DNA from: Merdibacter massiliensis
GTDB lineage: Bacteria; Bacillota_I; Bacilli_A; Erysipelotrichales; Erysipelotrichaceae
Length of the DNA: 64,000 nucleotides
Assembly (NCBI RefSeq): GCF_900155395.1
Contig: NZ_LT699717.1
Location: 124,001 to 188,000, forward strand
Direction: 5' to 3'
Every line of letters begins with the position of its first letter. The first letter of the stretch is position 1. Shown piece after piece: positions 1 through 64,000 of the stretch. Below the pieces are notes generated by a model. That model saw only the letters and a list, made by a program, of their open reading frames with translations. It did not search any database and was not told the DNA's origin. Both the position numbers and the translations under genes were made by a program.

Positions 1-1
1 C

Positions 2-1672
2 AGTGAAGAGTTTCGAACCATCAGCCGCAATCAATTAAAAGCTTTATGGATAGCTTCTACCATTCAGAAAATGAAGGAAGAACGCAATCTGGCATGGAAA
101 GATTTTGTCGTTTTGGTTCGCAGCAATCATTCCAAAGACGATCTGCGCAGTGCCTTCGACCGCTTGCATCTGCCTTATTTCATTGAGATCAAGCACGGTT
201 TTTATCAATCAAGTGCGGTAGAGCTCATTCTATCTTATCTTCGCTTTCTCCGCGATCCAGAAGATGATATCGCTTTTGCCGCCATTGCTTTGTCGCCTTT
301 ATTCGATCTGGATGAAAATACGCTTGCACTTGCAAAATGCCGCCGTTCTCCACATACTTCTTTTTATCATTATTTTCTAGAGCACCCTTTTAAAGGAATC
401 GATGCATTGATACAAATACTAGACCAGAAAGAATTGCCGATCCACACATTATTAAGCAAGATGTATGATCAAAATGACTTTTATTCTTATCGTACCTCTC
501 TGCAGGAAAAAACAAATTTAGATCTTCTATATCAGCAGGCCGTTCAATTCGAACAAGAACACAGCAGCGATCTGCATGCATTTATCGATTATATTGATTC
601 GATACAAGATGCACAAAGCGCTGAAGCAAACCCCATATCTCCTGATGAAGATGTCATTCGTGCAATGAGCATCCACCAATCCAAGGGGCTGCAGTTTCCC
701 ATTGTCTTTCTATGGTCCAATGATTCACAAGATGCTTTAGATTTTCGTTCTCCATTTTTATTTGATGCGGATATGGGCATCGGCATTCGCTATATGGATC
801 CAAACCGTTTCTTACGTACGACTATCGCTCGCATAGCGATCCAGCACAAAAAGGATCGCGAGCAATTAGAAGAAGAAATGCGTATTTTATACGTTGCTAC
901 CACAAGGGCGCAAAATGAAATGTATATTGTTGACTGTATCCGTTCTCCGCAAAAATTTGAACAGCCCTTAACCAGTGCTGCAGTCTTCTCCCGTTGCGGC
1001 TATACAGGATGGTTATTGCGTGCGTTTGCTAAAACTGCTTCTCCATTATTTCAAGTAATCTGGGTCCATGAACCCTTTGCTTTGCAGCCATTGTCCATCC
1101 AGAAAAAGCAAGCTGAAAAACATAAGCTCTACGCAAAAGAGACATATGCCATCAACAGCACCAGTGCTTCTGCAATAAAAAAAGGAAAACAATTTCCTGT
1201 GTTTCTTCCAAACGATACGCAAGCAGGCGCAAAAAGAGGATCTTTGTTGCATGAAATCGTATCTCAGCTGCACCCGCCATTCAAAAAGGAAGAAATTATC
1301 CATTTGTTTGAGCAGACAAAACAGGAAATGACGGCAATCGATCTGACACAGCTGCTTGCTTTAGGAAAAAATACACAGTATATAGAGTGGAGCCAGTATC
1401 CAACGGTTTATCATGAATTACCTTACAGCGTGCAGATCCAAGATCAACTGTTATATGGATATATTGATTTCTTTGCCATGAATGAACAAGAAATCATCAT
1501 ACTGGACTATAAAAGCGATCATCTGGATGCTCCTGCTGCTTTCATTGAACTATATCAAGCACAATTACAGACATACGCCGATGCTATGCAGCAGCTGTAT
1601 CCACACCATTTGATCCATACCTGGATCTACTCATTTTATCTGCAATGCATGATTCCTGTACCTCTATATTAA
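2..1672 (+). CDS. addA: ATP-dependent helicase/nuclease subunit A, AddA (3' part)
   Basis: The frame is open from base 2, so the N-terminus lies left of the window and about 556 residues are visible. AddA is the helicase-nuclease subunit of the AddAB complex, which processes double-strand breaks for recombination. Near base 665 is the UvrD-type motif V (MSIHQSKGLQFP) and near base 870 motif VI (EEEMRILYVATTRA). Near base 1460 the RecB-type nuclease core follows (GYIDFF then ILDYKSD), with a QLQTYADAM segment just after it. Walker A must lie upstream of the window. addB would be expected to the left. The gene ends in a terminator shared with the convergent next gene. Confidence 0.93.
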   Translation, partial: SEEFRTISRNQLKALWIASTIQKMKEERNLAWKDFVVLVRSNHSKDDLRSAFDRLHLPYFIEIKHGFYQSSAVELILSYLRFLRDPEDDIAFAAIALSPLFDLDENTLALAKCRRSPHTSFYHYFLEHPFKGIDALIQILDQKELPIHTLLSKMYDQNDFYSYRTSLQEKTNLDLLYQQAVQFEQEHSSDLHAFIDYIDSIQDAQSAEANPISPDEDVIRAMSIHQSKGLQFPIVFLWSNDSQDALDFRSPFLFDADMGIGIRYMDPNRFLRTTIARIAIQHKKDREQLEEEMRILYVATTRAQNEMYIVDCIRSPQKFEQPLTSAAVFSRCGYTGWLLRAFAKTASPLFQVIWVHEPFALQPLSIQKKQAEKHKLYAKETYAINSTSASAIKKGKQFPVFLPNDTQAGAKRGSLLHEIVSQLHPPFKKEEIIHLFEQTKQEMTAIDLTQLLALGKNTQYIEWSQYPTVYHELPYSVQIQDQLLYGYIDFFAMNEQEIIILDYKSDHLDAPAAFIELYQAQLQTYADAMQQLYPHHLIHTWIYSFYLQCMIPVPLY

Positions 1673-1697
1673 AAAATGACCTAAATGGTCATTTTTT
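1671..1697. terminator. Bidirectional intrinsic terminator between addA and the convergent gene
   Basis: AAAAAATGACC and GGTCATTTTTT form an 11-bp stem with a 5-nt loop, with T runs on both strands. It overlaps the stop codons of both convergent genes, so it can serve both. Confidence 0.85.
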
Positions 1698-2214
1698 ATG
1701 CATTATTTAAATTAAACTGATGAAAGGTATTCGCTATAGTATAGATGACGCTGTTCAAAAGGCCATCTTTTGCACTTTCGATCATCAATTGAATCTCATA
1801 ATCATGATTTCCTTCGTCCAAGATCAAGATCAAAGCTACCAGCAAACGATGTTCCTGCAAAAACGGCTGATCATCTTTATCTTGCTCTTGAATCGTTGTT
1901 TCAACAAAATGATTCTGCTCGAGCCCTTCCAAGACTTGGCTTGGCAAAGCAACACTTCCGTTGTGATACAAGATTTTTCCTTCTGCTTCATGGATATCAC
2001 ATTTTTGGCAAAAGTCCAAAACACGCTGTTTCATTGGAAGACGCCAATCTTCAAAAACTTCTAGCTGTCCGCTGCCATTGAGATCTTTAAAACCAAAGCC
2101 GTCAGCCTCCATGATCTGCACGCCAGCATTAGGCTGATAGCCGATATTCTTTCCGCCTTCATTTACGATCGTACAATGATTCTTATTATGTTTTAGAGAC
2201 CATTTTGATTTCAT
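1696..2214 (-). CDS. Unknown protein with a GH3-glycosidase N-terminus-like motif
   Basis: About 172 residues. Three in-frame ATGs lie close together at 2223, 2220 and 2214; GAAAGG at 2224-2229 is best spaced (9 nt) for the one at 2214. Near residue 40 is FKDLNGSGQLEVFEDWRLP, which closely resembles the N-terminal lead-in of many secreted GH3 beta-glucosidases (FxDLNxNGxLDxYEDWRLP). No catalytic GH3 barrel follows. The rest is acidic and soluble, with an Asp/Glu/His-rich tail (ILDEGNHDYEIQLMIES). There is no signal peptide. It may be a stand-alone domain or the remnant of a larger gene. The function is not known. Confidence 0.6.
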   Translation of the reverse strand: MKSKWSLKHNKNHCTIVNEGGKNIGYQPNAGVQIMEADGFGFKDLNGSGQLEVFEDWRLPMKQRVLDFCQKCDIHEAEGKILYHNGSVALPSQVLEGLEQNHFVETTIQEQDKDDQPFLQEHRLLVALILILDEGNHDYEIQLMIESAKDGLLNSVIYTIANTFHQFNLNNA

Positions 2215-2289
2215 CTTCATCATCCTTTCGATATGTACACTATAACACCCATCTTGCTTCAAGTTGTCAGCAGAGTATGTGAAATTTTG

Positions 2290-2901
2290 TTATCCTTCTT
2301 CCTGCTGCATGGTTTTGACTACTGCACTAAGATACTGCACACATTGTTCAATTCCAACCTTGCTTGTATTGATCACCATGGAATAATTCGAGATCGCTCC
2401 CCATTTGCGATCCGTATAGAATTCATAAAAATTCGCACGTTTTCGATCAAATCGCTGCATTGTTTCTTCTGCCTTTTCTGGTTTTAAATGATACAATTCG
2501 ATTCCTCTTTGTATGCGTTCCTGTTTGTCCGCATAAATAAACAGCGATAATACATTTGCTTCATCCTTTAATACATAATCACCGCACCGGCCAACGATCA
2601 CCGCACTTTCTTTTGCGGCAATTTCACGAATCAAACGTGCAGCACTTTCAAACACTTCATTATTGACAGTCAATGAAGTAACCATAGATAATGCGGAGCG
2701 GCCGCCTACTTCATACATTCCGTTTTCCCCTCTATTTTCATCACGGAAAAAAGCACTGGAAACACCTAATTTTTTTGATATTTCTTCTAAAAACACTTTA
2801 TCGTAACACTGGATGCCCAATGACTCCGCCAATTTTTCACCAATCAGCTTTCCTGCACTTCCATACTGTCGGGAAATCGTAACTATTACACGCTTGCTCA
2901 T
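2290..2901 (-). CDS. Cytidylate kinase-like family protein
   Basis: 203 residues from the ATG at 2901, which has AAAAGGTGATC just upstream; the longer frame start lacks a ribosome site. The N-terminus VIVTISRQYGSAGKLIGEKLAE is the P-loop form of the cytidylate-kinase-like family (SRxxGSGGRxIGxxLA). Further on come VIVGRCGDYVL and an Arg-rich lid segment (ERIQRG, RFDRKRANFYEFYT). Such proteins stand apart from housekeeping Cmk, and their substrates are mostly untested. A kinase acting on a nucleotide or small phosphorylated metabolite is likely. The preceding gene on this strand would lie beyond the IS element, so this is probably monocistronic. Confidence 0.8.
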   Translation of the reverse strand: MSKRVIVTISRQYGSAGKLIGEKLAESLGIQCYDKVFLEEISKKLGVSSAFFRDENRGENGMYEVGGRSALSMVTSLTVNNEVFESAARLIREIAAKESAVIVGRCGDYVLKDEANVLSLFIYADKQERIQRGIELYHLKPEKAEETMQRFDRKRANFYEFYTDRKWGAISNYSMVINTSKVGIEQCVQYLSAVVKTMQQEEG

Positions 2902-3118
2902 ATGATCACCTTTTTCTATATCTATACGATAACAACACCTATACACATTATAACAGAGGTTATAGCTACTTTGTAGAAAGAGATTGAAAACGATTTATCA
3001 TCGCCAAACAATTGGATTCATCATATATTCCTCCATTTCCCCGCGCCTAAGGTCGCGCGGACACAAATATTTCATCAATAAATCTCACACGTCTCATTTT
3101 TTCGTGTTACCATATAAG

Positions 3119-3300
3119 AGAGGTGGTACACTACAGAGCACGTGGAGGTGAGTAGGAATTCTACTCAATTGAATATCCTGTATATATATAAGTTGCCGTC
3201 ATCATCTCAAGCACAAATAAGTAGGACTTTGAGCCTGGACACTTATGATTGTTCAATCAACTGTTGTCGATTCGCTTTGATGACAGTCAATGCCACCTCT
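3119..3300 (+). ncRNA. Candidate IS110 bridge-RNA-like leader
   Basis: The 200 nt before the transposase have no coding potential but marked secondary structure. AGAGGTGG (3119-3126) pairs with CCACCTCT (3293-3300) and closes the whole segment. TGAGTAG (3149-3155) and CTACTCA (3161-3167) form a perfect hairpin around GAATT. GTCATCA (3198-3204) pairs with TGATGAC (3278-3284). Elements of the IS110 group carry a bridge RNA in the 5' non-coding end that guides donor and target choice; position and size here fit that. The guide loops are not assigned, so this remains an inference. Confidence 0.45.
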
Positions 3301-3325
3301 CCTTTTGCATGAAAGGAGTTTTTTT

Positions 3326-4582
3326 ATGGTAATGAAAATCGTTCGTTTCAACTGTTGTGGCATGGATGTTCACAAAAACCTGGTTGTCGCTACTATTGGG
3401 ATCACCGATAGAAAGACCAACATTACAGAATACTTCCAACGATCCTTCTCCACTTTAAACTCCGACCTATACCGTTTAAAGGATTGGCTGCGATCTCATC
3501 ACTGTTCTGATGTCTGTATGGAGTCTACCGGTAAATACTGGATCCCGATCTTTAACATTCTTGAAGATGAGACCAATGTCCATTTAACTCACCCCAAGTA
3601 TGTCAAAGCCATCAAAGGCAAGAAGACAGATAAGAAAGATTCCAAATGGATCTGTGATCTCTTCAAACATGATCTGATCAAGTTTTCGTTTATCCCTCCC
3701 AAAGAAATTCGGGAGATGCGTGAGATCGCACGTTACAGATACAAACTGGTCTGCATGCGTTCTTCAGAACGGAATCGTTATCAAAACTGTATGACCATTT
3801 CTAATGTCGGTCTGGCTTCTGTTGTTTCAGATCCTTTTGGCAAGACGGCTTCCAACATTATGAAAGAAGTCATGAAATCCAATGTGATCGATGATGACAA
3901 GATCCTAAAGCTCGTTCACAAAAACTGTAAGAACAAAGATAAGATACTGGACTCTCTTCATGGCTATCACATTGAATCGGATCAACGATTCAAGATGGAA
4001 AAATCTTTGGATCATATGGAATATTTAGATCAGCTCATTGATTCATGCGAAGTGGAATTGATTAAGCGTGCGTATCCTTTTCGCAGATCTTTTCAGCACA
4101 TCACACAAATAAAAGGAATCAGTGCTTTATCTGCTATTCTTATCATCTCTGAAATAGGAATTGATATGTCTCAGTTCGAATCCGACAAACAGCTTGTCAG
4201 TTGGGCCGGACTTTCTCCTGCCAACAACGAGAGTGCCGGCAAGAAAAAGTCAGTCCGTATCTCAAAAGCTGGACAGTATCTCAAACCTCTGCTTGTCCAA
4301 TGTGCTTTATCGGCCATCAAAGATAAGACATCTTATTTTGGAAGAAAGTATTCCAATATCAAGAAACGACGAGGTCATAAGAAAGCAATCATTGCGATCG
4401 CACGCATGATGCTGGTCAGCATCTACCACATGATCCTTACAGGAGAAGAATTTAATCCATGTGACCATGAATCCTTTATGGATCCAAAACCAAACGCCAA
4501 TCCTTCACTTACAGTTGAAAAAGCATTGAACTTTTTAAAACAATCTGGCATTGATATTTCTTCTATTCCAGTCAACTTATAA
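3326..4582 (+). CDS. IS110-family transposase (DEDD recombinase)
   Basis: 418 residues from the ATG at 3326, seven bases after GAAAGGAG. The N-terminal RuvC-like DEDD domain shows Asp14 in GMDVHK, Glu in VCMESTGKYW and the Asp pair in KKTDKKDSKWI. A coiled middle follows. The C-terminal Tnp20 domain has ITQIKGISALSAILIISEIG and WAGLSPANNESAGKKK, where the Ser is the expected nucleophile. Length and both domains are intact, so it may be active. It strand-exchanges the element as a circular intermediate, directed by a non-coding RNA in characterised relatives. Another possible start at 3290 lacks a ribosome site. Confidence 0.93.
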   Translation: MVMKIVRFNCCGMDVHKNLVVATIGITDRKTNITEYFQRSFSTLNSDLYRLKDWLRSHHCSDVCMESTGKYWIPIFNILEDETNVHLTHPKYVKAIKGKKTDKKDSKWICDLFKHDLIKFSFIPPKEIREMREIARYRYKLVCMRSSERNRYQNCMTISNVGLASVVSDPFGKTASNIMKEVMKSNVIDDDKILKLVHKNCKNKDKILDSLHGYHIESDQRFKMEKSLDHMEYLDQLIDSCEVELIKRAYPFRRSFQHITQIKGISALSAILIISEIGIDMSQFESDKQLVSWAGLSPANNESAGKKKSVRISKAGQYLKPLLVQCALSAIKDKTSYFGRKYSNIKKRRGHKKAIIAIARMMLVSIYHMILTGEEFNPCDHESFMDPKPNANPSLTVEKALNFLKQSGIDISSIPVNL

Positions 4583-5681
4583 ATTTTTTCGATATCTTTT
4601 ACCTCCTGTTTTTAAGTCGGCCCTTTTTGCGCATTTTTATTCACACTTTTACACCTCTATTTTATTTGATAGTCTGTGGATAATGATAGCATCGCCATAG
4701 ATGGGCTATTCGCCACTTTTTGTGTGCTGTAACCGGAAATGTTTATACTGTCCGGTGTATAGCCCAATTGTTACCAGATCATCAACTGGATTACGGCATA
4801 ACCCTTTTTTTTGTTTGCTTAGTATTTGTATAGCCGTGAAAGATAATACGACTAATATCACTTCTATCTTATCGAGTGGGATAATAGCTGTCCCTCTGAT
4901 TAACAAGTACATTTGGTTCAACACAAAAACCTATTGTTCTATTGAAATCAAAGATAGAAAGATTTATAAAGTATTATAACGAACAAAGAATAAAAGAAAA
5001 GTTATGATGGATGAGACCTGTCCAATACAGATTCTAGCTTTTAGCTGCATAAAAAATGAGACGACAGAAGTCGTCTCTCAAAAGTCTAACTTTAAGGGGG
5101 ACACCTCAGATATTACTTTTTCTGAGATATTTTCATTTTTGATTGACAGTCATAAAAAAGAAAATCACTGGCTTTGAAAGTTACAAAGTACAATATTTAT
5201 GGAAAATTAAATCAATGTACAAAAGGAAAACGATTTATTTTCTCATGAGATAAGGGGCTGCACAAAATAATGGTGTTAGCAGAAAAATATTCCTTTAAGT
5301 CTTATCAAAAATATTTAGGCAAGAACCATTAAATGCATCCTGAATTATATCAATAAATTTGAAAAGTAAATAACTATAAACTCTTTTTTTACTTCATTTA
5401 TCTATTTTAGTGGGAATTTATTCATACAATAGCTTAAGAAAACAAATGTAATTTCTAAAAAAAACGAAAACTGCGCTTGAAAGCATGAAAAGACCGTACA
5501 AATTCCTGTCGTATTTTTCTTTTATACATTTCTCGTTTTACTTTGATCCATCAAAGCGATACATAGGCACTTCTTGGCTATGCTCAAATAATTATTTAGT
5601 GATATAGTAATAGCCATACAAGAAAGACTCTATAATTGCATATTAATTATATATAAGGATAAAATACATTCTTGCAAATGC
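4583..5681. other. Long intergenic region, no convincing gene
   Basis: About 1.1 kb between the IS transposase and the bgl operon. Two opposed frames of 72-92 codons overlap at 4701-4979, but neither has a ribosome site or a family I recognise. The only clear element is a minus-strand terminator hairpin at 5051-5077. From 5100 to 5680 I see AT-rich sequence without repeats or genes. It is probably decayed DNA around the insertion. Confidence 0.6.
5051..5077 (-). terminator. Isolated terminator hairpin, minus strand
   Basis: GAGACGAC and GTCGTCTC (5058-5065, 5070-5077) form a perfect 8-bp stem with a 4-nt loop. Read on the minus strand it is followed by six T. No gene ends close to it; the nearest minus-strand stop is at 5742, so it may be a relic of a lost gene. 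Confidence 0.6.
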
Positions 5682-5729
5682 AAATAAGCCATGATTGGAT
5701 AGATATACCCTGATCATGACTTATTTTTT
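5682..5729. terminator. Hairpin terminating the bgl PTS operon
   Basis: AAATAAGCCATGAT (5682-5695) pairs with ATCATGACTTATTT (5713-5726) with one mismatch. On the plus strand it is followed by T6. On the minus strand, the direction of the operon, the trailing sequence is also T-rich but less regular. It lies just beyond the stop of the GH1 gene. Confidence 0.6.
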
Positions 5730-5741
5730 ACTGTTTAAATT

Positions 5742-7555
<1,814 letters not shown>

Positions 7556-7570
7556 TCAATGCTGTCCTCA

Positions 7571-8845
7571 CTACACTTCTTGCGCAGCTATATCCCCTTT
7601 TGCTGCTTTTGCGGCTGCTTTTTCGTCTTCTAACTTACATTGTTTGTCATAAACTCTGAAGAATGGATAGTAAATCAATGCTGTTGCTGCGAAGCAAACG
7701 ATATGCAGCAACAAACCACCGATGATGTTACCAGTTGCAAGCGGTGCATAAAGAATGGAAGGCATCGTAACACGGAATGGTTCTACCGGAACTGCAATCA
7801 AACCTAATGCAAAAGTAAACCATACAATCAAACAGTTTGCTAGACCTGCAATCCAGAATGGTACCATCAGTACCGGGTTGAAAGCAACAGGTGCACCATA
7901 AACGACCGGTTCATTGATATTGAAGATCGAAGGTATGATAGCGGCACGGCCAACTGTTTTCAAGCGTTTAGATTTTGCCAAGAAAGCCATGAAACAACAC
8001 AAAGCTAAAGTTGCACCTTGTCCACCGATAAAACACATCTGGAAGATCTCATACGTATGTAAATTTGTTGCTGGTAATCCTTGTGCAACTAATGCCAAGT
8101 TCGCATTTTGCCCTTCCATCCAGATCAAAGACATTAACGGATATAAGATCCATGCCGAAATACCAAAAGAATACATAAACAATACCATTACAACAACTAA
8201 TAAGAAACCACCAAATGATTGTGAGAATGTTGAAATTGGCATGATCAATGCACGGATTGATTCAATAAGATCGAATTTCAGGCCAAAGGTCAAAACAATA
8301 CCAAACAATAGACACAATGTCCAAGGAATAATGGAATTAAACCATGTAACGATGAATGGTGGCAATGAAGTATTATTCTTGAAGAAAGCAAACTTTGCAA
8401 AGATATTGAATACGATTGCAGTAATATAACCAGATACCAAAGCATTCAGCATACCACCAGCACCCAAGTTAGCAGTAGCCAATACTAAATTGCCAGCTTC
8501 ATCATAGTGCGGGAATACTAACAGCAAGAACAAACCTAAACCGGCTAACCCTGCTTGACGGGCAACACGACGTTGTCTTTTCTTTTCCATAATGATACAT
8601 GGCAACTCATAAGCTAAGAACAAGCCAAACAAGCCAAATGAGAAATTACTTAATTCTGTCAAATCCGGCAAGAAGGTTAAGCCAAATCCACGAAATACCC
8701 CAACTAGTGTTGCAACAGAACCAACCAATGTTGCCGGAACAGCTGCCAAAATGGCTTCCTGTGTTGCACCGATCCAGACATTTTGTCCGATTTTTTCAAT
8801 GATAGGCGCAATGCTCTTTTCCACAAAATCCATAAATCTTTTCAT
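7571..8845 (-). CDS. PTS cellobiose-family IIC permease
   Basis: 424 residues, strongly hydrophobic, with about ten membrane segments. It starts MKRFMDFVEKSIAPIIEKIGQN, the usual amphipathic lead of the Lac/cellobiose IIC family. NINEPVVYGAPVAFNPVLMVPF near residue 310 is the conserved substrate-binding NEP motif. It transports and phosphorylates a beta-glucoside together with the adjacent IIA and IIB. The C-terminus is charged and Ala/Lys-rich (EDEKAAAKAAKG). The start has AAGGGAGATATGTT upstream. Confidence 0.95.
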   Translation of the reverse strand: MKRFMDFVEKSIAPIIEKIGQNVWIGATQEAILAAVPATLVGSVATLVGVFRGFGLTFLPDLTELSNFSFGLFGLFLAYELPCIIMEKKRQRRVARQAGLAGLGLFLLLVFPHYDEAGNLVLATANLGAGGMLNALVSGYITAIVFNIFAKFAFFKNNTSLPPFIVTWFNSIIPWTLCLLFGIVLTFGLKFDLIESIRALIMPISTFSQSFGGFLLVVVMVLFMYSFGISAWILYPLMSLIWMEGQNANLALVAQGLPATNLHTYEIFQMCFIGGQGATLALCCFMAFLAKSKRLKTVGRAAIIPSIFNINEPVVYGAPVAFNPVLMVPFWIAGLANCLIVWFTFALGLIAVPVEPFRVTMPSILYAPLATGNIIGGLLLHIVCFAATALIYYPFFRVYDKQCKLEDEKAAAKAAKGDIAAQEV

Positions 8846-8891
8846 AACATATCTCCCTTCTTATTATAAATATCCCTTCTTTATGTTGTAA

Positions 8892-9197
8892 TTATTTCAA
8901 TGATTTCAATGCTTGATCTAACAACCCCTCTCCATTCAATGATCCATAGACTTCGCCATCAATCAATACGACCGGAACATCATATTCTTCCGCAATGTCT
9001 TGGATGGCAGCCAAACGATGTTGAAAATGTGGGCCAACCATGACCAAATCCACTTCATCAAGATAATCTTCGACTTCGGATTCACTGCATGCACGAACAC
9101 TGATGTCCATTCCCCTTTTTTTTGCGGCTGTCATTGCATTATTGGCCATAAAACCACTTGATGCGCCAGAACCGCAGCATAGCAGTACTTTTTTCAT
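8892..9197 (-). CDS. PTS cellobiose-family IIB component
   Basis: 101 residues. The N-terminal strand and P-loop, KVLLCCGSGASSG, carry the phosphocysteine (Cys8 in the C-x-x-G-x-x-S pattern). VDLVMVGPHFQHRLAAIQ is the usual second half of the family. It is the first gene of the operon, with AAAGGAGGAACGTT before its ATG. The promoter lies in the region shared with the divergent regulator. Confidence 0.94.
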   Translation of the reverse strand: MKKVLLCCGSGASSGFMANNAMTAAKKRGMDISVRACSESEVEDYLDEVDLVMVGPHFQHRLAAIQDIAEEYDVPVVLIDGEVYGSLNGEGLLDQALKSLK

Positions 9198-9226
9198 AAC
9201 GTTCCTCCTTTATACTATCTGAGGTC

Positions 9227-9287
9227 ATTATAAAAAGCTTAGATTATTTGATTCAAACCTAAAAAGGTTCCGCAGGTAGGAACTTTT
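9227..9287 (-). promoter_or_regulatory. Promoter and upstream palindrome of the bgl PTS operon
   Basis: On the minus strand, TTGAAT (9251-9256) and TATAAT (9227-9232) are separated by 18 nt. Immediately upstream, AAAAGGTTCC (9262-9271) and GGAACTTTT (9279-9287) form an inverted repeat with a 7-nt centre. Its position behind a weak -35 suits an activator site for the divergent LicR-type protein. Read on the plus strand it could also act as a hairpin. This assignment is inference. Confidence 0.55.
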
Positions 9288-9465
9288 ATTTATTTGATAA
9301 CGAGATTTTAAATTTCTATCATAAAGGAAATTATAAGAAAGATAAAAAATGGGGAAACTGTTAAATATCAGGTTACTGATATAAATAAAAATTCTATGTC
9401 TTTATTTGCTTTCAAGAAAGCTCTAGGAAAGACGATTAAAAGCGCAATGATAATAGGAGGTTAAA

Positions 9466-12850
<3,385 letters not shown>

Positions 12851-12878
12851 AAAACGACAACATTACCATGTAATGCCA

Positions 12879-14798
12879 ATAGGATAGAGGAGTAAATTCT
12901 AGATTTACTGCCCCTTCCATTGAACCAAACGTACGGGCCTCGTATTTGGCTCTACATTTATATCGAAATTACAAACTCTTAAGATAGTAGTTAAGGGGAT
13001 GGACCAGACCTGGTCTGTCCCCTTTCTCTTTGCCTAGAACTATTGGTGACAATATGAAGTTGACTACATCTAATCCACTTCTTCTGTACCACCCTAATCT
13101 TGAATTTGCACATTTATAGATATCTTCTTCGTTAAATCTGCATTTATATTTAATATTCAATGCCTTTAGATTTCTATAGATAGTCATAGGTCTTTTCCAC
13201 TGTTTGATGATAATACATCTTATTTTATGGCGTAACCATTGTCCAAATTTTTCAAGAAATAGCTTTATGCTTCCTATCTTAAAATAGTTAATCCATCCTC
13301 TTACTATTTGATTGACCTTTGTAAATGTAATTGATAGAGGTCTTGAAACAGCTTGTTTTCTTGATAAGACTACTTTTATCTTTTCATATAAACGTTTCTT
13401 TCTATTTTCAATAGGTCTGCATTTCCACCCCTGACTATCCTTATAAAAGGAAAATCCTAGAAACTCTCCTTTCATTGGACGTACAACTTTTGTTTTCGTG
13501 GCACTAACTTTCAAGAATAGTTTCCTTTCTAGCCATGATGTCACTGACTTCATCACTCTATTTGCACTCATTTCGCTCTTCACGAAGATGATGCAATCAT
13601 CTGCATACCTTACAAATCTTAGACCTCTTGATTCTAGTTCCTTATCAAATTTATCTAAATAGATATTTGATAATACAACACTGATAGGTCCGCCTTGTGG
13701 GGTTCCGACTGTTGTACTTTTAATAAGTCCTTCATCTAATACACCGGCTCTTAGATATGCTCGTATAAGATGTAACGTTGTTGCGTCATTGACATGTTCT
13801 CTTAAGATTGAAATTAACTTGTCATGATTTACCGTATCAAAGAACTTCTCAATATCCAAGTCAACTATCCATTCATACCCTTCATTTAAATAATATAGCA
13901 CTTCTTCCATTGCCGTATGTGCACTACGTCTTGGTCGGAATCCAAAACTATGTTCACTGAATATTGGCTCATAGATTTGACCTATTACTTGTGCTATGGC
14001 TTGTTGTATAACTCGGTCTACAACCGTTGGAATGCCTAATGCTCTTCGCTTACCATTAGGCTTTGGTATATAGACTCTTTTGACTGGCATTGGTCGATAC
14101 TGTTTATTCATTATCTTATAGATAATTTCCTCTTGATATTGTTTAAACCACTCTTCAATTTCTTGCACTGTCATTTTGTCTACTCCCGGTGCGCCTTTGT
14201 TCTGTTTGACCTTTTTGATAGCTATCTCCAAGTTCTCCTGACTTAAAATCTTTTCCATTAATTTCATTTGCTGCTCCTCCTCCATTTGTAAATCTATCTG
14301 GAAACATCCCCATTACCTTTACCATCTATGGTTACGCTCCATAGTTCTAGGCTATCCTCATATTCGGACTGTCCAGACATTGCTTATAGTGATTTGCACT
14401 CTATAAACGTTTCAGTCCTTCAGTATTTCTACCTACTATGACTTCATCTGACTTCTTATGATAAACCTTTTTCGACCGAGGGTACTATCACTGATTTTAA
14501 AGTTTACTAGACTTCCTCGTCCACAAGACCTCCCGGGGTAATTCATGAATCCTATTTCTTTCACAACGTCCTGATTTACTGTCTTGGTTTTACGTTTACC
14601 TTTTGGACTTCGATTTGTTGTGCAACCTTATCCACCATTTAGCCTTATATCCGGTTTCTGTTCGTACGCTCGAAAGAATCGCTACCCCACTTCCTTCACC
14701 CATGACATCACTGCCAACGGCTTGTGGTTCACTACACTTGGCGGTAACTACCTGTGGTTGGTTTATTCCCAACTGAATTCATGCCATGCCCGGCACAC
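12879..14798 (-). mobile_element. Group II intron (probably class C)
   Basis: About 1.92 kb. The 5' end on the minus strand reads GTGTGCCGGGCATGGC at 14798, a typical group II start. Near the 3' end is a domain V hairpin (12922-12952) beginning GAGCC (catalytic AGC triad) and closing TTTGGTTC, with a CG bulge. A domain VI-like stem (AGTAAAT/ATTTACT region, 12884-12918) follows and ends CCTAT. The ORF lies between. The 5' splice site is a few bases past a terminator T-run, the usual insertion context of class C introns. The 3' boundary may be off by one or two bases. Confidence 0.85.
12969..14267 (-). CDS. ltrA: Group II intron reverse transcriptase/maturase
   Basis: 432 residues from the ATG at 14267, six bases after GGAGGAG; an upstream in-frame ATG at 14285 has no ribosome site. 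RT motifs appear in order: NKGAPGVDKMTV, IPKPNGKRRALGIPTVVDRVIQQA, GFRPRRSAHTAM, DLDIEKFFDTVNHDKL, GTPQGGPISVVLSNIYLDKFD and the catalytic FVRYADDCIIFV. A maturase (GIIM) region near 290-370 follows (VNQIVRGWINYFKIG). There is no HNH endonuclease domain, consistent with a class C intron. The protein assists splicing and retrohoming. Confidence 0.95.
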   Translation of the reverse strand: MKLMEKILSQENLEIAIKKVKQNKGAPGVDKMTVQEIEEWFKQYQEEIIYKIMNKQYRPMPVKRVYIPKPNGKRRALGIPTVVDRVIQQAIAQVIGQIYEPIFSEHSFGFRPRRSAHTAMEEVLYYLNEGYEWIVDLDIEKFFDTVNHDKLISILREHVNDATTLHLIRAYLRAGVLDEGLIKSTTVGTPQGGPISVVLSNIYLDKFDKELESRGLRFVRYADDCIIFVKSEMSANRVMKSVTSWLERKLFLKVSATKTKVVRPMKGEFLGFSFYKDSQGWKCRPIENRKKRLYEKIKVVLSRKQAVSRPLSITFTKVNQIVRGWINYFKIGSIKLFLEKFGQWLRHKIRCIIIKQWKRPMTIYRNLKALNIKYKCRFNEEDIYKCANSRLGWYRRSGLDVVNFILSPIVLGKEKGDRPGLVHPLNYYLKSL

Positions 14799-14800
14799 AC

Positions 14801-14843
14801 AAAAAGGTCATGAAACAGAAATTCTTGTTTCATGACCTTTTTT
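14801..14843. terminator. Bidirectional terminator adjoining the group II intron
   Basis: GGTCATGAAACA (from 14806) pairs with TGTTTCATGACC (to 14837) in a long stem, with T6 on the plus strand and T5 on the minus strand. On the minus strand it ends the amidohydrolase gene, and the intron begins seven bases after the stem. On the plus strand it would originally have ended the GH1 gene at 12850. Confidence 0.88.
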
Positions 14844-14852
14844 AACAAGCTT

Positions 14853-16178
14853 CTACCAATGACGGAAAGTTCCTCCATCACAAGAGATCCCAGCCAACAT
14901 TGGATTGAAGTTTTGGCGGTTTAGCATCGGAAGATCACTTTTAATCAAGCGACATCCCATTGATATTAAACGAATATTGCGTAAATCGCGAATATTTTGA
15001 TCCGGTTTACCTGAAACAATGATAAAATCACCACTTTTACCCGCTTCCAAAGTACCCGTTATATCCAACACATCACATAGCTCGGCACCATTATAAGTAG
15101 CAGAATGAATAGCTTGTAATGGTGTCATGCCTACATCTTCAACCAGCAATTCGACTTCCCGTATCGTCGCTGTTGTACCATCAACCGGATCACTTGGCAA
15201 TAAATCCGTACCGGTACAAATCTTGACACCGGCTTTTACAGCTTTTCGACAAGAACGAATGTGCTCCTGTGCTGCTGCTTCTTGTTTCTGTAATTGCCAT
15301 GGCGGTGAACCATGCTTGCGCAAATAATCATTACAATGCGATACCGACAAGGTTGGTGTTAAATATGTGCCTTTTTCTGCCATCATTGCGCACGTTTCTT
15401 CCGATAAAGTATAAGCATGTTCTACCCCGTCCATTCCCAGACGTACTGCTTGAGCAATTGCTTTATCATTGGAAAGATGTGCGGTAACTTTCTTAGAATT
15501 TTGGTGTGCCACTTCGATGCATGCTTTGACTTCTGCTTCTGTCATCTGGATATCCATCGTACCTTCATAAGCTTCTGCCAAACCACCAGTATACAATAAT
15601 TTGATCTGGTCAACACCGCGTGCTAATTGACTCCGCAACCCACGAATAAATTCATCTGCACCAGAGCATTGCACGCTGCGCGGTACAGTATGACCATGTC
15701 CTGCATGCGGACAAAGTGCAGAACCACAAGATATGATGCGCGGTCCGCCTAACATGCCTTTATTAATTGCATTACGTACTGCAATCTCTGATACATCGAC
15801 TGTTCCTACACCACGCACAGTTGTCGTTCCGCATAACAATGCTTCACAGGCACGGCGATAAGTGACCATTGCCCGATAACTGTCACCCCATGGATCATCA
15901 TAATGATCTAAATATGGCAAATTCAAATCCAAGTGCACATGTGTGTTGATCAGACCTGGTAAGATTGTATATGTATCATCTCCCAAATCCAGAGTAAAGA
16001 CTTCTCCATCTTGCAGCATCTGCTCATCAAAATTTTCACTGCTGCCACAATATACCAAATGATCCTTAGTAATGTCATCAACATCATTGACAAAAGCGAC
16101 TATTGCATCTTCTACAGCTGCTTTTCCGCTGCCATCCACCAATCGCACATGGCGGATTACCGTATACTCCTTGTTCAT
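14853..16178 (-). CDS. Metal-dependent amidohydrolase (imidazolonepropionase/prolidase-like)
   Basis: 441 residues, GAGGGATATATT before the ATG. Metal-ligand motifs of the amidohydrolase superfamily are in order: NTHVHLDLNLPY (HxH, near 82), IKLLYTGG with a Lys that could be carboxylated, VTAHLSND, GVEHAYTL and GTDLLPSDP (Asp). The C-terminal segment TGTLEAGKSGDFIIVSG is the usual beta-sandwich return. This subgroup includes Xaa-Pro dipeptidases and related imide or amide hydrolases, so the substrate is not fixed. No signal peptide is seen. It stands alone between the tRNA-Arg island and the intron. Confidence 0.88.
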   Translation of the reverse strand: MNKEYTVIRHVRLVDGSGKAAVEDAIVAFVNDVDDITKDHLVYCGSSENFDEQMLQDGEVFTLDLGDDTYTILPGLINTHVHLDLNLPYLDHYDDPWGDSYRAMVTYRRACEALLCGTTTVRGVGTVDVSEIAVRNAINKGMLGGPRIISCGSALCPHAGHGHTVPRSVQCSGADEFIRGLRSQLARGVDQIKLLYTGGLAEAYEGTMDIQMTEAEVKACIEVAHQNSKKVTAHLSNDKAIAQAVRLGMDGVEHAYTLSEETCAMMAEKGTYLTPTLSVSHCNDYLRKHGSPPWQLQKQEAAAQEHIRSCRKAVKAGVKICTGTDLLPSDPVDGTTATIREVELLVEDVGMTPLQAIHSATYNGAELCDVLDITGTLEAGKSGDFIIVSGKPDQNIRDLRNIRLISMGCRLIKSDLPMLNRQNFNPMLAGISCDGGTFRHW

Positions 16179-16376
16179 AATATATCCCTCTTTTCTTTAC
16201 CCTCTCTATACCAAAACCAGACTTATTGGTCAAATAAAAATAAGTTCCCACAAAACAATACATTACCGACACCTTCTATTTAAATCTTTCTCTTAATTAC
16301 TCGGAGTTCCTAATTTTTTTGCTCTTGTTATTCAAAAACTTTTCTAATCTCCAACTTTTACCCAGGAAGAAAAAAC

Positions 16377-16465
16377 CCGAAATAGCCTTTATTCATCGAC
16401 TATTTCGGTATTTTTTCTATGGCGCCCTCTGGGGGGGAATCGAACCCTCAATTAGCCCTTAGGAG
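16377..16465. repeat. Left attachment repeat with truncated tRNA-Arg 3' part
   Basis: This 89-nt stretch repeats 20088-20173 almost exactly: the terminator hairpin (CCGAAATAG/CTATTTCGG) and then the CCA end, acceptor strand, T-arm and variable region of tRNA-Arg(CCT). Identity stops at TTAGGAG, the anticodon loop. The T-arm here has gained two G, and no 5' tRNA half follows, so it is not a functional tRNA. It looks like the attachment site left behind when an element integrated in the tRNA gene. Confidence 0.85.
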
Positions 16466-17210
16466 CGACGGACCTTTCAAAAAAATACCTGTTTTTTTTC
16501 TTTCCTTAAGTTGTTAAAATATGCCCTATTTATCGACTTTTTCACTATATTATAGTGTTATTATTTTACCTGCTGATATCGATTAAAATTAGGTGATTTT
16601 AAGTAGTTTAGTGGCAAAAAAACATCTAAAATTTGTTAGTTTTTATGTCAACAAAATACCATAAAAACTTATTGAAAACTGTCAGAAAATTAAAACCGCC
16701 GCTACACAATGTACTGAACCCCCCCCCCAAAAAAAAAACTTGAACATGGATAAATCGACCACTATTTAAATCATCTTTTAAAGCGGGATAATTAATCGAC
16801 AGCATCAGGACATCCTAGTATCGATCAAGAATGTTTTGTTTTTACGATCTCAAGATCATTAAAAGAAAATGGCGGTATTCTCTATCCATCGACAAATTAC
16901 ATTTCCCTATCGCTTTTGTGAACACTAATTCAATTGCTGTAATCTTGGCAGAGGTCAAAGATACATTAAAGAACTCAGCAAATTCTAGAATTGCTGTTCC
17001 ATAATCATAGCTGAACGATCTTTAAGATTCTTAGTCTCTACACCATGGATCATTTCTTTAAGCTTTTGTTTCCTCACAACATATGGATTTGAGATGTGAT
17101 CCAGTAAAGAATACAGTGTTTTCAGTCTAAACACGAACAGGCACCTCTTCTCTATAAAAGCATTGATTTTCACCGAATACTAACATATAATGTAAGTGAG
17201 AGGTGATAAT
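16466..17210. other. Non-coding left arm of the island
   Basis: 745 nt without a supported gene. It contains the homopolymer C10A10 near 16719-16738. A 62-codon minus-strand frame (16985-17173) and the same-strand sequence after its stop read like a decayed coding region, but I recognise no family. A ribosome site for AbiEi (GAGAGGTGATAAT) lies at the right end. Confidence 0.5.
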
Positions 17211-17807
17211 ATGATAGTTACTTATGAAATATTGAGAAACTCATTAAGTCCATATAAAGCACCAGATATAAAAATAAAAAGAATGAGCGATAATGGTGAA
17301 ATTATCAAACTTACTAAAAATTTATATGTGTCAGAGTTAAATACCCCCGGTTATTTAGTAGCGAATGCCATTTATTCTCCATCTTATTTATCATTTGATT
17401 ATGCATTAGCTTATTATGACATGATACCTGAAACAGTATACACTTATACAAGTGCTACATACAATAAGAAAAAGAAGAAACAGTATACAAATGCATTAGG
17501 CACTTTTACATATCGCGATGTACCGCCAAAAGCTTATCCATACGAACTGAATATTATTCACGAGGGCAATTATTCTTATGTAATTGCAACCCCTGAAAAA
17601 GCTTTGTGTGATAAGTTATATACACTTAAACCAATGAATAATAAAAAGAGTATGTATGATTTATTATTTAATGATTTAAGAATAGAAGAAAATGTCTTTA
17701 AAACTTTAAATTTTGAAACTTTATCTACGTTATGTGATTTATATCATAGTACAAATCTTAAAATATTAAAGAAAGTGATTGGTGATTACTGTGAAAACAA
17801 TTCTTGA
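17211..17807 (+). CDS. abiEi: AbiEi antitoxin / transcriptional repressor
   Basis: 198 residues from the ATG at 17211, after GAGAGGTG. The segment PSYLSFDYALAYYDMIPETV followed by YTYTSAT is the hallmark of AbiEi-type antitoxins, after a short N-terminal winged-helix part. ATPEKALCDKLYTL near 135 is the other conserved block. AbiEi represses its own operon and neutralises AbiEii in a type IV (non-contact) toxin-antitoxin pair. It overlaps the toxin gene by 17 nt, so the two are translationally coupled. Low GC suggests transfer. Confidence 0.92.
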   Translation: MIVTYEILRNSLSPYKAPDIKIKRMSDNGEIIKLTKNLYVSELNTPGYLVANAIYSPSYLSFDYALAYYDMIPETVYTYTSATYNKKKKKQYTNALGTFTYRDVPPKAYPYELNIIHEGNYSYVIATPEKALCDKLYTLKPMNNKKSMYDLLFNDLRIEENVFKTLNFETLSTLCDLYHSTNLKILKKVIGDYCENNS

Positions 17808-18654
17808 ACAAATGATAGAAGAATATCATACTAAAAACAACGAAGATAAAAGAAATGCCATAAAAGAAGTTATGCAAGAAATTGTTTTATGCGGACTTAG
17901 TAAAGCAGGTTTTTTCAAAGATGCAGCATTTTATGGGGGTACAGCTTTAAGAATATTCTATGGTTTAGATCGTTTTTCCGAAGATTTGGATTTTTCGCTA
18001 TTAGCTAAAAATAAGGAATTTGATTTGACACGGTATTTTCCTATTTTAAAAGAAACCATAAAATCATTTGGATTAAATGTTGAAATTGAATTAAAAGCAA
18101 AAACAAAAGATTCTAATATACAATCCGCTTTTTTAAAGGGGGACACAATTGAACATTTTTTATTGTTTTATCCCGATGATTTAGTACAAGGAATTAATAA
18201 AAACGAAAAAGTTAAAATAAAATTTGAAATTGACACTATGCCGGCGGATTTTGCGACATATGAGGTAAAATATAAATTATTACCAATACCGTATAGTGTA
18301 AAACTATATGACGAATCATCTTTATTTTCCGGTAAGATTCACGCCATTATTTGTCGTTCTTGGAAATCGAGAGTAAAAGGCCGCGATTTATATGACTATG
18401 TTTTTTATCTGGCACGAAAAACAAAATTTAATCTGCCTCATTTGAGAGAAAAATTGATTGATTCTAATTTTATCGATTCAAATACTGAAATTTGCTTAGA
18501 GGATGTAAAGAGAATGATCGTTCAGCGTTTTAATGAGATTGATTTTGAAGAAGCAAAAAAAGATATTACCCCGTTCATTAAAAACACTGATTTATTGAAT
18601 ATTTGGTCTAAAGAATTTTTTGTTAGTATAACATCGGAATTAATTAACAAATAA
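17791..18654 (+). CDS. abiEii: AbiEii nucleotidyltransferase toxin
   Basis: 287 residues from the GTG at 17791, five bases after GGTGA; a TTG at 17779 is the alternative start. The nucleotidyltransferase core is FYGGTALRIFYGLDRFSEDLDF: the GG pair (49-50) and Asp65/Asp67 match AbiEii/AbiGii enzymes. KIHAIICRSWKSRVKGRDLYDYVFYL near 190-215 is the second conserved block. Relatives block phage growth by modifying tRNA or other nucleotides when released from the antitoxin. It ends the two-gene unit. Confidence 0.94.
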   Translation: MKTILEQMIEEYHTKNNEDKRNAIKEVMQEIVLCGLSKAGFFKDAAFYGGTALRIFYGLDRFSEDLDFSLLAKNKEFDLTRYFPILKETIKSFGLNVEIELKAKTKDSNIQSAFLKGDTIEHFLLFYPDDLVQGINKNEKVKIKFEIDTMPADFATYEVKYKLLPIPYSVKLYDESSLFSGKIHAIICRSWKSRVKGRDLYDYVFYLARKTKFNLPHLREKLIDSNFIDSNTEICLEDVKRMIVQRFNEIDFEEAKKDITPFIKNTDLLNIWSKEFFVSITSELINK

Positions 18655-19179
18655 ATTATAAAGGCACAAATCAACACTTATATATCCCTAGTCAAGTAGA
18701 AAAAGAAATAATTAAAGATCTCATTGTGACATCATTATCGTCTAAAATCTTCAGTACTTTCTTGTTTACTTTCAACATTAGCCATATCGTGATATGGCTA
18801 CAACCAATCATCGTTAATTGGCTTAGGATACTCATTTGCAGTATTTGTTCAAATCGCACCGGCTTGGAAAACTATTAAGCAGAAAGGTTCTATCTTCATG
18901 GAAATCTCACTTCTACAGATTTCACCGCCAGCTCTGTAGAGAAGTATCATTATCCTTTTATTGGGTCATTGCCGATACAAGTTGTGATCTTATATTTATA
19001 GCAGGAGTTCTCGCTCCATCATTTAATATCTTGGCGTACCTGCTAAGATAGCTCACCAATAAAAGAATGTCTTGATGATCTGGAATATGCACTTTTCAAA
19101 TAACAACTGAAGGTTTTAAAAATTACTCCCTTCACTTGTATGGACAGAGAAGCAAAAACGTAAGGTGTTTTTGAAAAAA
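18655..19179. other. Intergenic region inside the island
   Basis: 525 nt after AbiEii. A 71-codon plus-strand frame at 18836 lacks a ribosome site and similarity, and I do not call it. There is no other repeat or signal besides the terminator that follows. Confidence 0.5.
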
Positions 19180-19224
19180 TACTCAAGATCCTCGTTTTAC
19201 ATCGAAGAAACTTGAGTACTTTTT
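19180..19224. terminator. Bidirectional terminator in the island
   Basis: TACTCAAG (19180-19187) pairs with CTTGAGTA (19211-19218), with an inner TCG/CGA pairing. T5 follows on the plus strand and T6 on the minus strand. It separates the AbiE unit from the two small genes on the other strand. Confidence 0.75.
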
Positions 19225-19241
19225 ACTGTAAACTATTAAAG

Positions 19242-19355
19242 TTATTGTAATTCTTCACTCTTTGATGCTTCATAAAGATCAATGACCATTAAAGCATCAT
19301 AAAGTGTTAAACCTGCAATTCTCAAATAAACATATAGTTTTAATATCGAGACCAT
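19242..19355 (-). CDS. Small unknown peptide, 37 residues
   Basis: The ATG at 19355 follows a near-perfect ribosome site, GAGGAGGTAATAAAG. This argues for this short form rather than the 61-codon frame. The peptide begins MVSILKLYVYLRIAGLTLYD and ends in an acidic stretch, DLYEASKSEELQ. It is amphipathic rather than clearly membrane-spanning. No family is recognised. It lies 56 nt after the gene at 19412 on the same strand and is probably co-transcribed. Confidence 0.55.
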   Translation of the reverse strand: MVSILKLYVYLRIAGLTLYDALMVIDLYEASKSEELQ

Positions 19356-19411
19356 CTTTATTACCTCCTCTATATGTTTATTTACTTTAAACTCCCCTTT
19401 TCCCAAAAGAT

Positions 19412-19786
19412 TTATTGTATGAGCCAATCATTTTTGTATATATCATTTGACACATGAAAAAATTTTCTCGGTATAACACCATTTTGTTGATAATCGTGGA
19501 TAATGCACCCTGCAATAATGATTCCAAATAAATCTACACGTCCATCCAAATTAAAAGGATTTTCACAAGGTCTAATTAATCTTATTTCATAATCAAGATT
19601 CTTTTGTATAACAAAGCCTTTATAGTCTTTAATTTCACAAGGAAGTTTTTTAAACACTGGAGGATCAATAGAAAATATTCCCGATCGTTTTCTAGAAAAC
19701 CTTATACTATCTATCTCATAGTAGTAGCTGATACTATTCATATCAGCCTCGTTTTTTATAGCTGCCATAATATTATACATGCTCAT
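19412..19786 (-). CDS. Hypothetical island protein, about 124 residues
   Basis: I chose the ATG at 19786, which follows GGGGTGG by five bases; a GTG nine bases earlier is also in frame. It is a soluble, mixed alpha/beta-looking protein (SISYYYEIDSIRFSRKRSG; DLFGIIIAGCIIHDY). No motif is recognised. Similar small cytosolic proteins are common on conjugative or integrative elements. It shares its strand with the 37-residue peptide and the tRNA-Arg gene. Confidence 0.55.
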   Translation of the reverse strand: MSMYNIMAAIKNEADMNSISYYYEIDSIRFSRKRSGIFSIDPPVFKKLPCEIKDYKGFVIQKNLDYEIRLIRPCENPFNLDGRVDLFGIIIAGCIIHDYQQNGVIPRKFFHVSNDIYKNDWLIQ

Positions 19787-19913
19787 AATTTCCACCCCAG
19801 GAATATTATAAATACTAATAACAGATTTTAGTAGTATGCGATCTCATGTCCCTATAATACCCTGCTGTCATTTAATTAATCGGTGTTTTTTTTTGGAAAG
19901 ATTGGGTGACAAA

Positions 19914-20044
19914 AATTGATGTCTTATTTTTTGGTTGGGTGGCAAAACACTAAAAATGCTGCCACCCACCCTCAAAATAACTAACACCTTGAAGTTCTTA
20001 GTTATTTTGCCACTTTTTTTGCCTCTTGCCACCCGTTGCCACCC
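19914..20044. repeat. GCCACCC repeat cluster beside the right attachment site
   Basis: GGGTGGCA (19937-19944) and TGCCACCC (19960-19967) are perfectly inverted. TTGCCACCC recurs directly at 20026 and 20036 with 10-bp spacing, and TTGCCAC at 20007. GGGTGAC at 19914 is a degenerate copy. In the middle, AAAATAACTAA and TTAGTTATTTT (19974-19984, 19998-20008) form a perfect 11-bp inverted repeat. Helically phased repeats 45-175 bp from the core suit arm-type recombinase sites or an origin. This is inference. Confidence 0.65.
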
Positions 20045-20081
20045 AAAAATCGCCCTAATTTCCGATTCCTCCCCAAGAAGC

Positions 20082-20119
20082 AAAAAACCGAAATAGCCTT
20101 TATTTATCGACTATTTCGG
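20082..20119 (-). terminator. Terminator of the tRNA-Arg(CCT) gene
   Basis: On the minus strand CCGAAATAG and CTATTTCGG (stem arms 20111-20119 and 20088-20096) are followed by T6, eleven bases after the CCA end of the tRNA. The same hairpin is part of the left repeat at 16377. Confidence 0.85.
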
Positions 20120-20173
20120 TATTTCTCTATGGCGCCCTCTGGGGGAATCGAACCCTCAATTAGCCCTTAGGAG
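20088..20173. repeat. Right attachment repeat (reconstituted tRNA-Arg 3' part)
   Basis: Partner of the repeat at 16377-16465, about 95% identical. It includes the terminator hairpin and 44 nt of the intact tRNA and ends at the anticodon loop. The element therefore appears to supply the 3' part of the functional tRNA, as tyrosine-recombinase islands do. Confidence 0.85.
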
Positions 20174-20204
20174 GGGCTCGTTATATCCATTTAACTAAGA
20201 AGGC
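20130..20204 (-). tRNA. tRNA-Arg (anticodon CCT)
   Basis: 75 nt with encoded CCA. The acceptor arms GCCTTCT and AGAGGGC pair with one G-U, the D-arm is AGTTAAATGGATATAAC-like, and the anticodon loop CTCCTAA gives CCT. The T-arm GAGGGTTCGATTCCCCC is intact. It decodes AGG. It is the integration site of the AbiE island. Confidence 0.95.
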
Positions 20205-20478
20205 AGATATTATGTTATAGGATATCAATATGTTCTCTTTATAAAGTATTGTCAATATTTCATATGATAATCACCTAAGCAATGAAATAAACAATATTTA
20301 ATAAGCAGACGAATAAAATAATTGGCTGATCAATCTGAATGATGGTTTGACAAAATGCTTCACAAAGGACATTCCATTTATCTTAATTATGTCCATTCAA
20401 ACAGATATATTATAGCCAAGGATAAGTGAGAAGTCAAAAAAACTTATAGATAATAAAAAGATAGAAAAGCAACTCATT

Positions 20479-20536
20479 CGTTAGCATATGCTAACGTCAC
20501 TCTATTGACCTGTTTGTAAAGTTGTGCTATGCTAAC
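20479..20536 (+). promoter_or_regulatory. feo promoter with DtxR-like palindrome
   Basis: A perfect 18-bp palindrome, CGTTAGCATATGCTAACG (20479-20496), lies just before TTGACC (20505-20510), 17 nt, and TATGCT (20528-20533). The -10 itself is part of a second half-site, TATGCTAAC. The palindrome resembles the TTAGG-TAG-CTAA type of site used by DtxR/MntR/IdeR metal repressors. Iron-dependent repression is therefore likely. Confidence 0.75.
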
Positions 20537-20580
20537 TACGCACCATAACAATCGATTGTAGAAGAAGAGAGGGGATGAAA

Positions 20581-20799
20581 ATGATGCCACTGATTTTTGC
20601 AAAAATCGGAGAAGAAAGCACGATTCAAAAAGTGAATGGAAACGAAGAAACAAAACGGTTTTTAGAAAATCTAGGATTTTTAACTGGTACAAAAATCATC
20701 GTCTTGTCTATGATCAGCGGAAATATGATCATAAATATTCGAAATACACGTATTGCCATTAACAAGGAGATGGCAAAATGTATTCTAATCAGCGAATGA
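20581..20799 (+). CDS. feoA: FeoA-type ferrous iron transport accessory protein (first)
   Basis: 72 residues from the ATG at 20581, six bases after GAGGGG; other ATGs at 20575 and 20584 are possible. It begins MMPLIFAKIGEESTIQKVNG, the SH3-like FeoA fold with the conserved N-terminal L-x-x-x-x-G-E. LENLGFLTGTKIIVLSM is the characteristic core. FeoA is cytoplasmic and supports FeoB. It is the first gene of the operon behind the palindromic promoter. A second FeoA follows 18 nt later. Confidence 0.9.
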   Translation: MMPLIFAKIGEESTIQKVNGNEETKRFLENLGFLTGTKIIVLSMISGNMIINIRNTRIAINKEMAKCILISE

Positions 20800-20817
20800 C
20801 AGAAAGGAGCTATCGAT

Positions 20818-21051
20818 ATGACTTTAGGAGAAGCAGTTGTTGGAAGCACCGTAATTGTTACCAAAATCGAAGGTGACGGAGCTTTTCGTCGACGGATCAT
20901 GGATATGGGGATCACAAAAGGGACACAGTTATATGTGCGTAAATATGCACCATTAGGTGATCCTATTGAATTAACCGTTCGCGGATATGAATTATCCGTA
21001 AGAAAACAGGATGCAGACAGTGTACTTGTCAGCATTGTAGAAGGAAGGTGA
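20818..21051 (+). CDS. feoA: FeoA-type protein (second)
   Basis: 77 residues. TLGEAVVGSTVIVTKIEGDG then RRIMDMGITKGTQLYVRKYAPLGDP is the full FeoA core, including the MDMGITKG turn. GAAAGGAGCTATCGAT precedes the ATG. It differs enough from the first FeoA that they are not a recent duplicate. Two FeoA genes before feoB are common in Firmicutes. It ends four bases before feoB. Confidence 0.93.
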   Translation: MTLGEAVVGSTVIVTKIEGDGAFRRRIMDMGITKGTQLYVRKYAPLGDPIELTVRGYELSVRKQDADSVLVSIVEGR

Positions 21052-21055
21052 AAAA

Positions 21056-23233
21056 ATGCATATGAGATTTGCATTTGCAGGAAATCCAAACTGCGGTAAA
21101 ACAACAATGTTTAATCAAATGACCGGAGCGAATCAGTATGTTGGAAACTGGCCTGGCGTAACCGTAGAAAAAAAAGAAGGTAAGTGGAAAAAGAATAAAG
21201 ATATTACGGTCGTCGATCTGCCCGGTATTTACTCTTTATCTCCTTATACATTGGAAGAAGTAGTAAGTCGTGATTATTTATTACATGAGCAGCCGGATGT
21301 CATCATCAATTTGGTTGACGCGACAAATATAGAGCGGAATCTGTATTTGAGTACACAATTGATGGAAATGGGTATCCCTGTTGTCATAGCATTGAACATG
21401 GCAGACTTGTTAGAAAAGAGAAATATCCATATTGATAAAAACAGTTTAGCTTCATTATTGCATGTACCTGTCGTAGAGACATCGGCTTTAAAAGGACAAG
21501 GTTTAGATCAACTGATGGAAACAGCTATAAAACTGGCGGAAGAAAATAAAAAAAGAACACAGCATGGTATTTTTTCTTCACATCTGGAAACGGCAATTAC
21601 AAAAGTTGAGGACCTGCTGCCTTCCGTGATTGAAAAAGAAAAAAAGCGCTGGTTTGCCATCAAGTTATTAGAAAGAGATCAAAAAGTATTCGAAAAGCTT
21701 GAAATATCTTCTCAATTGAATGCAACTTTAGAAAAAGAAAGAAAAGCACTTGAAGAAGAAGCAGATAATGATATGGAAAGCATCATTACAGATGAACGGT
21801 ATCGTTATATTCAAGAGATTGTTAAACAAGCTGTAAAAAAAGCAAAAAATGAGATGAGCGTGTCTGATCGAATTGACCGTATCGTCACCAACCGCATTTT
21901 AGGTATTCCGATTTTTATTGCGGTCATGTTCGTTGTCTATTATATTTCCGTTACTACGGTTGGAACGATGGTAACTGACTGGACAAATGATGAGTTTGTG
22001 GTCATGATCCAGACAACAGTAGGTGAATGGTTAAGTACATTAGGAACAAGTTCGATTATTCAGTCCCTTGTCGTAAACGGTATCATCGGTGGCGTTGGCG
22101 CTGTATTGGGGTTTGTTCCGCAAATGGCAATCTTATTCCTGTTTCTTTCCATTTTGGAAGATTGTGGTTACATGGTACGTATTGCGTTTGTAATGGACCG
22201 TGTTTTCCGTCATTTTGGTTTATCCGGAAAAAGTTTTATCCCATTGTTAATTTCTTCCGGATGCGGGATTCCAGGTATCATGGCTTCCAAGACCATTGAG
22301 CAAGAAAACGATCGCCGGTTAACTATCATGACAGCAACCTTCATTCCATGTGGTGCAAAATTACCTGTGATTGCACTGATGGGAGGTGTCATGACCAGTT
22401 ATATTACGACCGGAAGTTATGAAGCTGGCGGATGGATTGCCCCATTAATGTATTTTATAGGCATCCTGGCTGTTTTATTATCTGCTATCATGCTGAAGAA
22501 AACAAAACCTTTTGCAGGAAAGCCGGCCCCATTCGTTATGGAACTACCACAATATCACATTCCGTCATTAAAAACTGTTTTATTCCATGTATGGGAACGA
22601 TTAAAAGGTTTTATTATCAAAGCAGGAACCATTCTGTTCCTGGCATGTGTCGTCATGTGGTTTTTGTCCGGCTTTGGTTTTACGGACGGCAGCTTCGGCA
22701 TGGTAGAAGATAGTGCCGACAGCTTATTGGCTGCCATCGGCACAACGATTGCTCCTATTTTTGCTCCTCTTGGATTTGGAGAATGGCAGCCTGTAGCAGC
22801 TTCATTATCCGGTTTCACTGCCAAAGAAGCTATCGTATCTACGATGGGCGTATTGGCAAATGTTTCTGAGGATCTGGCAGAACAGCCAGTCATCGTTGCA
22901 CCAGCGGTTGCTGCTTGGTTCTCCTCATCTTTAGCCGCTTTCTCCTTCTTATTATTTAATCTACTCGATTCTCCATGTCTAGCAGCTATTGCAACCATGG
23001 CCCAGCAGATGCAATCTAAAAAATGGTTCTGGTTTGCTATTCTATTCCAAAATTTATTTGCTTATGCAATCTGTTTGATTGTCTACCAAATCGGTTCTTT
23101 ATTGATGGGAGGAACATTTGGTATATGGAGCTTGATCGCCCTTGTGTTATTGCTTGGAATGCTATATATGCTGTTTCGTCCAGATCCATATAAGCATCAA
23201 AAGCAATTTGCTCCTAGAGCAGTCAGAGAATAA
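21056..23233 (+). CDS. feoB: Ferrous iron transporter FeoB
   Basis: 725 residues. The N-terminal G domain has GNPNCGKTTMFN (G1), WPGVTVEKKEG (G2 region), VVDLPGIYSL (G3) and NMAD (G4). A helical domain rich in Lys/Glu (170-270) follows, then the Gate and C-terminal membrane domain of about 8-10 segments. FIPLLISSGCGIPGIMASKT and FIPCGAKLPVIALM carry the pore Cys residues. The protein imports Fe2+ across the membrane. GAAGGTGAAAAA precedes the start. It is followed by two small Cys-rich peptides that belong to the same unit. Confidence 0.97.
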   Translation: MHMRFAFAGNPNCGKTTMFNQMTGANQYVGNWPGVTVEKKEGKWKKNKDITVVDLPGIYSLSPYTLEEVVSRDYLLHEQPDVIINLVDATNIERNLYLSTQLMEMGIPVVIALNMADLLEKRNIHIDKNSLASLLHVPVVETSALKGQGLDQLMETAIKLAEENKKRTQHGIFSSHLETAITKVEDLLPSVIEKEKKRWFAIKLLERDQKVFEKLEISSQLNATLEKERKALEEEADNDMESIITDERYRYIQEIVKQAVKKAKNEMSVSDRIDRIVTNRILGIPIFIAVMFVVYYISVTTVGTMVTDWTNDEFVVMIQTTVGEWLSTLGTSSIIQSLVVNGIIGGVGAVLGFVPQMAILFLFLSILEDCGYMVRIAFVMDRVFRHFGLSGKSFIPLLISSGCGIPGIMASKTIEQENDRRLTIMTATFIPCGAKLPVIALMGGVMTSYITTGSYEAGGWIAPLMYFIGILAVLLSAIMLKKTKPFAGKPAPFVMELPQYHIPSLKTVLFHVWERLKGFIIKAGTILFLACVVMWFLSGFGFTDGSFGMVEDSADSLLAAIGTTIAPIFAPLGFGEWQPVAASLSGFTAKEAIVSTMGVLANVSEDLAEQPVIVAPAVAAWFSSSLAAFSFLLFNLLDSPCLAAIATMAQQMQSKKWFWFAILFQNLFAYAICLIVYQIGSLLMGGTFGIWSLIALVLLLGMLYMLFRPDPYKHQKQFAPRAVRE

Positions 23234-23256
23234 ACAACACGAAAGGAGAATATCCT

Positions 23257-23427
23257 ATGAGTGATATATTGATTGTAGCTGCTGTCATTAGTTACTGCAT
23301 TTATCTTCTATGGAGACAGAGAAAAAACGCAAAATTTGCGGCTCGCATGGGAAAGATCATGGGATGCAGCGGATGCAGCCATTGCGGATGCAGCAGCTGC
23401 CAATCTGACCAGCAAAAATACAGATGA
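23257..23427 (+). CDS. FeoB-associated Cys-rich membrane peptide (first)
   Basis: 56 residues, AAAGGAGAATATCCT before the ATG. It has one N-terminal membrane segment (ILIVAAVISYCIYLLW), a basic stretch, then a cluster of Cys (CSGCSHCGCSSC). This matches the small Cys-rich proteins that follow feoB in Firmicutes. A metal-handling or FeoB-partner role is inferred; the family has no settled function. It lies 23 nt after feoB. Confidence 0.88.
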   Translation: MSDILIVAAVISYCIYLLWRQRKNAKFAARMGKIMGCSGCSHCGCSSCQSDQQKYR

Positions 23428-23521
23428 AAGAATATGGGCAATGTGCTTGATTCTATGTTTTATTTCCTCCTCCTGATTCCTGTCATCATACAACTGATAA
23501 AAATAGAAAGGAGCGGTTTCT

Positions 23522-23662
23522 ATGCAGCCGATAGATATATGCATTCTCTTGATCGTCATCCTTTTGCTTGGCTTTGCATTCATACAAGCCATTCGGCACT
23601 TGAAAGGCAACGGCTGCTGCGGCAGCGGTCACTGTCATTGCAAAAAGCATCCAAAACAATAA
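23522..23662 (+). CDS. FeoB-associated Cys-rich membrane peptide (second)
   Basis: 46 residues, AAAGGAGCGGTTTCT before the ATG. One membrane segment (CILLIVILLLGFAFIQAI) is followed by GCCGSGHCHCKKH, with four Cys and His residues. It has the same architecture as the peptide at 23257 but a different sequence. Having two such peptides in series is notable. It is the last gene of the feo operon. Confidence 0.82.
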   Translation: MQPIDICILLIVILLLGFAFIQAIRHLKGNGCCGSGHCHCKKHPKQ

Positions 23663-23718
23663 GTATTATATTGTAATCCGTATAACTGAATAATCAACTA
23701 TTTAAAAATCCTGCCAAA

Positions 23719-23764
23719 AGAACCGGAGTATTTGATGATCTTGATCAAGACTCCGGTTCTTTTT
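23719..23764 (+). terminator. feo operon terminator
   Basis: AGAACCGGAGT (23719-23729) and ACTCCGGTTCT (23750-23760) form an 11-bp stem followed by T5. Confidence 0.9.
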
Positions 23765-23810
23765 ATATCAATCATGACACTGATTTTTGCAAAGAATACT
23801 ATTCTTTTGT

Positions 23811-24800
23811 TTATGCATCATCGCCATAGCGAATGCCTGCACTTTTCCTTACCTGTTCAAATACTTGCATCACCAGACGAGTTTCTTCTTTCAATTGACG
23901 ATATTCTTCCATATCATTATTTGCAATGATCTTAACAAAATCGTGAATTTCATGATAAAGACTGTAGCTGCTTTGTTCAACTGAGCAATCTTCGCTTTGT
24001 TTGGTTTTTATATCGTGATAAGTAAATTGACCGACAATGCTTGGCTGCGAGTGAACAGAAAACGTACCTTTCGTTCCCTGAATCTGCGTAATCAACTCAC
24101 TGTTGCAATCTTTTGCACATGTAAATGAAGCGACAAACGTTGTATATTGCAAAATGGCAGTTCCGCTTGTATCAATTCCATTTGGTCCAATATTTGGATA
24201 ATACTGTACCTTTTCTGGTTTACCAAACAAACCAACGATAAAATGCAGGCAGTAGATACCGATATCTGCAAGCGCTCCTCCTGAAAAAGCAGGATTAAAA
24301 ACATTCGGATTTTCACCATTGACATACGCATCATAGCGGCTGGAATACTGTGAAAAATTAGAGTGAACCAGCTTAATTTCTCCTAACTGAGGCAATGCTT
24401 CTTTGATTTTCAGATAGTTAGGTGCATGTGCTGTAATAATCGCCTCAAAGATGAAGCGATGTTTTTTCTCTGCTAATGCAAACAGTTCTTCACATTGTTT
24501 GACATTTGACGTAAAAGGCTTTTCACAAATGACATGTTTACCCTTATTTAAAATTTGTTTTGCATAAATGTAATGCAGCGAATTTGGAGATGCAATATAC
24601 ACGATATCGATTGCAGGATCTTCTAACATGGCATCTAAATCTGTGTAGATGGTCGATATATGAAATTTTTCTGCTAAAGAAAGTGCATGCTCCTTTTTTC
24701 GCGTGTACATAGCCACACACTGAATACCTTCATTTGCTTCAACAGCACTCAAGAAAGCATCTACGATAAAATTGGTACCAATTGTTGCGACAGTTAACAT
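23811..24800 (-). CDS. Gfo/Idh/MocA-family oxidoreductase
   Basis: 329 residues, CAGGAGGTAAAAAT before the ATG. The N-terminal Rossmann domain starts LTVATIGTNFIVDAFL, where the usual GxGxxG is relaxed to GTNFI. IVYIASPNSLHY and VICEKPFTSN (Lys of EKP near 93) are the family hallmarks. The C-terminal alpha/beta domain has GGALADIGIYCLH. It reduces or oxidises a sugar or related polyol with NAD(P). It stands alone, so the substrate is not indicated. Confidence 0.93.
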   Translation of the reverse strand: MLTVATIGTNFIVDAFLSAVEANEGIQCVAMYTRKKEHALSLAEKFHISTIYTDLDAMLEDPAIDIVYIASPNSLHYIYAKQILNKGKHVICEKPFTSNVKQCEELFALAEKKHRFIFEAIITAHAPNYLKIKEALPQLGEIKLVHSNFSQYSSRYDAYVNGENPNVFNPAFSGGALADIGIYCLHFIVGLFGKPEKVQYYPNIGPNGIDTSGTAILQYTTFVASFTCAKDCNSELITQIQGTKGTFSVHSQPSIVGQFTYHDIKTKQSEDCSVEQSSYSLYHEIHDFVKIIANNDMEEYRQLKEETRLVMQVFEQVRKSAGIRYGDDA

Positions 24801-25125
24801 ATTTTTACCTCCTGTCCTTATATCTTTCTTTCAATATACCATATTTTATATTGAAATGAATCCTTATCCCTATTTTGCTTATATGTTTCGTGTATATTCA
24901 CACTGTCGGACAAGCAACTATAATTCCATGATATTTCCCATTTCATTTTTCAAAAAAATGATACTATTTTATTCTCTCGTGATATTCTCTTTTTGTATTT
25001 TTCATATGATAATATACGTATCGCTATGATTTCATGAAATCTGTACTTAAAATAGAAATTCGCTATTTGTGAGGTGTACAATCACAAAGAAAAGAAATAC
25101 GATTTGCTCATAAAGGAGAAAAATT
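24801..25125. other. Intergenic region between divergent genes
   Basis: 325 nt. TTTCAATATA and TATATTGAAA near 24828-24857 form an inverted repeat just before the oxidoreductase gene and may be an operator. The rest is AT-rich. No gene is seen. Confidence 0.4.
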
Positions 25126-26286
25126 ATGGACAGCAAAAAAATAGGAAAATTCATTGCACTAAATCGAAAGAAAAAAGGGTTAACACAAGAACAATTAGGA
25201 GAAAAATTAGGAGTAAGCAATAAAACCATATCTCGATGGGAAAACGGCAATTATATGCCGGACCTGTCCTTGCTTGAGCCACTTAGCAAGGAATTAGGAA
25301 TATCTTTAAATGAACTTTTAGCAGGTGAATATATTGAAAAGGAAAAAATGATTGAATATTCCGAACAAAATATCAAAACGACCATTGATTACACAAAGAA
25401 AAAAATCAATCACGAACATAAAAAAATATCTGCCTTTCTCATTGGCAGCGGTATCTTTATCTGTATCTTTGCCTTTGCGGTATTGCCATCAGAAAACAGC
25501 TGGGGACAAATATATTCACTCATTGGACTCTTATTGATCGTGTCCGGGATTTATAGAGAACTGCCGTTTACGTCATATTGGAAAAAAGGAGCCGCTTCCG
25601 CTGCTGTATTTTTTCTAATTCTCTCTCTGTTTTTCATAATCGATTATATACGGGTCATACAACTGAAACAGCCGCCTACGTATCGATATAAAGTAACTGC
25701 GATTTATAATGATTCAAAACGAATCGAATATCAAAATCCTTTTTACAATGTTTATCGAATCAATGCTGATACTCCAAATGAATATTATCTTATCGATCGT
25801 GAAAAACAATATACAATAGATACGGTTCCGGCAAGTCCCTTTAATCTAGAGAAAAGCGGGATACAAAATCTCTTACAGTATCAAAACAAATATGTTGGCA
25901 ATAACAGCAATACAGGACAACTGATAGAAAATCTGCCTCTGTCTGAATATGGATTCGTATTTGAGATTGATTCCGAAAACAATGGTATCATTATCGATTA
26001 TCATCATACTGACAGGTACAATAATGAAAATATGTATATACAAAAAGCTCTCGTATATAATTCCATTACATCCTTTGCTTTGATAGATAATCTAAACTAT
26101 ATCCGATTTAATTTCAGCGGCAGCACTTATTCTGTCACGCGTGAAGCAATTGAAAATAATGATCCCCATTTTAAAGATCTTTTAACGAACGATACGATCG
26201 ATCTTCAAAATTTTAATAAGTATGTAGATCAGAGGATCAAAGACACTACATTTATTTCAAACATACTTCGCTTATATACAAAATAA
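25126..26286 (+). CDS. XRE-family regulator with membrane-anchored C-terminal domain
   Basis: 386 residues, AAAGGAGAAAAATT before the ATG. The XRE helix-turn-helix lies at about 7-60 (LTQEQLGEKLGVSNKTISRWENG). A linker follows, then three or four hydrophobic segments (SAFLIGSGIFICIFAFAVL; IYSLIGLLLIVSGIY; AAVFFLILSLFFIIDYI) between 100 and 185. A 200-residue region after that is probably extracytoplasmic and beta-rich (YKVTAIYNDSKRIEY). It resembles Firmicute one-component membrane regulators; the signal is unknown. A stem and T5 follow the stop. Confidence 0.82.
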   Translation: MDSKKIGKFIALNRKKKGLTQEQLGEKLGVSNKTISRWENGNYMPDLSLLEPLSKELGISLNELLAGEYIEKEKMIEYSEQNIKTTIDYTKKKINHEHKKISAFLIGSGIFICIFAFAVLPSENSWGQIYSLIGLLLIVSGIYRELPFTSYWKKGAASAAVFFLILSLFFIIDYIRVIQLKQPPTYRYKVTAIYNDSKRIEYQNPFYNVYRINADTPNEYYLIDREKQYTIDTVPASPFNLEKSGIQNLLQYQNKYVGNNSNTGQLIENLPLSEYGFVFEIDSENNGIIIDYHHTDRYNNENMYIQKALVYNSITSFALIDNLNYIRFNFSGSTYSVTREAIENNDPHFKDLLTNDTIDLQNFNKYVDQRIKDTTFISNILRLYTK

Positions 26287-26305
26287 ATATATTTGTTCAT
26301 TTCAT

Positions 26306-26329
26306 GGAAGCTATCATCGCTTCCTTTTT
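26306..26329 (+). terminator. Terminator after the XRE membrane regulator
   Basis: GGAAGC (26306-26311) and GCTTCC (26319-26324) form a short stem followed by T5. Confidence 0.65.
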
Positions 26330-26420
26330 ATTTAATTTCCCTGCAACCTTTTTCTATTTTTAACATACTTATATGAGAGCTTGCTGATTGCTTAACAACA
26401 TTCTGTTTTAAATGATAAAT

Positions 26421-27101
26421 CTAATCGATGCTATTTTTAGATAAGAAAGATATAAATTGAACATGGCGATCCATACTTTCTCCCATCATGCCAACAGCCT
26501 TTCCCATGGTGAATGCTGCTAAGATCGTACCAATGCCAAGGCCATCTAAATACCCTAAAAAAACAAACGTTAATACAGCAGTAACAGCTAAGCAAGTCAC
26601 ATCAAAAGAAATTTTTATTTTGGAATAAGTTACACTTATGATCTTTGATAGTTCCCGTGGGAATAAATCAGTAGGAATGATCGGCAAACCGCAGCGATTG
26701 GACAAGGCAATGCCAAAACTGATCAGCAGATAACTGATGATAAAATATATGACTCTCATCCATAAGGTGGTCGGTAAAATGTAAATCCATGACTCATAGA
26801 TGTCTAATAATTCACCAAATGCGAATCCCACGACAAAACTAAACAGATACTGTGGAATAAATCTTTTTTGCAGCAGCATCAAACTTAAGACTAACAACCC
26901 TTGAAATAGATAAGTCCATGTACCCAGCGAAAGTCTCGGAAGTACCTGGGAAAATGCAAAGGGTACACTGGAAATAGCAGATATCCCAGATCCGGAATAT
27001 AACATCAATACGACTCCAAAGCTGTTGATCATAACCGCAATGACCAATGCAAGTTCCCCTCTTAAAATACGTTTCTCTCCATCCATACATTTTTCTTCCA
27101 T
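26421..27101 (-). CDS. YczE/YitT-like integral membrane protein
   Basis: 226 residues, about five or six membrane segments (LALVIAVMINSFGVVLMLYSG; YLFQGLLVLSLMLL; YIFQ-type repeats). The GSGISAISSVPFAFS loop and FGELLDIYESW segment are typical of the YczE family. It is divergent from a LysR regulator, which probably controls it. Function is unknown in the family. A homologue of the same family lies at 31896. AGGGGGAAATCAATAG precedes the ATG. Confidence 0.82.
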   Translation of the reverse strand: MEEKCMDGEKRILRGELALVIAVMINSFGVVLMLYSGSGISAISSVPFAFSQVLPRLSLGTWTYLFQGLLVLSLMLLQKRFIPQYLFSFVVGFAFGELLDIYESWIYILPTTLWMRVIYFIISYLLISFGIALSNRCGLPIIPTDLFPRELSKIISVTYSKIKISFDVTCLAVTAVLTFVFLGYLDGLGIGTILAAFTMGKAVGMMGESMDRHVQFISFLSKNSID

Positions 27102-27201
27102 CTATTGATTTCCCCCTAATGGCTCATTTCATACTATAAATAACATATTCAAGTGTAAGCAGAACACATCTGATAAGCAAATCAATATTTTTTATGAAAT
27201 A

Positions 27202-27231
27202 ATAGATTGAATCTATCGTTTACTGTATAAT
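27202..27231. promoter_or_regulatory. LysR-type operator overlapping the divergent promoter
   Basis: ATAGATT-G-AATCTAT (27202-27216) is a perfect 15-bp palindrome with the T-N11-A pattern (T27203, A27215). It covers the -35 position of a plus-strand -10 box, TATAAT at 27226-27231. It could let the regulator repress itself and activate the divergent gene. The -35 sequence is poor. Confidence 0.6.
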
Positions 27232-27256
27232 AAGGGTATATTAGGAGATATATAGA

Positions 27257-28141
27257 ATGAATTTATATTATTTACGTTACTTCGTAACATTAGCACATAT
27301 GCAGCATTATACAAAAGCAGCCGAAAAACTATGTATTGCCCAGCCCAGTTTGAGTCATGCTATTTCGCAAATGGAAAAGGAATTAGGGCTTCCTCTTTTT
27401 GAAAAGAGCGGACGTAAGACCACCCTCACCCGTTTTGGCGAAGAATTTCTAGTTTGTGCTGAACAGACATTATCTACATTAGATGCAGGAATTGCTTCCA
27501 TTCAGCGCAGTGCCCGGGGAGAAGGTTTGATCCGATTGGGATTTCTGCGCACATTAGGTGTAGAATTTGTTCCAAAGTTGGCTGCTGATTTTTTAAATGC
27601 AAATGTTGGATCCGATATTCAATTTACCTTTCATACCGGAGTGACCCAAAACCTGTTAGAGGGATTAATTGCCAAAAAATTCGATCTAGTATTTTGCTCA
27701 AAACCACCTGCTAAATTAAATCTCACTGCAGTTCCGGTACAAAAACAAGATCTTGTTTTAATCGTCCCTAAAGACCATCCGCTATCTTCAAACCATTCCA
27801 TTGACTTAGCTCAGACAGCCCCTTATCCTCAAATTTTCTTTGATGAAAGTTCCGGCATGCGGTCAGTAGTAGAACAGATGTTTGATCAGATTGGAATAGA
27901 ACCTCATATTGCCTATGAAACAGAAGAAGATCAGGTCATTGCCGGATTAGTTGCGCAGGGATTTGGTATTGCAGTCGTTCCTTATATGGATCTTCTGTTG
28001 AAACTTGACCTTAAGATCCTGCAGATCAATTCTCCTGCTTGTGAACGAGAATTATTCATGGTGTATGACAACAATATCTGTCTGCCTCCGGCTGTTCATC
28101 AATTTTGTCAGTTTGTTCTAAACAATAAATTCCCGCAATAA
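27257..28141 (+). CDS. LysR-family transcriptional regulator
   Basis: 294 residues. The N-terminal helix-turn-helix is typical (AAEKLCIAQPSLSHAISQME, KELGLPLFEKSGRKTTLT). The effector-binding domain spans about 90-290, with LIVPKDHPLS and AGLVAQGFGIAVVP. It is divergent from the YczE gene, so that is the likely target. TTAGGAGATATATAGA precedes the ATG. The ligand is not indicated. Confidence 0.95.
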   Translation: MNLYYLRYFVTLAHMQHYTKAAEKLCIAQPSLSHAISQMEKELGLPLFEKSGRKTTLTRFGEEFLVCAEQTLSTLDAGIASIQRSARGEGLIRLGFLRTLGVEFVPKLAADFLNANVGSDIQFTFHTGVTQNLLEGLIAKKFDLVFCSKPPAKLNLTAVPVQKQDLVLIVPKDHPLSSNHSIDLAQTAPYPQIFFDESSGMRSVVEQMFDQIGIEPHIAYETEEDQVIAGLVAQGFGIAVVPYMDLLLKLDLKILQINSPACERELFMVYDNNICLPPAVHQFCQFVLNNKFPQ

Positions 28142-28442
28142 AAAGGAATCATATAAATAATCTATTATATTATAATATAAATTACATATTTACTTTCTTA
28201 TCTCCTAAATACGATTTATTATCTGACAATCAAAAGCGGTCTTCTCTCAAAAAGAGATGTTTTCAACATTAATTTGCTGAACAAAAAGATAATGATAAAA
28301 CAAAGATCATTTTCGCATTATAAATAAGCAACGAGTCTGTAGGCTGTTCCTATCTCTATCTTATAGATCATGTTGCAATACAAAGTGGTTAACAGCGTTA
28401 TAGTGAATGAAAACGACTGCTTTACAAAAAAAGGAGGCTGTT
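28142..28442. other. Intergenic region, no gene seen
   Basis: 301 nt, AT-rich. Short runs such as CTCTCAAAAAGAG at about 28246 could form a weak hairpin. I see no gene. The ribosome site of the next small gene (AAAGGAGGCTGTT) is at its end. Confidence 0.4.
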
Positions 28443-28616
28443 ATGATCAATAATTGGTTTATCCGTACCGGCATACTAATCTATGTTTTATTAACCTGTT
28501 TTCATCGATTCCTGTATCCGATCCCTGACAGTATTTATATTCCATTTGCCATCATCGGCATCTTGTTGATCCTGTATGGTTTTCTTGTGAACAAAAAAAG
28601 AGAGGTAAGAAAATGA
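28443..28616 (+). CDS. Small membrane protein, 57 residues
   Basis: The ATG at 28443 follows AAAGGAGGCTGTT, which rules out the longer frame at 28407. Two hydrophobic segments (IRTGILIYVLLTCFHRFL and IYIPFAIIGILLILYGFLV) predict a two-span membrane protein with a basic tail (NKKREVRK). No family is recognised. The stop overlaps the start of the VOC gene by four bases, so translation is coupled. Confidence 0.7.
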   Translation: MINNWFIRTGILIYVLLTCFHRFLYPIPDSIYIPFAIIGILLILYGFLVNKKREVRK

Positions 28617-29041
28617 AATTAGCAACAACGTATATTTGTGTAAAGGATATGCAACGATCTCTGAATTTTTATAAACAGCTCTTGCAACAAGAGCCTCTCT
28701 ATATGAATGATGATCGATGGGCTGCATTTGATTGCGGAAATCAACTCGCTCTTTACAATGAAAAATATGATATTGAGCTGATAAAAGAAAAGAAGGCTGC
28801 AATTCAGTTCAATCAAGCTTACCTACACCAGTTATGCAGTAAAGAAAACAAACAGAATAACTGCATGATATTGAACTTTGTAGTACAGGATCTAAAGAAA
28901 GAATACAAACGCATCCAGCAATTACAGATCGGCGAGATGTCTGAAATCATGTATATAAATATTTTTCATCCTTACTACTATTTTAACGTTCTTGACCCTG
29001 ATGGAAATGTGATAGAAATCACTGGTCAATATACACTTTAA
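28613..29041 (+). CDS. VOC-superfamily (glyoxalase/bleomycin-resistance) protein
   Basis: 142 residues, AGAGAGGTAAGAAA before the ATG. The VOC fold is shown by the two halves: LATTYICVKDMQRSLNFYKQLL at the start and FNVLDPDGNVIEITG at the end. A metal-ligand Glu is in IEITG. The substrate is unknown. It is coupled to the small membrane protein upstream. Confidence 0.87.
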   Translation: MKLATTYICVKDMQRSLNFYKQLLQQEPLYMNDDRWAAFDCGNQLALYNEKYDIELIKEKKAAIQFNQAYLHQLCSKENKQNNCMILNFVVQDLKKEYKRIQQLQIGEMSEIMYINIFHPYYYFNVLDPDGNVIEITGQYTL

Positions 29042-29141
29042 AGAATCGCAACCGCCAGTTGACATATTGAAAAGCTGTATTGATAGCATGCAACTTGTTC
29101 AAATGGTATGATTTCATCGTAAACTAGCAGGAGGATAAATT

Positions 29142-30137
29142 ATGATTTTTGCAGATAAACTTATACGATTACGCAAGAAAGCGGGTTGGTCACAAGAAGA
29201 GCTGGCTGCACAGATGAATGTATCCCGCCAATCTGTATCTAAATGGGAAAGTGCACAATCCATTCCCGATTTGGATAAGATCATTCGCCTTTCTCAATTA
29301 TTTGGGGTAAGCACGGATTATCTTTTAAAAGACGAATTAGAAGATATGGAAGAAATAGCTCAACCAATACAAGCAACAGAAGAAACTGCTATCCGAAAGG
29401 TCACGATCGAAGAAGCCAACCAATTTATTAAAGTGAAACAAGAAACTGCACATATGATTGCCTATGGTGTATTTCTCTGTATCATTTCCCCCATCTGCTT
29501 GCTTTTATTAGGCAGCCTCAGTGAATCAAAACAATTTGCTATCAGTGAAAATACAGCGGGCATGATCGGTCTGATCATACTTTTGATTTTAGTTGCCATT
29601 GCCGTAGCTATCTTTATTTACAGTCACAGTAAAAGCGCACCTTATGAGTATTTAGAAAAAGAAGTTTTCGAAACTGAATATGGCGTGACTGGAATGGTCA
29701 AAGAAAAAAAAGAGCAATTTCATTCGACTTATACAAAAAATAATATTATAGGGGTAACTCTTTGCATTTTAGCAATGATTCCATTTTTCTCCGGTGCAAT
29801 GTTTGATCAGACTAATGCAGTATTACTGGTTCTGCTTTTATGTCTCGCCTTTGTTATTGTCGGTATTGCGGTCATCTTATTCATAAAAGTCGGTGTCATT
29901 TGGGCAACTTATGAAAAATTGCTGCAAGAAGGCGACTATACAAAAGCAAAAAAAGAGAAAAGTCCTATCATTACTGTCATTACTACCGTCTACTGGTTGA
30001 CCACAACTGCCATTTTCTTAGCAGTCACCCTGCCGACAAAAGAATGGAAAGATGGCTGGATCATCTGGGTGATCGCCGCTGTCCTCTTTCCAGGCGTGAT
30101 TGTTATTGCGCAATGTTTTGACAAAAAGAAAAAATAA
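29142..30137 (+). CDS. XRE-family regulator with membrane domain
   Basis: 331 residues, AGGAGGATAAATT before the ATG. The helix-turn-helix at about 8-60 is WSQEELAAQMNVSRQSVSKWESAQ, the common Firmicute form. From 115 on there are five or six hydrophobic segments (AYGVFLCIISPICLLLLGSL; IGLIILLILVAIAVAIFIY; AVLLVLLLCLAFVIVGIAVI). The protein is therefore a membrane-bound one-component regulator. It ends five bases before the hydrolase gene. Confidence 0.87.
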   Translation: MIFADKLIRLRKKAGWSQEELAAQMNVSRQSVSKWESAQSIPDLDKIIRLSQLFGVSTDYLLKDELEDMEEIAQPIQATEETAIRKVTIEEANQFIKVKQETAHMIAYGVFLCIISPICLLLLGSLSESKQFAISENTAGMIGLIILLILVAIAVAIFIYSHSKSAPYEYLEKEVFETEYGVTGMVKEKKEQFHSTYTKNNIIGVTLCILAMIPFFSGAMFDQTNAVLLVLLLCLAFVIVGIAVILFIKVGVIWATYEKLLQEGDYTKAKKEKSPIITVITTVYWLTTTAIFLAVTLPTKEWKDGWIIWVIAAVLFPGVIVIAQCFDKKKK

Positions 30138-30142
30138 GTGAT

Positions 30143-30769
30143 ATGAAAAAAGTATTGATTCACGGATCTGGCCAAAAAGCGGACAGCTGGAATAAAATGT
30201 TATCTTATATAGAAAATAAAGAAGATTTTTTATTTCCTTCCTTAGCAGATTTATTAGCGGAAAAGCCGGCCGCTTATCCTAATATTTATCATGCGTTTTC
30301 TAACTACTGTTCGTTTCTTCCCTCCCCTTTCCATTTATGCAATCTTTCTCATGGCGGCATTTTAGCACTGAATTATACCATTGAACATCCGGATAAAGTC
30401 AAGAGTCTTGTGATAATTGCAACACCTCATCAGATTCCAACGTTTCAATTTTATTTTCAAAAGCTGATTTTTTCCTTACTGCCGCCATCCTTCTTTCAAC
30501 AAATGGCATTTAATAAAAGACAAACATTGACATTGGGGAAATCTCTCAAGGATTTCAATTTCCGCACAAAACTGCATCTAATAGCCTGTCCCACTTTGCT
30601 TTTATGCGGTGAAAAGGATAAAACCAGCATGCATTCTCTTTGTTATTTTCAAGAGCATATCAAACAAACAGAATATAAGTTTTTTCCAGGCATAGGTCAT
30701 ATCGTAAATGAAGAAGATCCACAACAATTAGCAGAAGTCCTTCAGCAGTTTTATCAATCACTTGCTTAA
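30143..30769 (+). CDS. Alpha/beta hydrolase
   Basis: 208 residues. The oxyanion strand is VLIHGSGQKADSW near the start. The nucleophile elbow is CNLSHGG, a relaxed form of GxSxG, with Ser near residue 72. LLLCGEKDKTS carries the acid and FPGIGHIVNEEDP the catalytic His. It is a small serine hydrolase, esterase or lipase-like; the substrate is unknown. It lies five bases after the XRE gene with only a weak ribosome site, so it is probably translated from the same message. Confidence 0.85.
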   Translation: MKKVLIHGSGQKADSWNKMLSYIENKEDFLFPSLADLLAEKPAAYPNIYHAFSNYCSFLPSPFHLCNLSHGGILALNYTIEHPDKVKSLVIIATPHQIPTFQFYFQKLIFSLLPPSFFQQMAFNKRQTLTLGKSLKDFNFRTKLHLIACPTLLLCGEKDKTSMHSLCYFQEHIKQTEYKFFPGIGHIVNEEDPQQLAEVLQQFYQSLA

Positions 30770-30822
30770 CACTATGATACATTTTACAGATGATTTACAT
30801 GAATAAAAAGCAAACGCTGAAC

Positions 30823-30886
30823 AAAAAAAGAGCTGGATGTTTTGACAGATAGCATCTGTACATCAACATACAACAGCTCTTTTTTA
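30823..30886. terminator. Bidirectional terminator
   Basis: AAAAAAAGAGCTG (30823-30835) and CAGCTCTTTTTT (30874-30885) pair, with an inner GATG/CATC helix. T and A runs on both sides let it end the hydrolase gene and the convergent GNAT gene. Confidence 0.85.
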
Positions 30887-31315
30887 TTGACATGATTTTT
30901 GAAATATCTTATGTTCTTTTATTTCTTGAAATCCATTCTTTTTATAAAAATGATGTGCCTGCAGTCTTTTAAACTGCGACCCTACTTGTATGCTCCCTAA
31001 TCCGCGCTGCTTTGCAAAATGATCCACATACTGTACCAGCCGTGTGCCAACTCCTTTTCCTTGATAATGCATAGCTACTGCCAAACAGTTGATGATCAGA
31101 TAAGAAGGTTTATGAATACTGTACTTTATGACAATCTCCATTACCCCAACGATCTTATTCTGTTCTTTTGCAATGAACACATAGTTATCCAAATCCTGAT
31201 ATACGAATTCGATCATCTTCTCCATTTCATCGATCGGATAATCATACTGCATCACTTCTTTATATAGATCATGAATTTCTGCAGCATCTTTCCCTCTGGC
31301 TTCTTGAATAAGCAT
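30884..31315 (-). CDS. GNAT-family N-acetyltransferase
   Basis: 143 residues, AAGGAGAACCAAT before the ATG. The acetyl-CoA-binding segment is CLAVAMHYQGKGVGTRLVQYV (Q-x-x-G-x-G). HHFYKKNGFQE near the end is the usual motif B region. The acceptor is unknown. It is monocistronic and convergent with the hydrolase. Confidence 0.93.
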   Translation of the reverse strand: MLIQEARGKDAAEIHDLYKEVMQYDYPIDEMEKMIEFVYQDLDNYVFIAKEQNKIVGVMEIVIKYSIHKPSYLIINCLAVAMHYQGKGVGTRLVQYVDHFAKQRGLGSIQVGSQFKRLQAHHFYKKNGFQEIKEHKIFQKSCQ

Positions 31316-31392
31316 ATTGGTTCTCCTTTTTTATAGATTATATATCCAAGTGTCATCTAAGACAAGTCATTCCAATTCATCTATTTCTGTTC

Positions 31393-31448
31393 TTGACAGA
31401 TCAAAACATCGGATTAAAATAAGTATTGTTATAATAAGAATACTTATT
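31393..31448 (+). promoter_or_regulatory. MarR promoter and operator
   Basis: AATAAGTATT (31418-31427) and AATACTTATT (31439-31448) are perfectly inverted around an 11-nt centre holding TATAAT (31430-31435). TTGACA sits further upstream at 31393-31398, too far to be its -35. The MarR protein encoded just downstream would repress itself here. Confidence 0.65.
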
Positions 31449-31465
31449 ATATGGAGGTGAATACA

Positions 31466-31903
31466 ATGTATTCGTTACATTATTTATTGATGAAAGCACA
31501 TACGATGTTGAATAAAAAAATATTATATAACGCAGCTTCGATATCGCTTTCACCCGGTCAGCCCAAAGTGTTGGAATGTTTATTTTTACACGGCGAAAAC
31601 AATCAAAAAGCGATTGCAGAACATTGTGAAATTGAACAAGCAACAGTGGGAACCATTCTTTTACGCATGGAACAGGAAGGTCTTATTTCTCGATTTAACC
31701 GTGAAGGTGACCGCCGTTCCTTATATGTCAAGCTCACCCAAAAAGGAATGGATGCAGCAATACAAATGAATACTATTTTTTCTTCTTGTGAAAAAGAAGC
31801 CAGCAAACATATGTCACAAGAGGAAATTGATGAGCTAAAACGTTTATTAACAAAATTTTGTCAATCTATCAATGATCAGAAAGGATGTGGCAGCGTTGAC
31901 TAA
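31466..31903 (+). CDS. MarR-family transcriptional regulator
   Basis: 145 residues from the ATG at 31466, after GGAGGTGAATACA. The winged helix is clear: NNQKAIAEHCEIEQATVGTILLRMEQEGLISR, then GDRRSLYVKLTQKG. Its gene overlaps the following YczE-type gene by eight bases, so the membrane protein is the likely target and partner. It probably represses both. Confidence 0.92.
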   Translation: MYSLHYLLMKAHTMLNKKILYNAASISLSPGQPKVLECLFLHGENNQKAIAEHCEIEQATVGTILLRMEQEGLISRFNREGDRRSLYVKLTQKGMDAAIQMNTIFSSCEKEASKHMSQEEIDELKRLLTKFCQSINDQKGCGSVD

Positions 31904-32528
31904 TTCACTTATCAAACGTATTTTGATTCTTTGTTTCGGTCTTTTTATCATGGCATTTGGTGTAGCTTTTTCAATAAAAGCAGCATTGGGAACTTCACCT
32001 ATATCCAGTCTGCCTTATGTCATCAGCCTTATTTCCCCTTTAACAGTAGGAACCGCAACAATTGCAATGCATTGTGTCTTAATTACATTGCAGATCGTAT
32101 TATTAAGAAAACATTACCAGCTGCTTCAACTCGCGCAGCTTCCCATTGCCTTTTTATTTGGTTACATGACTGACTTTGCTGTATGGGCAATTTCTCCATT
32201 ACAGGCAAACAATTATTTCATCTCCATTCTTTACTGTATAATTGGTATCTTATTTGTTGGTATCGGTGTCAGTTTAGAAGTCAATGCACGATTGGTCCCT
32301 CTTGCCGGTGAAGGTTTGGTCTTAGCTGTCTGCCAAGCATTTCATCGACCATTTCCGCAAACCAAAATTGGATTTGACTGTACACTGGTCATCTTAGCGG
32401 TTCTCATTTCACTTTTTGCTCTACACAATATCGAGGGAGTACGTGAAGGAACTGCTGCAGCAGCAGTATTTGTCGGTCTCACTTCCAAACAAGTTACCCG
32501 TATCTTATTTCCTTCCAAACACCAGTAA
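31896..32528 (+). CDS. YczE-like integral membrane protein
   Basis: 210 residues from the TTG at 31896, which overlaps the MarR stop; AAAGGATG stands upstream. An ATG at 31872 is the alternative. It has about six membrane segments (ILILCFGLFIMAFGVAFSI; IAFLFGYMTDFAVW; ISILYCIIGILFVGIGV). GTSPISSLPYVIS corresponds to the GISAISSVPFAFS loop of the homologue at 26421. Transport or signalling by this family is untested. Confidence 0.82.
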   Translation: MTNSLIKRILILCFGLFIMAFGVAFSIKAALGTSPISSLPYVISLISPLTVGTATIAMHCVLITLQIVLLRKHYQLLQLAQLPIAFLFGYMTDFAVWAISPLQANNYFISILYCIIGILFVGIGVSLEVNARLVPLAGEGLVLAVCQAFHRPFPQTKIGFDCTLVILAVLISLFALHNIEGVREGTAAAAVFVGLTSKQVTRILFPSKHQ

Positions 32529-32646
32529 TTCTATAGTCTTAGATTTATCTATATACAAAGACTTTTATTTGACATTCACAGAAAAGAAACTAAAATGGAT
32601 TTGAATGCATTACTCTTTGCAATCACATATAAAGGGGAGACTACAA

Positions 32647-33378
32647 ATGAAGAAAGCAAGTACAAATACTGATCAATTTCTAACTTGTGAAAGAAAATGG
32701 GTCTTTTACATCCTAATCTGTATTGCCGGTTATTTCGGTGCCTACACTTATGTCTTAAGAGGCAATATTTTCTGCAATGCTCAAACAGGAAATATCGTAC
32801 TGATGGGAATTGCTTTTGGATCGGGCAAGATTTCTGAAGGGGTTTATTATTTGATTCCTATCACGGCATACTTGCTAGGTGCTTTTATCTCTGAGATATT
32901 GCCAAATCCGATCAAACACTCATTGGCAATTCGATGGGATACACTACTAATCTTATTAGAAATCATTGTAGTCATCTTTTTAGGATTTCTTCCTGAATCT
33001 GCGCCTGTTCAAATTTCCCAAGTAGCGATCAACTTTATTGCTTCTATGCAATATAATACATTTCGTCAAGCAGAAGGAACACCAATGGCAACGACATTCG
33101 CTACCAATCATATACGTCAGATCGGCGTTGGACTGGCAAAAGAAGTACGCCATCTCCATACAGAAAATAAAACACACCGGAAAAAATTATTCCAACATTC
33201 CAAGATGCTGATTTGTTTCATATGCGGAGCCATGATTGGCGCTTATTTCTGTCATATCCTATTAGGAAAAGCCATCTGGTTAACATTAATTCCCTTTGCC
33301 TTCATTCTAATCAAACTATTATATGCCGATCTTTATCTGGAAAAAGAAAAATTAGAAAAGAAACCGCTTGGTCATTAA
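32647..33378 (+). CDS. YoaK-family (DUF1275) membrane protein
   Basis: 243 residues from the ATG at 32647, after AAAGGGGAGACTACAA. About six membrane segments are present. GNIFCNAQTGNIVLMGIA and the later AEGTPMATTFATNHIRQIG are the two conserved blocks of the DUF1275/YoaK family. Function is unknown; a transporter role is often assumed. It follows the YczE gene by 118 nt and may be a separate transcript. Confidence 0.88.
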   Translation: MKKASTNTDQFLTCERKWVFYILICIAGYFGAYTYVLRGNIFCNAQTGNIVLMGIAFGSGKISEGVYYLIPITAYLLGAFISEILPNPIKHSLAIRWDTLLILLEIIVVIFLGFLPESAPVQISQVAINFIASMQYNTFRQAEGTPMATTFATNHIRQIGVGLAKEVRHLHTENKTHRKKLFQHSKMLICFICGAMIGAYFCHILLGKAIWLTLIPFAFILIKLLYADLYLEKEKLEKKPLGH

Positions 33379-33381
33379 TAG

Positions 33382-33408
33382 AAAGCCGATGATTCGGCTT
33401 TTCTTTTT
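33382..33408 (+). terminator. Terminator after the YoaK gene
   Basis: AAAGCCGA (33382-33389) and TCGGCTTT (33394-33401) form an 8-bp stem followed by TCTTTTT. Confidence 0.85.
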
Positions 33409-33462
33409 ATATAGTTATTAGTTGACAAAATCAACTAATAACTATATACTTGATTTTGTCAA
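33409..33462 (+). promoter_or_regulatory. Strong promoter embedded in nested palindromes
   Basis: ATATAGTTATTAGTTGA (33409-33425) and TCAACTAATAACTATAT (33431-33447) are perfect 17-bp inverted arms around CAAAA. Within and beside them TTGACAAAATCAA (33422-33434) and its exact reverse complement TTGATTTTGTCAA (33450-33462) form two boxes. TTGACA (33422-33427), a 17-nt spacer and TATACT (33445-33450) make a near-consensus promoter, fully covered by the boxes. The downstream MarR protein is the likely repressor. Confidence 0.8.
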
Positions 33463-33479
33463 CTAATGGAGGTGGTATT

Positions 33480-33917
33480 TTGCACAAAGAATCGCTTGCT
33501 TTTTACATTGCTGTTCTCCGTAAATATTTTATATCTTACTGTAGCGATCGAGTAGCTCAGTTAGGTGTAACCAACGGACAATTATTTATTTTAATTTATA
33601 TTAGTAAGAAGAAAAAATGTGCACCTAAGGAAATTAGTTCTTATTTGCGTTTTGATGCCGGACAGTTAAATCGTACATTATCGAAACTGATCGAAAAAAA
33701 TCTGATCATTCAAAAAAAGAATGAAAATGATCGGCGCGCAAATGTCTTAGAACTAACTGAACAAGGAAAAAAAGTGGTCGAGAGCAGCCGTGATTTATTT
33801 TATGAATGGGATGAACAAATATTATCTCATCTTACGATAGAACAAAGACAGCAATTGCTCGATCAACTGCATAATTTAGTTCATCAAACGAGCCATGATA
33901 AAGGAGGTAATTTATGA
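33480..33917 (+). CDS. MarR-family transcriptional regulator
   Basis: 145 residues from the TTG at 33480, which follows GGAGGTGG; the longer frame has no better start. The winged helix spans about 45-110: CAPKEISSYLRFDAGQLNRTLSKLIEKNLI, then NDRRANVLELTEQGKKVV. It overlaps the next gene by four bases (ATGA) and sits behind the palindromic promoter, which it probably represses. Confidence 0.9.
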   Translation: MHKESLAFYIAVLRKYFISYCSDRVAQLGVTNGQLFILIYISKKKKCAPKEISSYLRFDAGQLNRTLSKLIEKNLIIQKKNENDRRANVLELTEQGKKVVESSRDLFYEWDEQILSHLTIEQRQQLLDQLHNLVHQTSHDKGGNL

Positions 33918-34468
33918 TGAATCAATTAAAAGAATTTATGCAAGTATTAACTGGTCAATTTGATAATATACAGCAATATGAAGAAAAGAAATCTATGCAA
34001 TTGGATTTTCCTTATGCACGGCATGTAAATACTGCATGTAATGATAAAATAAAAAATCTGCCTGCAAATTTTACCGGCATATTTATGGTGGAAGAAAGCT
34101 ATTATACAAATAACGGTTCTACCCACGCCAGCCCTCATTTATTTCTTTTTACAGAAGAGGAAGATGGTATTCTGTTAACTTCTTATGAATTGCCAAACGA
34201 ATATGATAAAACTAACTTTACCTACGAGAGTCTTCACCAACTTAGTTATGATGATCTACATCCATCTAACAAATTCACCCCAGCCCTTTATACAAAAAAA
34301 GGAGATGTGTGGGAAGGAGGCAGCATCAGCATGTTCTCTCCTGTAGTAAAATTCACCTTATTTGAACGTTTTTCAACAGATCGTTTAGAAGTCAGCGAAA
34401 CAATGGAAGTAAATGGAAAACGTACCTTTGGCTTTGACGAACCAATTATTTATAAAAGAATAGAATAA
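33914..34468 (+). CDS. Unknown protein, possibly CpeT-like beta-barrel
   Basis: 184 residues, AAAGGAGGTAATTT before the ATG. It is rich in Tyr, Phe, Glu and Asp and lacks membrane segments. FTGIFMVEESYYTNNGST and the LFLFTEEEDGILLTSYELP stretch look like antiparallel strands, vaguely as in CpcT/CpeT lyase-like barrels, but I do not claim homology. Translational coupling to the MarR gene indicates a product induced by that regulator's signal. Function unknown. Confidence 0.7.
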   Translation: MMNQLKEFMQVLTGQFDNIQQYEEKKSMQLDFPYARHVNTACNDKIKNLPANFTGIFMVEESYYTNNGSTHASPHLFLFTEEEDGILLTSYELPNEYDKTNFTYESLHQLSYDDLHPSNKFTPALYTKKGDVWEGGSISMFSPVVKFTLFERFSTDRLEVSETMEVNGKRTFGFDEPIIYKRIE

Positions 34469-34518
34469 AATGAATGCTCCTTATAAACTATATGGTAAAT
34501 AATTTAAGAATCTAAACT

Positions 34519-34554
34519 AGCCATCATATTATCCTAATGTTGATGGCTTATTTT
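34519..34554 (+). terminator. Terminator after the MarR-linked gene
   Basis: AGCCATCA (34519-34526) and TGATGGCT (34541-34548) pair, followed by a T-rich run. Confidence 0.7.
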
Positions 34555-34704
34555 AATATAAAATATTACTTTTCTATTTGCCTATATAATATCAATTTGA
34601 TACCTTATTAAACATTTTACTACGGTCATCAATCAAATTATTAAAATAAGATCTAATCTCTTATGTGGGCTCATAATTTTTTTAATATTCATACATCTAA
34701 TAAT

Positions 34705-34770
34705 AAAATCCTACCTCTGTAGATTTAACAAAACTAAATAAGTTACTTTATCTACATTAGTAGGATTTCT
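34705..34770 (-). terminator. Terminator of the mannose-family PTS operon
   Basis: AAATCCTAC and TGTAGAT (34706-34724) pair with ATCTACA and GTAGGATTT (34750-34768). On the minus strand it ends with TTTTATT, just past the GntR stop. The rest of the 325-nt gap is AT-rich and empty. Confidence 0.8.
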
Positions 34771-34793
34771 TGACATTTTTCTATATTTTGACA

Positions 34794-35516
34794 TTAACGA
34801 TCCCGATGCATTCTAACAACATATTTGTATTCATTTGCTCGATAATAATTTTTAGAATATTCTATTGGGAGATTAATATCATTATAGGTAATCCGTTCTC
34901 GATAAAAAATAGGTTCATCTTTATCTAAAAACATTGATTTTCTAATTTCTGGCGTTGTCATTATTGCTTCTATAGTTTCACTGGCATCACCTAAATGCAC
35001 ATTATTTTTTTCATAAAAATCATATAATGAAGTATCTGCGTCAAATTGATCCGCTTCTAAAGGTAAATGAAACCTTGTCGATATATAGGTAATAAAAATA
35101 CCTGATATTCGACCATTTAACAAACGAAGCCTTTCTAAATAAAATACGTCTTCTTCTGGTTCAATTTGAAGAAACTCAGCCACTGTTACAGAAGCTGGTC
35201 TCATCTCACTTTTCAAAATAATTGAAGATGGTTTGCAGCCATTGCGCTTTGCGTCTTCACTAAACCCAGTTAATTCGTATAAATCAGAATACTTTTTCTT
35301 TGGCAAAACAACAGAACCTTTTCCTTTAATTTTTTTTATATATCCGTCTTGCTCTAAATCTGTTAACACTCTTCGCACAGTAATCCGCGAAACTCCATAC
35401 GCCTTCTGCAATTCGGACTCTGAAGGGAGATAACTCCCAACTTCATAGGTAGATGAAGAAATTTTATGATACAGTTCTTCATAGATTGTTTGATATAAAG
35501 GCTTTTGTTTTGTCAT
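34794..35516 (-). CDS. GntR-family regulator (HutC/UTRA type)
   Basis: 240 residues, GAGGGAGGTACTGTT before the ATG. The N-terminal winged helix (about 5-70) has PSESELQKAYGVSRITVRRVL and QDGYIKKIKGKGSVV. The UTRA effector domain follows (about 90-235), with FYLERLRLLNG and ERITYNDINLPIEYSKNYY. Such regulators usually sense a sugar phosphate. It is the last gene of the man-type PTS operon and probably represses it. Confidence 0.94.
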   Translation of the reverse strand: MTKQKPLYQTIYEELYHKISSSTYEVGSYLPSESELQKAYGVSRITVRRVLTDLEQDGYIKKIKGKGSVVLPKKKYSDLYELTGFSEDAKRNGCKPSSIILKSEMRPASVTVAEFLQIEPEEDVFYLERLRLLNGRISGIFITYISTRFHLPLEADQFDADTSLYDFYEKNNVHLGDASETIEAIMTTPEIRKSMFLDKDEPIFYRERITYNDINLPIEYSKNYYRANEYKYVVRMHRDR

Positions 35517-35532
35517 AACAGTACCTCCCTCA

Positions 35533-35556
35533 TTACAAATCAGACCTTATTTGCAA
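35533..35556. promoter_or_regulatory. Inverted repeat before the GntR gene
   Basis: TTACAAAT (35533-35540) and ATTTGCAA (35549-35556) are inverted with one mismatch around an 8-nt centre, about 17-40 bases before the GntR start. It may be a GntR operator for an internal promoter. Confidence 0.4.
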
Positions 35557-35580
35557 TAATGGTCAACAACAGAGTACCCT

Positions 35581-36000
35581 TTATCCTTCACTTTCTAATT
35601 CTATACCGTTATAAACTTTCATAGATTCTTTTACACTGTTTAATGATTTTTCCAAAAATCCATGAATATCTTTTGAATCAAGCGTTGTACGACTTAATAG
35701 TACCTCTAATAATAATGGTAAATTAACACCAGTAATTACGTCAATCCCTTTTTGAATAGAAATTGCTAATGATGCATTAAATGGTGTTGCTGCAAACAGA
35801 TCAACCATAATACAGCAAGGAATATTCCTATCTATATAGTCATCAACTGCCTTATTTAATCTTCCTGACAATTCTTCCACATCATCCCCATTCATAAAGC
35901 AAAAAACATCAAAATCTTCTTGTGGCCCTACAATCATATCAATAGCATTTTTTAAGCCTTCTGCTAATGTAGAATGGGTACATACAATCACACCAAACAT
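35581..36000 (-). CDS. PTS mannose-family IIA component
   Basis: 139 residues from the ATG at 36000, which follows AAAAGGAGTAAAAGT. The EIIA-Man fold begins MFGVIVCTHSTLAEG; His9 is the phosphorylated residue. VDLFAATPFNASLAI is the conserved second block. It receives phosphate from HPr for the IIB at 40154. It lies four bases after the BtpA-like gene. Confidence 0.93.
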   Translation of the reverse strand: MFGVIVCTHSTLAEGLKNAIDMIVGPQEDFDVFCFMNGDDVEELSGRLNKAVDDYIDRNIPCCIMVDLFAATPFNASLAISIQKGIDVITGVNLPLLLEVLLSRTTLDSKDIHGFLEKSLNSVKESMKVYNGIELESEG

Positions 36001-36004
36001 ACTT

Positions 36005-36817
36005 TTACTCCTTTTCCTGCTGTAATCTCCATTTTTTAGCCTGCTTGCATGCATCTAAAAATTGTTTAGCTTTTTCAGGGTTTATTGGATTACGCATATC
36101 TCCATCTTTTATCCATGTTGCTACAGATACACCATCATAGTATTTTAGAAGTTCTCCGACATTTTCACCTGTTGCACCTCCACCTAAAAATATTGGTACA
36201 TCAGGTAAAAGTTTTCTAGTTTCTTGAACATAATACAAACTCTCTTCGGCATTTTTTCCACTCATGAATATGCCATCCGCAAATGCACTTTTAACGATTC
36301 TTTTTGCTGCCAACGGTTTAGGATCAGGACATAAATAATTTGCATTGACTTCTTGTACATCTGCAAATACAGGGATTTTACTTCCTAATCTTTTTTTCAT
36401 AGATAGTATTTTATCACATTGTCCAAACATAAAACCTGTTGTGTCCACACTAACCCCTGTATACAAATGCTCGACACGAACAAAATCTGCCTTGGTTGCT
36501 GCTGCGACCACCAAAGAAGCTACCCCATCCCAATTCACCAAAATACCTAAAATTTTATCAGGATAAAGTTCCTTTAGTTTAGCAGAAAGATAAGTCATAT
36601 AAGCAATAGTTTCAGGTCTAGCCTGTTGCGCAATCGGTCCATCATGCATATTTTGCAATATGAATCCATCAAATCCCATTTGAACAATCATCTCTGCTTC
36701 TTTCAAAACATTATCCGTAATACTTTCAAATGATTCACCTTCATTTAAATAACTACCTGGCATCGCTGAGGGCTGAATCATCACAAAGGCTAATGGATAA
36801 TTTTCTTTTTTAAACAT
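36005..36817 (-). CDS. BtpA/SgcQ-family TIM-barrel protein
   Basis: 270 residues from the ATG at 36817, six bases after GAGGAGG; it overlaps the preceding gene by eight bases. The BtpA features are GFDGFILQNMHDGPI near 50, ILVNWDGVASLVVAAATKADFVRVEH near 95, and the phosphate-binding-like VPIFLGGGATGENVGELL near 215. E. coli SgcQ, also in a PTS operon, belongs here. The reaction is not established; a sugar-phosphate or nucleoside enzyme is likely. Confidence 0.85.
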   Translation of the reverse strand: MFKKENYPLAFVMIQPSAMPGSYLNEGESFESITDNVLKEAEMIVQMGFDGFILQNMHDGPIAQQARPETIAYMTYLSAKLKELYPDKILGILVNWDGVASLVVAAATKADFVRVEHLYTGVSVDTTGFMFGQCDKILSMKKRLGSKIPVFADVQEVNANYLCPDPKPLAAKRIVKSAFADGIFMSGKNAEESLYYVQETRKLLPDVPIFLGGGATGENVGELLKYYDGVSVATWIKDGDMRNPINPEKAKQFLDACKQAKKWRLQQEKE

Positions 36818-37742
36818 CTGCATCCTCCTCATACACAAACTTCATCAAATCTGTTGGTCTCAATATTCCTTTTTCAGTGACATATCCAGTTATAAATTTT
36901 GGCTGTACACCAACTAATTCTATAGAGGTGAAACTTACTTTCTCTTTTAATTCATCAGGCCATTCTTTTGCCATAGTTTCACTCAAATTCTTCTTTAAAA
37001 CAGGTTTATAAATTCCATACAGAGCACGCATATCATTTTTTAACAACGGAGTCAAAACATAATACGGAATATTATGAGATGAACAAAGCTCTGCTAATAT
37101 ATCTGAACCAATCGTATTAAATGCTGTTCCATCTGGATAAAAGGTCTCTGCTCCAATGAAAGCCATTTCTACTTCATTTAAAACTGAAAGCATGGAAGCG
37201 TCTGGTATAAAGTGTACTTGATGCCCTGCCTCAACAATTTTCTTTACAAAGGGGTACCCTCCATTAATAACACGGCTTTCCGGAATATACACTTTTAATA
37301 AATGTGAACAGTGAGCTACTGCTTTTTCGACTGTACTGGAATAGTCATAAATCATGATCGTTTGAATATTTTTTAATAAACGGTCAGTATATTTTAAAAT
37401 TCGCGCTATATCTTCATCCGAATTTAGAAAGTACTGATCAATAGCTAAAGAAACGCGTTTGTCAAATTCTGTTTCTACTCCACGATCGATTAACTTTTGA
37501 ATTCGATTTAAAGCAGTTATTATTGCATAACTTGAGTTTCCGCGAGTTTCTTTAAAAAAATCTCCAATTTCCTTAATGATCTCTTTTGCTTTATCAATGG
37601 GGTACACCTTAGCGGTTTCTCTAAACATATTAGAAATCATGCGGATATGGTTGCTTGCACCTAATGAACGTCCTGTCACAATATCATCAAAATCTTGTAA
37701 ACAAACAGCAGGAACATGGTTTCTTACCATTTTTGTATCCAT
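36810..37742 (-). CDS. eIF2B/MtnA-like sugar phosphate isomerase
   Basis: 310 residues, AAAGGAGGTCAAA before the ATG. The C-terminal Rossmann-like half has VYIPESRVINGGYPFVKKIV, the AFIGAETFYPDGTAFNTIGS loop and SHNIPYYVLTPLLK. This corresponds to the catalytic Cys/Asp region of eIF2B-alpha, MtnA and ribose-1,5-bisphosphate isomerases, although the usual Cys is not evident here. An aldose-1-phosphate to ketose-1-phosphate step is the family expectation. It lies between an amidohydrolase and the BtpA-like gene. Confidence 0.8.
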   Translation of the reverse strand: MDTKMVRNHVPAVCLQDFDDIVTGRSLGASNHIRMISNMFRETAKVYPIDKAKEIIKEIGDFFKETRGNSSYAIITALNRIQKLIDRGVETEFDKRVSLAIDQYFLNSDEDIARILKYTDRLLKNIQTIMIYDYSSTVEKAVAHCSHLLKVYIPESRVINGGYPFVKKIVEAGHQVHFIPDASMLSVLNEVEMAFIGAETFYPDGTAFNTIGSDILAELCSSHNIPYYVLTPLLKNDMRALYGIYKPVLKKNLSETMAKEWPDELKEKVSFTSIELVGVQPKFITGYVTEKGILRPTDLMKFVYEEDADV

Positions 37743-37780
37743 TTTGACCTCCTTTACACGAAAGGAGAGCGAATGCTCTC

Positions 37781-38515
37781 CTAAATATTTAATATTTTTT
37801 TTGCATTCTCATAAAACATTTTATTTTTAAACTCGTCAGAAAGGTTTAATGTATTAAACTTCATAATAGATAATTTAGTAAAATTAGAAGGATAATTAGA
37901 GCCATACAAGAAACGATCAGCTGATAATTCTGAGAATGCTCTATTTAATGATGGTATCTCCGTTTCATAAGACGTTTCTAACATCAAATTTTCATTTTCT
38001 TTTTCTTTGCATAGATCTACAGTTCCATACGCATAATCAGATCCACCCAAATGTTCAATTACAAATCTTACATTTGAAAACTGTTTTGTGTAATATACCC
38101 ATTGCTCTGGCATGGTATAGAAACCTTGTCCAGTAAACATTTTAACAACCAAATGCCTTTCTTCACAGACTTTCAAAATAGGGCAAATATTATAAGCGAA
38201 TTTTTCAGGTCGGTATCCATGTTCCAAAGAATTAAATTCAATCATACGAATTTCGGAAAATTTAGATACTCTCTTTACTTCATCTACTGCATCATCTAAC
38301 TTTGGATTAATCACTGCACAACCTATTAATCGCTCTGGATACTGTCGCACTAACTCTATAATTTTATCATTTGCAGAAGCAATAGAAGATCCAAAGAAAG
38401 TAGATATCACACGCTTTTCGATACCATTTTCTTTCATATCCTGAAGCAATTCTTCTACATGATACTTTTTTGTAATTGGATCACGATCTACGTGAGCATG
38501 AAAATCAATAATCAT
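37781..38515 (-). CDS. Amidohydrolase_2-family hydrolase (second of two)
   Basis: 244 residues, TAAGGAGATAATT before the ATG. The N-terminal metal site is MIIDFHAHVD (HxH) and the later VIEHLGGSDYAYG supplies His. RFLYGSNYPSNFTKLS replaces the usual G[ST]D[WF]P end, so the catalytic Asp appears as Asn. It is related to the enzyme at 40649. This family includes lactonases and decarboxylases. The loss of Asp suggests altered chemistry. Confidence 0.85.
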   Translation of the reverse strand: MIIDFHAHVDRDPITKKYHVEELLQDMKENGIEKRVISTFFGSSIASANDKIIELVRQYPERLIGCAVINPKLDDAVDEVKRVSKFSEIRMIEFNSLEHGYRPEKFAYNICPILKVCEERHLVVKMFTGQGFYTMPEQWVYYTKQFSNVRFVIEHLGGSDYAYGTVDLCKEKENENLMLETSYETEIPSLNRAFSELSADRFLYGSNYPSNFTKLSIMKFNTLNLSDEFKNKMFYENAKKILNI

Positions 38516-38525
38516 AATTATCTCC

Positions 38526-40115
38526 TTACAAGATTCCTGCTAAAACACCAAGAATACCTAAACAGATTGTAAATACCATCAATAAAATAATATTTGCTTT
38601 CTTTTTATCAATTAAGTAATACATCAAGAGAGTATAAAGTAGTGGAATCAAATTTGGCATTAATCCATCCAACACTTCTTGTAAGGCAACAACAGTTTCT
38701 CCTTGTGTATAAGAGACGTTTAAAGTAACATAAACCAATGATGAAATAAAGCCACCGCAAACTGTAAATGCAGCAATTCCTGCATATTTGGTCAAGCGAT
38801 CCAACATTCCACCTTGTTGCAAATTAGATACTAATGCTAAACCACCTTCATATCCTTTAAAAATACCTAAATAACGCACCGTCATACCAACAACTGTCAT
38901 TACAACCAAGAATAAAATTGGCCCAATCGCACTTGTATAATTACTAGCTGCAGCCATGGAACATGCCAATCCCGCCATAATAGGTCTTAATGTACCATGA
39001 ATCAATGAATCTCCAACACCTGCTAATGGTCCCATCAAAGCAACTTTAATTGAATTAATTGAATCAACATCTATATCGCCTACTTTTGCATTTCTTTCTT
39101 CCATTGCACACGATATACCTATACAGAAAGAAGCCATACGTCCTTCCGTCAAAAATAATTCACAATGTCTCTGATATGCTTCTGCTCTTTCATCTTTATC
39201 TTCATATACTTTATCTAAAACAGGAATCATACCTTGTAAAAAACCATCAGCCTCCTGTCGAGTAGTACTATTTCCACTTTCAATAGCCAACGCATATCGG
39301 AATGTTCTCCAGAGATCTTTCTTTGTCACCACACTATAACTTCTGGCTTCTTCATCCACATTTTCAACCGTATCCGCATCCATTTTTTTCTTGTCACCAT
39401 AATAATTCATTGCAACACAAACAATCGCAACTAGTGCTACACCAATCATGTTTACGCCTAAATACGATGCAAAAATAAATCCAACGATGAAATAAGGCCA
39501 AGAACTTTTATCTTTTACGCTTCCTAACAGCAATGCGACACCGACTGCCCCTAATAATCCGGTACCAGCAGCGATACCATCAATTAACCAACTAGGAATA
39601 AAATCGATAAACGACTGTACATAAGAAGCACCAAAATATACACCAACAAATACAGGAAGACCAAAGAATAAATATTCAAATATTGAAGGAATAATTGATG
39701 TCCACAATACTACTTTCTTTGGATTCGCCTCTGCTGCTGCTTTATCAACCTGTCTTTGCGTAAATTCATATATCGTAGAATTACGGGTCTGACGGAATAT
39801 CTGACCTACGAATGAAATAGGCAATGCTGTAGCAATTCCAACTTCAACGCTACCTGTCGCACAAGCCAACGCAGCTGCTAAGCCAGCAGATACTGTTTCA
39901 TCAGGTGGTATAGCCGTTCCAACGAATATTACAGCAAGAAACATTAGTTCAACAGCTGCTCCAACTTCCAAACCTGTCCCTAAATCTCCAAATACAAGTC
40001 CAACCATCGGACCAATAACAATAGGTCGGTAGAAGAATGTATGCAAGAAAGCTTTATCCAAAAAACCAATCCATACAATGATAGATGTTAATAAAGCTTG
40101 TAGAAATAAACTCAT
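38526..40115 (-). CDS. PTS mannose-family IIC-IID fusion protein
   Basis: 529 residues, AAAGGAGGTAAAAT before the ATG. The first half (about 1-250) is IIC: IGFLDKAFLHTFFYRPIVIG, GLEVGAAVELMFLAVIFVGTAIPPDETVSAG, with about eight membrane segments. The second half (from about 265) is IID: VTKKDLWRTFRYALAIES, DKVYEDKDERAEAYQRHCELF, then ALMGPLAGVGDSLIHGT. IIC and IID are usually separate proteins. There is no stop or frameshift between the halves, so this is a true fusion. It transports the sugar with the IIB and IIA of this operon. Confidence 0.92.
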   Translation of the reverse strand: MSLFLQALLTSIIVWIGFLDKAFLHTFFYRPIVIGPMVGLVFGDLGTGLEVGAAVELMFLAVIFVGTAIPPDETVSAGLAAALACATGSVEVGIATALPISFVGQIFRQTRNSTIYEFTQRQVDKAAAEANPKKVVLWTSIIPSIFEYLFFGLPVFVGVYFGASYVQSFIDFIPSWLIDGIAAGTGLLGAVGVALLLGSVKDKSSWPYFIVGFIFASYLGVNMIGVALVAIVCVAMNYYGDKKKMDADTVENVDEEARSYSVVTKKDLWRTFRYALAIESGNSTTRQEADGFLQGMIPVLDKVYEDKDERAEAYQRHCELFLTEGRMASFCIGISCAMEERNAKVGDIDVDSINSIKVALMGPLAGVGDSLIHGTLRPIMAGLACSMAAASNYTSAIGPILFLVVMTVVGMTVRYLGIFKGYEGGLALVSNLQQGGMLDRLTKYAGIAAFTVCGGFISSLVYVTLNVSYTQGETVVALQEVLDGLMPNLIPLLYTLLMYYLIDKKKANIILLMVFTICLGILGVLAGIL

Positions 40116-40153
40116 ATTTTACCTCCTTTTTCTATCTTTTTATTATCCAAATA

Positions 40154-40648
40154 TTATCCAATTTTTTTTGCAATCAATTCCATTGGATCCTTTGCCCGTT
40201 CTTCTGGAACTGCTTTTACTTCCAAAACAATACCTTTCTCATGTAATGCCTTTAGAGCTTCTACATCATCTGGTTCCACATAAATATAGTCTAACAATTG
40301 TGTTCGTCCTACTTTTGATTTTGAATTACTAATATTACCTACAATAATTTTTGGGACTTTCAATCCCATTTCCACTAAAGCATTCGCCTCTTTTGGGTTT
40401 CTTACAAGCATTAAAACATTAGTATTAGTATTGTCTTCCATAATTCTTTTGATTGTACTTTCCTTATTCAAAATCTCCAAAGAAATACCTGAAGGGACAG
40501 CTAATTTTAAAATAGTTTGTAACATTTTATCCCCTGCTGCTTTGTCATCAGCAACTAATATCATCTTTGCATTGGCTTCTTTGATCCATTTTGTTACAAT
40601 TTGTCCATGAATCAATCGATCATCAATACGACATACATTAATATTCAT
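40154..40648 (-). CDS. PTS mannose-family IIB component
   Basis: 164 residues. It starts MNINVCRIDDRLIHGQIVTKW, with the phosphorylated His14 in the RLIHGQ motif. LDYIYVEPDDVEALKALHEKG is the usual C-terminal block. The ATG directly follows the stop of the amidohydrolase gene, whose last codons hold GAGGAGGA, so the two are coupled. Confidence 0.94.
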   Translation of the reverse strand: MNINVCRIDDRLIHGQIVTKWIKEANAKMILVADDKAAGDKMLQTILKLAVPSGISLEILNKESTIKRIMEDNTNTNVLMLVRNPKEANALVEMGLKVPKIIVGNISNSKSKVGRTQLLDYIYVEPDDVEALKALHEKGIVLEVKAVPEERAKDPMELIAKKIG

Positions 40649-41386
40649 TTAATCCTCCTCTTCTTTCCATAATTTTGCAGCATTCTTATGAAAAACATAT
40701 TCTAATTCTTCATCTGTAAAACCCATATGATAGATTTTTTCAATTTCACATTCAACTGACTTATATGGCCAATCTGTTCCAAACACGATACGTTTGGCAC
40801 CAACACAATCCTTTACTCTCGTTAAAACATCTGTTTCATAAATAACTGACGTTTCTAGATAAATATTAGGTATGTCTCTTACAGCTTCAATAACACTATA
40901 GCCAAACTCTCTGCATCCCATATGTGTAAATAGAAAATTGATCTTTGGATGTTTTTTTGCTAATCTCATCCAAACAAATGGTGTACTTAATGGACTCGTT
41001 CCAACATGCGTCTGTACATGTACTCCGTATTTTTCGATGTGTGTTAATATTTCATCTAATTGTGGTGTATTATCTGCATAGTATCCATGTTTCCACGAAT
41101 GAAACTTCACACCTCTGTACTTACGTTCCCCTAAGCATAAATCAATTTCATCATGAGCATCAGGCGCTTTCGGATTAATAAAAGCATATGGTAAAATACG
41201 ATCTGGATATTGATTATAACATTCATAAACCAAATCATTTTGGACGCGATTTACTGTTCCCGATAAACTACTAATTCCAACTTTGGTTATCCCATATTTA
41301 TCCATATCTTTTACTAAAGCATGGGCATCATATGGTTCACCAGAACTTGTTTTTCCCATATGTCCGTGAACGTCATACATAATCAT
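40649..41386 (-). CDS. Amidohydrolase_2-family hydrolase (first of two)
   Basis: 245 residues, GAAAGGAGAAGGTTACT before the ATG. Metal ligands are MYDVHGHMG (HxH), VQTHVGTSP, FTHMGCREFG and the C-terminal Asp in VFGTDWPYKS. All are intact, unlike in the paralogue at 37781. The family covers lactonases, decarboxylases and related hydrolases. It is the first gene of the operon and shares its architecture with the second copy. It probably opens a lactone or cleaves a derivative of the imported sugar. Confidence 0.88.
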   Translation of the reverse strand: MIMYDVHGHMGKTSSGEPYDAHALVKDMDKYGITKVGISSLSGTVNRVQNDLVYECYNQYPDRILPYAFINPKAPDAHDEIDLCLGERKYRGVKFHSWKHGYYADNTPQLDEILTHIEKYGVHVQTHVGTSPLSTPFVWMRLAKKHPKINFLFTHMGCREFGYSVIEAVRDIPNIYLETSVIYETDVLTRVKDCVGAKRIVFGTDWPYKSVECEIEKIYHMGFTDEELEYVFHKNAAKLWKEEED

Positions 41387-41419
41387 AGTAACCTTCTCCT
41401 TTCTTCTCGTTATACTTAC

Positions 41420-41448
41420 ATGATATACTTATTATAACATGTTGTCAA
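41420..41448 (-). promoter_or_regulatory. Promoter of the mannose-family PTS operon
   Basis: On the minus strand TTGACA (41443-41448), a 17-nt spacer and TATCAT (41420-41425) lie 30-60 bases before the first gene. No strong palindrome is present here. Confidence 0.7.
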
Positions 41449-41461
41449 TATATGGATGCTT

Positions 41462-41998
41462 TTATCGGAAATATTTTGTTATTATTATAAAAAAGTTTTT
41501 ATCAATTTCTTTTTCAACTGAATGTATCCATTTTTTCTTATACCGAGGTGCATTAGTTTTTCCATCAGCATATAATTCTACAAGAAAAACAAGTACTCCG
41601 GCAAATAAAGACAACCATAACGAAGATTGCATAAAAAAATAAAATGCCGCACCGATAATGATTGATAAAAAAGCACTGATCAATAGGTTTTTATAAGCAA
41701 ATAGTTTATATTGTTTTTTACTTTTTTCGACTAAATCAAGTATTTTTTCGTATTCTTCTTTATTTAAGCATATTTTATCTTTTTTTATATATTTTAATTG
41801 TGAATCTGACTCTAATAAAGCAAGTTCATAAGCAGCACAAAATAGTTCTAGCTTTTTTTGTTTTTTTTGTTCTGCATCTTCTCTCATTTTTTTCAACATA
41901 GAAAACATTGCGTTGGCCGAGATATATTTAGGTAAAGATTTTTCACTAAATACAGATTTTCCTTCTATAAAGGTTTGCAACATATCATAATCATTCAT
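41462..41998 (-). CDS. Unknown two-span membrane protein
   Basis: 178 residues, AGAGGTGATTACTT before the ATG. An N-terminal Lys/Glu-rich helical region (about 1-95, MLKKMREDAEQKKQKKLELF) precedes two membrane segments (YKNLLISAFLSIIIGAAFYFF and SSLWLSLFAGVLVFLVELYA). The C-terminus is basic. No domain is recognised. It lies between the PTS promoter and the divergent YitT gene. Confidence 0.65.
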   Translation of the reverse strand: MNDYDMLQTFIEGKSVFSEKSLPKYISANAMFSMLKKMREDAEQKKQKKLELFCAAYELALLESDSQLKYIKKDKICLNKEEYEKILDLVEKSKKQYKLFAYKNLLISAFLSIIIGAAFYFFMQSSLWLSLFAGVLVFLVELYADGKTNAPRYKKKWIHSVEKEIDKNFFIIITKYFR

Positions 41999-42131
41999 AA
42001 GTAATCACCTCTATCATAAGTATATCACATGTTTTTAATCTTGTTATATCATGTTTTGTGTTTTTTGCTTTAACGTGTTGTTTTTTATTGCAATTCATGT
42101 TTTACTTTTCTTAAATAGAGGAGGTTAATCT

Positions 42132-42980
42132 ATGTCAAAAGAAGCAAAAAATATCTTTTTAATCATTTTATCTGCACTTCTTTCTTCACTTGCTGTAAAA
42201 GGTTTTGTCGAGCCCGCTAATCTATATCCGGCCGGTTTTCTGGGTGTTGCAGTGTATTTAGCAAATTTAGGAAATACGTACCTTCACTTATCTTTTTCTT
42301 ATAATATAATATTTTTATTTCTAAACATATTCTCTACATTTTTAGTATTAAAAGTAGCTGGTAAGAAACTGATTTTATATTCAATATTGCAGTATCTTCT
42401 AGTATCTATATTCATCGCTATTCTTCCCTCTTTTCAATTAGTGAAGGATGTTATGTTATTATCAATTTTTGGAGGAGTTCTTGCCGGAATCTCTTGTTGG
42501 CTTGCTTTACAAGCTAATGCATCTAGTGGAGGAACTGATTTTATTGCTATATTTTTTTCTACAAAGTTTCAACGTTCCTCTTGGACTGAAGTCATGATCT
42601 TTAATAGTATTATTCTGATCCTTGCCGGTTTTTCTTTTGGATTTGAAAATTCTTTTTATTCTATTATTTACCAATTTATTGTTACATTTATCATCAATCA
42701 TCTTCATACTAGATATCAACTATTTTCTCTGCATATCATCACGAGTAAGCCAAAAGAAGTATCTGAATTAATTCTTCAAATAGCAAATCACGGATTAACT
42801 GAAATTAAGGCAAAAGGGGTATTCTCTGGAGATCAGAAAACAATTTTGTTTATGATTTGTAATCAATTTGAAGTTGAAAACATCACACTACAAGTACAAA
42901 CAATCGATCCAAACGTATTTATCTCTGAGGCTAAAGCTTATCATGTAGTTGGCTATTATTTGCAGGAAAAATTATCATAA
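42132..42980 (+). CDS. YitT-family membrane protein (DUF2179)
   Basis: 282 residues, AGAGGAGGTTAATCT before the ATG. Five or six membrane segments span about 10-180, with GFVEPANLYPAGFLGVAVYL and ANASSGGTDFIAIFFS as the YitT blocks. The soluble C-terminal DUF2179 domain (about 200-282) includes ITSKPKEVSELILQIANHGLTEIKAKGVFSG. Function is unknown. It is divergent from the gene at 41462. Confidence 0.93.
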   Translation: MSKEAKNIFLIILSALLSSLAVKGFVEPANLYPAGFLGVAVYLANLGNTYLHLSFSYNIIFLFLNIFSTFLVLKVAGKKLILYSILQYLLVSIFIAILPSFQLVKDVMLLSIFGGVLAGISCWLALQANASSGGTDFIAIFFSTKFQRSSWTEVMIFNSIILILAGFSFGFENSFYSIIYQFIVTFIINHLHTRYQLFSLHIITSKPKEVSELILQIANHGLTEIKAKGVFSGDQKTILFMICNQFEVENITLQVQTIDPNVFISEAKAYHVVGYYLQEKLS

Positions 42981-43092
42981 AAAGGATCCTTAATTATAGA
43001 ATCCTTAAAGTCATATATTAATTTTAATGATTAATAGGTTAATTCAATTAATATTATTTTATTATCTAGCAATTTCATATCGTTATACAAAT

Positions 43093-43803
43093 CTATTCAT
43101 TATAAATCATTCGTTTGCTCATTCCTCCATCAACAACAATATTTGCTCCATCAATAAAATCATTTTCTTCTTCACATAAAAACAAGCAAAGCTGTAATAT
43201 ATCCTGTGGCTTTCCTACCCTGCCGCAAGGATGCTGTTCATGGTCTTCTTTTGTTAAGCTGTCATATTGCTTTGTTTCTATCCATCCCGGTGTAATAGTA
43301 TTGACCGTGATATGCGTATTGCTTAGAGAAACACACAAACTGTTTGTAAAAGATACGATTCCTCCTTTAGATGCGCCATATGCTTCCCAATGTGGTTCGT
43401 TTTGATGGAAACGGGTAGATGCGATATTAATGATTCGTCCATATGTACGTACTGAAGATTGTGCAATATATGCTTTTGCACAAAGAAAAGCACCTCGTAA
43501 ATTTGTTTTGATGACATCATCAAATTCATCTATGGTAATTTCTTGGATTGATTTTTGAAATTGACTGATTCCACCATTATTGATCAGTACATCCAACACT
43601 CCATATTGCTGTTGAATCGATAAAAAACACTCCTGTACTTCCCTTTCATCTCTCAGATCCACTTGATAGCAATGAATACATGGATCACCAAACTCTCCTG
43701 ATGCAAGATCCAAAGAAAATACTTCATAACCTGCTTTAGCAAAACCTTCACATAAGCATTTTCCAATCCCGCCATTTCCACCGGTAATCAAAACTTTTTT
43801 CAT
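43093..43803 (-). CDS. Short-chain dehydrogenase/reductase (SDR)
   Basis: 236 residues from the ATG at 43803, seven bases after AAAGGA. The NAD(P) motif is VLITGGNGGIGKCLCEGF, with NNGG and the catalytic Ser (ASTRFHQ) and YGASKGG (Tyr and Lys). VNTITPGWIETKQY is the cofactor lid. The cofactor-choice residue after strand 2 is an Asp (SLDLASG), suggesting NAD. It lies 18 nt after the PucR-type gene on the same strand. The substrate is unknown. Confidence 0.94.
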   Translation of the reverse strand: MKKVLITGGNGGIGKCLCEGFAKAGYEVFSLDLASGEFGDPCIHCYQVDLRDEREVQECFLSIQQQYGVLDVLINNGGISQFQKSIQEITIDEFDDVIKTNLRGAFLCAKAYIAQSSVRTYGRIINIASTRFHQNEPHWEAYGASKGGIVSFTNSLCVSLSNTHITVNTITPGWIETKQYDSLTKEDHEQHPCGRVGKPQDILQLCLFLCEEENDFIDGANIVVDGGMSKRMIYNE

Positions 43804-43821
43804 ACAATCATCCTTTCTCAT

Positions 43822-45036
43822 TTAAAAAAACAATTTATTCCGCCAATGATCGATCATGGAAGAATGATATATTTGATCCAGGCATTCTATATCATGTATA
43901 TTGCATTGTGCAATTTCTTCAATCTGGTTTAAACGATAAAAAAGTGTATTTCGATGCACATGTAATTTCTCAGCAGTTAAAGATATGTTAAGCCCTTGCT
44001 GATAAAACTGCAGACATGTTTGTACCAGTTCCGTATTTTTTCTGCGATCATACTCTTTTAAACGAACATATTCATTGCATATCAGCGTTTTTAATTCTTC
44101 CTGATCATATCTCTGCAGCAATGCGTAGAAAGCATATTTTGAAAACGGAAAAATAGGCTGTCCATGATCAACGATCCTTCCAATTTCTCTGGCTTGCAAA
44201 GCCTGTTTTGCATAAAGACGTAATTTAGATAAATCAAAAAATAAGCGGCTGATTCCACAAGAATACGCGTATTGCACACATATTTTCTCAATTTGATCAA
44301 CCGTTGCCTGGATCTGCTCTTCCCTTGCATAATTACAGACAACCAATATTTGATTCTCCGTAACAAACGCTGTAGTATCTTTGGACAAATCATTGATCAA
44401 ATTGCAGATATAATTCGCATAAGCTTTTCCTTTTTGATCCTGTTCCTTTAAAGACAATACTTTATACATTGGTTGAAATTCCCATTTAAATTGCATGATC
44501 TCATTTTCAATATCTAAATGGTTTTCCAAGGTCATATCTAATAATTCACGATAAAAATACTCTTTCCTTGAATAAGATGGATGCATGCTGCCAACTGTAT
44601 CGGCAAGCAAAACACCAAGCGCATCACATACCATATCTGCACGTTTAGTTTCCTCTTTTGAAAAGACATGCATCACTTGAAAGACGATCAAATAGCCGTA
44701 TACGACCCCTTTATGCATGATCCTTCCTAATATCCGAGGAATCTTTTCTCCTAAATTTGTATTGTATAAAAAGGAAGTTCCATGATGAAATAACTTTTTA
44801 GAAGCATCATCTACTTGAAATGCTTCAATAGACTCTTTCGAACAACAATGATATTGTTTTGCATAATTCCATACTGCATCGTCAAAATCTATTTCATCAT
44901 TCATTGCGATTACGCGAAAATAACGATTAGTGATCATGACCGGATTATGAAAAAATTGTTCTTTCAATGTCGAAACTGTCTTATTGATCGATGATCCTTG
45001 GGTCATCAAGCGAAAAAGGATACCGATATCCTCCAT
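43822..45036 (-). CDS. PucR/CdaR-type transcriptional regulator
   Basis: 404 residues from the ATG at 45036, after GAAGGGAATAGTC; an earlier in-frame start at 45081 would run through the palindrome. A GAF/PAS-like N-terminal part and a degenerate GGDEF-like middle precede the C-terminal helix-turn-helix, LTAEKLHVHRNTLFYRLNQIEEI. It is divergent from the flavin reductase and upstream of the SDR, so both are likely targets. Confidence 0.9.
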   Translation of the reverse strand: MEDIGILFRLMTQGSSINKTVSTLKEQFFHNPVMITNRYFRVIAMNDEIDFDDAVWNYAKQYHCCSKESIEAFQVDDASKKLFHHGTSFLYNTNLGEKIPRILGRIMHKGVVYGYLIVFQVMHVFSKEETKRADMVCDALGVLLADTVGSMHPSYSRKEYFYRELLDMTLENHLDIENEIMQFKWEFQPMYKVLSLKEQDQKGKAYANYICNLINDLSKDTTAFVTENQILVVCNYAREEQIQATVDQIEKICVQYAYSCGISRLFFDLSKLRLYAKQALQAREIGRIVDHGQPIFPFSKYAFYALLQRYDQEELKTLICNEYVRLKEYDRRKNTELVQTCLQFYQQGLNISLTAEKLHVHRNTLFYRLNQIEEIAQCNIHDIECLDQIYHSSMIDHWRNKLFF

Positions 45037-45056
45037 GACTATTCCCTTCTTTCCAT

Positions 45057-45135
45057 GTTGTGCATATTGCACAACCATCATAACATGTTTTTATCTTTTT
45101 TGACATTGTGAATAATTTATCAATTTTATTATAAT
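45057..45135. promoter_or_regulatory. Palindrome and promoter between PucR and the flavoenzyme gene
   Basis: GTTGTGCA-TAT-TGCACAAC (45057-45075) is a perfect 19-bp palindrome about 20 bases before the PucR start. Plus-strand TTGTGA (45106-45111) and TATAAT (45130-45135), 18 nt apart, give a plausible promoter for the flavoenzyme gene. The palindrome is a likely PucR operator. Confidence 0.55.
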
Positions 45136-45167
45136 GTTGGATAGAAAGGATACAAGGAGGTTTATTC

Positions 45168-47099
45168 ATGAAGTACAACAAATTATTTGAACCTGGAAAA
45201 ATAGGTAAACTTACTCTAAAAAACCGTTTTATCGTCGGCGCAATGGGTGTTGGATTTGCTGAATTAGGAGGAACTCCAACTGATCGTACCGTTGCCTATT
45301 ACAAAGCAAGAGCAAAAGGTGGTTTTGCTTTGATCATTACAGAAGTCACTCGTGTACAGGATAGTGAATTCTGCACACCTTACGAACCATCCCTAGGAGA
45401 TGACAAGCATATTCCGGCATGGAAAAAAGTGACCGATGCTGTTCATGCAGAAGGGGCCTATATCTTCCCGCAGCTGCATCAACCTGGAAGACAGTATACA
45501 AAAGCGATTCTAGGGCATGAAGTTTCTGCTCCATCTCCTCTAGCTTGCCCTGTATTTGATGAGACTCCACATGAGTTAACTACAGAAGAAGTCTGGGATA
45601 ATATTCATTTATTTGGCGATGCCGCTCTACGCGCGAAAAAAGCTGGCTTTGATGGTGTAGAAGTACATGCCGGGCATGGATACCTTGTTCAACAATTCTT
45701 ATCTCAATTTACAAATCGACGTTTTGATGAATTTGGCGGTTCACTAGAAAATCGTGCAAGATTTGCTTGTGAGATCTGCAAAGATATCAAACGCAAATGT
45801 GGTGATGATTTCCCAGTAATCATTAAATTGTCAAGTGAAGAAAAAGTACCAGGAGGTTTAACGATTTCGGATACCAAAATCTTCGCCAAGTATTTTGAGG
45901 ATGCCGGCTATGATGCAATTGAAGCTACGATCTGTACCTATGCTTCCCTCGATTGGATGAGTGCGCCTGAAGATGTTCCAATGGGTTTCAATGCTTATAA
46001 TGCAAAACAGATCAAAGAAGGTGTTTCCATTCCAGTGATTTCCATTGACCGAATCAACACGCCAGAAATTGCAGAGGACATCTTAGAAACAGGCAAAGCT
46101 GATTTTGTTTCCATTTCTCGTCAGTCTCTGGCAGAACCTGAATTTCCAAATAAAACAAAAGAAGGAAAAATCTCTGAAATTACTCCATGTATCAATTGTC
46201 TGCAATCCTGCATGGGCTATATGACAGATCCAAATCATTTGCAGGCTTGTTGTTTGGTCAATCCGCGTGTTGGCCATGAAGCAGAATATACTTTTGATCC
46301 TGCACAAACAAGTAAAAATGTTATGATCGTTGGTTCTGGTCCTGCCGGTCTGTATGCAGCATATGTGGCCAGCAAGCGCGGACATCACGTAACCGTTTAT
46401 GAAGCACAGGATAAACTGGGAGGACAATTTAGAATTGCTGCATTGCCTCCTGCTAAATCTTTGTTAACCGGACCTCTTCGTTTCTGGATCCAGGAAGGAA
46501 AGAAAAATGGTGTACAATATGTATTAAACACTGCTGTAACCAAAGAGCTCGTTGAAGAGAAGAAACCAGATGTCGTTATTTTAGCAACAGGTGCAAAACA
46601 GTCCAAACCGCCAATCAAAGGTATTGATATGGAAAATGTATTCATGGCAAATGATGTCATTGAAGGAAAAGTAAAGGTTGGTAGAAATGTTTTGATTGCC
46701 GGTGCTGGATTAGTCGGACTTGAGACAGCTGACTTCTTAAGAGAAAGAGGCGGACGTACCAGTACGATCATCGATATGTTGCCTGCACCAGATTATGGTG
46801 TGCTGGGTGTTGGTACACATTTGCATCAAAGATTGGATTCAAATAATACCCAGTATATCATGGGTGCCAGTATCCAGGAATTCACTCCAGATGGAGTAAA
46901 ATATACACAAAACGGCGAAGAAAAAGAAGCTACTGGATTTGACAGCATCGTTATTGCACTTGGTTCTAAATCTTATAATCCTTTAGAAAAAGAAATCAAA
47001 GATTGTGTGAAGGAAGTATATGTCATCGGTGATGCTTCAAAAGCAGGACAGGCCAACAAAGCAACTGAAGAGGCTGCTGCAGTTGCATTTAAGATCTAA
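45168..47099 (+). CDS. Old-yellow-enzyme-type NADH:flavin/FeS oxidoreductase
   Basis: 643 residues, CAAGGAGGTTTATTC before the ATG. The N-terminal FMN-binding TIM barrel (about 1-330) starts LFEPGKIGKLTLKNRFIVGAMG and has GVEVHAGHGYLVQQFLSQFTNRR. A 4Fe-4S Cys cluster follows near 340-361 (CINCLQSC, then ACC). The C-terminal FAD/NAD(P) domain has VMIVGSGPAGLYAAYVASKRG near 382 and VLIAGAGLVGLETADFL near 505. This is the 2,4-dienoyl-CoA reductase, enoate reductase and bile-acid BaiCD/BaiH architecture. The enone substrate is not known. Confidence 0.94.
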   Translation: MKYNKLFEPGKIGKLTLKNRFIVGAMGVGFAELGGTPTDRTVAYYKARAKGGFALIITEVTRVQDSEFCTPYEPSLGDDKHIPAWKKVTDAVHAEGAYIFPQLHQPGRQYTKAILGHEVSAPSPLACPVFDETPHELTTEEVWDNIHLFGDAALRAKKAGFDGVEVHAGHGYLVQQFLSQFTNRRFDEFGGSLENRARFACEICKDIKRKCGDDFPVIIKLSSEEKVPGGLTISDTKIFAKYFEDAGYDAIEATICTYASLDWMSAPEDVPMGFNAYNAKQIKEGVSIPVISIDRINTPEIAEDILETGKADFVSISRQSLAEPEFPNKTKEGKISEITPCINCLQSCMGYMTDPNHLQACCLVNPRVGHEAEYTFDPAQTSKNVMIVGSGPAGLYAAYVASKRGHHVTVYEAQDKLGGQFRIAALPPAKSLLTGPLRFWIQEGKKNGVQYVLNTAVTKELVEEKKPDVVILATGAKQSKPPIKGIDMENVFMANDVIEGKVKVGRNVLIAGAGLVGLETADFLRERGGRTSTIIDMLPAPDYGVLGVGTHLHQRLDSNNTQYIMGASIQEFTPDGVKYTQNGEEKEATGFDSIVIALGSKSYNPLEKEIKDCVKEVYVIGDASKAGQANKATEEAAAVAFKI

Positions 47100-47105
47100 T
47101 AGTCT

Positions 47106-47136
47106 AGGCTATCAGTTTGATCTGATAGCCTTTCTT
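47106..47136 (+). terminator. Terminator after the flavoenzyme gene
   Basis: AGGCTATCAG (47106-47115) and CTGATAGCCT (47122-47131) form a 10-bp stem with a 6-nt loop, followed by TTCTTAT. Confidence 0.8.
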
Positions 47137-47148
47137 ATATTCATTTTT

Positions 47149-47169
47149 ATGCACGTTTTGCTCGTGCAT
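47149..47169 (+). promoter_or_regulatory. Operator before the HAD phosphatase gene
   Basis: ATGCACG (47149-47155) and CGTGCAT (47163-47169) are inverted around TTTTGCT. The same half-sites occur at 55142-55174 and 55267-55286 near the PRD regulator, which suggests common control. Confidence 0.55.
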
Positions 47170-47277
47170 TTCTTGTACATATTCAATCCGTTATATGAGA
47201 GAAATCCCCTAGACGAAGGACTTTTCGTTGCATTAAAATAATAGAAGAGATATATTCGATTGTTTGGAGGTAATCAC

Positions 47278-48051
47278 ATGGAAAAGAAATATTTCTTTTT
47301 TGACATCGACGGAACGTTGACAGATATGAAGACCAAAAAAATTGTTCCTTCTGCTTTAGATACATTGCATAAATTACAAGAAAATGGTCATTTTGTTGCG
47401 ATAGCAACAGGTCGTGCTCACTATAAAGCTCGTGCATTCATGGATGAAGTAGGCTTGCATAATATGGTTGCCAGTGGCGGAGGCGCATTGGTCATCGATG
47501 ATCAATTGGTAGATAATATACCGCTGCCTTTAGAAAAAGCAAAAGCAATCTGTCATCAGGCAGAAGCATTGGGATACGGCCTCTTACTAATGTTAGATGA
47601 TTCTATCCGTGTATACAGCAAGAATGATTTATTTCGAGAGCAGGTCGGTGAACGCAAAGAGCCTACAGAGTATATCATTGATCCAAGTTTAGATTATGAT
47701 ACACTGCCAGCCATTTATAAAGTGTATGTTTCTATTTCACAAGAAGATGAACATCTATTGACGTTAAAAGATACAGTTGGACATCTGCGTTTTGTCAAAG
47801 ATTACTTAATGTTCCAGTATGATAAAAAAGATAAAGGCATCGAACAAATGATGGAGCATCTGCATGCTCCCGTCTCTGATGTGGTTGTTTTCGGAGATGA
47901 TTACAATGACATGATCATGTTTGACCCGCGTTGGACAAGCATTGCAATGGGAAATGCTTGTGATGCGTTAAAAGAAAAAGCCACTTATGTCACAGCCGCA
48001 AATGTTGATGATGGTATTCAAAAAGCATGTCAGCACTTTGGATGGATCTGA
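47278..48051 (+). CDS. Cof-type HAD-superfamily phosphatase
   Basis: 257 residues from the ATG at 47278, after GGAGGTAATCAC. HAD motif I is FFFDIDGTLTD, motif II ATGRAHYK, motif III Lys in KDKGIEQM, and motif IV VVFGDDYNDMIMF. The IIB cap domain separates motifs II and III. It dephosphorylates a small metabolite, most likely a sugar phosphate. The operator upstream resembles that of the dhaKL/PTS operon, so it may belong to that pathway. Confidence 0.93.
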   Translation: MEKKYFFFDIDGTLTDMKTKKIVPSALDTLHKLQENGHFVAIATGRAHYKARAFMDEVGLHNMVASGGGALVIDDQLVDNIPLPLEKAKAICHQAEALGYGLLLMLDDSIRVYSKNDLFREQVGERKEPTEYIIDPSLDYDTLPAIYKVYVSISQEDEHLLTLKDTVGHLRFVKDYLMFQYDKKDKGIEQMMEHLHAPVSDVVVFGDDYNDMIMFDPRWTSIAMGNACDALKEKATYVTAANVDDGIQKACQHFGWI

Positions 48052-48062
48052 TATATAGAAAG

Positions 48063-48092
48063 CAACTTCCTATCAATGGAAGTTGTTTTTTT
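48063..48092 (+). terminator. Terminator of the HAD gene
   Basis: CAACTTCC (48063-48070) and GGAAGTTG (48078-48085) followed by T7. Confidence 0.9.
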
Positions 48093-48097
48093 ATAAA

Positions 48098-48125
48098 AAT
48101 GAACCTGTCTTCTGACAGGTTCATT
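48098..48125 (-). terminator. Terminator of the fructose-family PTS/dhaKL operon
   Basis: AATGAACCTGTC and GACAGGTTCATT form a 12-bp stem with a 4-nt loop. On the minus strand TTTTTA follows, close after the dhaL stop. Confidence 0.9.
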
Positions 48126-48150
48126 ATACAATCTAATTCAATGATAGTTT

Positions 48151-48792
48151 CTATTCTTTCATAACAGCAAGCATGGCATCCGCCATCGTTGTTAAGATGA
48201 TGCAACAAGAAGTAGCTCCTGCATCCAGATGTCCTTTGCTTCTTTCTCCTAAACGAGCTGCACGGCCAATTTTTGCAACTAGATCTTTTGTATGTTCTTT
48301 TCCAGTTTCTGCTCCCTGTTTCATTGCTTCCAGACATTCTGAAAAACTCTTGCCAGCATCTAATGCTTCTTTAAACTGACGTTGTGCTGGAGCAATCGTA
48401 TCCACTAATGTTTTGTCTCCCTCTTTTGCTCCTGCCAGATCCATCAGACCTTCTTTTGCATTCAGCAAAGCTGTCGCAAATACTTCCGCTGTTATTTGTT
48501 CTTCATTTTTTGTAGAACGGCTCAACTTGGAAAACATCGTCCCATAGATAGGCCCCATGCTTCCTCCTATATCCATGACAAGTGTTCTACCCAAGATTTT
48601 TAAAGCCTCGCTAAAACTAACATTTTCTTCTATGCGGTCTTTTGCCATCATGAACCCTTTGTTCATATTGACACCATGGTCACCATCCCCTGTTGCACCA
48701 TCGATCTCACTTAAATATGCCGCATTTTCATGGATCGCTTCAATGATTTTGATCACAATGCCAGCGTTTCCTTGATTTTCTACATATTGCAT
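48151..48792 (-). CDS. dhaL: DhaL-type dihydroxyacetone kinase ADP/ATP-binding subunit
   Basis: 213 residues from the ATG at 48792, after GGAGGAAAATGAT. DhaL landmarks are SEIDGATGDGDHGVNMNKGF (Mg-binding Asp residues), LVMDIGGSMGPIYGTMF and RSKGHLDAGATSC. The subunit holds the nucleotide and transfers phosphate to a ketose bound in DhaK. It starts one base after the dhaK stop. No DhaM is encoded nearby, so it may use ATP as in tetrulose kinases, or a DhaM elsewhere. Confidence 0.93.
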   Translation of the reverse strand: MQYVENQGNAGIVIKIIEAIHENAAYLSEIDGATGDGDHGVNMNKGFMMAKDRIEENVSFSEALKILGRTLVMDIGGSMGPIYGTMFSKLSRSTKNEEQITAEVFATALLNAKEGLMDLAGAKEGDKTLVDTIAPAQRQFKEALDAGKSFSECLEAMKQGAETGKEHTKDLVAKIGRAARLGERSKGHLDAGATSCCIILTTMADAMLAVMKE

Positions 48793-48793
48793 A

Positions 48794-49804
48794 TCATTTT
48801 CCTCCAAACTGTGTTAGTCCCATCGTTTCTACTTCTTCATCGATGCATTCTTTTAACTCATCATCCAGCTTCATCATCGTCAATGTCACTCCGTTCATCT
48901 CTAATGATGTGAAATAGTTTCCTACATATGACTTATAGATCTTGATTCCTTTTTCATCCAGGATCTTTGCTACTTCTTCAAAGAAGATATATTGTTCCAT
49001 GACTGGTGTTGCGCCTAATCCGGATACCAGTACCACTACTTCATCACCAGCTACAAAAGGCTGATCTTCCACAACCAAACGCGTCATTTCTTCTGCCATT
49101 TCTGCTGCAGTTCCCAGTTTCTCTACCTTGATGCCCGGTTCTCCATGATGCCCGATTCCAAATTCCATCGTTCCATCCTCAATCGTGAAATTTGGTTTTC
49201 CGTTGGCTGGAATAGTACATGGGCTCAATCCTACACCTACGCTGCTCGTATTATCAATTGCTTTCTGTGCTGCTGCGATGACCTCATCCAAGCTAGCTCC
49301 CTGATTGGCCTTCGCTCCGCCTACTTTCCACATCAGGATCTCTCCTGCTACTCCTCTGCGTTTCGCTCTGTCTTCTTTTGGCGCACTTGCGACATCGTCA
49401 TTGGCTACGACTGTCTTTACTTCGATATCGTCATCTTCGGCTAATTCCATCGCCATTTTTACATTCATATTGTCGCCTGCATAATTTCCATATAGGCAAG
49501 CGACTCCCATTCCTTGATCAACTGCACAGAATGCATCATAAAATGCTTTTGCAGTTGGACTGGAGAAAATCTCTCCTACAGCAACGGCATCTACCATATT
49601 TTTACCACAATATCCAATGAATGCCGGTTTATGTCCGCTGCCCCCGCCAGTTACGATTCCTACTTTGCGTTTTTCTTTGGCAAAATTCGACACGACTACT
49701 CGCGGATCATTTTCATCCACATGTATGATATCTTTATGACAGCGTTCAAATCCTTTCAGCATATCTTCTACTACTTCATTTGGATCATTGATGATTCTTT
49801 GCAT
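48794..49804 (-). CDS. dhaK: DhaK-type ketose kinase subunit
   Basis: 336 residues, AAGGAGGTAACATAC before the ATG. GIVTGGGSGHKPAFIGYCG near 50-70 is the DhaK substrate-binding loop. His218 in EFGIGHHGEPG is the residue that forms a hemiaminal bond with the substrate carbonyl. VLVSGLGATPVMEQYI is the other conserved block. Homologues phosphorylate dihydroxyacetone or tetruloses (erythrulose). Its RpiB-like neighbour hints at a four- or five-carbon substrate. Confidence 0.93.
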   Translation of the reverse strand: MQRIINDPNEVVEDMLKGFERCHKDIIHVDENDPRVVVSNFAKEKRKVGIVTGGGSGHKPAFIGYCGKNMVDAVAVGEIFSSPTAKAFYDAFCAVDQGMGVACLYGNYAGDNMNVKMAMELAEDDDIEVKTVVANDDVASAPKEDRAKRRGVAGEILMWKVGGAKANQGASLDEVIAAAQKAIDNTSSVGVGLSPCTIPANGKPNFTIEDGTMEFGIGHHGEPGIKVEKLGTAAEMAEEMTRLVVEDQPFVAGDEVVVLVSGLGATPVMEQYIFFEEVAKILDEKGIKIYKSYVGNYFTSLEMNGVTLTMMKLDDELKECIDEEVETMGLTQFGGK

Positions 49805-49843
49805 GTATGTTACCTCCTTATGATCTTATGCGGGCCTTCTTTT

Positions 49844-50290
49844 TTATCGATACTGTTGATCGATCTCATTGATTCTTTCAACTTTTGCAGTGCTTCCGCC
49901 TCCAGCAAAATCGCATTCCAGCCAATGATCCAGCAGCATCAGTGCATATTGCGGCGCGATGATCCTTGCGCCCATGCACAATACCTGGCAGTCATTGCTC
50001 TTTCTGCTTCTTTCGATGGAGAACAGATCATGTCCAACTGCTGCACGGATGCCCGGCATCTTATTGGCAGTAATAGCCATTCCGATTCCTGTACCGCACA
50101 TCAAGACACCTTTCTCACAACGTTTTTCGATGATCTCCTTGCATAATTTTTCTGCAGTATCCGGATACAATGATGGATCTGTATTATACACGCCCACATC
50201 TGTTACATCATACCCTTTTTCTATCAAATGCTGTTTTACCATTTCTTTTAACTGGAAAGCAGCTTCATCACAACCTACTACGATTTTCAT
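49844..50290 (-). CDS. RpiB/LacAB-family sugar phosphate isomerase
   Basis: 148 residues. The start VVGCDEAAFQLKE replaces the usual GSDHAG with GCDEAA. The catalytic Cys is in VLMCGTGIGMAITANKMPGIRAA (near 66). VLCMGARIIAP is the third block. Members isomerise ribose 5-phosphate, galactose 6-phosphate or, in tetritol pathways, erythrulose 4-phosphate. It directly precedes dhaK. AGAAAGGACAATAGTAT precedes the ATG. Confidence 0.92.
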   Translation of the reverse strand: MKIVVGCDEAAFQLKEMVKQHLIEKGYDVTDVGVYNTDPSLYPDTAEKLCKEIIEKRCEKGVLMCGTGIGMAITANKMPGIRAAVGHDLFSIERSRKSNDCQVLCMGARIIAPQYALMLLDHWLECDFAGGGSTAKVERINEIDQQYR

Positions 50291-50316
50291 ATACTATTGT
50301 CCTTTCTTCCCCATAG

Positions 50317-50338
50317 AAAAGAGCGGTTTTCACCGCTC
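50317..50338 (-). terminator. Weak intra-operon hairpin
   Basis: GAGCGG and CCGCTC (50321-50326, 50333-50338) pair with a 6-nt loop and T4 on the minus strand. It lies between the bicupin and RpiB genes and could attenuate the distal genes. Confidence 0.55.
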
Positions 50339-50362
50339 CTTCACCTCGGATCTGGTGAATTT

Positions 50363-51277
50363 TTAAAGCTCAGTAATTGCAAATACAAGTTTTACTGGTT
50401 TTGCTTCAAAATTTACCAACTGATAAGATACACCAGCTGGAATGAAGAATGTATCTTCAGGCTCTAAAATAAAGCTTTCCTCTAGCTCTGGCAAATTCAC
50501 AGTTACAGGTCCATCTACACAGTACAATGCTGCATCCCCTTTATGTTTGTCCGGATCTGAACAGCGAGGTCCATAACCGCCAGCCGGTAAAATGAACTCA
50601 CCGAAATGTCCATAATCATTGCTTGTAATGAAACGCATTAACATTGGATGTTTGGTACCATGTACGTTGTTTAACTTCTCAAAATCACGTACAGCATAAA
50701 CAGCACCTGTTGCTCTCGCTTCACTTGCATCAACTGGCCAATGTCCGATATCATCTGTGCATCCCTGACGAGAAATATCTTTGATCTTATCTCTCATATT
50801 AGGCAATTTATCATTATTTGGTCCTTTATAGAATTTCGTCTCTTCATCCGTTGGGATTACAGCAGGCGGAATTTGCTCGCTCCATGCTTTTGGTGTGATG
50901 AAATATAAAATACGTGTTTTTTTATCAGAGAAGTTATGGCAGCAATGCCATGCTCCTTCCGGCATGAACAATCCTTCACCTGTCTCTAAGTATGCGAATT
51001 GACCATTTCCAGAACGTTGAACTACCGGTCCTTGCAAAATATAATAAGATTCATCACCTGGGTGAATGTCCAGCGGTGCAAACACACCTCCTGGTCCTAA
51101 TTCATAGATACCTAACATAAAAGTATCAGTTGTTACGATTGTAAATGTATTATCAGATGTAAATGCATTGTTCGGCGGATATAAAGCAGTTGAATAATCC
51201 TGCTTGCGAATCAATGTTGGTTTTTTCTCATCTGGAGAAAATGGGAACTTTCCCATGATGTCAAATAATTTTGCCAT
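50363..51277 (-). CDS. Bicupin protein of unknown function
   Basis: 304 residues from the ATG at 51277, after GAAAGGAGTTTATCTA. Cupin 1 has DIHPGDESYYILQG (His and Glu ligands) and EGAWHCCHNF (His) at about 75-130. Cupin 2, about 220-300, has PAGGYGPRCSDPDKHKGDA and PAGVSYQLVNF, with fewer ligands. It resembles sugar isomerase and dioxygenase-like bicupins. Its place inside a sugar operon suggests an isomerase or epimerase. No reaction can be assigned. Confidence 0.8.
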   Translation of the reverse strand: MAKLFDIMGKFPFSPDEKKPTLIRKQDYSTALYPPNNAFTSDNTFTIVTTDTFMLGIYELGPGGVFAPLDIHPGDESYYILQGPVVQRSGNGQFAYLETGEGLFMPEGAWHCCHNFSDKKTRILYFITPKAWSEQIPPAVIPTDEETKFYKGPNNDKLPNMRDKIKDISRQGCTDDIGHWPVDASEARATGAVYAVRDFEKLNNVHGTKHPMLMRFITSNDYGHFGEFILPAGGYGPRCSDPDKHKGDAALYCVDGPVTVNLPELEESFILEPEDTFFIPAGVSYQLVNFEAKPVKLVFAITEL

Positions 51278-51315
51278 TAGATAAACTCCTTTCGTTGACC
51301 TATTTATACTTTTAT

Positions 51316-51351
51316 ATCTCATACATCTGCTCTATGACAGATGTATGAGAT
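51316..51351. other. Perfect 14-bp intercistronic hairpin
   Basis: ATCTCATACATCTG and CAGATGTATGAGAT are exact inverted arms around an 8-nt loop. No T run follows on the minus strand, so it is not a terminator. It sits in the 112-nt gap between the IIC and bicupin genes and probably serves mRNA processing or stability. Confidence 0.8.
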
Positions 51352-51389
51352 CATCGTATTTCATTTCTAATATGAATCAAATTTAGTAA

Positions 51390-52430
51390 TTAGTCTTCTT
51401 CTTCCACTGCATCTTTCTTCAATGCGATCAAGATAACAGCTGTTACGATTGCACCAACTACGGAAGCAATGATGAAGCTGATAGGACTATTCATTGCGAA
51501 GAGAACGAACAGACCACCATGAGGTGCTTGAATTGTCAAGCCCATCAGATAAGATAATGTACATCCTACTGCAGAACCTGCCATCAATGAAGGGATAACC
51601 TTAATTGGATCAGATGCAGCAAATGGAATAGCGAACTCTGTGATCATACCAACTGCACCGGCAAACAAACCAGCCAATGAACCACGTTCAGCACTTGTGA
51701 AACGGCTCTTTTTGATCAAGATAGCTAAAGCAATTCCCAGTGGAGGTGTAATGGATCCAACAAAGTTTGCACCCATTACCATGTAGTTGCCAGTATCCAT
51801 TGCGGCCAATGCAAATGCATATGCAACTTTATTACAAGGACCACCCATATCAAATGCAAGCATGCAACCTTGAATAATACCAAGCAATACTAAGTTACCA
51901 GTACCTAAACTGTTCAACATATCTGTCAAAGCAGTTGTAACTGCTGCGATTGGTCCACCAATGACATACACCATGATCAGACCCATAGCAGCAACGCCTA
52001 ACAATGGAATGATCAATGTAGGCAGCAATGAACGAAGAGATGCCGGCATAGGAATCTTTTTCAATAAAACTACTAAGTAACCAGCAATGATACCACCAAT
52101 CAAACCGCCAAGGAAACCAGAAGCCTGATTCAATTCCCAAGGGTCAGTAGCCATCCAGCCTGCGATCATACCTGGAGCAATACCTGGCTTATCCGCAATG
52201 CTGTATGCTGTATACGCACCAAGAATTGGAACCATCAATCCAAATGCAGCTTTACCTAACCAGAATACAGTTGAAGCAAAATTGCCTCCCATTGCCACAT
52301 CGTTTGGAATATTATAACCACCTAGCAAGAAACCGATTGCAACTAACAAACCACCTGAGATTACGAATGGAAGCATATATGAAACGCCAGTCAATAACGC
52401 TTCCTGTATTTCTTTTAACTTATCTTTCAT
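51390..52430 (-). CDS. PTS fructose-family IIC permease
   Basis: 346 residues, AGAGAGGAAAAAAAG before the ATG. The family start KEIQEALLTGVSYMLPFVISGG is present, with about eight to ten membrane segments. GPCNKVAYAFALAAMDTGNY near 200-225 matches the conserved substrate region, and APHGGLFVLFAMNSPI lies near the end. IIA, IIB and IIC are separate here, as in many Firmicute Fru-type systems. The sugar is not known. Confidence 0.94.
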   Translation of the reverse strand: MKDKLKEIQEALLTGVSYMLPFVISGGLLVAIGFLLGGYNIPNDVAMGGNFASTVFWLGKAAFGLMVPILGAYTAYSIADKPGIAPGMIAGWMATDPWELNQASGFLGGLIGGIIAGYLVVLLKKIPMPASLRSLLPTLIIPLLGVAAMGLIMVYVIGGPIAAVTTALTDMLNSLGTGNLVLLGIIQGCMLAFDMGGPCNKVAYAFALAAMDTGNYMVMGANFVGSITPPLGIALAILIKKSRFTSAERGSLAGLFAGAVGMITEFAIPFAASDPIKVIPSLMAGSAVGCTLSYLMGLTIQAPHGGLFVLFAMNSPISFIIASVVGAIVTAVILIALKKDAVEEED

Positions 52431-52468
52431 CTTTTTTTCCTCTCTTCTTTATTATTATTCGATTATGA

Positions 52469-52762
52469 TTATTCGAAGATGATGTCTGGATTTTTGATTA
52501 CATCATGTGGAGAGAATTTTTTAATTTTATCTTTGCAAGAATTGAAGCGCTCTGCTTTAGAAACCCCTACATCGTTTGCAAAAACAATGATATCTGCAGA
52601 TTCAATATCTTTTGTTTTCAGCTGATTTTCAATGCCTAGAGCACCTTGTGTTTCAACTTTGCATTCATATCCTTTTTTCTTACATACTTTTTTAATGGCT
52701 TCCGCAGCCATATAAGTGTGCGCAATACCTGTTGCACACGAAGTAACAGCAACTACTTTCAT
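52469..52762 (-). CDS. PTS fructose-family IIB component
   Basis: 97 residues. MKVVAVTSCATGIAHTYMAAE carries the phospho-Cys9 in the CxTGxAHT motif. IIVFANDVGVSKAERF is the conserved mid-region. TTAGAGGTGAACAT precedes the ATG. It lies between IIC and IIA. Confidence 0.95.
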   Translation of the reverse strand: MKVVAVTSCATGIAHTYMAAEAIKKVCKKKGYECKVETQGALGIENQLKTKDIESADIIVFANDVGVSKAERFNSCKDKIKKFSPHDVIKNPDIIFE

Positions 52763-52777
52763 ATGTTCACCTCTAAT

Positions 52778-53254
52778 TTATTCTTCACTGCATGTCTTTA
52801 CGAGCTCCATCAGCTCTTCATAATTATGGACATCATCCAAATGGTCAACAAACTCTTCCTTTGCCAACAGTCCTGCCAATGTTGCTAACACACGCATGTA
52901 CTGTTCCCCGCTTTGACTACCTGGAATTGCAAGCATGAATACATATTTTACTTCCCCAGTTTCACCGCAGCTTTGATAGGTGAAAGGTTCTTTGCATCTG
53001 CAAAAACCGATACCGCTTGAAATTACTTCATTGCATCTTCCATGCGGAAGACCAATATAATTTCCCATGTACGTTGGTCCCATTTCTTCTCTTTCTTCCA
53101 ATGCCTGAATATAAGCCTTTTGATCAGTGATGATACCAGCATCCAGGAACTTTTTGCTCATAAAATCAAACATCTCTTCTTTTGAGGCAAACGGTTCATG
53201 ATCTAATGTAACTGCCTCTTTTGTAAGGACCTTGCTCAGATCAATTTCTGTCAT
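52778..53254 (-). CDS. PTS fructose-family IIA component
   Basis: 158 residues from the ATG at 53254, preceded by AAGGGGATTTCGCCT; the upstream in-frame ATG at 53278 overlaps the aldolase stop. His71 in NYIGLPHGR is the phosphorylated residue. The following strand region is typical (KYVFMLAIPGSQSGEQYMRVLATLAGLL). It receives phosphate from HPr. Confidence 0.94.
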   Translation of the reverse strand: MTEIDLSKVLTKEAVTLDHEPFASKEEMFDFMSKKFLDAGIITDQKAYIQALEEREEMGPTYMGNYIGLPHGRCNEVISSGIGFCRCKEPFTYQSCGETGEVKYVFMLAIPGSQSGEQYMRVLATLAGLLAKEEFVDHLDDVHNYEELMELVKTCSEE

Positions 53255-53277
53255 AGGCGAAATCCCCTTTTCTATCA

Positions 53278-54162
53278 TTAGTACTTACAAGTTTTACCAT
53301 TTTTAAACATGCGTAAAACATCTTTTGCATATTCTTTCATGAAACGATATGCTTCTTCATCTACTTCATGCCAGAAACCATTTCCTTTGATTTCATTCAG
53401 GTATTCTTGCATATGTTTTGTACAAGCTTTTGCCATGTAAGAATAATAATTTACTTTTGAGCAACCTGCAGTAATAGCTGCCTGTACTTGTTTTTCGTCT
53501 ACACCGCTTCCGCCATGCATTACCACGCGTGTTGTAGCAGGCATTGCCGCACGAATTGCTTTTACACGATCGATGTCAAGGATAGGAGGTTCTGCATAAA
53601 TACCATGTGCCGTACCGAAGCAAACAGCCAAAGCATCTACGCCAGTAATTTCTGCAAATTCTGCTGCCTGAGCTGGATCAGTGAATGTTTTCTTGATTGT
53701 TTCATGCGTCCATCCACCTCCATCGCCATGTGTATCATCTTCAGTTGAAGTCATGATTCCTAACTCTGCTTCCACTGTGATTCCTAAAGCATGTGCCATC
53801 TTAGTGAATTCTTTCAACTTTGCTGCATTTTCTTCAAAAGGCAGTGCACTCAAATCATACATGATGGAACTGAATCCGCAACGCAAAGCACGCATTACAA
53901 AGTTGTAATCACTTCCATGATCCAGATGAACACAAACAGGAACTTTTGCTTGTTTTGCATATTCCACCATTTTTGGACCAATCAATTCGATTGGAATCAA
54001 TGGATCATGCACCTGCGCATGGTCAATGATCACTGGAGTCTGCATTTCTTCAGCTGCATCAACAACGGCACGCAATGTTGCCATATTTGGTGTGTTGATA
54101 CATCCGATTGCATAACCTCCTTCTTCTGCATTTTTCAAGATCTCTTTTAAATTAACTAACAT
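53278..54162 (-). CDS. Class II fructose-bisphosphate/tagatose-type aldolase
   Basis: 294 residues, GGAGGATAATAAAAG before the ATG. The Zn ligands are VCVHLDHGSD (His), the GTAHGIY His and VVMHGGSG (His). The catalytic Asp of HLDHG and a YDLSALPFEEN loop are present. The family splits ketose bisphosphates or ketose phosphates into dihydroxyacetone phosphate and an aldehyde. With DhaKL and an RpiB-like isomerase nearby, the substrate is probably a product of the imported sugar. Confidence 0.94.
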   Translation of the reverse strand: MLVNLKEILKNAEEGGYAIGCINTPNMATLRAVVDAAEEMQTPVIIDHAQVHDPLIPIELIGPKMVEYAKQAKVPVCVHLDHGSDYNFVMRALRCGFSSIMYDLSALPFEENAAKLKEFTKMAHALGITVEAELGIMTSTEDDTHGDGGGWTHETIKKTFTDPAQAAEFAEITGVDALAVCFGTAHGIYAEPPILDIDRVKAIRAAMPATTRVVMHGGSGVDEKQVQAAITAGCSKVNYYSYMAKACTKHMQEYLNEIKGNGFWHEVDEEAYRFMKEYAKDVLRMFKNGKTCKY

Positions 54163-54188
54163 CTTTTATTATCCTCCTTCCTGATCGA

Positions 54189-55055
54189 TCAGTCTTCGAT
54201 CGATTCTGCAATTTTTTTAAGGTTTGCTAAACCTTGAATTGCCAATTCCTCTCCTGTATCTGCGAACTTTCTCCAAATTGCACAGTTACCATTCAGCTCT
54301 TCAAAGCTTGGATCAAATGATTCAATTACACATGGCCCATCATATTTGATCTTCTTTAGAGCTAAGAAAAATTCACGGAATGGAACCATTCCTGTACCTG
54401 GGATTCCCCTATCATTTTCATTTACATGCACATATCCCAAATACTTCTTGCCACACGTTTCTACCGCTTTTGTAAAGCTCTTTTCCTCACGGATCATATG
54501 GAAGCAGTCCAAATGAACAGCCATATTTCCTGTTCCCACATCTTTGCAATACTGAACTGCATCTTCCGCGATGTTTAAGAAATGTGTTTCAAACCGGTTG
54601 ACACACTCCACACAGATCTTTAAATCTGGGCAGACCTTCAAAGCATATTCTGCGACTTCCCGCATTGCTTCTACGCTGCGTTTCCATTCTTCCTTCGTTC
54701 GAGGTTTTCCTGTTAAACAACCCCATCCAGCATAATTGACTCCACCAAGAATCTTGCTTCCAAGTTCTTTATTGATATCTACTAACAATTTCAGTGAGTC
54801 AATACCAGCACGCCGAATAGATTCATCTGGCGAAAGAAGATTTCGTTCTGCATCCAGCGTTGTCGTTGTTACTGGAGTTAGATGTGTCTTGCTTAATTCT
54901 TCTTTGACTTTTTCTAATGGAAATGTCTCAGGATGTGCAATAGCAAAATCGATTGCTTCAAATCCCAGCTCTTCTGCTTTTTGAATTACCCATAGATCTT
55001 TCTCTAAGAAGTTTTCTGTCCAGATAAAAGTATCTACGCCGAATTTGATTTTCAT
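54189..55055 (-). CDS. Xylose-isomerase-like TIM-barrel sugar (phosphate) isomerase/epimerase
   Basis: 288 residues, AAAGGAGGGTTAGA before the ATG. It begins MKIKFGVDTFIWTENF. AP_endonuclase_2-type metal ligands are CVECVNRFETHFLN (Glu, His), VHLDCFHMIREE (Asp, His), GYVHVNENDRG (His) and CVIESFDP (Glu), all in the usual order. Members isomerise or epimerise ketoses, or convert tetrulose phosphates. It is the first gene of the operon, so it probably acts early. Confidence 0.91.
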   Translation of the reverse strand: MKIKFGVDTFIWTENFLEKDLWVIQKAEELGFEAIDFAIAHPETFPLEKVKEELSKTHLTPVTTTTLDAERNLLSPDESIRRAGIDSLKLLVDINKELGSKILGGVNYAGWGCLTGKPRTKEEWKRSVEAMREVAEYALKVCPDLKICVECVNRFETHFLNIAEDAVQYCKDVGTGNMAVHLDCFHMIREEKSFTKAVETCGKKYLGYVHVNENDRGIPGTGMVPFREFFLALKKIKYDGPCVIESFDPSFEELNGNCAIWRKFADTGEELAIQGLANLKKIAESIED

Positions 55056-55125
55056 TCTAACCCTCCTTTTCTTCTTCGTTTCTTTCTACCTTTATGTTAA
55101 GCGTTTTCATTTTACTTTTCCATAT

Positions 55126-55286
55126 ACTATAATTTTCGTTTTTGCACGCATACACGTGCAATAAGCTCGTGCAAAAGACACTTTTCTAACATGCCGCTCT
55201 CGATCTTTTTTTTGCAAAAACTGCAGATCTGCATTCTTTACACCTCGTTCTTTTTTAAAAAATAAATTGCACGAATGCTCGTGCAA
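55126..55286. promoter_or_regulatory. Operator cluster between the PTS operon and its PRD regulator
   Basis: TTGCACG-CATACA-CGTGCAA (55142-55161) and TTGCACGA-ATGC-TCGTGCAA (55267-55286) are near-identical palindromes, and an extra half-site TCGTGCAA lies at 55167-55174. On the minus strand a -10 TATAGT (55126-55131) has its -35 position inside the first palindrome. One box serves each divergent gene. A third copy is before the HAD gene at 47149. Confidence 0.75.
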
Positions 55287-55322
55287 AATTTAGATTTAAT
55301 TTGTTAGGAGGAAACTGCAGAT

Positions 55323-55418
55323 ATGCTTTATACTAAAAAAGTAGCATTTGTTTTCTATATTATTTTTATATATAATATTTTTAAAAGACTGTATATGATC
55401 ATAGAACAGCTGAGGTGA
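55323..55418 (+). CDS. Candidate leader peptide, 31 residues
   Basis: ATG at 55323 follows TTAGGAGGAAACTGCAGAT, a strong ribosome site. The peptide begins MLYTKKVAFVFYIIFIYNIF and ends with a basic/amphipathic tail. One hydrophobic segment is present. Its stop lies five bases before the PRD regulator start. It may be a real small protein or a translational leader. Evidence is limited to the ribosome site and spacing. Confidence 0.4.
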   Translation: MLYTKKVAFVFYIIFIYNIFKRLYMIIEQLR

Positions 55419-55423
55419 ATTAC

Positions 55424-57379
55424 ATGATTGATATTACCACAGAAAAAATTATCTGTGTCCTTTTAAATTACCAGGAACCAATCACTTCTAGCCAAATTGC
55501 AAAAGAAATCGGCATGAGCAGCAGCACTGTGAAACACAATATTCGTTTTGTACGTGAATTTGTCGAGTCCACAGGTGCTTCATTACGCTCCATTCCAGGC
55601 AAAGGTTTTCAGATCATTTGTAATGAAATACAGCATGCTGAACTGGAAAAGCTGTCAAATGATCCAAGGAATCAATCATACTCATTTGATTTTCGTAAAC
55701 ATTATATCTTAAACATCTTGTTCCAACGCAATTCCAATTATACAACTCAAATTTTTGCCGATGACCTAGGAGTCAATCGAACAGTAATTTCAAAAGATCT
55801 AGAGTTGATACGTGACTTTCTCAGTTATTTTGATCTTCATTTGCTGGTGATCAAAAATAGAGGCGTTACATTGCACGGAGATGAGTTCAATAAACGACAG
55901 GCTATCATTTTTGAAAATAATCGAAGTTATGAAGAAACAGAGAAAACCGAAGCTCCAGTTTCTTTGGATATCCGTGTGGATCAGCATTTTTTTCATTACT
56001 TCACACATTTTTACCCCCATCAAGATATTTTGACTATTCAACGCATGCTGCAAACAGCAGAAAGTACCTTGAACTTCAATTACAATGATGTTTCGTTTAC
56101 ACAACTGATCGAATATATCGCATTGACCTTAGAACGGATTGCGACAGGGAACATCATACATGAGCCGAATATCTTAGATAAATGCAGGATCAACAAGGAA
56201 CAGCTGTTAGCTGCTGAAGATTTGATCAATCATGCTCTTCCATCTTATTCCAAACAGTCTATGACACATGAATATCGTTGTCTAGCAGCTCAATTTGCAT
56301 TAAATGGTGCTTATGACCGTGCTTCCAGTACGATTAAATCTGACTATTACGAAGAAATTGCACAGCGTTTTTTGAATAAACTGAATACGATCATCGTCAA
56401 TCAAAAGATCTTGATCAATGAAAGTATCATTACTGATCTTGGGTTGATCTTGCAGAAAAAGAAATTGCAAAAAAGCTATCAGTTGATCAGTGGATCCGTG
56501 TTGATCCAAGATATCAAGAAAAACTTGCCTAGCCTCTACGGCATCATCATGGCAAACAGTCAGCTTTTGGAATCAAAGCTGCATATCAAATTCTCTGAAA
56601 ATGATATCGCCTATATCACGATGCTGATCAGCAATGCCTTGGAAGAGGACCTGATGACTTTCCGTATTGCTCTGATTACGAGAAAAGATTATAATACCTC
56701 TAAATATCTGCAGCATAAAATTGAAAAGAATATCATGTATCTCAATTCTATTCAATTATTTTATTATGATCAAATGGATATCAATCTGGACGATTATGAT
56801 TTGGTTGTTTCCACCGTACAAGCCAAAGAGTTAGACAGAAACAACTGTCTTTTCATCTCTTCCCGTGTGGATGACCAAGATATTAATTTGATCAACAACC
56901 GTCTCAGTCAGATTCAGAAAGTAAAACAAAATATCATCGTTTCCAGTGATCTGTTCCACGAAAATCTCATTTGTTTAGGATTCAATGCACGAAATAAAGA
57001 GGAAGCATTAAATAAAGGAGCACAAATTCTTCAGGAATATGGTGCTGTCAATGAAAATTTCATTGAAAACATCAAAGCAAGAGAATCCATCCTGCCAACT
57101 TCTATCGGCAACGGCGTCAGCATTCCGCATGAATTTAAAAAGAATGTCAATCAAGGTGCGATTTCTATCTTGATCTTGGATCATCCTGTTCATTGGTCAA
57201 AAGAAGATAAAGTAGACATCGTATTTACCATGGCACTGAATTTCGAAACAAATGTGGAAGTAAATAACTTTTTCTCCCGCTTCTATGAATTGATTTCTGA
57301 TGAAGAGGTATTAGATCACTTCCGACATGCACAAACAGCAAAAGAAGTCTTACAGATCTTAAGCGATATTGGATTATAA
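55424..57379 (+). CDS. PRD-containing transcriptional regulator (MtlR/LicR-like)
   Basis: 651 residues from the ATG at 55424, after TGAGGTGAATTAC. Two helix-turn-helix segments (ITSSQIAKEIGMSSSTVKHNI; TTQIFADDLGVNRTVISKDLELI) precede two PRD domains (about 170-390). A IIB-like segment (400-490) and a C-terminal IIA domain (about 500-650) follow, with the His of VSIPHEF. PTS phosphorylation would set its activity. It is divergent from the PTS/aldolase operon and is the likely factor acting on the TGCACG palindromes. Confidence 0.93.
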   Translation: MIDITTEKIICVLLNYQEPITSSQIAKEIGMSSSTVKHNIRFVREFVESTGASLRSIPGKGFQIICNEIQHAELEKLSNDPRNQSYSFDFRKHYILNILFQRNSNYTTQIFADDLGVNRTVISKDLELIRDFLSYFDLHLLVIKNRGVTLHGDEFNKRQAIIFENNRSYEETEKTEAPVSLDIRVDQHFFHYFTHFYPHQDILTIQRMLQTAESTLNFNYNDVSFTQLIEYIALTLERIATGNIIHEPNILDKCRINKEQLLAAEDLINHALPSYSKQSMTHEYRCLAAQFALNGAYDRASSTIKSDYYEEIAQRFLNKLNTIIVNQKILINESIITDLGLILQKKKLQKSYQLISGSVLIQDIKKNLPSLYGIIMANSQLLESKLHIKFSENDIAYITMLISNALEEDLMTFRIALITRKDYNTSKYLQHKIEKNIMYLNSIQLFYYDQMDINLDDYDLVVSTVQAKELDRNNCLFISSRVDDQDINLINNRLSQIQKVKQNIIVSSDLFHENLICLGFNARNKEEALNKGAQILQEYGAVNENFIENIKARESILPTSIGNGVSIPHEFKKNVNQGAISILILDHPVHWSKEDKVDIVFTMALNFETNVEVNNFFSRFYELISDEEVLDHFRHAQTAKEVLQILSDIGL

Positions 57380-57431
57380 AAGTAAGCATCTGTCAGTTTC
57401 TGCGAATTCAATAGCACTATCTTGCCAGATT

Positions 57432-57470
57432 CCCTCCTTACTGGATAAACCCGTAAGGAGGGTTCTTTTA
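57432..57470 (+). terminator. Terminator of the PRD regulator
   Basis: CCCTCCTTAC (57432-57441) and GTAAGGAGGG (57453-57462) form a 10-bp stem followed by TTCTTTTA. I see no feature in the roughly 290 nt that follow. Confidence 0.9.
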
Positions 57471-57760
57471 TTTACGGCAAAACAGGTAAAAACAATTCCA
57501 AATAGCCGAAACAATACGATGCTTTTGATTCATCTGCTTATAAGAAAGATACAGAAATCATATATTCATGCTTATTTGAGGGATATCCTTGATCCAACCG
57601 TTTCTTACCTCACTGTTTGCAGCCTTGCAAATTTTATTTTGTGCAAATAATTTCAGTATTAAATGATTCTTTTTGCATTTCTTTCAATATTATTGAAAAA
57701 GCATTGATTTTTATACTCTTCCTTCCTATAATTTTCCTATTGAGATGAGGGGGATACATA

Positions 57761-59104
57761 ATGGCAAAAACCGCAAATATAACAGAAGGTTCGATCGTAA
57801 AACCACTTTTTTATTTTTTCTTTCCCATTCTTTTAGGAACTTTCTTTCAACAATTGTATAATACCGTAGATGCTTTGATTGTTGGTAACTTCCTTGGGAA
57901 AGAAGCACTCGCAGCTGTCGGAGGCACTACATCTACTTATCTAAATTTATTCGTTGGTTTTTTTGTGGGGTTATCCAGCGGTACCACAGTTTTGATTTCA
58001 CAATATTTTGGATCACGTAATTATCAACGTATTTCGCGCACGGTTCATACTTCGATTGCCCTGTCTGTCATCATCGGGCTGTTCCTCAGCGTGATCGGCT
58101 TCTTCTCAGCACGGGCATCTTTATTGTTCTTAAACGTGCCATACGAGATTTTAGATTTATCCTTAAATTATATCTATATTTATTTCATCGGCTTATTTTT
58201 AATGTTGATATATAATATGGGCTGTGCAATTCTGCGTGCTGTCGGTGATTCCAAACATCCCCTGTATTTTTTGATTGCTTCTTGTATCGTTAATATCATC
58301 TTAGATATCTTATTTGTTTATATATTCCGCTGGGGCGTTGCAGGCGCTGCCATTGCCACGGTCATGGCACAAGGAGTTGCGGCCGCACTTGTCATTCTAT
58401 CTCTTTATCAAAGTGAAGATGCTTTGCATTTTTCTTTCCATGATTTATGTTTAGACTTGTCTATTACCAAAGATATCTTTAAGATTGGTTTCCCTGCAGC
58501 AATTGAATCTGTTCTTTATACCGTATCAAACTTGATCATCGCAGCAAAAATCAATGACTTTGGTGTCAATGTCATTGCGGCAAATACTGCCTATGGAAAG
58601 ATCGATGCCATCTACTGGATGATCTTGCAGGCATTTGGCATTGCCATTACCACTTTTGTCGGGCAGAACTTTGGAGCTAAAAAAATGGACAGAGTAAAAA
58701 AAGGAATCAATTTATGGACTGCAATTTGTTTGTTGCTTTCCATAGCAATATCCCTCATCATGGTCTTCTTTGCTCCGCAATTATTATTGCTGTTTAACAG
58801 CGATCCTGAAGTCTTGCGCATAGGAAAACAGATCATCATTTGGATCGTTCCATTCTGGTTTACTTATGCCCCGATCACTTTAATTTCCGGCAGTCTGCGC
58901 GGCATGGGCAATACCTTGATTCCTACGATCATAACCGCAGTGGGTATCATCGGTCTTCGTTCTGTTTGGATCTTGTTGATTCCAAATCTTTCTTTACAAG
59001 CTGTATTTATGGTATATCCGGTGACCTGGGTCATTACCTCTATCGTTTTCTTATTTTATTATTATTCCGGATTATATAAAAAGAACATTGTTTCTGTTGC
59101 TTAA
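57761..59104 (+). CDS. MATE-family efflux transporter
   Basis: 447 residues with about twelve membrane segments. The start region FPILLGTFFQQLYNTVDALIVGNFLGKEALAAVG is the classic DinF/NorM-type signature. The second half repeats the fold (FPAAIESVLYTVSNLIIAAKI). AGGGGGATACATA precedes the ATG. It exports cationic drugs or metabolites with Na+ or H+. It stands alone between two terminators. Confidence 0.94.
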   Translation: MAKTANITEGSIVKPLFYFFFPILLGTFFQQLYNTVDALIVGNFLGKEALAAVGGTTSTYLNLFVGFFVGLSSGTTVLISQYFGSRNYQRISRTVHTSIALSVIIGLFLSVIGFFSARASLLFLNVPYEILDLSLNYIYIYFIGLFLMLIYNMGCAILRAVGDSKHPLYFLIASCIVNIILDILFVYIFRWGVAGAAIATVMAQGVAAALVILSLYQSEDALHFSFHDLCLDLSITKDIFKIGFPAAIESVLYTVSNLIIAAKINDFGVNVIAANTAYGKIDAIYWMILQAFGIAITTFVGQNFGAKKMDRVKKGINLWTAICLLLSIAISLIMVFFAPQLLLLFNSDPEVLRIGKQIIIWIVPFWFTYAPITLISGSLRGMGNTLIPTIITAVGIIGLRSVWILLIPNLSLQAVFMVYPVTWVITSIVFLFYYYSGLYKKNIVSVA

Positions 59105-59133
59105 AACTGTTTCGAATAAGAAACAGTTTTTTT
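59104..59133 (+). terminator. Terminator of the MATE gene
   Basis: AAACTGTTTC (59104-59113) and GAAACAGTTT (59120-59129) with T7. Confidence 0.9.
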
Positions 59134-59193
59134 GTCGAAAATAAGATATTTCTACTAATTTACAACAACACATCTACTAATGATTTACTAAAA

Positions 59194-59229
59194 AAGATCT
59201 CATAAAGCACATATACTTTATGAGATCTT
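59194..59229 (-). terminator. Terminator of the flavin reductase gene
   Basis: AAGATCTCATAAAG and CTTTATGAGATCTT are perfect 14-bp arms with an 8-nt loop. On the minus strand a T run follows. Confidence 0.9.
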
Positions 59230-59237
59230 GCATCTTA

Positions 59238-59810
59238 TTACTTTTTCATCCATTCTTTTCCGCTTTGCCAAGCTTGTCCAACTTTTTCACCAATCGCATA
59301 ATAACCATACTGCATTTGATCAAACACAAAAGCATTTAATTTCTTTGCATCGATCTTTCCCGCAGCATCCAATACTTTCTCATCCGCTAACACTCGTTCG
59401 ATCTTTCCAAGAATACGCAGGCCATATGGCTGTTCCTGCATTTCTACGACCGTGCATTCCATCGTTAATGGATATTCACTAATGATCGGCGCATCCACAC
59501 GTTCACTCTTGATTGCATGAAGCCCGCTGCGTTCAAATTTATCTGCCATTTTATTGGCGCTGGCAATTCCAAAGAAGTCAGATTCCTTTAATGTATCTGT
59601 CCCTGGAACAGATAAAGTGAATGCCTGCCGCTTTCTGATATTTTCAACCGTCTTGTGATCAGCTTCTAAATTTAAAGCAACCATATTCTCCGCGCAGATA
59701 CCTCCCCAGGCCATCATCATGACATCTACCGTATCGTTCTCATTGTATGTCGCGATCATATACGTCGGCATTGGAAATAAAAAAGGCTGTACTCCTAAAT
59801 CTTTCATCAT
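59238..59810 (-). CDS. Flavin reductase-like protein (FMN-binding split barrel)
   Basis: 190 residues, GAGAGGAGCGGTAAA before the ATG. The family start PFLFPMPTYMIATYNENDTVDVMMMAWGG and the LNLEADHKTVENIRKRQAFTLSV block match the flavin-reductase/High-molecular-weight rubredoxin-like split barrel. It binds FMN and reduces it or a bound substrate. It is divergent from an HxlR regulator, a common pairing for redox-stress enzymes. Confidence 0.92.
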   Translation of the reverse strand: MMKDLGVQPFLFPMPTYMIATYNENDTVDVMMMAWGGICAENMVALNLEADHKTVENIRKRQAFTLSVPGTDTLKESDFFGIASANKMADKFERSGLHAIKSERVDAPIISEYPLTMECTVVEMQEQPYGLRILGKIERVLADEKVLDAAGKIDAKKLNAFVFDQMQYGYYAIGEKVGQAWQSGKEWMKK

Positions 59811-59884
59811 TTTACCGCTCCTCTCTTAAAATTGACGCTTGTTTATTCCTATACTATAATCATAATAGAAATAGGTAATAAAAC

Positions 59885-59911
59885 AAGTACGTACAATAAA
59901 GTACGATACTT
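59885..59911. promoter_or_regulatory. Probable HxlR operator
   Basis: AAGTACGTAC and GTACGATACTT frame a palindromic region; CGTAC (59890-59894) and GTACG (59901-59905) are exact inverted arms. It lies between the divergent flavin reductase and HxlR genes, where HxlR proteins commonly bind. Confidence 0.55.
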
Positions 59912-59930
59912 ACCGAAAGGAAAGTGTAAC

Positions 59931-60260
59931 ATGAGCTGCATACAGGATGCAAAATTAGAAGAAACAGGATTTAACTATACGATGTCTTTAATTCAAGGGA
60001 AATACAAGATGTTTATTTTATATGCTTTAATGGATTTTGAAGTTGTGCGTTTTAACGAACTGAAACGTTATATACAAACAATTTCTTATAAAACATTAAG
60101 TTCCACTTTAAAAGAGCTGGAGGCAGATGGCTTGGTCTATCGCAAAGAATATCCGCAGATACCGCCAAAAGTTGAATACAGCTTAACTGAAACAGGAAAA
60201 TCATTGATTCCCATCTTAGACCAGATGTGTGAATGGGGAGACAAACATCGAGGCAAGTAA
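59931..60260 (+). CDS. HxlR-family transcriptional regulator
   Basis: 109 residues from the ATG at 59931, after GAAAGGAAAGTGTAAC. The winged helix is MSLIQGKYKMFILYALMDFE, VRFNELKRYIQTISYKTLSSTLKELEADGLV and EYSLTETGKSL. A Cys sits at residue 3, possibly redox-active, as in several HxlR proteins. It probably controls the divergent flavin reductase. Confidence 0.94.
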   Translation: MSCIQDAKLEETGFNYTMSLIQGKYKMFILYALMDFEVVRFNELKRYIQTISYKTLSSTLKELEADGLVYRKEYPQIPPKVEYSLTETGKSLIPILDQMCEWGDKHRGK

Positions 60261-60354
60261 AAATAAGAAAGACTCTGTATCAAAAAGTTGTCAGAATTTG
60301 TATTATCTTCCTGCTTACAAACTAGTTATCAGCTGGTTTTATCCCAGTAATCAT

Positions 60355-60392
60355 TAAAAAACACTTTGCTTTCACAACAAAGTGTTTTTTTA
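60355..60392. terminator. Bidirectional terminator between HxlR and the HAD gene
   Basis: AACACTTTG (60360-60368) and CAAAGTGTT (60378-60386) pair, with A and T runs on either side. Confidence 0.85.
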
Positions 60393-61028
60393 TAAAATAG
60401 GAACTGTTGTAAAATCCGGATATATCGCATCTGCAACCTGCATGATGGTGCTTCGATCTTGCCCACGGTCAGAAGAAATTGCAACTACATGGCAGCCGGC
60501 CGCTTTTGCGGATCGCATAGAATATAGTGAATCTTCAAACATCACACACTGTGCTGGCAGCAACTGCAGTTTGGAAATAGCTGCCAATGCCATTTCTGGC
60601 GTCCGTTTTGTCAGACCGCTGTCTTCACTTGATAAGATAAAATGCATGTAATCCAACATTCCTAATCGCTTTAATACTGCTTTGGTCAGTGGTACATCAT
60701 TTGCAGTTACGACACACATTTGTTTTCCTGCTTCATAACATTGCTGAACATACTGTATTGCTCCATCCACTGCAGGTATATGATGCTCATATTGATCACG
60801 CACTTCAGAAATAACGAGATCATACATCGTATTGACATCCATATCCAGATGGAAAATTCGAATGATTTCCTCTAATACTTCACTAAACTTCATTGCGGAA
60901 AAAGCAGCTCTTGCTTGCTCAATATCCATTGTTAATTGTAATTTGTCAAACAGATGCAAAACAGCATCTTCCCAAACATGCATTGATTGGATCAAAGTGC
61001 CATCTAGATCAAACAAATAACCTTTCAT
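60390..61028 (-). CDS. HAD-superfamily hydrolase (beta-phosphoglucomutase-like)
   Basis: 212 residues. Motif I is YLFDLDGTLIQS, motif II MCVVTANDVP, motif III Lys in GLTKRTPEM, and motif IV CVMFEDSLYSMRSAKAAG. The helical cap lies between I and II. It is a phosphatase or phosphomutase of unknown substrate. Its ATG overlaps the NimA-like gene stop by four bases, so the two are coupled. Confidence 0.93.
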   Translation of the reverse strand: MKGYLFDLDGTLIQSMHVWEDAVLHLFDKLQLTMDIEQARAAFSAMKFSEVLEEIIRIFHLDMDVNTMYDLVISEVRDQYEHHIPAVDGAIQYVQQCYEAGKQMCVVTANDVPLTKAVLKRLGMLDYMHFILSSEDSGLTKRTPEMALAAISKLQLLPAQCVMFEDSLYSMRSAKAAGCHVVAISSDRGQDRSTIMQVADAIYPDFTTVPIL

Positions 61029-61507
61029 AGCCGTTTCTCTCTCTTTTTACCTGTCAATGATTCTATATGCATACAATATACTTTCGTGATCTCTGCCACC
61101 TTTTCCTGATATGGCGGCGTATCTGTCGGATAGTAATGCTGCATCAAAACATCTAAACCATGCAATTTTTCTTTTCCCTGCAGTTCCTCGACATACCCTA
61201 TTCCGCTCACGCTTTCATAGTTCATCGTACACGAATGCTTTGTTGGATCATATACTACGCCATGCCCTTGGTGCATGAAAAAACGCACTTTCGGATTTTT
61301 ATTTAAAAGGTCTACTTTTTTTCCTTCCAGTGCACTGTGGAAATATAATAATATCTCCTCTTCTTTCATTTCTACACCATAGCTCAAAGCGACTAGATAA
61401 GGTACATCGCCATGTGGATCTTCCATCGCAATGTAGACACTTTCACAGGCATGCATCACCGATAATATTTGTGTTTGATCACTGATTTCTCTATCTTTCC
61501 TTCTCAT
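61025..61507 (-). CDS. Pyridoxamine 5'-phosphate oxidase-like (NimA-type) protein
   Basis: 160 residues, GAGGCGATTTAT before the ATG. The flavin-binding split barrel has SVYIAMEDPHGDVPYLVALSYG and ILLYFHSALEGKKVDLLNKNPKVRFFMHQ, as in NimA-type flavoproteins. SVSGIGYVEELQGKEK is the third block. Nim proteins reduce 5-nitroimidazoles, but most homologues act otherwise. It heads a two-gene unit with the HAD gene. Confidence 0.9.
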   Translation of the reverse strand: MRRKDREISDQTQILSVMHACESVYIAMEDPHGDVPYLVALSYGVEMKEEEILLYFHSALEGKKVDLLNKNPKVRFFMHQGHGVVYDPTKHSCTMNYESVSGIGYVEELQGKEKLHGLDVLMQHYYPTDTPPYQEKVAEITKVYCMHIESLTGKKREKRL

Positions 61508-61530
61508 ATAAATCGCCTCAAATAAAAAAA

Positions 61531-61607
61531 TGGCGCGCCCGACAGGGATCGAACCTGCAACCTTCAGAATCGGAATCTGACACTCTATCCAATTGAGCTA
61601 CGGGCAC
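61531..61607 (-). tRNA. tRNA-Arg (anticodon CCG)
   Basis: 77 nt with encoded CCA. Acceptor GTGCCCG pairs with CGGGCGC (one G-U). The anticodon loop TTCCGAT between TCAGA and TCTGA gives CCG. The T-arm GCAGGTTCGATCCCTGT is intact. T6 follows. Confidence 0.95.
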
Positions 61608-61656
61608 ACTAAAACGTTATTATTATAGCGCATCCTTTCATACAAAATCAAGCAAA

Positions 61657-61680
61657 AGAAAGAGGGATCTCCCTCTTTCT
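61657..61680 (-). terminator. Terminator of asnA
   Basis: AGAAAGAGGGA (61657-61667) and TCCCTCTTTCT (61670-61680) form an 11-bp arm pair. On the minus strand TTTTG follows. It overlaps the asnA stop. Confidence 0.8.
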
Positions 61681-62693
61681 TATAATAAGATGATATTATG
61701 CTTTTTACACTTTTCAATCATAGGTGTAGGCCATGCACCTGCCTGTACCTCTCCGATATGCGCTTTGTTCAACAATAATAAACAGATACGGGATTGTCCG
61801 ATTCCGCCGCCCATGGTCAACGGCAATTCGCCATCTAACAATGCCTTATGAAATGGCAAGGCAACTCGATCCATACAGCCGCTTTTTTCTAATTGTGATA
61901 ACAATGACATGGAATCCACACGAATGCCCATACTGGAAATTTCAACAGCTTGATCGATGATCGGATAATAAATCAGAATATCGCAGTTTAATGCCCAGTC
62001 ATCATAATCCGGTGCCCTTCCATCATGAGGAATACCACTTTTTAACCGATCTCCAATCTGCATGATACACGCAGTTTTATGTTCTTTTGTGTATTCGTAT
62101 TCACGTTCTTTCGGCGTCAGCATCGGATAGAGATCTTCTAGTTCCTGCGATGTGATAAAAGATACTTCTTCATGAATAAACGGCTCTAGATTTTCAAATA
62201 CCTGACATAACTGTTCTTGGGTTTCTACTAAAGCACGCAATATTTTCTTCACTGTTTCCTGTAAATGAGAAAGTGTTCTTTGTTCCACGCTGATGATTTT
62301 TTCCCAATCCCATTGGTCTACATAAACAGAGTGTAAATTATCTACTTCTTCATCGCGGCGAATCGCATTCATATCTGTATAAATACCTTTATTAACTTCA
62401 AACCCATATCGTTTCAAAGCCATCCGCTTCCATTTGGCTAAGGAATGAACAATTTCAACATCGCCTTCAATATCACGAATATCAAAAGTAACCGGACGCT
62501 CGACCCCATTCAGATTATCGTTTAAGCCGCTATCCTTTCGTACGAATAATGGTGCAGATACACGCATCAAATTCAAATGATAAGCCAAACGACGTTCAAA
62601 GAGATCTTTTACATTTTTGATGGCAATCTCCGTTGCGACATAATCCAATCGATTTTCATAATTCTCTGGCAATATCAATTTTCCATCTTTCAT
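61680..62693 (-). CDS. asnA: Aspartate-ammonia ligase (asparagine synthetase A)
   Basis: 337 residues, AAAGGAGGCTTATGTCAA before the ATG. The class II aminoacyl-tRNA-synthetase-like fold shows FERRLAYHLNLMRVSAPLFV, GIYTDMNAIRRDE, VDQWDWEKI and GGGIGQSRICLLLL at the end (motif 3). It makes asparagine from aspartate, ammonia and ATP. Length matches the family. It lies between the partial activase-like gene and the tRNA-Arg on the same strand. Confidence 0.96.
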   Translation of the reverse strand: MKDGKLILPENYENRLDYVATEIAIKNVKDLFERRLAYHLNLMRVSAPLFVRKDSGLNDNLNGVERPVTFDIRDIEGDVEIVHSLAKWKRMALKRYGFEVNKGIYTDMNAIRRDEEVDNLHSVYVDQWDWEKIISVEQRTLSHLQETVKKILRALVETQEQLCQVFENLEPFIHEEVSFITSQELEDLYPMLTPKEREYEYTKEHKTACIMQIGDRLKSGIPHDGRAPDYDDWALNCDILIYYPIIDQAVEISSMGIRVDSMSLLSQLEKSGCMDRVALPFHKALLDGELPLTMGGGIGQSRICLLLLNKAHIGEVQAGAWPTPMIEKCKKHNIILL

Positions 62694-62805
62694 TTGACAT
62701 AAGCCTCCTTTTCTTTTGCATTATGTTTCTATTATAAGCGAAAAAAAGCAATGCCTCAAGAAAAACTGACTGCGCATCCAAACGATTTTATATCCCGGCA
62801 TTTCT

Positions 62806-62832
62806 AAAAAAAAGACGAAGTTCGTCTTTTTT
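62806..62832 (-). terminator. Terminator after the activase-like gene
   Basis: AAAAAAGACGAA and TTCGTCTTTTTT are inverted with minimal loop, with runs of A and T on both sides. It overlaps the stop codon. Confidence 0.75.
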
Positions 62833-64000
62833 ATGCATATTGATTTTCTGTTTTCATCTGTCCATATACTTTCTCTTTTTCATATTCAAGCTCTTCCATA
62901 GACAGTTTTGCATTTGCCAGCATCAATCGAATTCGATTTTCCTGATTAACACGAGAAGCACTAGGATCATAATCAATTGCTACTAAATTTGATTGCGGAT
63001 ACACATCCTTGATCTTTTTAGCCATTCCTTTGGCTACGATGTGATTCGGCAGACAGCCAAATGGCTGTGCTGAAATGATATTGGAAACACCTTCTTTGAT
63101 CAAAGACACAACTTCCGCCGTTAACAGCCAGCCTTCTCCCATCTTAACACCTTGATTGATAAATCCATCTGCATTTTTGATTACTTCTTTAAAGCGGTCT
63201 GGTGCATGGAACGTACCATCTTCTTCTACAAGACGGGTAAATGTCTCCTGCATACGGATCACTACATTCTCTGCTAATGATAAGAATGGGAATGTAAGCG
63301 CATGACGATGATAATAGCGGTGATCCACACGGCTATTCTCCAAGCAATACAAACCAAAATCAGTTACACCGCTAAGAACCGGTTCAAACCCCTCGTCGAT
63401 CAAGAAATCTTCCAGATGATGATTGCCTAAAGGCGCATATTTCATATAAATCTCGCCAACGATCCCGACACGAATCTTTTTCTTATTATGGCGGGGGATT
63501 GCCTTGAAGCGTGCAATCAGATCCTTATAAAATTGTTTGGCATCGCTATACTTATTTTGTGTAAATTTTTCGCTGAGCTCTTGAATCAAGGAATGTATTA
63601 ATCGATCACAATCACCTTGATGAATTTCATAAGGTTTCACTTGATTCTTCAGCCACATGATCGCATCTCCATACAAGAAAGCATATAATAATTTCTTTCC
63701 CAACGGCAATGTCAATTCTACACTGTTTTCTTTTTCTAAACCGGAAAAATTCACAGAAAGAACGGGAATATGCTCCCATCCTTCTTGTTCCAAAGCTTTG
63801 CGCAGCAAGAAGATATAATTGCTTGCACGACAGCCTCCGCCGGTCTGCGTGATGGCCAATGCCACTTTATTTAAATCATATTTTCCTGATTTCAATGCAG
63901 AGATCATCTGCCCGATGACCAGCAGCGCCGGATAACATGTGTCATTGTGTACATGACTCAATCCCTCTTCAACAACATTTTCTCCCTCATTGTATAATAC
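62831..64000 (-). CDS. 2-hydroxyglutaryl-CoA dehydratase activase-related protein (3' part)
   Basis: The frame is open at the right edge (codons run to base 64000), so about 389 C-terminal residues are visible. EEGLSHVHNDTCYPALLVIGQ and QTGGGCRASNY carry the Cys positions of the acyl-CoA dehydratase activase-like C-terminal domain (DUF2229-type). IRVGIVGEIYMKYAPLGN, FINQGVKMGEGWLLTAE and ISAQPFGCLPNHIVAKGM are other conserved blocks. The N-terminal ATPase (BadF/HgdC-like) would lie outside. The reaction of these large proteins is unresolved. Confidence 0.85.
   Translation of the reverse strand, partial: VLYNEGENVVEEGLSHVHNDTCYPALLVIGQMISALKSGKYDLNKVALAITQTGGGCRASNYIFLLRKALEQEGWEHIPVLSVNFSGLEKENSVELTLPLGKKLLYAFLYGDAIMWLKNQVKPYEIHQGDCDRLIHSLIQELSEKFTQNKYSDAKQFYKDLIARFKAIPRHNKKKIRVGIVGEIYMKYAPLGNHHLEDFLIDEGFEPVLSGVTDFGLYCLENSRVDHRYYHRHALTFPFLSLAENVVIRMQETFTRLVEEDGTFHAPDRFKEVIKNADGFINQGVKMGEGWLLTAEVVSLIKEGVSNIISAQPFGCLPNHIVAKGMAKKIKDVYPQSNLVAIDYDPSASRVNQENRIRLMLANAKLSMEELEYEKEKVYGQMKTENQYA

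Follow-up and report, generated by a model that had tools for sequence, protein, structure and literature searches.

A conserved fructose-family PTS, aldolase, bicupin and DhaKL operon of Bacillota with a possible role in the use of a rare seven-carbon ketose

Tetritol pathways combine a DhaK-type kinase with TpiA2/EryH and RpiB/EryI, and in this way erythrulose is converted to erythrose-4-P (PMC5992420, PMC10733421). An operon of Merdibacter massiliensis in which similar enzymes accompany a phosphotransferase system (PTS), an aldolase and a bicupin was not found described in the literature on its enzymes, on tetritols or on heptuloses, subscription journals lying largely outside the coverage. 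It comprises nine tightly spaced genes on the minus strand (55055→48151, from the translations of the 64-kb window, i.e., the whole stretch of DNA analysed), with a 1-base overlap between Ald and IIA and a 14-base overlap between DhaK and DhaL; all nine are present, co-directional and close-packed, as the initial annotation had described. The start of the bicupin gene, previously placed at 51322, was moved to 51277 (MAKLFDIMG), where full-length homologues begin. Strong Pfam matches were obtained for the nine proteins (PF01261, PF01116, PF00359, PF02302, PF02378, two Cupin_2 stretches, PF02502, Dak1 and Dak2). D-apiose pathways consist of apiose isomerase, apulose kinase or transketolase, and RuBisCO-like enzymes, and none of their genes was found in the operon, judging by the Pfam families of its proteins. 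The features of the locus are as follows:

54189-55055, minus strand: Epi, ketose 3-epimerase-type TIM barrel (PF01261)
53278-54162, minus strand: Ald, class II aldolase without the C-terminal DPR (6-phosphate) motif (PF01116, 274 bits)
52778-53278, minus strand: PTS IIA, fructose family (PF00359; PHG phosphorylation motif in the translation)
52469-52762, minus strand: PTS IIB, fructose family (TIGR00829, 98.8 bits, cut-off 76.85)
51390-52430, minus strand: PTS IIC, fructose family (TIGR01427, 320 bits, cut-off 157.55)
50363-51277, minus strand: bicupin, proposed aldose-ketose isomerase (two Cupin_2 stretches)
49844-50290, minus strand: RpiB-like isomerase, putative tetrulose-4-phosphate type (active-site residues and grouping with EryI-type proteins)
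48794-49804, minus strand: DhaK-like ketose-binding kinase subunit (Dak1, 388 bits)
48151-48807, minus strand: DhaL-like nucleotide-binding kinase subunit (Dak2; TIGR02365, 172.8 bits, cut-off 138.3)
55415-57379, plus strand: divergent regulator, HTH, PRD and C-terminal EIIA (Pfam HTH_11, Mga, PRD, PTS_EIIA_2)
55142-55161, no strand: operator-like imperfect palindrome TTGCACGCATACACGTGCAA (from the sequence)
55267-55286, no strand: operator-like palindrome TTGCACGAATGCTCGTGCAA (from the sequence)
47260-48051, plus strand: Cof-type HAD phosphatase, convergent with the operon (TIGR00099, 131 bits, cut-off 137)

The divergent regulator (55415-57379) and the flanking HAD phosphatase (47260-48051) had not been mentioned in the initial annotation. 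A homologue of the regulator, 61% identical, is likewise divergent in Longicatena, with a palindrome resembling TTGCACGCATACACGTGCAA equally far from the operon, and the gene maps place homologues of the phosphatase inside the operon or directly downstream of it in L022, L044 and L038. No CcpA-type cre consensus was found in the 64-kb window.

The gene set was found again in many genera of Bacillota and thus is not a chance cluster. Its conserved core across 30 loci is formed by Ald and the bicupin, the aldolase being present in every locus found with the cupin (30/30). Across the family, which is covered by 273 genomes, Ald with at least 75% identity occurs in exactly the eight that carry a full-length cupin, and in a second family the cupin accompanies Ald of at least 64% identity in 3/3 genomes; the link fails for more distant aldolases, since that of genome G1011 (51%) adjoins a sugar kinase-like gene, with cupin and PTS missing there. 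RpiB and Epi are each missing within ±10 kb from 11 of the 30 loci, some of them on cut contigs, and therefore neither is obligatory.

The PTS proteins belong to the fructose family, as IIB and IIC exceed their NCBIfam cut-offs and IIA (96.5 bits, slightly below 103.5) retains a strong PF00359 match. Ald is a member of the class II aldolase superfamily, keeping HLDHG, GTxHG and HG[GAS]SG when aligned with 30 homologues and with proteins of solved structure. It shares the fold and the metal and DHAP-site motifs with the class II ketose-bisphosphate aldolases (FBA, KbaY/GatY) and with YdjI; nevertheless, where FBA and KbaY/GatY, like the canonical aldolase of the same genome, have DPR for the second phosphate, Ald has [Y/W]HE, with His in 30/30 rows, and YdjI resembles it in having no DPR there (FLHLE). 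Since the DHAP/metal site is kept and DPR is replaced by an invariant His, the probable substrate of Ald is a ketose-1-phosphate, from which it would release DHAP together with an aldehyde that bears no phosphate. Analogy within the PTS family and the missing DPR are consistent with phosphorylation at C1, and counting of carbons points to a C7 substrate because a DHAP-forming aldolase would here yield a C4 aldehyde; the imported sugar would thus probably be a rare seven-carbon ketose.

In the scheme that we propose, the PTS would import a ketose, most likely seven-carbon, as the 1-phosphate, and cleavage of the ketoheptose-1-P by Ald would give DHAP plus a four-carbon aldose without phosphate. 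Isomerisation by the bicupin would turn this tetrose into erythrulose, Epi adjusting C3 where needed (L- to D-erythrulose), DhaKL would phosphorylate erythrulose with ATP, and the RpiB-like enzyme would turn D-erythrulose-4-phosphate into erythrose-4-phosphate, feeding the pentose phosphate pathway. For the whole chain of PTS import, aldol split and tetrose salvage to erythrose-4-phosphate, deduced from protein sequences, we put the chances at a little below even. Tentatively, and with the chances leaning against it, the operon may allow gut-dwelling and fermentative Bacillota to break down free ketoheptoses in a manner not described before, in which a cupin acts as a novel kind of tetrose isomerase together with an isomerase of EryI type.

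The four-carbon branch of the scheme is suggested mainly by the RpiB-like protein. In ribose-5-phosphate isomerase B, a ring-opening His acts in furanose opening, and His11, Arg137 and Arg141 bind phosphate (PMC3755991, PMC4783025). The window protein differs from this enzyme, having Ser at His99/His102, Glu at His11 and G/S/K at R137/H138/R141. Ser takes the place of the ring-opening His in 20/20 operon copies, against His in 11/11 canonical copies, and most operon copies also show GCDH changed to GCDE/P and RHxxR to xSxxK. Erythrose-4-P is unable to form a furanose. Against the tetrulose reading, LacB, a hexose-phosphate isomerase subunit, has no ring-opening His either. The ring-opening change is common to Rhizobium EryI and to the RpiB of a Pasteurella DhaKL and TPI cluster, and in a tree built without the trait columns the operon copies group with EryI-type proteins (SH-aLRT 84-91 by a quick method, moderate support). 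The window RpiB is slightly above the generic RpiB cut-off of NCBIfam; as it scores 144 bits against the 240 required by the EryI/DerI model NF051858 (the Rhizobium copy itself reaches 236.8), it is left outside the D-erythrulose-4-phosphate isomerase family, even though its residues suggest that it would work like one.

Furthermore, five Lachnospiraceae-type loci (L027-L029, L038 and L051) carry an extra EryH-type TPI in the place of Epi, and no locus has both. That of L027 is 61% identical to the Pasteurella TPI and 44% to the TPI in the EryH position of Rhizobium; the paralogue was not found in the organism of the window. The link to tetrulose metabolism made by the initial annotation thus gains sequence evidence from the RpiB active site and grouping, the EryH-type TPI and the Pasteurella cluster, and where it did not decide between a C3 and a C4 ketose, C4 is favoured by the active site of RpiB and by the TPI. 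With the DhaK, RpiB and TPI-like module matching tetritol degradation, import of a C4 compound by the PTS for a tetritol or tetrulose pathway, the aldolase being accessory, would be conceivable; nevertheless, it would leave a DHAP-type aldolase present in 30/30 loci without a role, no tetritol kinase or dehydrogenase lies within the window's operon, and a tetrulose phosphorylated by the PTS would make DhaKL unnecessary, so that we consider it highly improbable. Tetritols, pentitols and apiose, named earlier for growth tests, are less likely to be what is imported, given the implied C7 ketose and an operon with no polyol dehydrogenase.

Epi aligns with solved ketose, D-allulose and D-tagatose 3-epimerases (8yeb, 5zfs and 3vni), keeping their VNRFE, HLDxFHM, VHxxEx.R and ESF motifs, and scores 174 bits against the NCBIfam D-psicose 3-epimerase model (cut-off 300). 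It was considered and rejected as an EryC orthologue, as BLAST gave no match at 1e-3 to Rhizobium EryC, with which it has only the Pfam superfamily in common; neither was there a match at 1e-3 to the Pasteurella TIM protein. Its similarity to ketohexose 3-epimerases also speaks for a six-carbon route, in which a rare ketohexose (e.g., of L-sorbose type) enters as the 1-phosphate, Ald releases DHAP and glyceraldehyde, the cupin forms dihydroxyacetone and DhaKL returns DHAP, with Epi and RpiB serving side substrates. C6 sugars are the usual cargo of fructose-family PTS proteins, such a route requires Ald, the cupin and DhaKL alone, a combination that L037 and L049 carry, and zinc alcohol dehydrogenases lie near the Anaerostipes loci. 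Conversely, it leaves unexplained both an RpiB without the ring-opening His and the EryH-type TPI of five loci, and Epi has no evident role once the PTS has phosphorylated the sugar; thus, we regard it as unlikely.

The N-terminal barrel of the bicupin has D70, H72, E76 and H111 invariant in a 29-sequence alignment, and the motif-2 His is missing from the C-terminal barrel. The best NCBIfam model gave 23.8 against a cut-off of 200. Fold matches of its AlphaFold model (mean pLDDT 72) include quercetinase, salicylate dioxygenase and seed storage proteins (Z about 18-22, 9-19% identity); with so many different bicupins matching at low identity, deriving a function from the fold was abandoned, and the known bicupin enzymes (quercetinase, oxalate decarboxylase, ureidoglycine aminohydrolase) are fold matches only, at about 15% identity. 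L-ribose or D-lyxose isomerases are absent from the fold matches listed, an absence that carries no weight, and an oxygenase role is unlikely in mostly anaerobic genera. Searches of literature and databases found no characterised route containing the bicupin, in agreement with its initial placement outside any listed pathway. In Rhizobiaceae, a homologous cupin occurs as two adjacent genes (41-43% identical) next to those of an ABC transporter, ribulokinase and AraD, in a sugar operon with no annotated isomerase. The pair differs from the window bicupin in its separate genes, pentose-type enzymes and ABC import; it fits the usual slot of an aldose isomerase, and by this analogy the bicupin may be a tetrose isomerase.

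The initial annotation had the imported sugar converted by isomerase and bicupin, then split by the aldolase, with a small ketose passed to DhaKL. The last two steps are retained here; the order of the first is not, because Epi and the bicupin resemble free-sugar enzymes, and what comes in through the PTS is phosphorylated; the aldehyde that Ald releases is the likelier substrate of both. Action of either on the phosphorylated sugar before cleavage (e.g., ketose-1-P epimerisation), the remaining enzymes taking the aldehyde, would suit the constancy of the Ald-cupin pair, which fits successive steps whether the cupin acts before or after cleavage, and the L047 variant, in which a transporter and an FGGY kinase accompany Ald and the cupin and DhaKL is not local. 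This variant also encodes a 401-aa protein matching no family in Pfam or NCBIfam. We nevertheless judge action before cleavage decidedly unlikely, as the rhizobial context suits a free-aldose isomerase, Epi-like ketose 3-epimerases are known to work on free ketoses, and the L047 genome has DhaK genes elsewhere.

The kinase has the Dak1 and Dak2 domains of DhaKL-type ketose kinases, although DhaK, the only one of the genome, scores 363 and so falls short of the 406 that NCBIfam requires for a DhaK equivalog. As initially noted for the operon, DhaM is missing: no TIGR02364 match was found across the 99.85%-complete genome, in which the controls were detected, so that DhaKL would use ATP as phosphoryl donor.

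If the scheme is true, a likely substrate can be named for the gut genera Anaerostipes, Faecalicatena, Longicatena and Absicoccus, an uncharacterised, highly conserved bicupin family gains a function, and a further route enters the pentose phosphate pathway, bypassing phosphofructokinase. Ser for the ring-opening His may mark tetrulose-phosphate isomerases against ribose-5-phosphate isomerase B, two groups largely merged by annotation models. The nine proteins being small and soluble, IIC excepted, the pathway is directly testable.

Among known systems, the Pasteurella multocida cluster (NZ_CP113523; DhaK-DhaL-TIM-RpiB-TRAP-TPI-tal-tkt) has DhaK, DhaL and RpiB 39%, 33% and 54% identical to those of the window; it differs in its TRAP transporter, in a TIM protein not detectably Epi-like, and in having no annotated aldolase, PTS or bicupin. 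With the erythritol and threitol degradation of Brucella and Mycobacterium (EryC/EryH/EryI; LerK/LerI/DerI), the operon has in common the DhaK-type kinase, the EryI-like RpiB site, in some loci the EryH-type TPI, and erythrose-4-P as the proposed product. To this, with an Epi bearing no relation to EryC detectable by BLAST, the window operon adds PTS import, a DHAP-type aldolase and the bicupin.

The nine genes proposed in the initial annotation are all present, closely packed on the minus strand, and are arranged from the promoter side as a ketose 3-epimerase-type TIM barrel (Epi), a class II aldolase (Ald), the PTS subunits IIA, IIB and IIC, the bicupin, an RpiB-like protein, DhaK and DhaL; the bicupin starts at 51277, not 51322. 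The divergent regulator combines HTH, PRD and EIIA domains; between its gene and the operon stand two palindromes of the form TTGCACG-N-CGTGCAA (55142-55161 and 55267-55286), which are likely operators. A similar palindrome at an equal upstream distance was found in Longicatena (locus L022), and none was seen in more distant relatives. The IIC-bicupin interval holds a perfect 14-bp inverted repeat (51316-51351; folding energy of the region, -29 kcal/mol) that is absent from the closest relatives, and an unrelated long hairpin occupies the matching position in a Lachnospiraceae-type locus, L038. The lack of DhaM reported earlier holds for the whole genome, in which no match was obtained, while control genomes did match; DhaK is encoded once. 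Canonical RpiB and aldolase are encoded elsewhere in the genome, therefore those of the operon are extra copies. We infer that this genome groups with the Longicatena- and Absicoccus-type Erysipelotrichaceae. At 43822-47099, a 643-aa protein, probably Old Yellow Enzyme/2,4-dienoyl-CoA reductase-like, adjoins a divergent regulator that appears CdaR/PucR-like.

Using the bicupin as query across the genomes of 84,980 species, 30 loci were found at 76-93% identity in Erysipelotrichaceae, Lachnospiraceae (Anaerostipes, Faecalicatena), Propionispora, Pectinatus, Tetragenococcus solitarius and others, with differing gene order. In counts that include some cut contigs, the aldolase lies close to the cupin in 30/30 loci, PTS genes occur in 27-28, a DhaK-type kinase in 26, and Epi and RpiB in 19 each. 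The cupin itself is present in 30/30 by construction, since loci were picked by it, which does not apply to the reciprocal aldolase test: of 273 genomes from the family to which the window belongs, those with Ald at 75% identity or above are precisely the 8 that have the full-length cupin. Within a second family, Ald reaches 64% or more in three genomes, all of which have the cupin, and one genome with a 51% aldolase has none. The cupin is also the best conserved operon protein (median identity 87%, versus 51-73% for the others).

Ald aligns over its full length with class II aldolases and keeps the motifs HLDHG, GTxHG and HG[GAS]SG. In these enzymes, the arginine of a C-terminal DPR motif binds the 6-phosphate of bisphosphate substrates; the motif is missing from Ald, though kept by the genome's canonical aldolase, and its position is taken by [Y/W]H in all 30 rows compared, with Glu next in 29. 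The simplest reading of these residues is that Ald would be a ketose-1-phosphate aldolase, yielding DHAP and an unphosphorylated aldehyde. Ketose-1-phosphates are what fructose-family PTS transporters deliver, and the window's PTS presumably phosphorylates at this position too. In one variant locus, L047, Ald and cupin are kept and the PTS gives way to an ABC transporter plus an FGGY kinase, an arrangement consistent with Ald acting on a ketose phosphate that a kinase has made. Beside Ald and cupin in this locus (1742-9988), a 401-aa protein had no match in Pfam or NCBIfam and resembled mannose-6-phosphate isomerase only faintly (E 0.035). Several Lachnospiraceae-type loci encode their own HPr and enzyme I.

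The bicupin fits none of the curated families, and its generic fold match singles out no specific relative. In the N-terminal barrel, D70, H72, E76 and H111 are invariant and plausibly form a metal site; no motif-2 His is present in the C-terminal barrel. On Rhizobiaceae plasmids each barrel has its own gene, and the two genes lie side by side next to an RbsABC-type transporter, a ribulokinase (scoring above one curated cut-off) and AraD; no sugar isomerase is annotated in this cluster, and the cupin pair occupies the slot expected for an AraA-type aldose isomerase. Because of this placement, we propose by analogy that the window's bicupin may be an aldose-ketose isomerase acting on the aldehyde released by Ald. 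In Rhizobium sp. C104 (plasmid pRSpC104g; L055 and L068), the cupin-pair cluster lies ~24 kb from an EryH/EryI-type TPI-RpiB pair, and S. fredii GR64 and Rhizobium sp. CCGE532 gave matches to both at similar spacing. More distant bicupin homologues are also two adjacent single-cupin genes (L020, 8383-9268; L021, 7795-8672), with putative Gfo/Idh/MocA-like oxidoreductases and aldo/keto reductases as neighbours, and a predicted iron-type alcohol dehydrogenase in L020.

Canonical RpiB opens the furanose ring with a His (His99 in E. coli, His102 in M. tuberculosis; PMC3755991) and anchors the phosphate through His11, Arg137 and Arg141 (PMC4783025). The ring-opening position is Ser in 20/20 operon copies and His in the 11 canonical copies examined; in the window's RpiB, Glu replaces His11, and G/S/K replace R137/H138/R141. 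As erythrose-4-phosphate cannot form a furanose, an enzyme with a C4 substrate would be expected to lose the ring-opening residue. The change is common to EryI of Rhizobium leguminosarum, a tetrulose-4-phosphate isomerase, and to an RpiB, 54% identical to the window copy, that is encoded in a Pasteurella cluster of DhaKL, TPI, tal and tkt; in a tree without the trait columns, built by a quick method and of moderate support, operon RpiBs cluster with both, apart from canonical RpiB. This residue change is the main new argument that the operon includes a tetrulose step.

In our judgement, the nine genes very probably form a PTS-aldolase operon salvaging a small ketose; the outline in the initial annotation is partly supported and becomes more specific. 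DHAP plus a C4 aldehyde imply a C7 ketose-1-phosphate as substrate. In the full scheme, to which we give slightly less than an even chance, the PTS would deliver a ketoheptose as its 1-phosphate, Ald would split it into DHAP and a tetrose, and the cupin would convert the tetrose to erythrulose; Epi would turn the latter, if in the L form, into D-erythrulose, DhaKL would phosphorylate this with ATP to D-erythrulose-4-phosphate, and the RpiB-like protein would yield erythrose-4-phosphate. The common plant ketoheptoses are sedoheptulose and mannoheptulose. Mannoheptulose in avocado is reportedly the subject of a published paper (PMC6606701). Since both sugars would yield D-erythrose, which would make Epi needless, an L-series tetrose from another heptulose may be involved instead. 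Many loci also carry a HAD phosphatase, phosphoglycolate-phosphatase-like in 13 and of Cof type in the window, L022, L044 and L038; one guess is that it clears 4-phosphoerythronate, a toxic by-product of erythrose-4-phosphate. In the window the Cof-type gene (47260-48051) is convergent to the operon; in L022 and L044 it runs the same way as the operon, and in L038 it is placed between the regulator and RpiB, a difference that suggests local inversion.

Five Lachnospiraceae-type loci, which are not independent events, have no Epi and carry near the cupin module a second TPI, and those genomes that were checked encode the canonical TPI as well; a fused DhaKL-type kinase is nearby in all five, and RpiB in three (L027, L028, L038). 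None of the loci combines Epi with the TPI paralogue. The genome that carries L029 encodes an isolated Epi homologue (62%; L061, 8582-9442) beside ABC-transporter and oxidoreductase-like genes and without DhaKL, thus Epi works in other settings too. The L027 TPI paralogue shares 61% identity with the TPI of the Pasteurella cluster and 44% with the Rhizobium TPI in the EryH position. In the tetritol routes, LerI/EryH takes L-erythrulose-1-phosphate to D-erythrulose-4-phosphate, which the kinase LerK is also able to make directly (PMC10733421). Epimerisation of free erythrulose at C3 would lead to the same point, so L-erythrulose could be dealt with either by Epi or, in its place, by the TPI paralogue.
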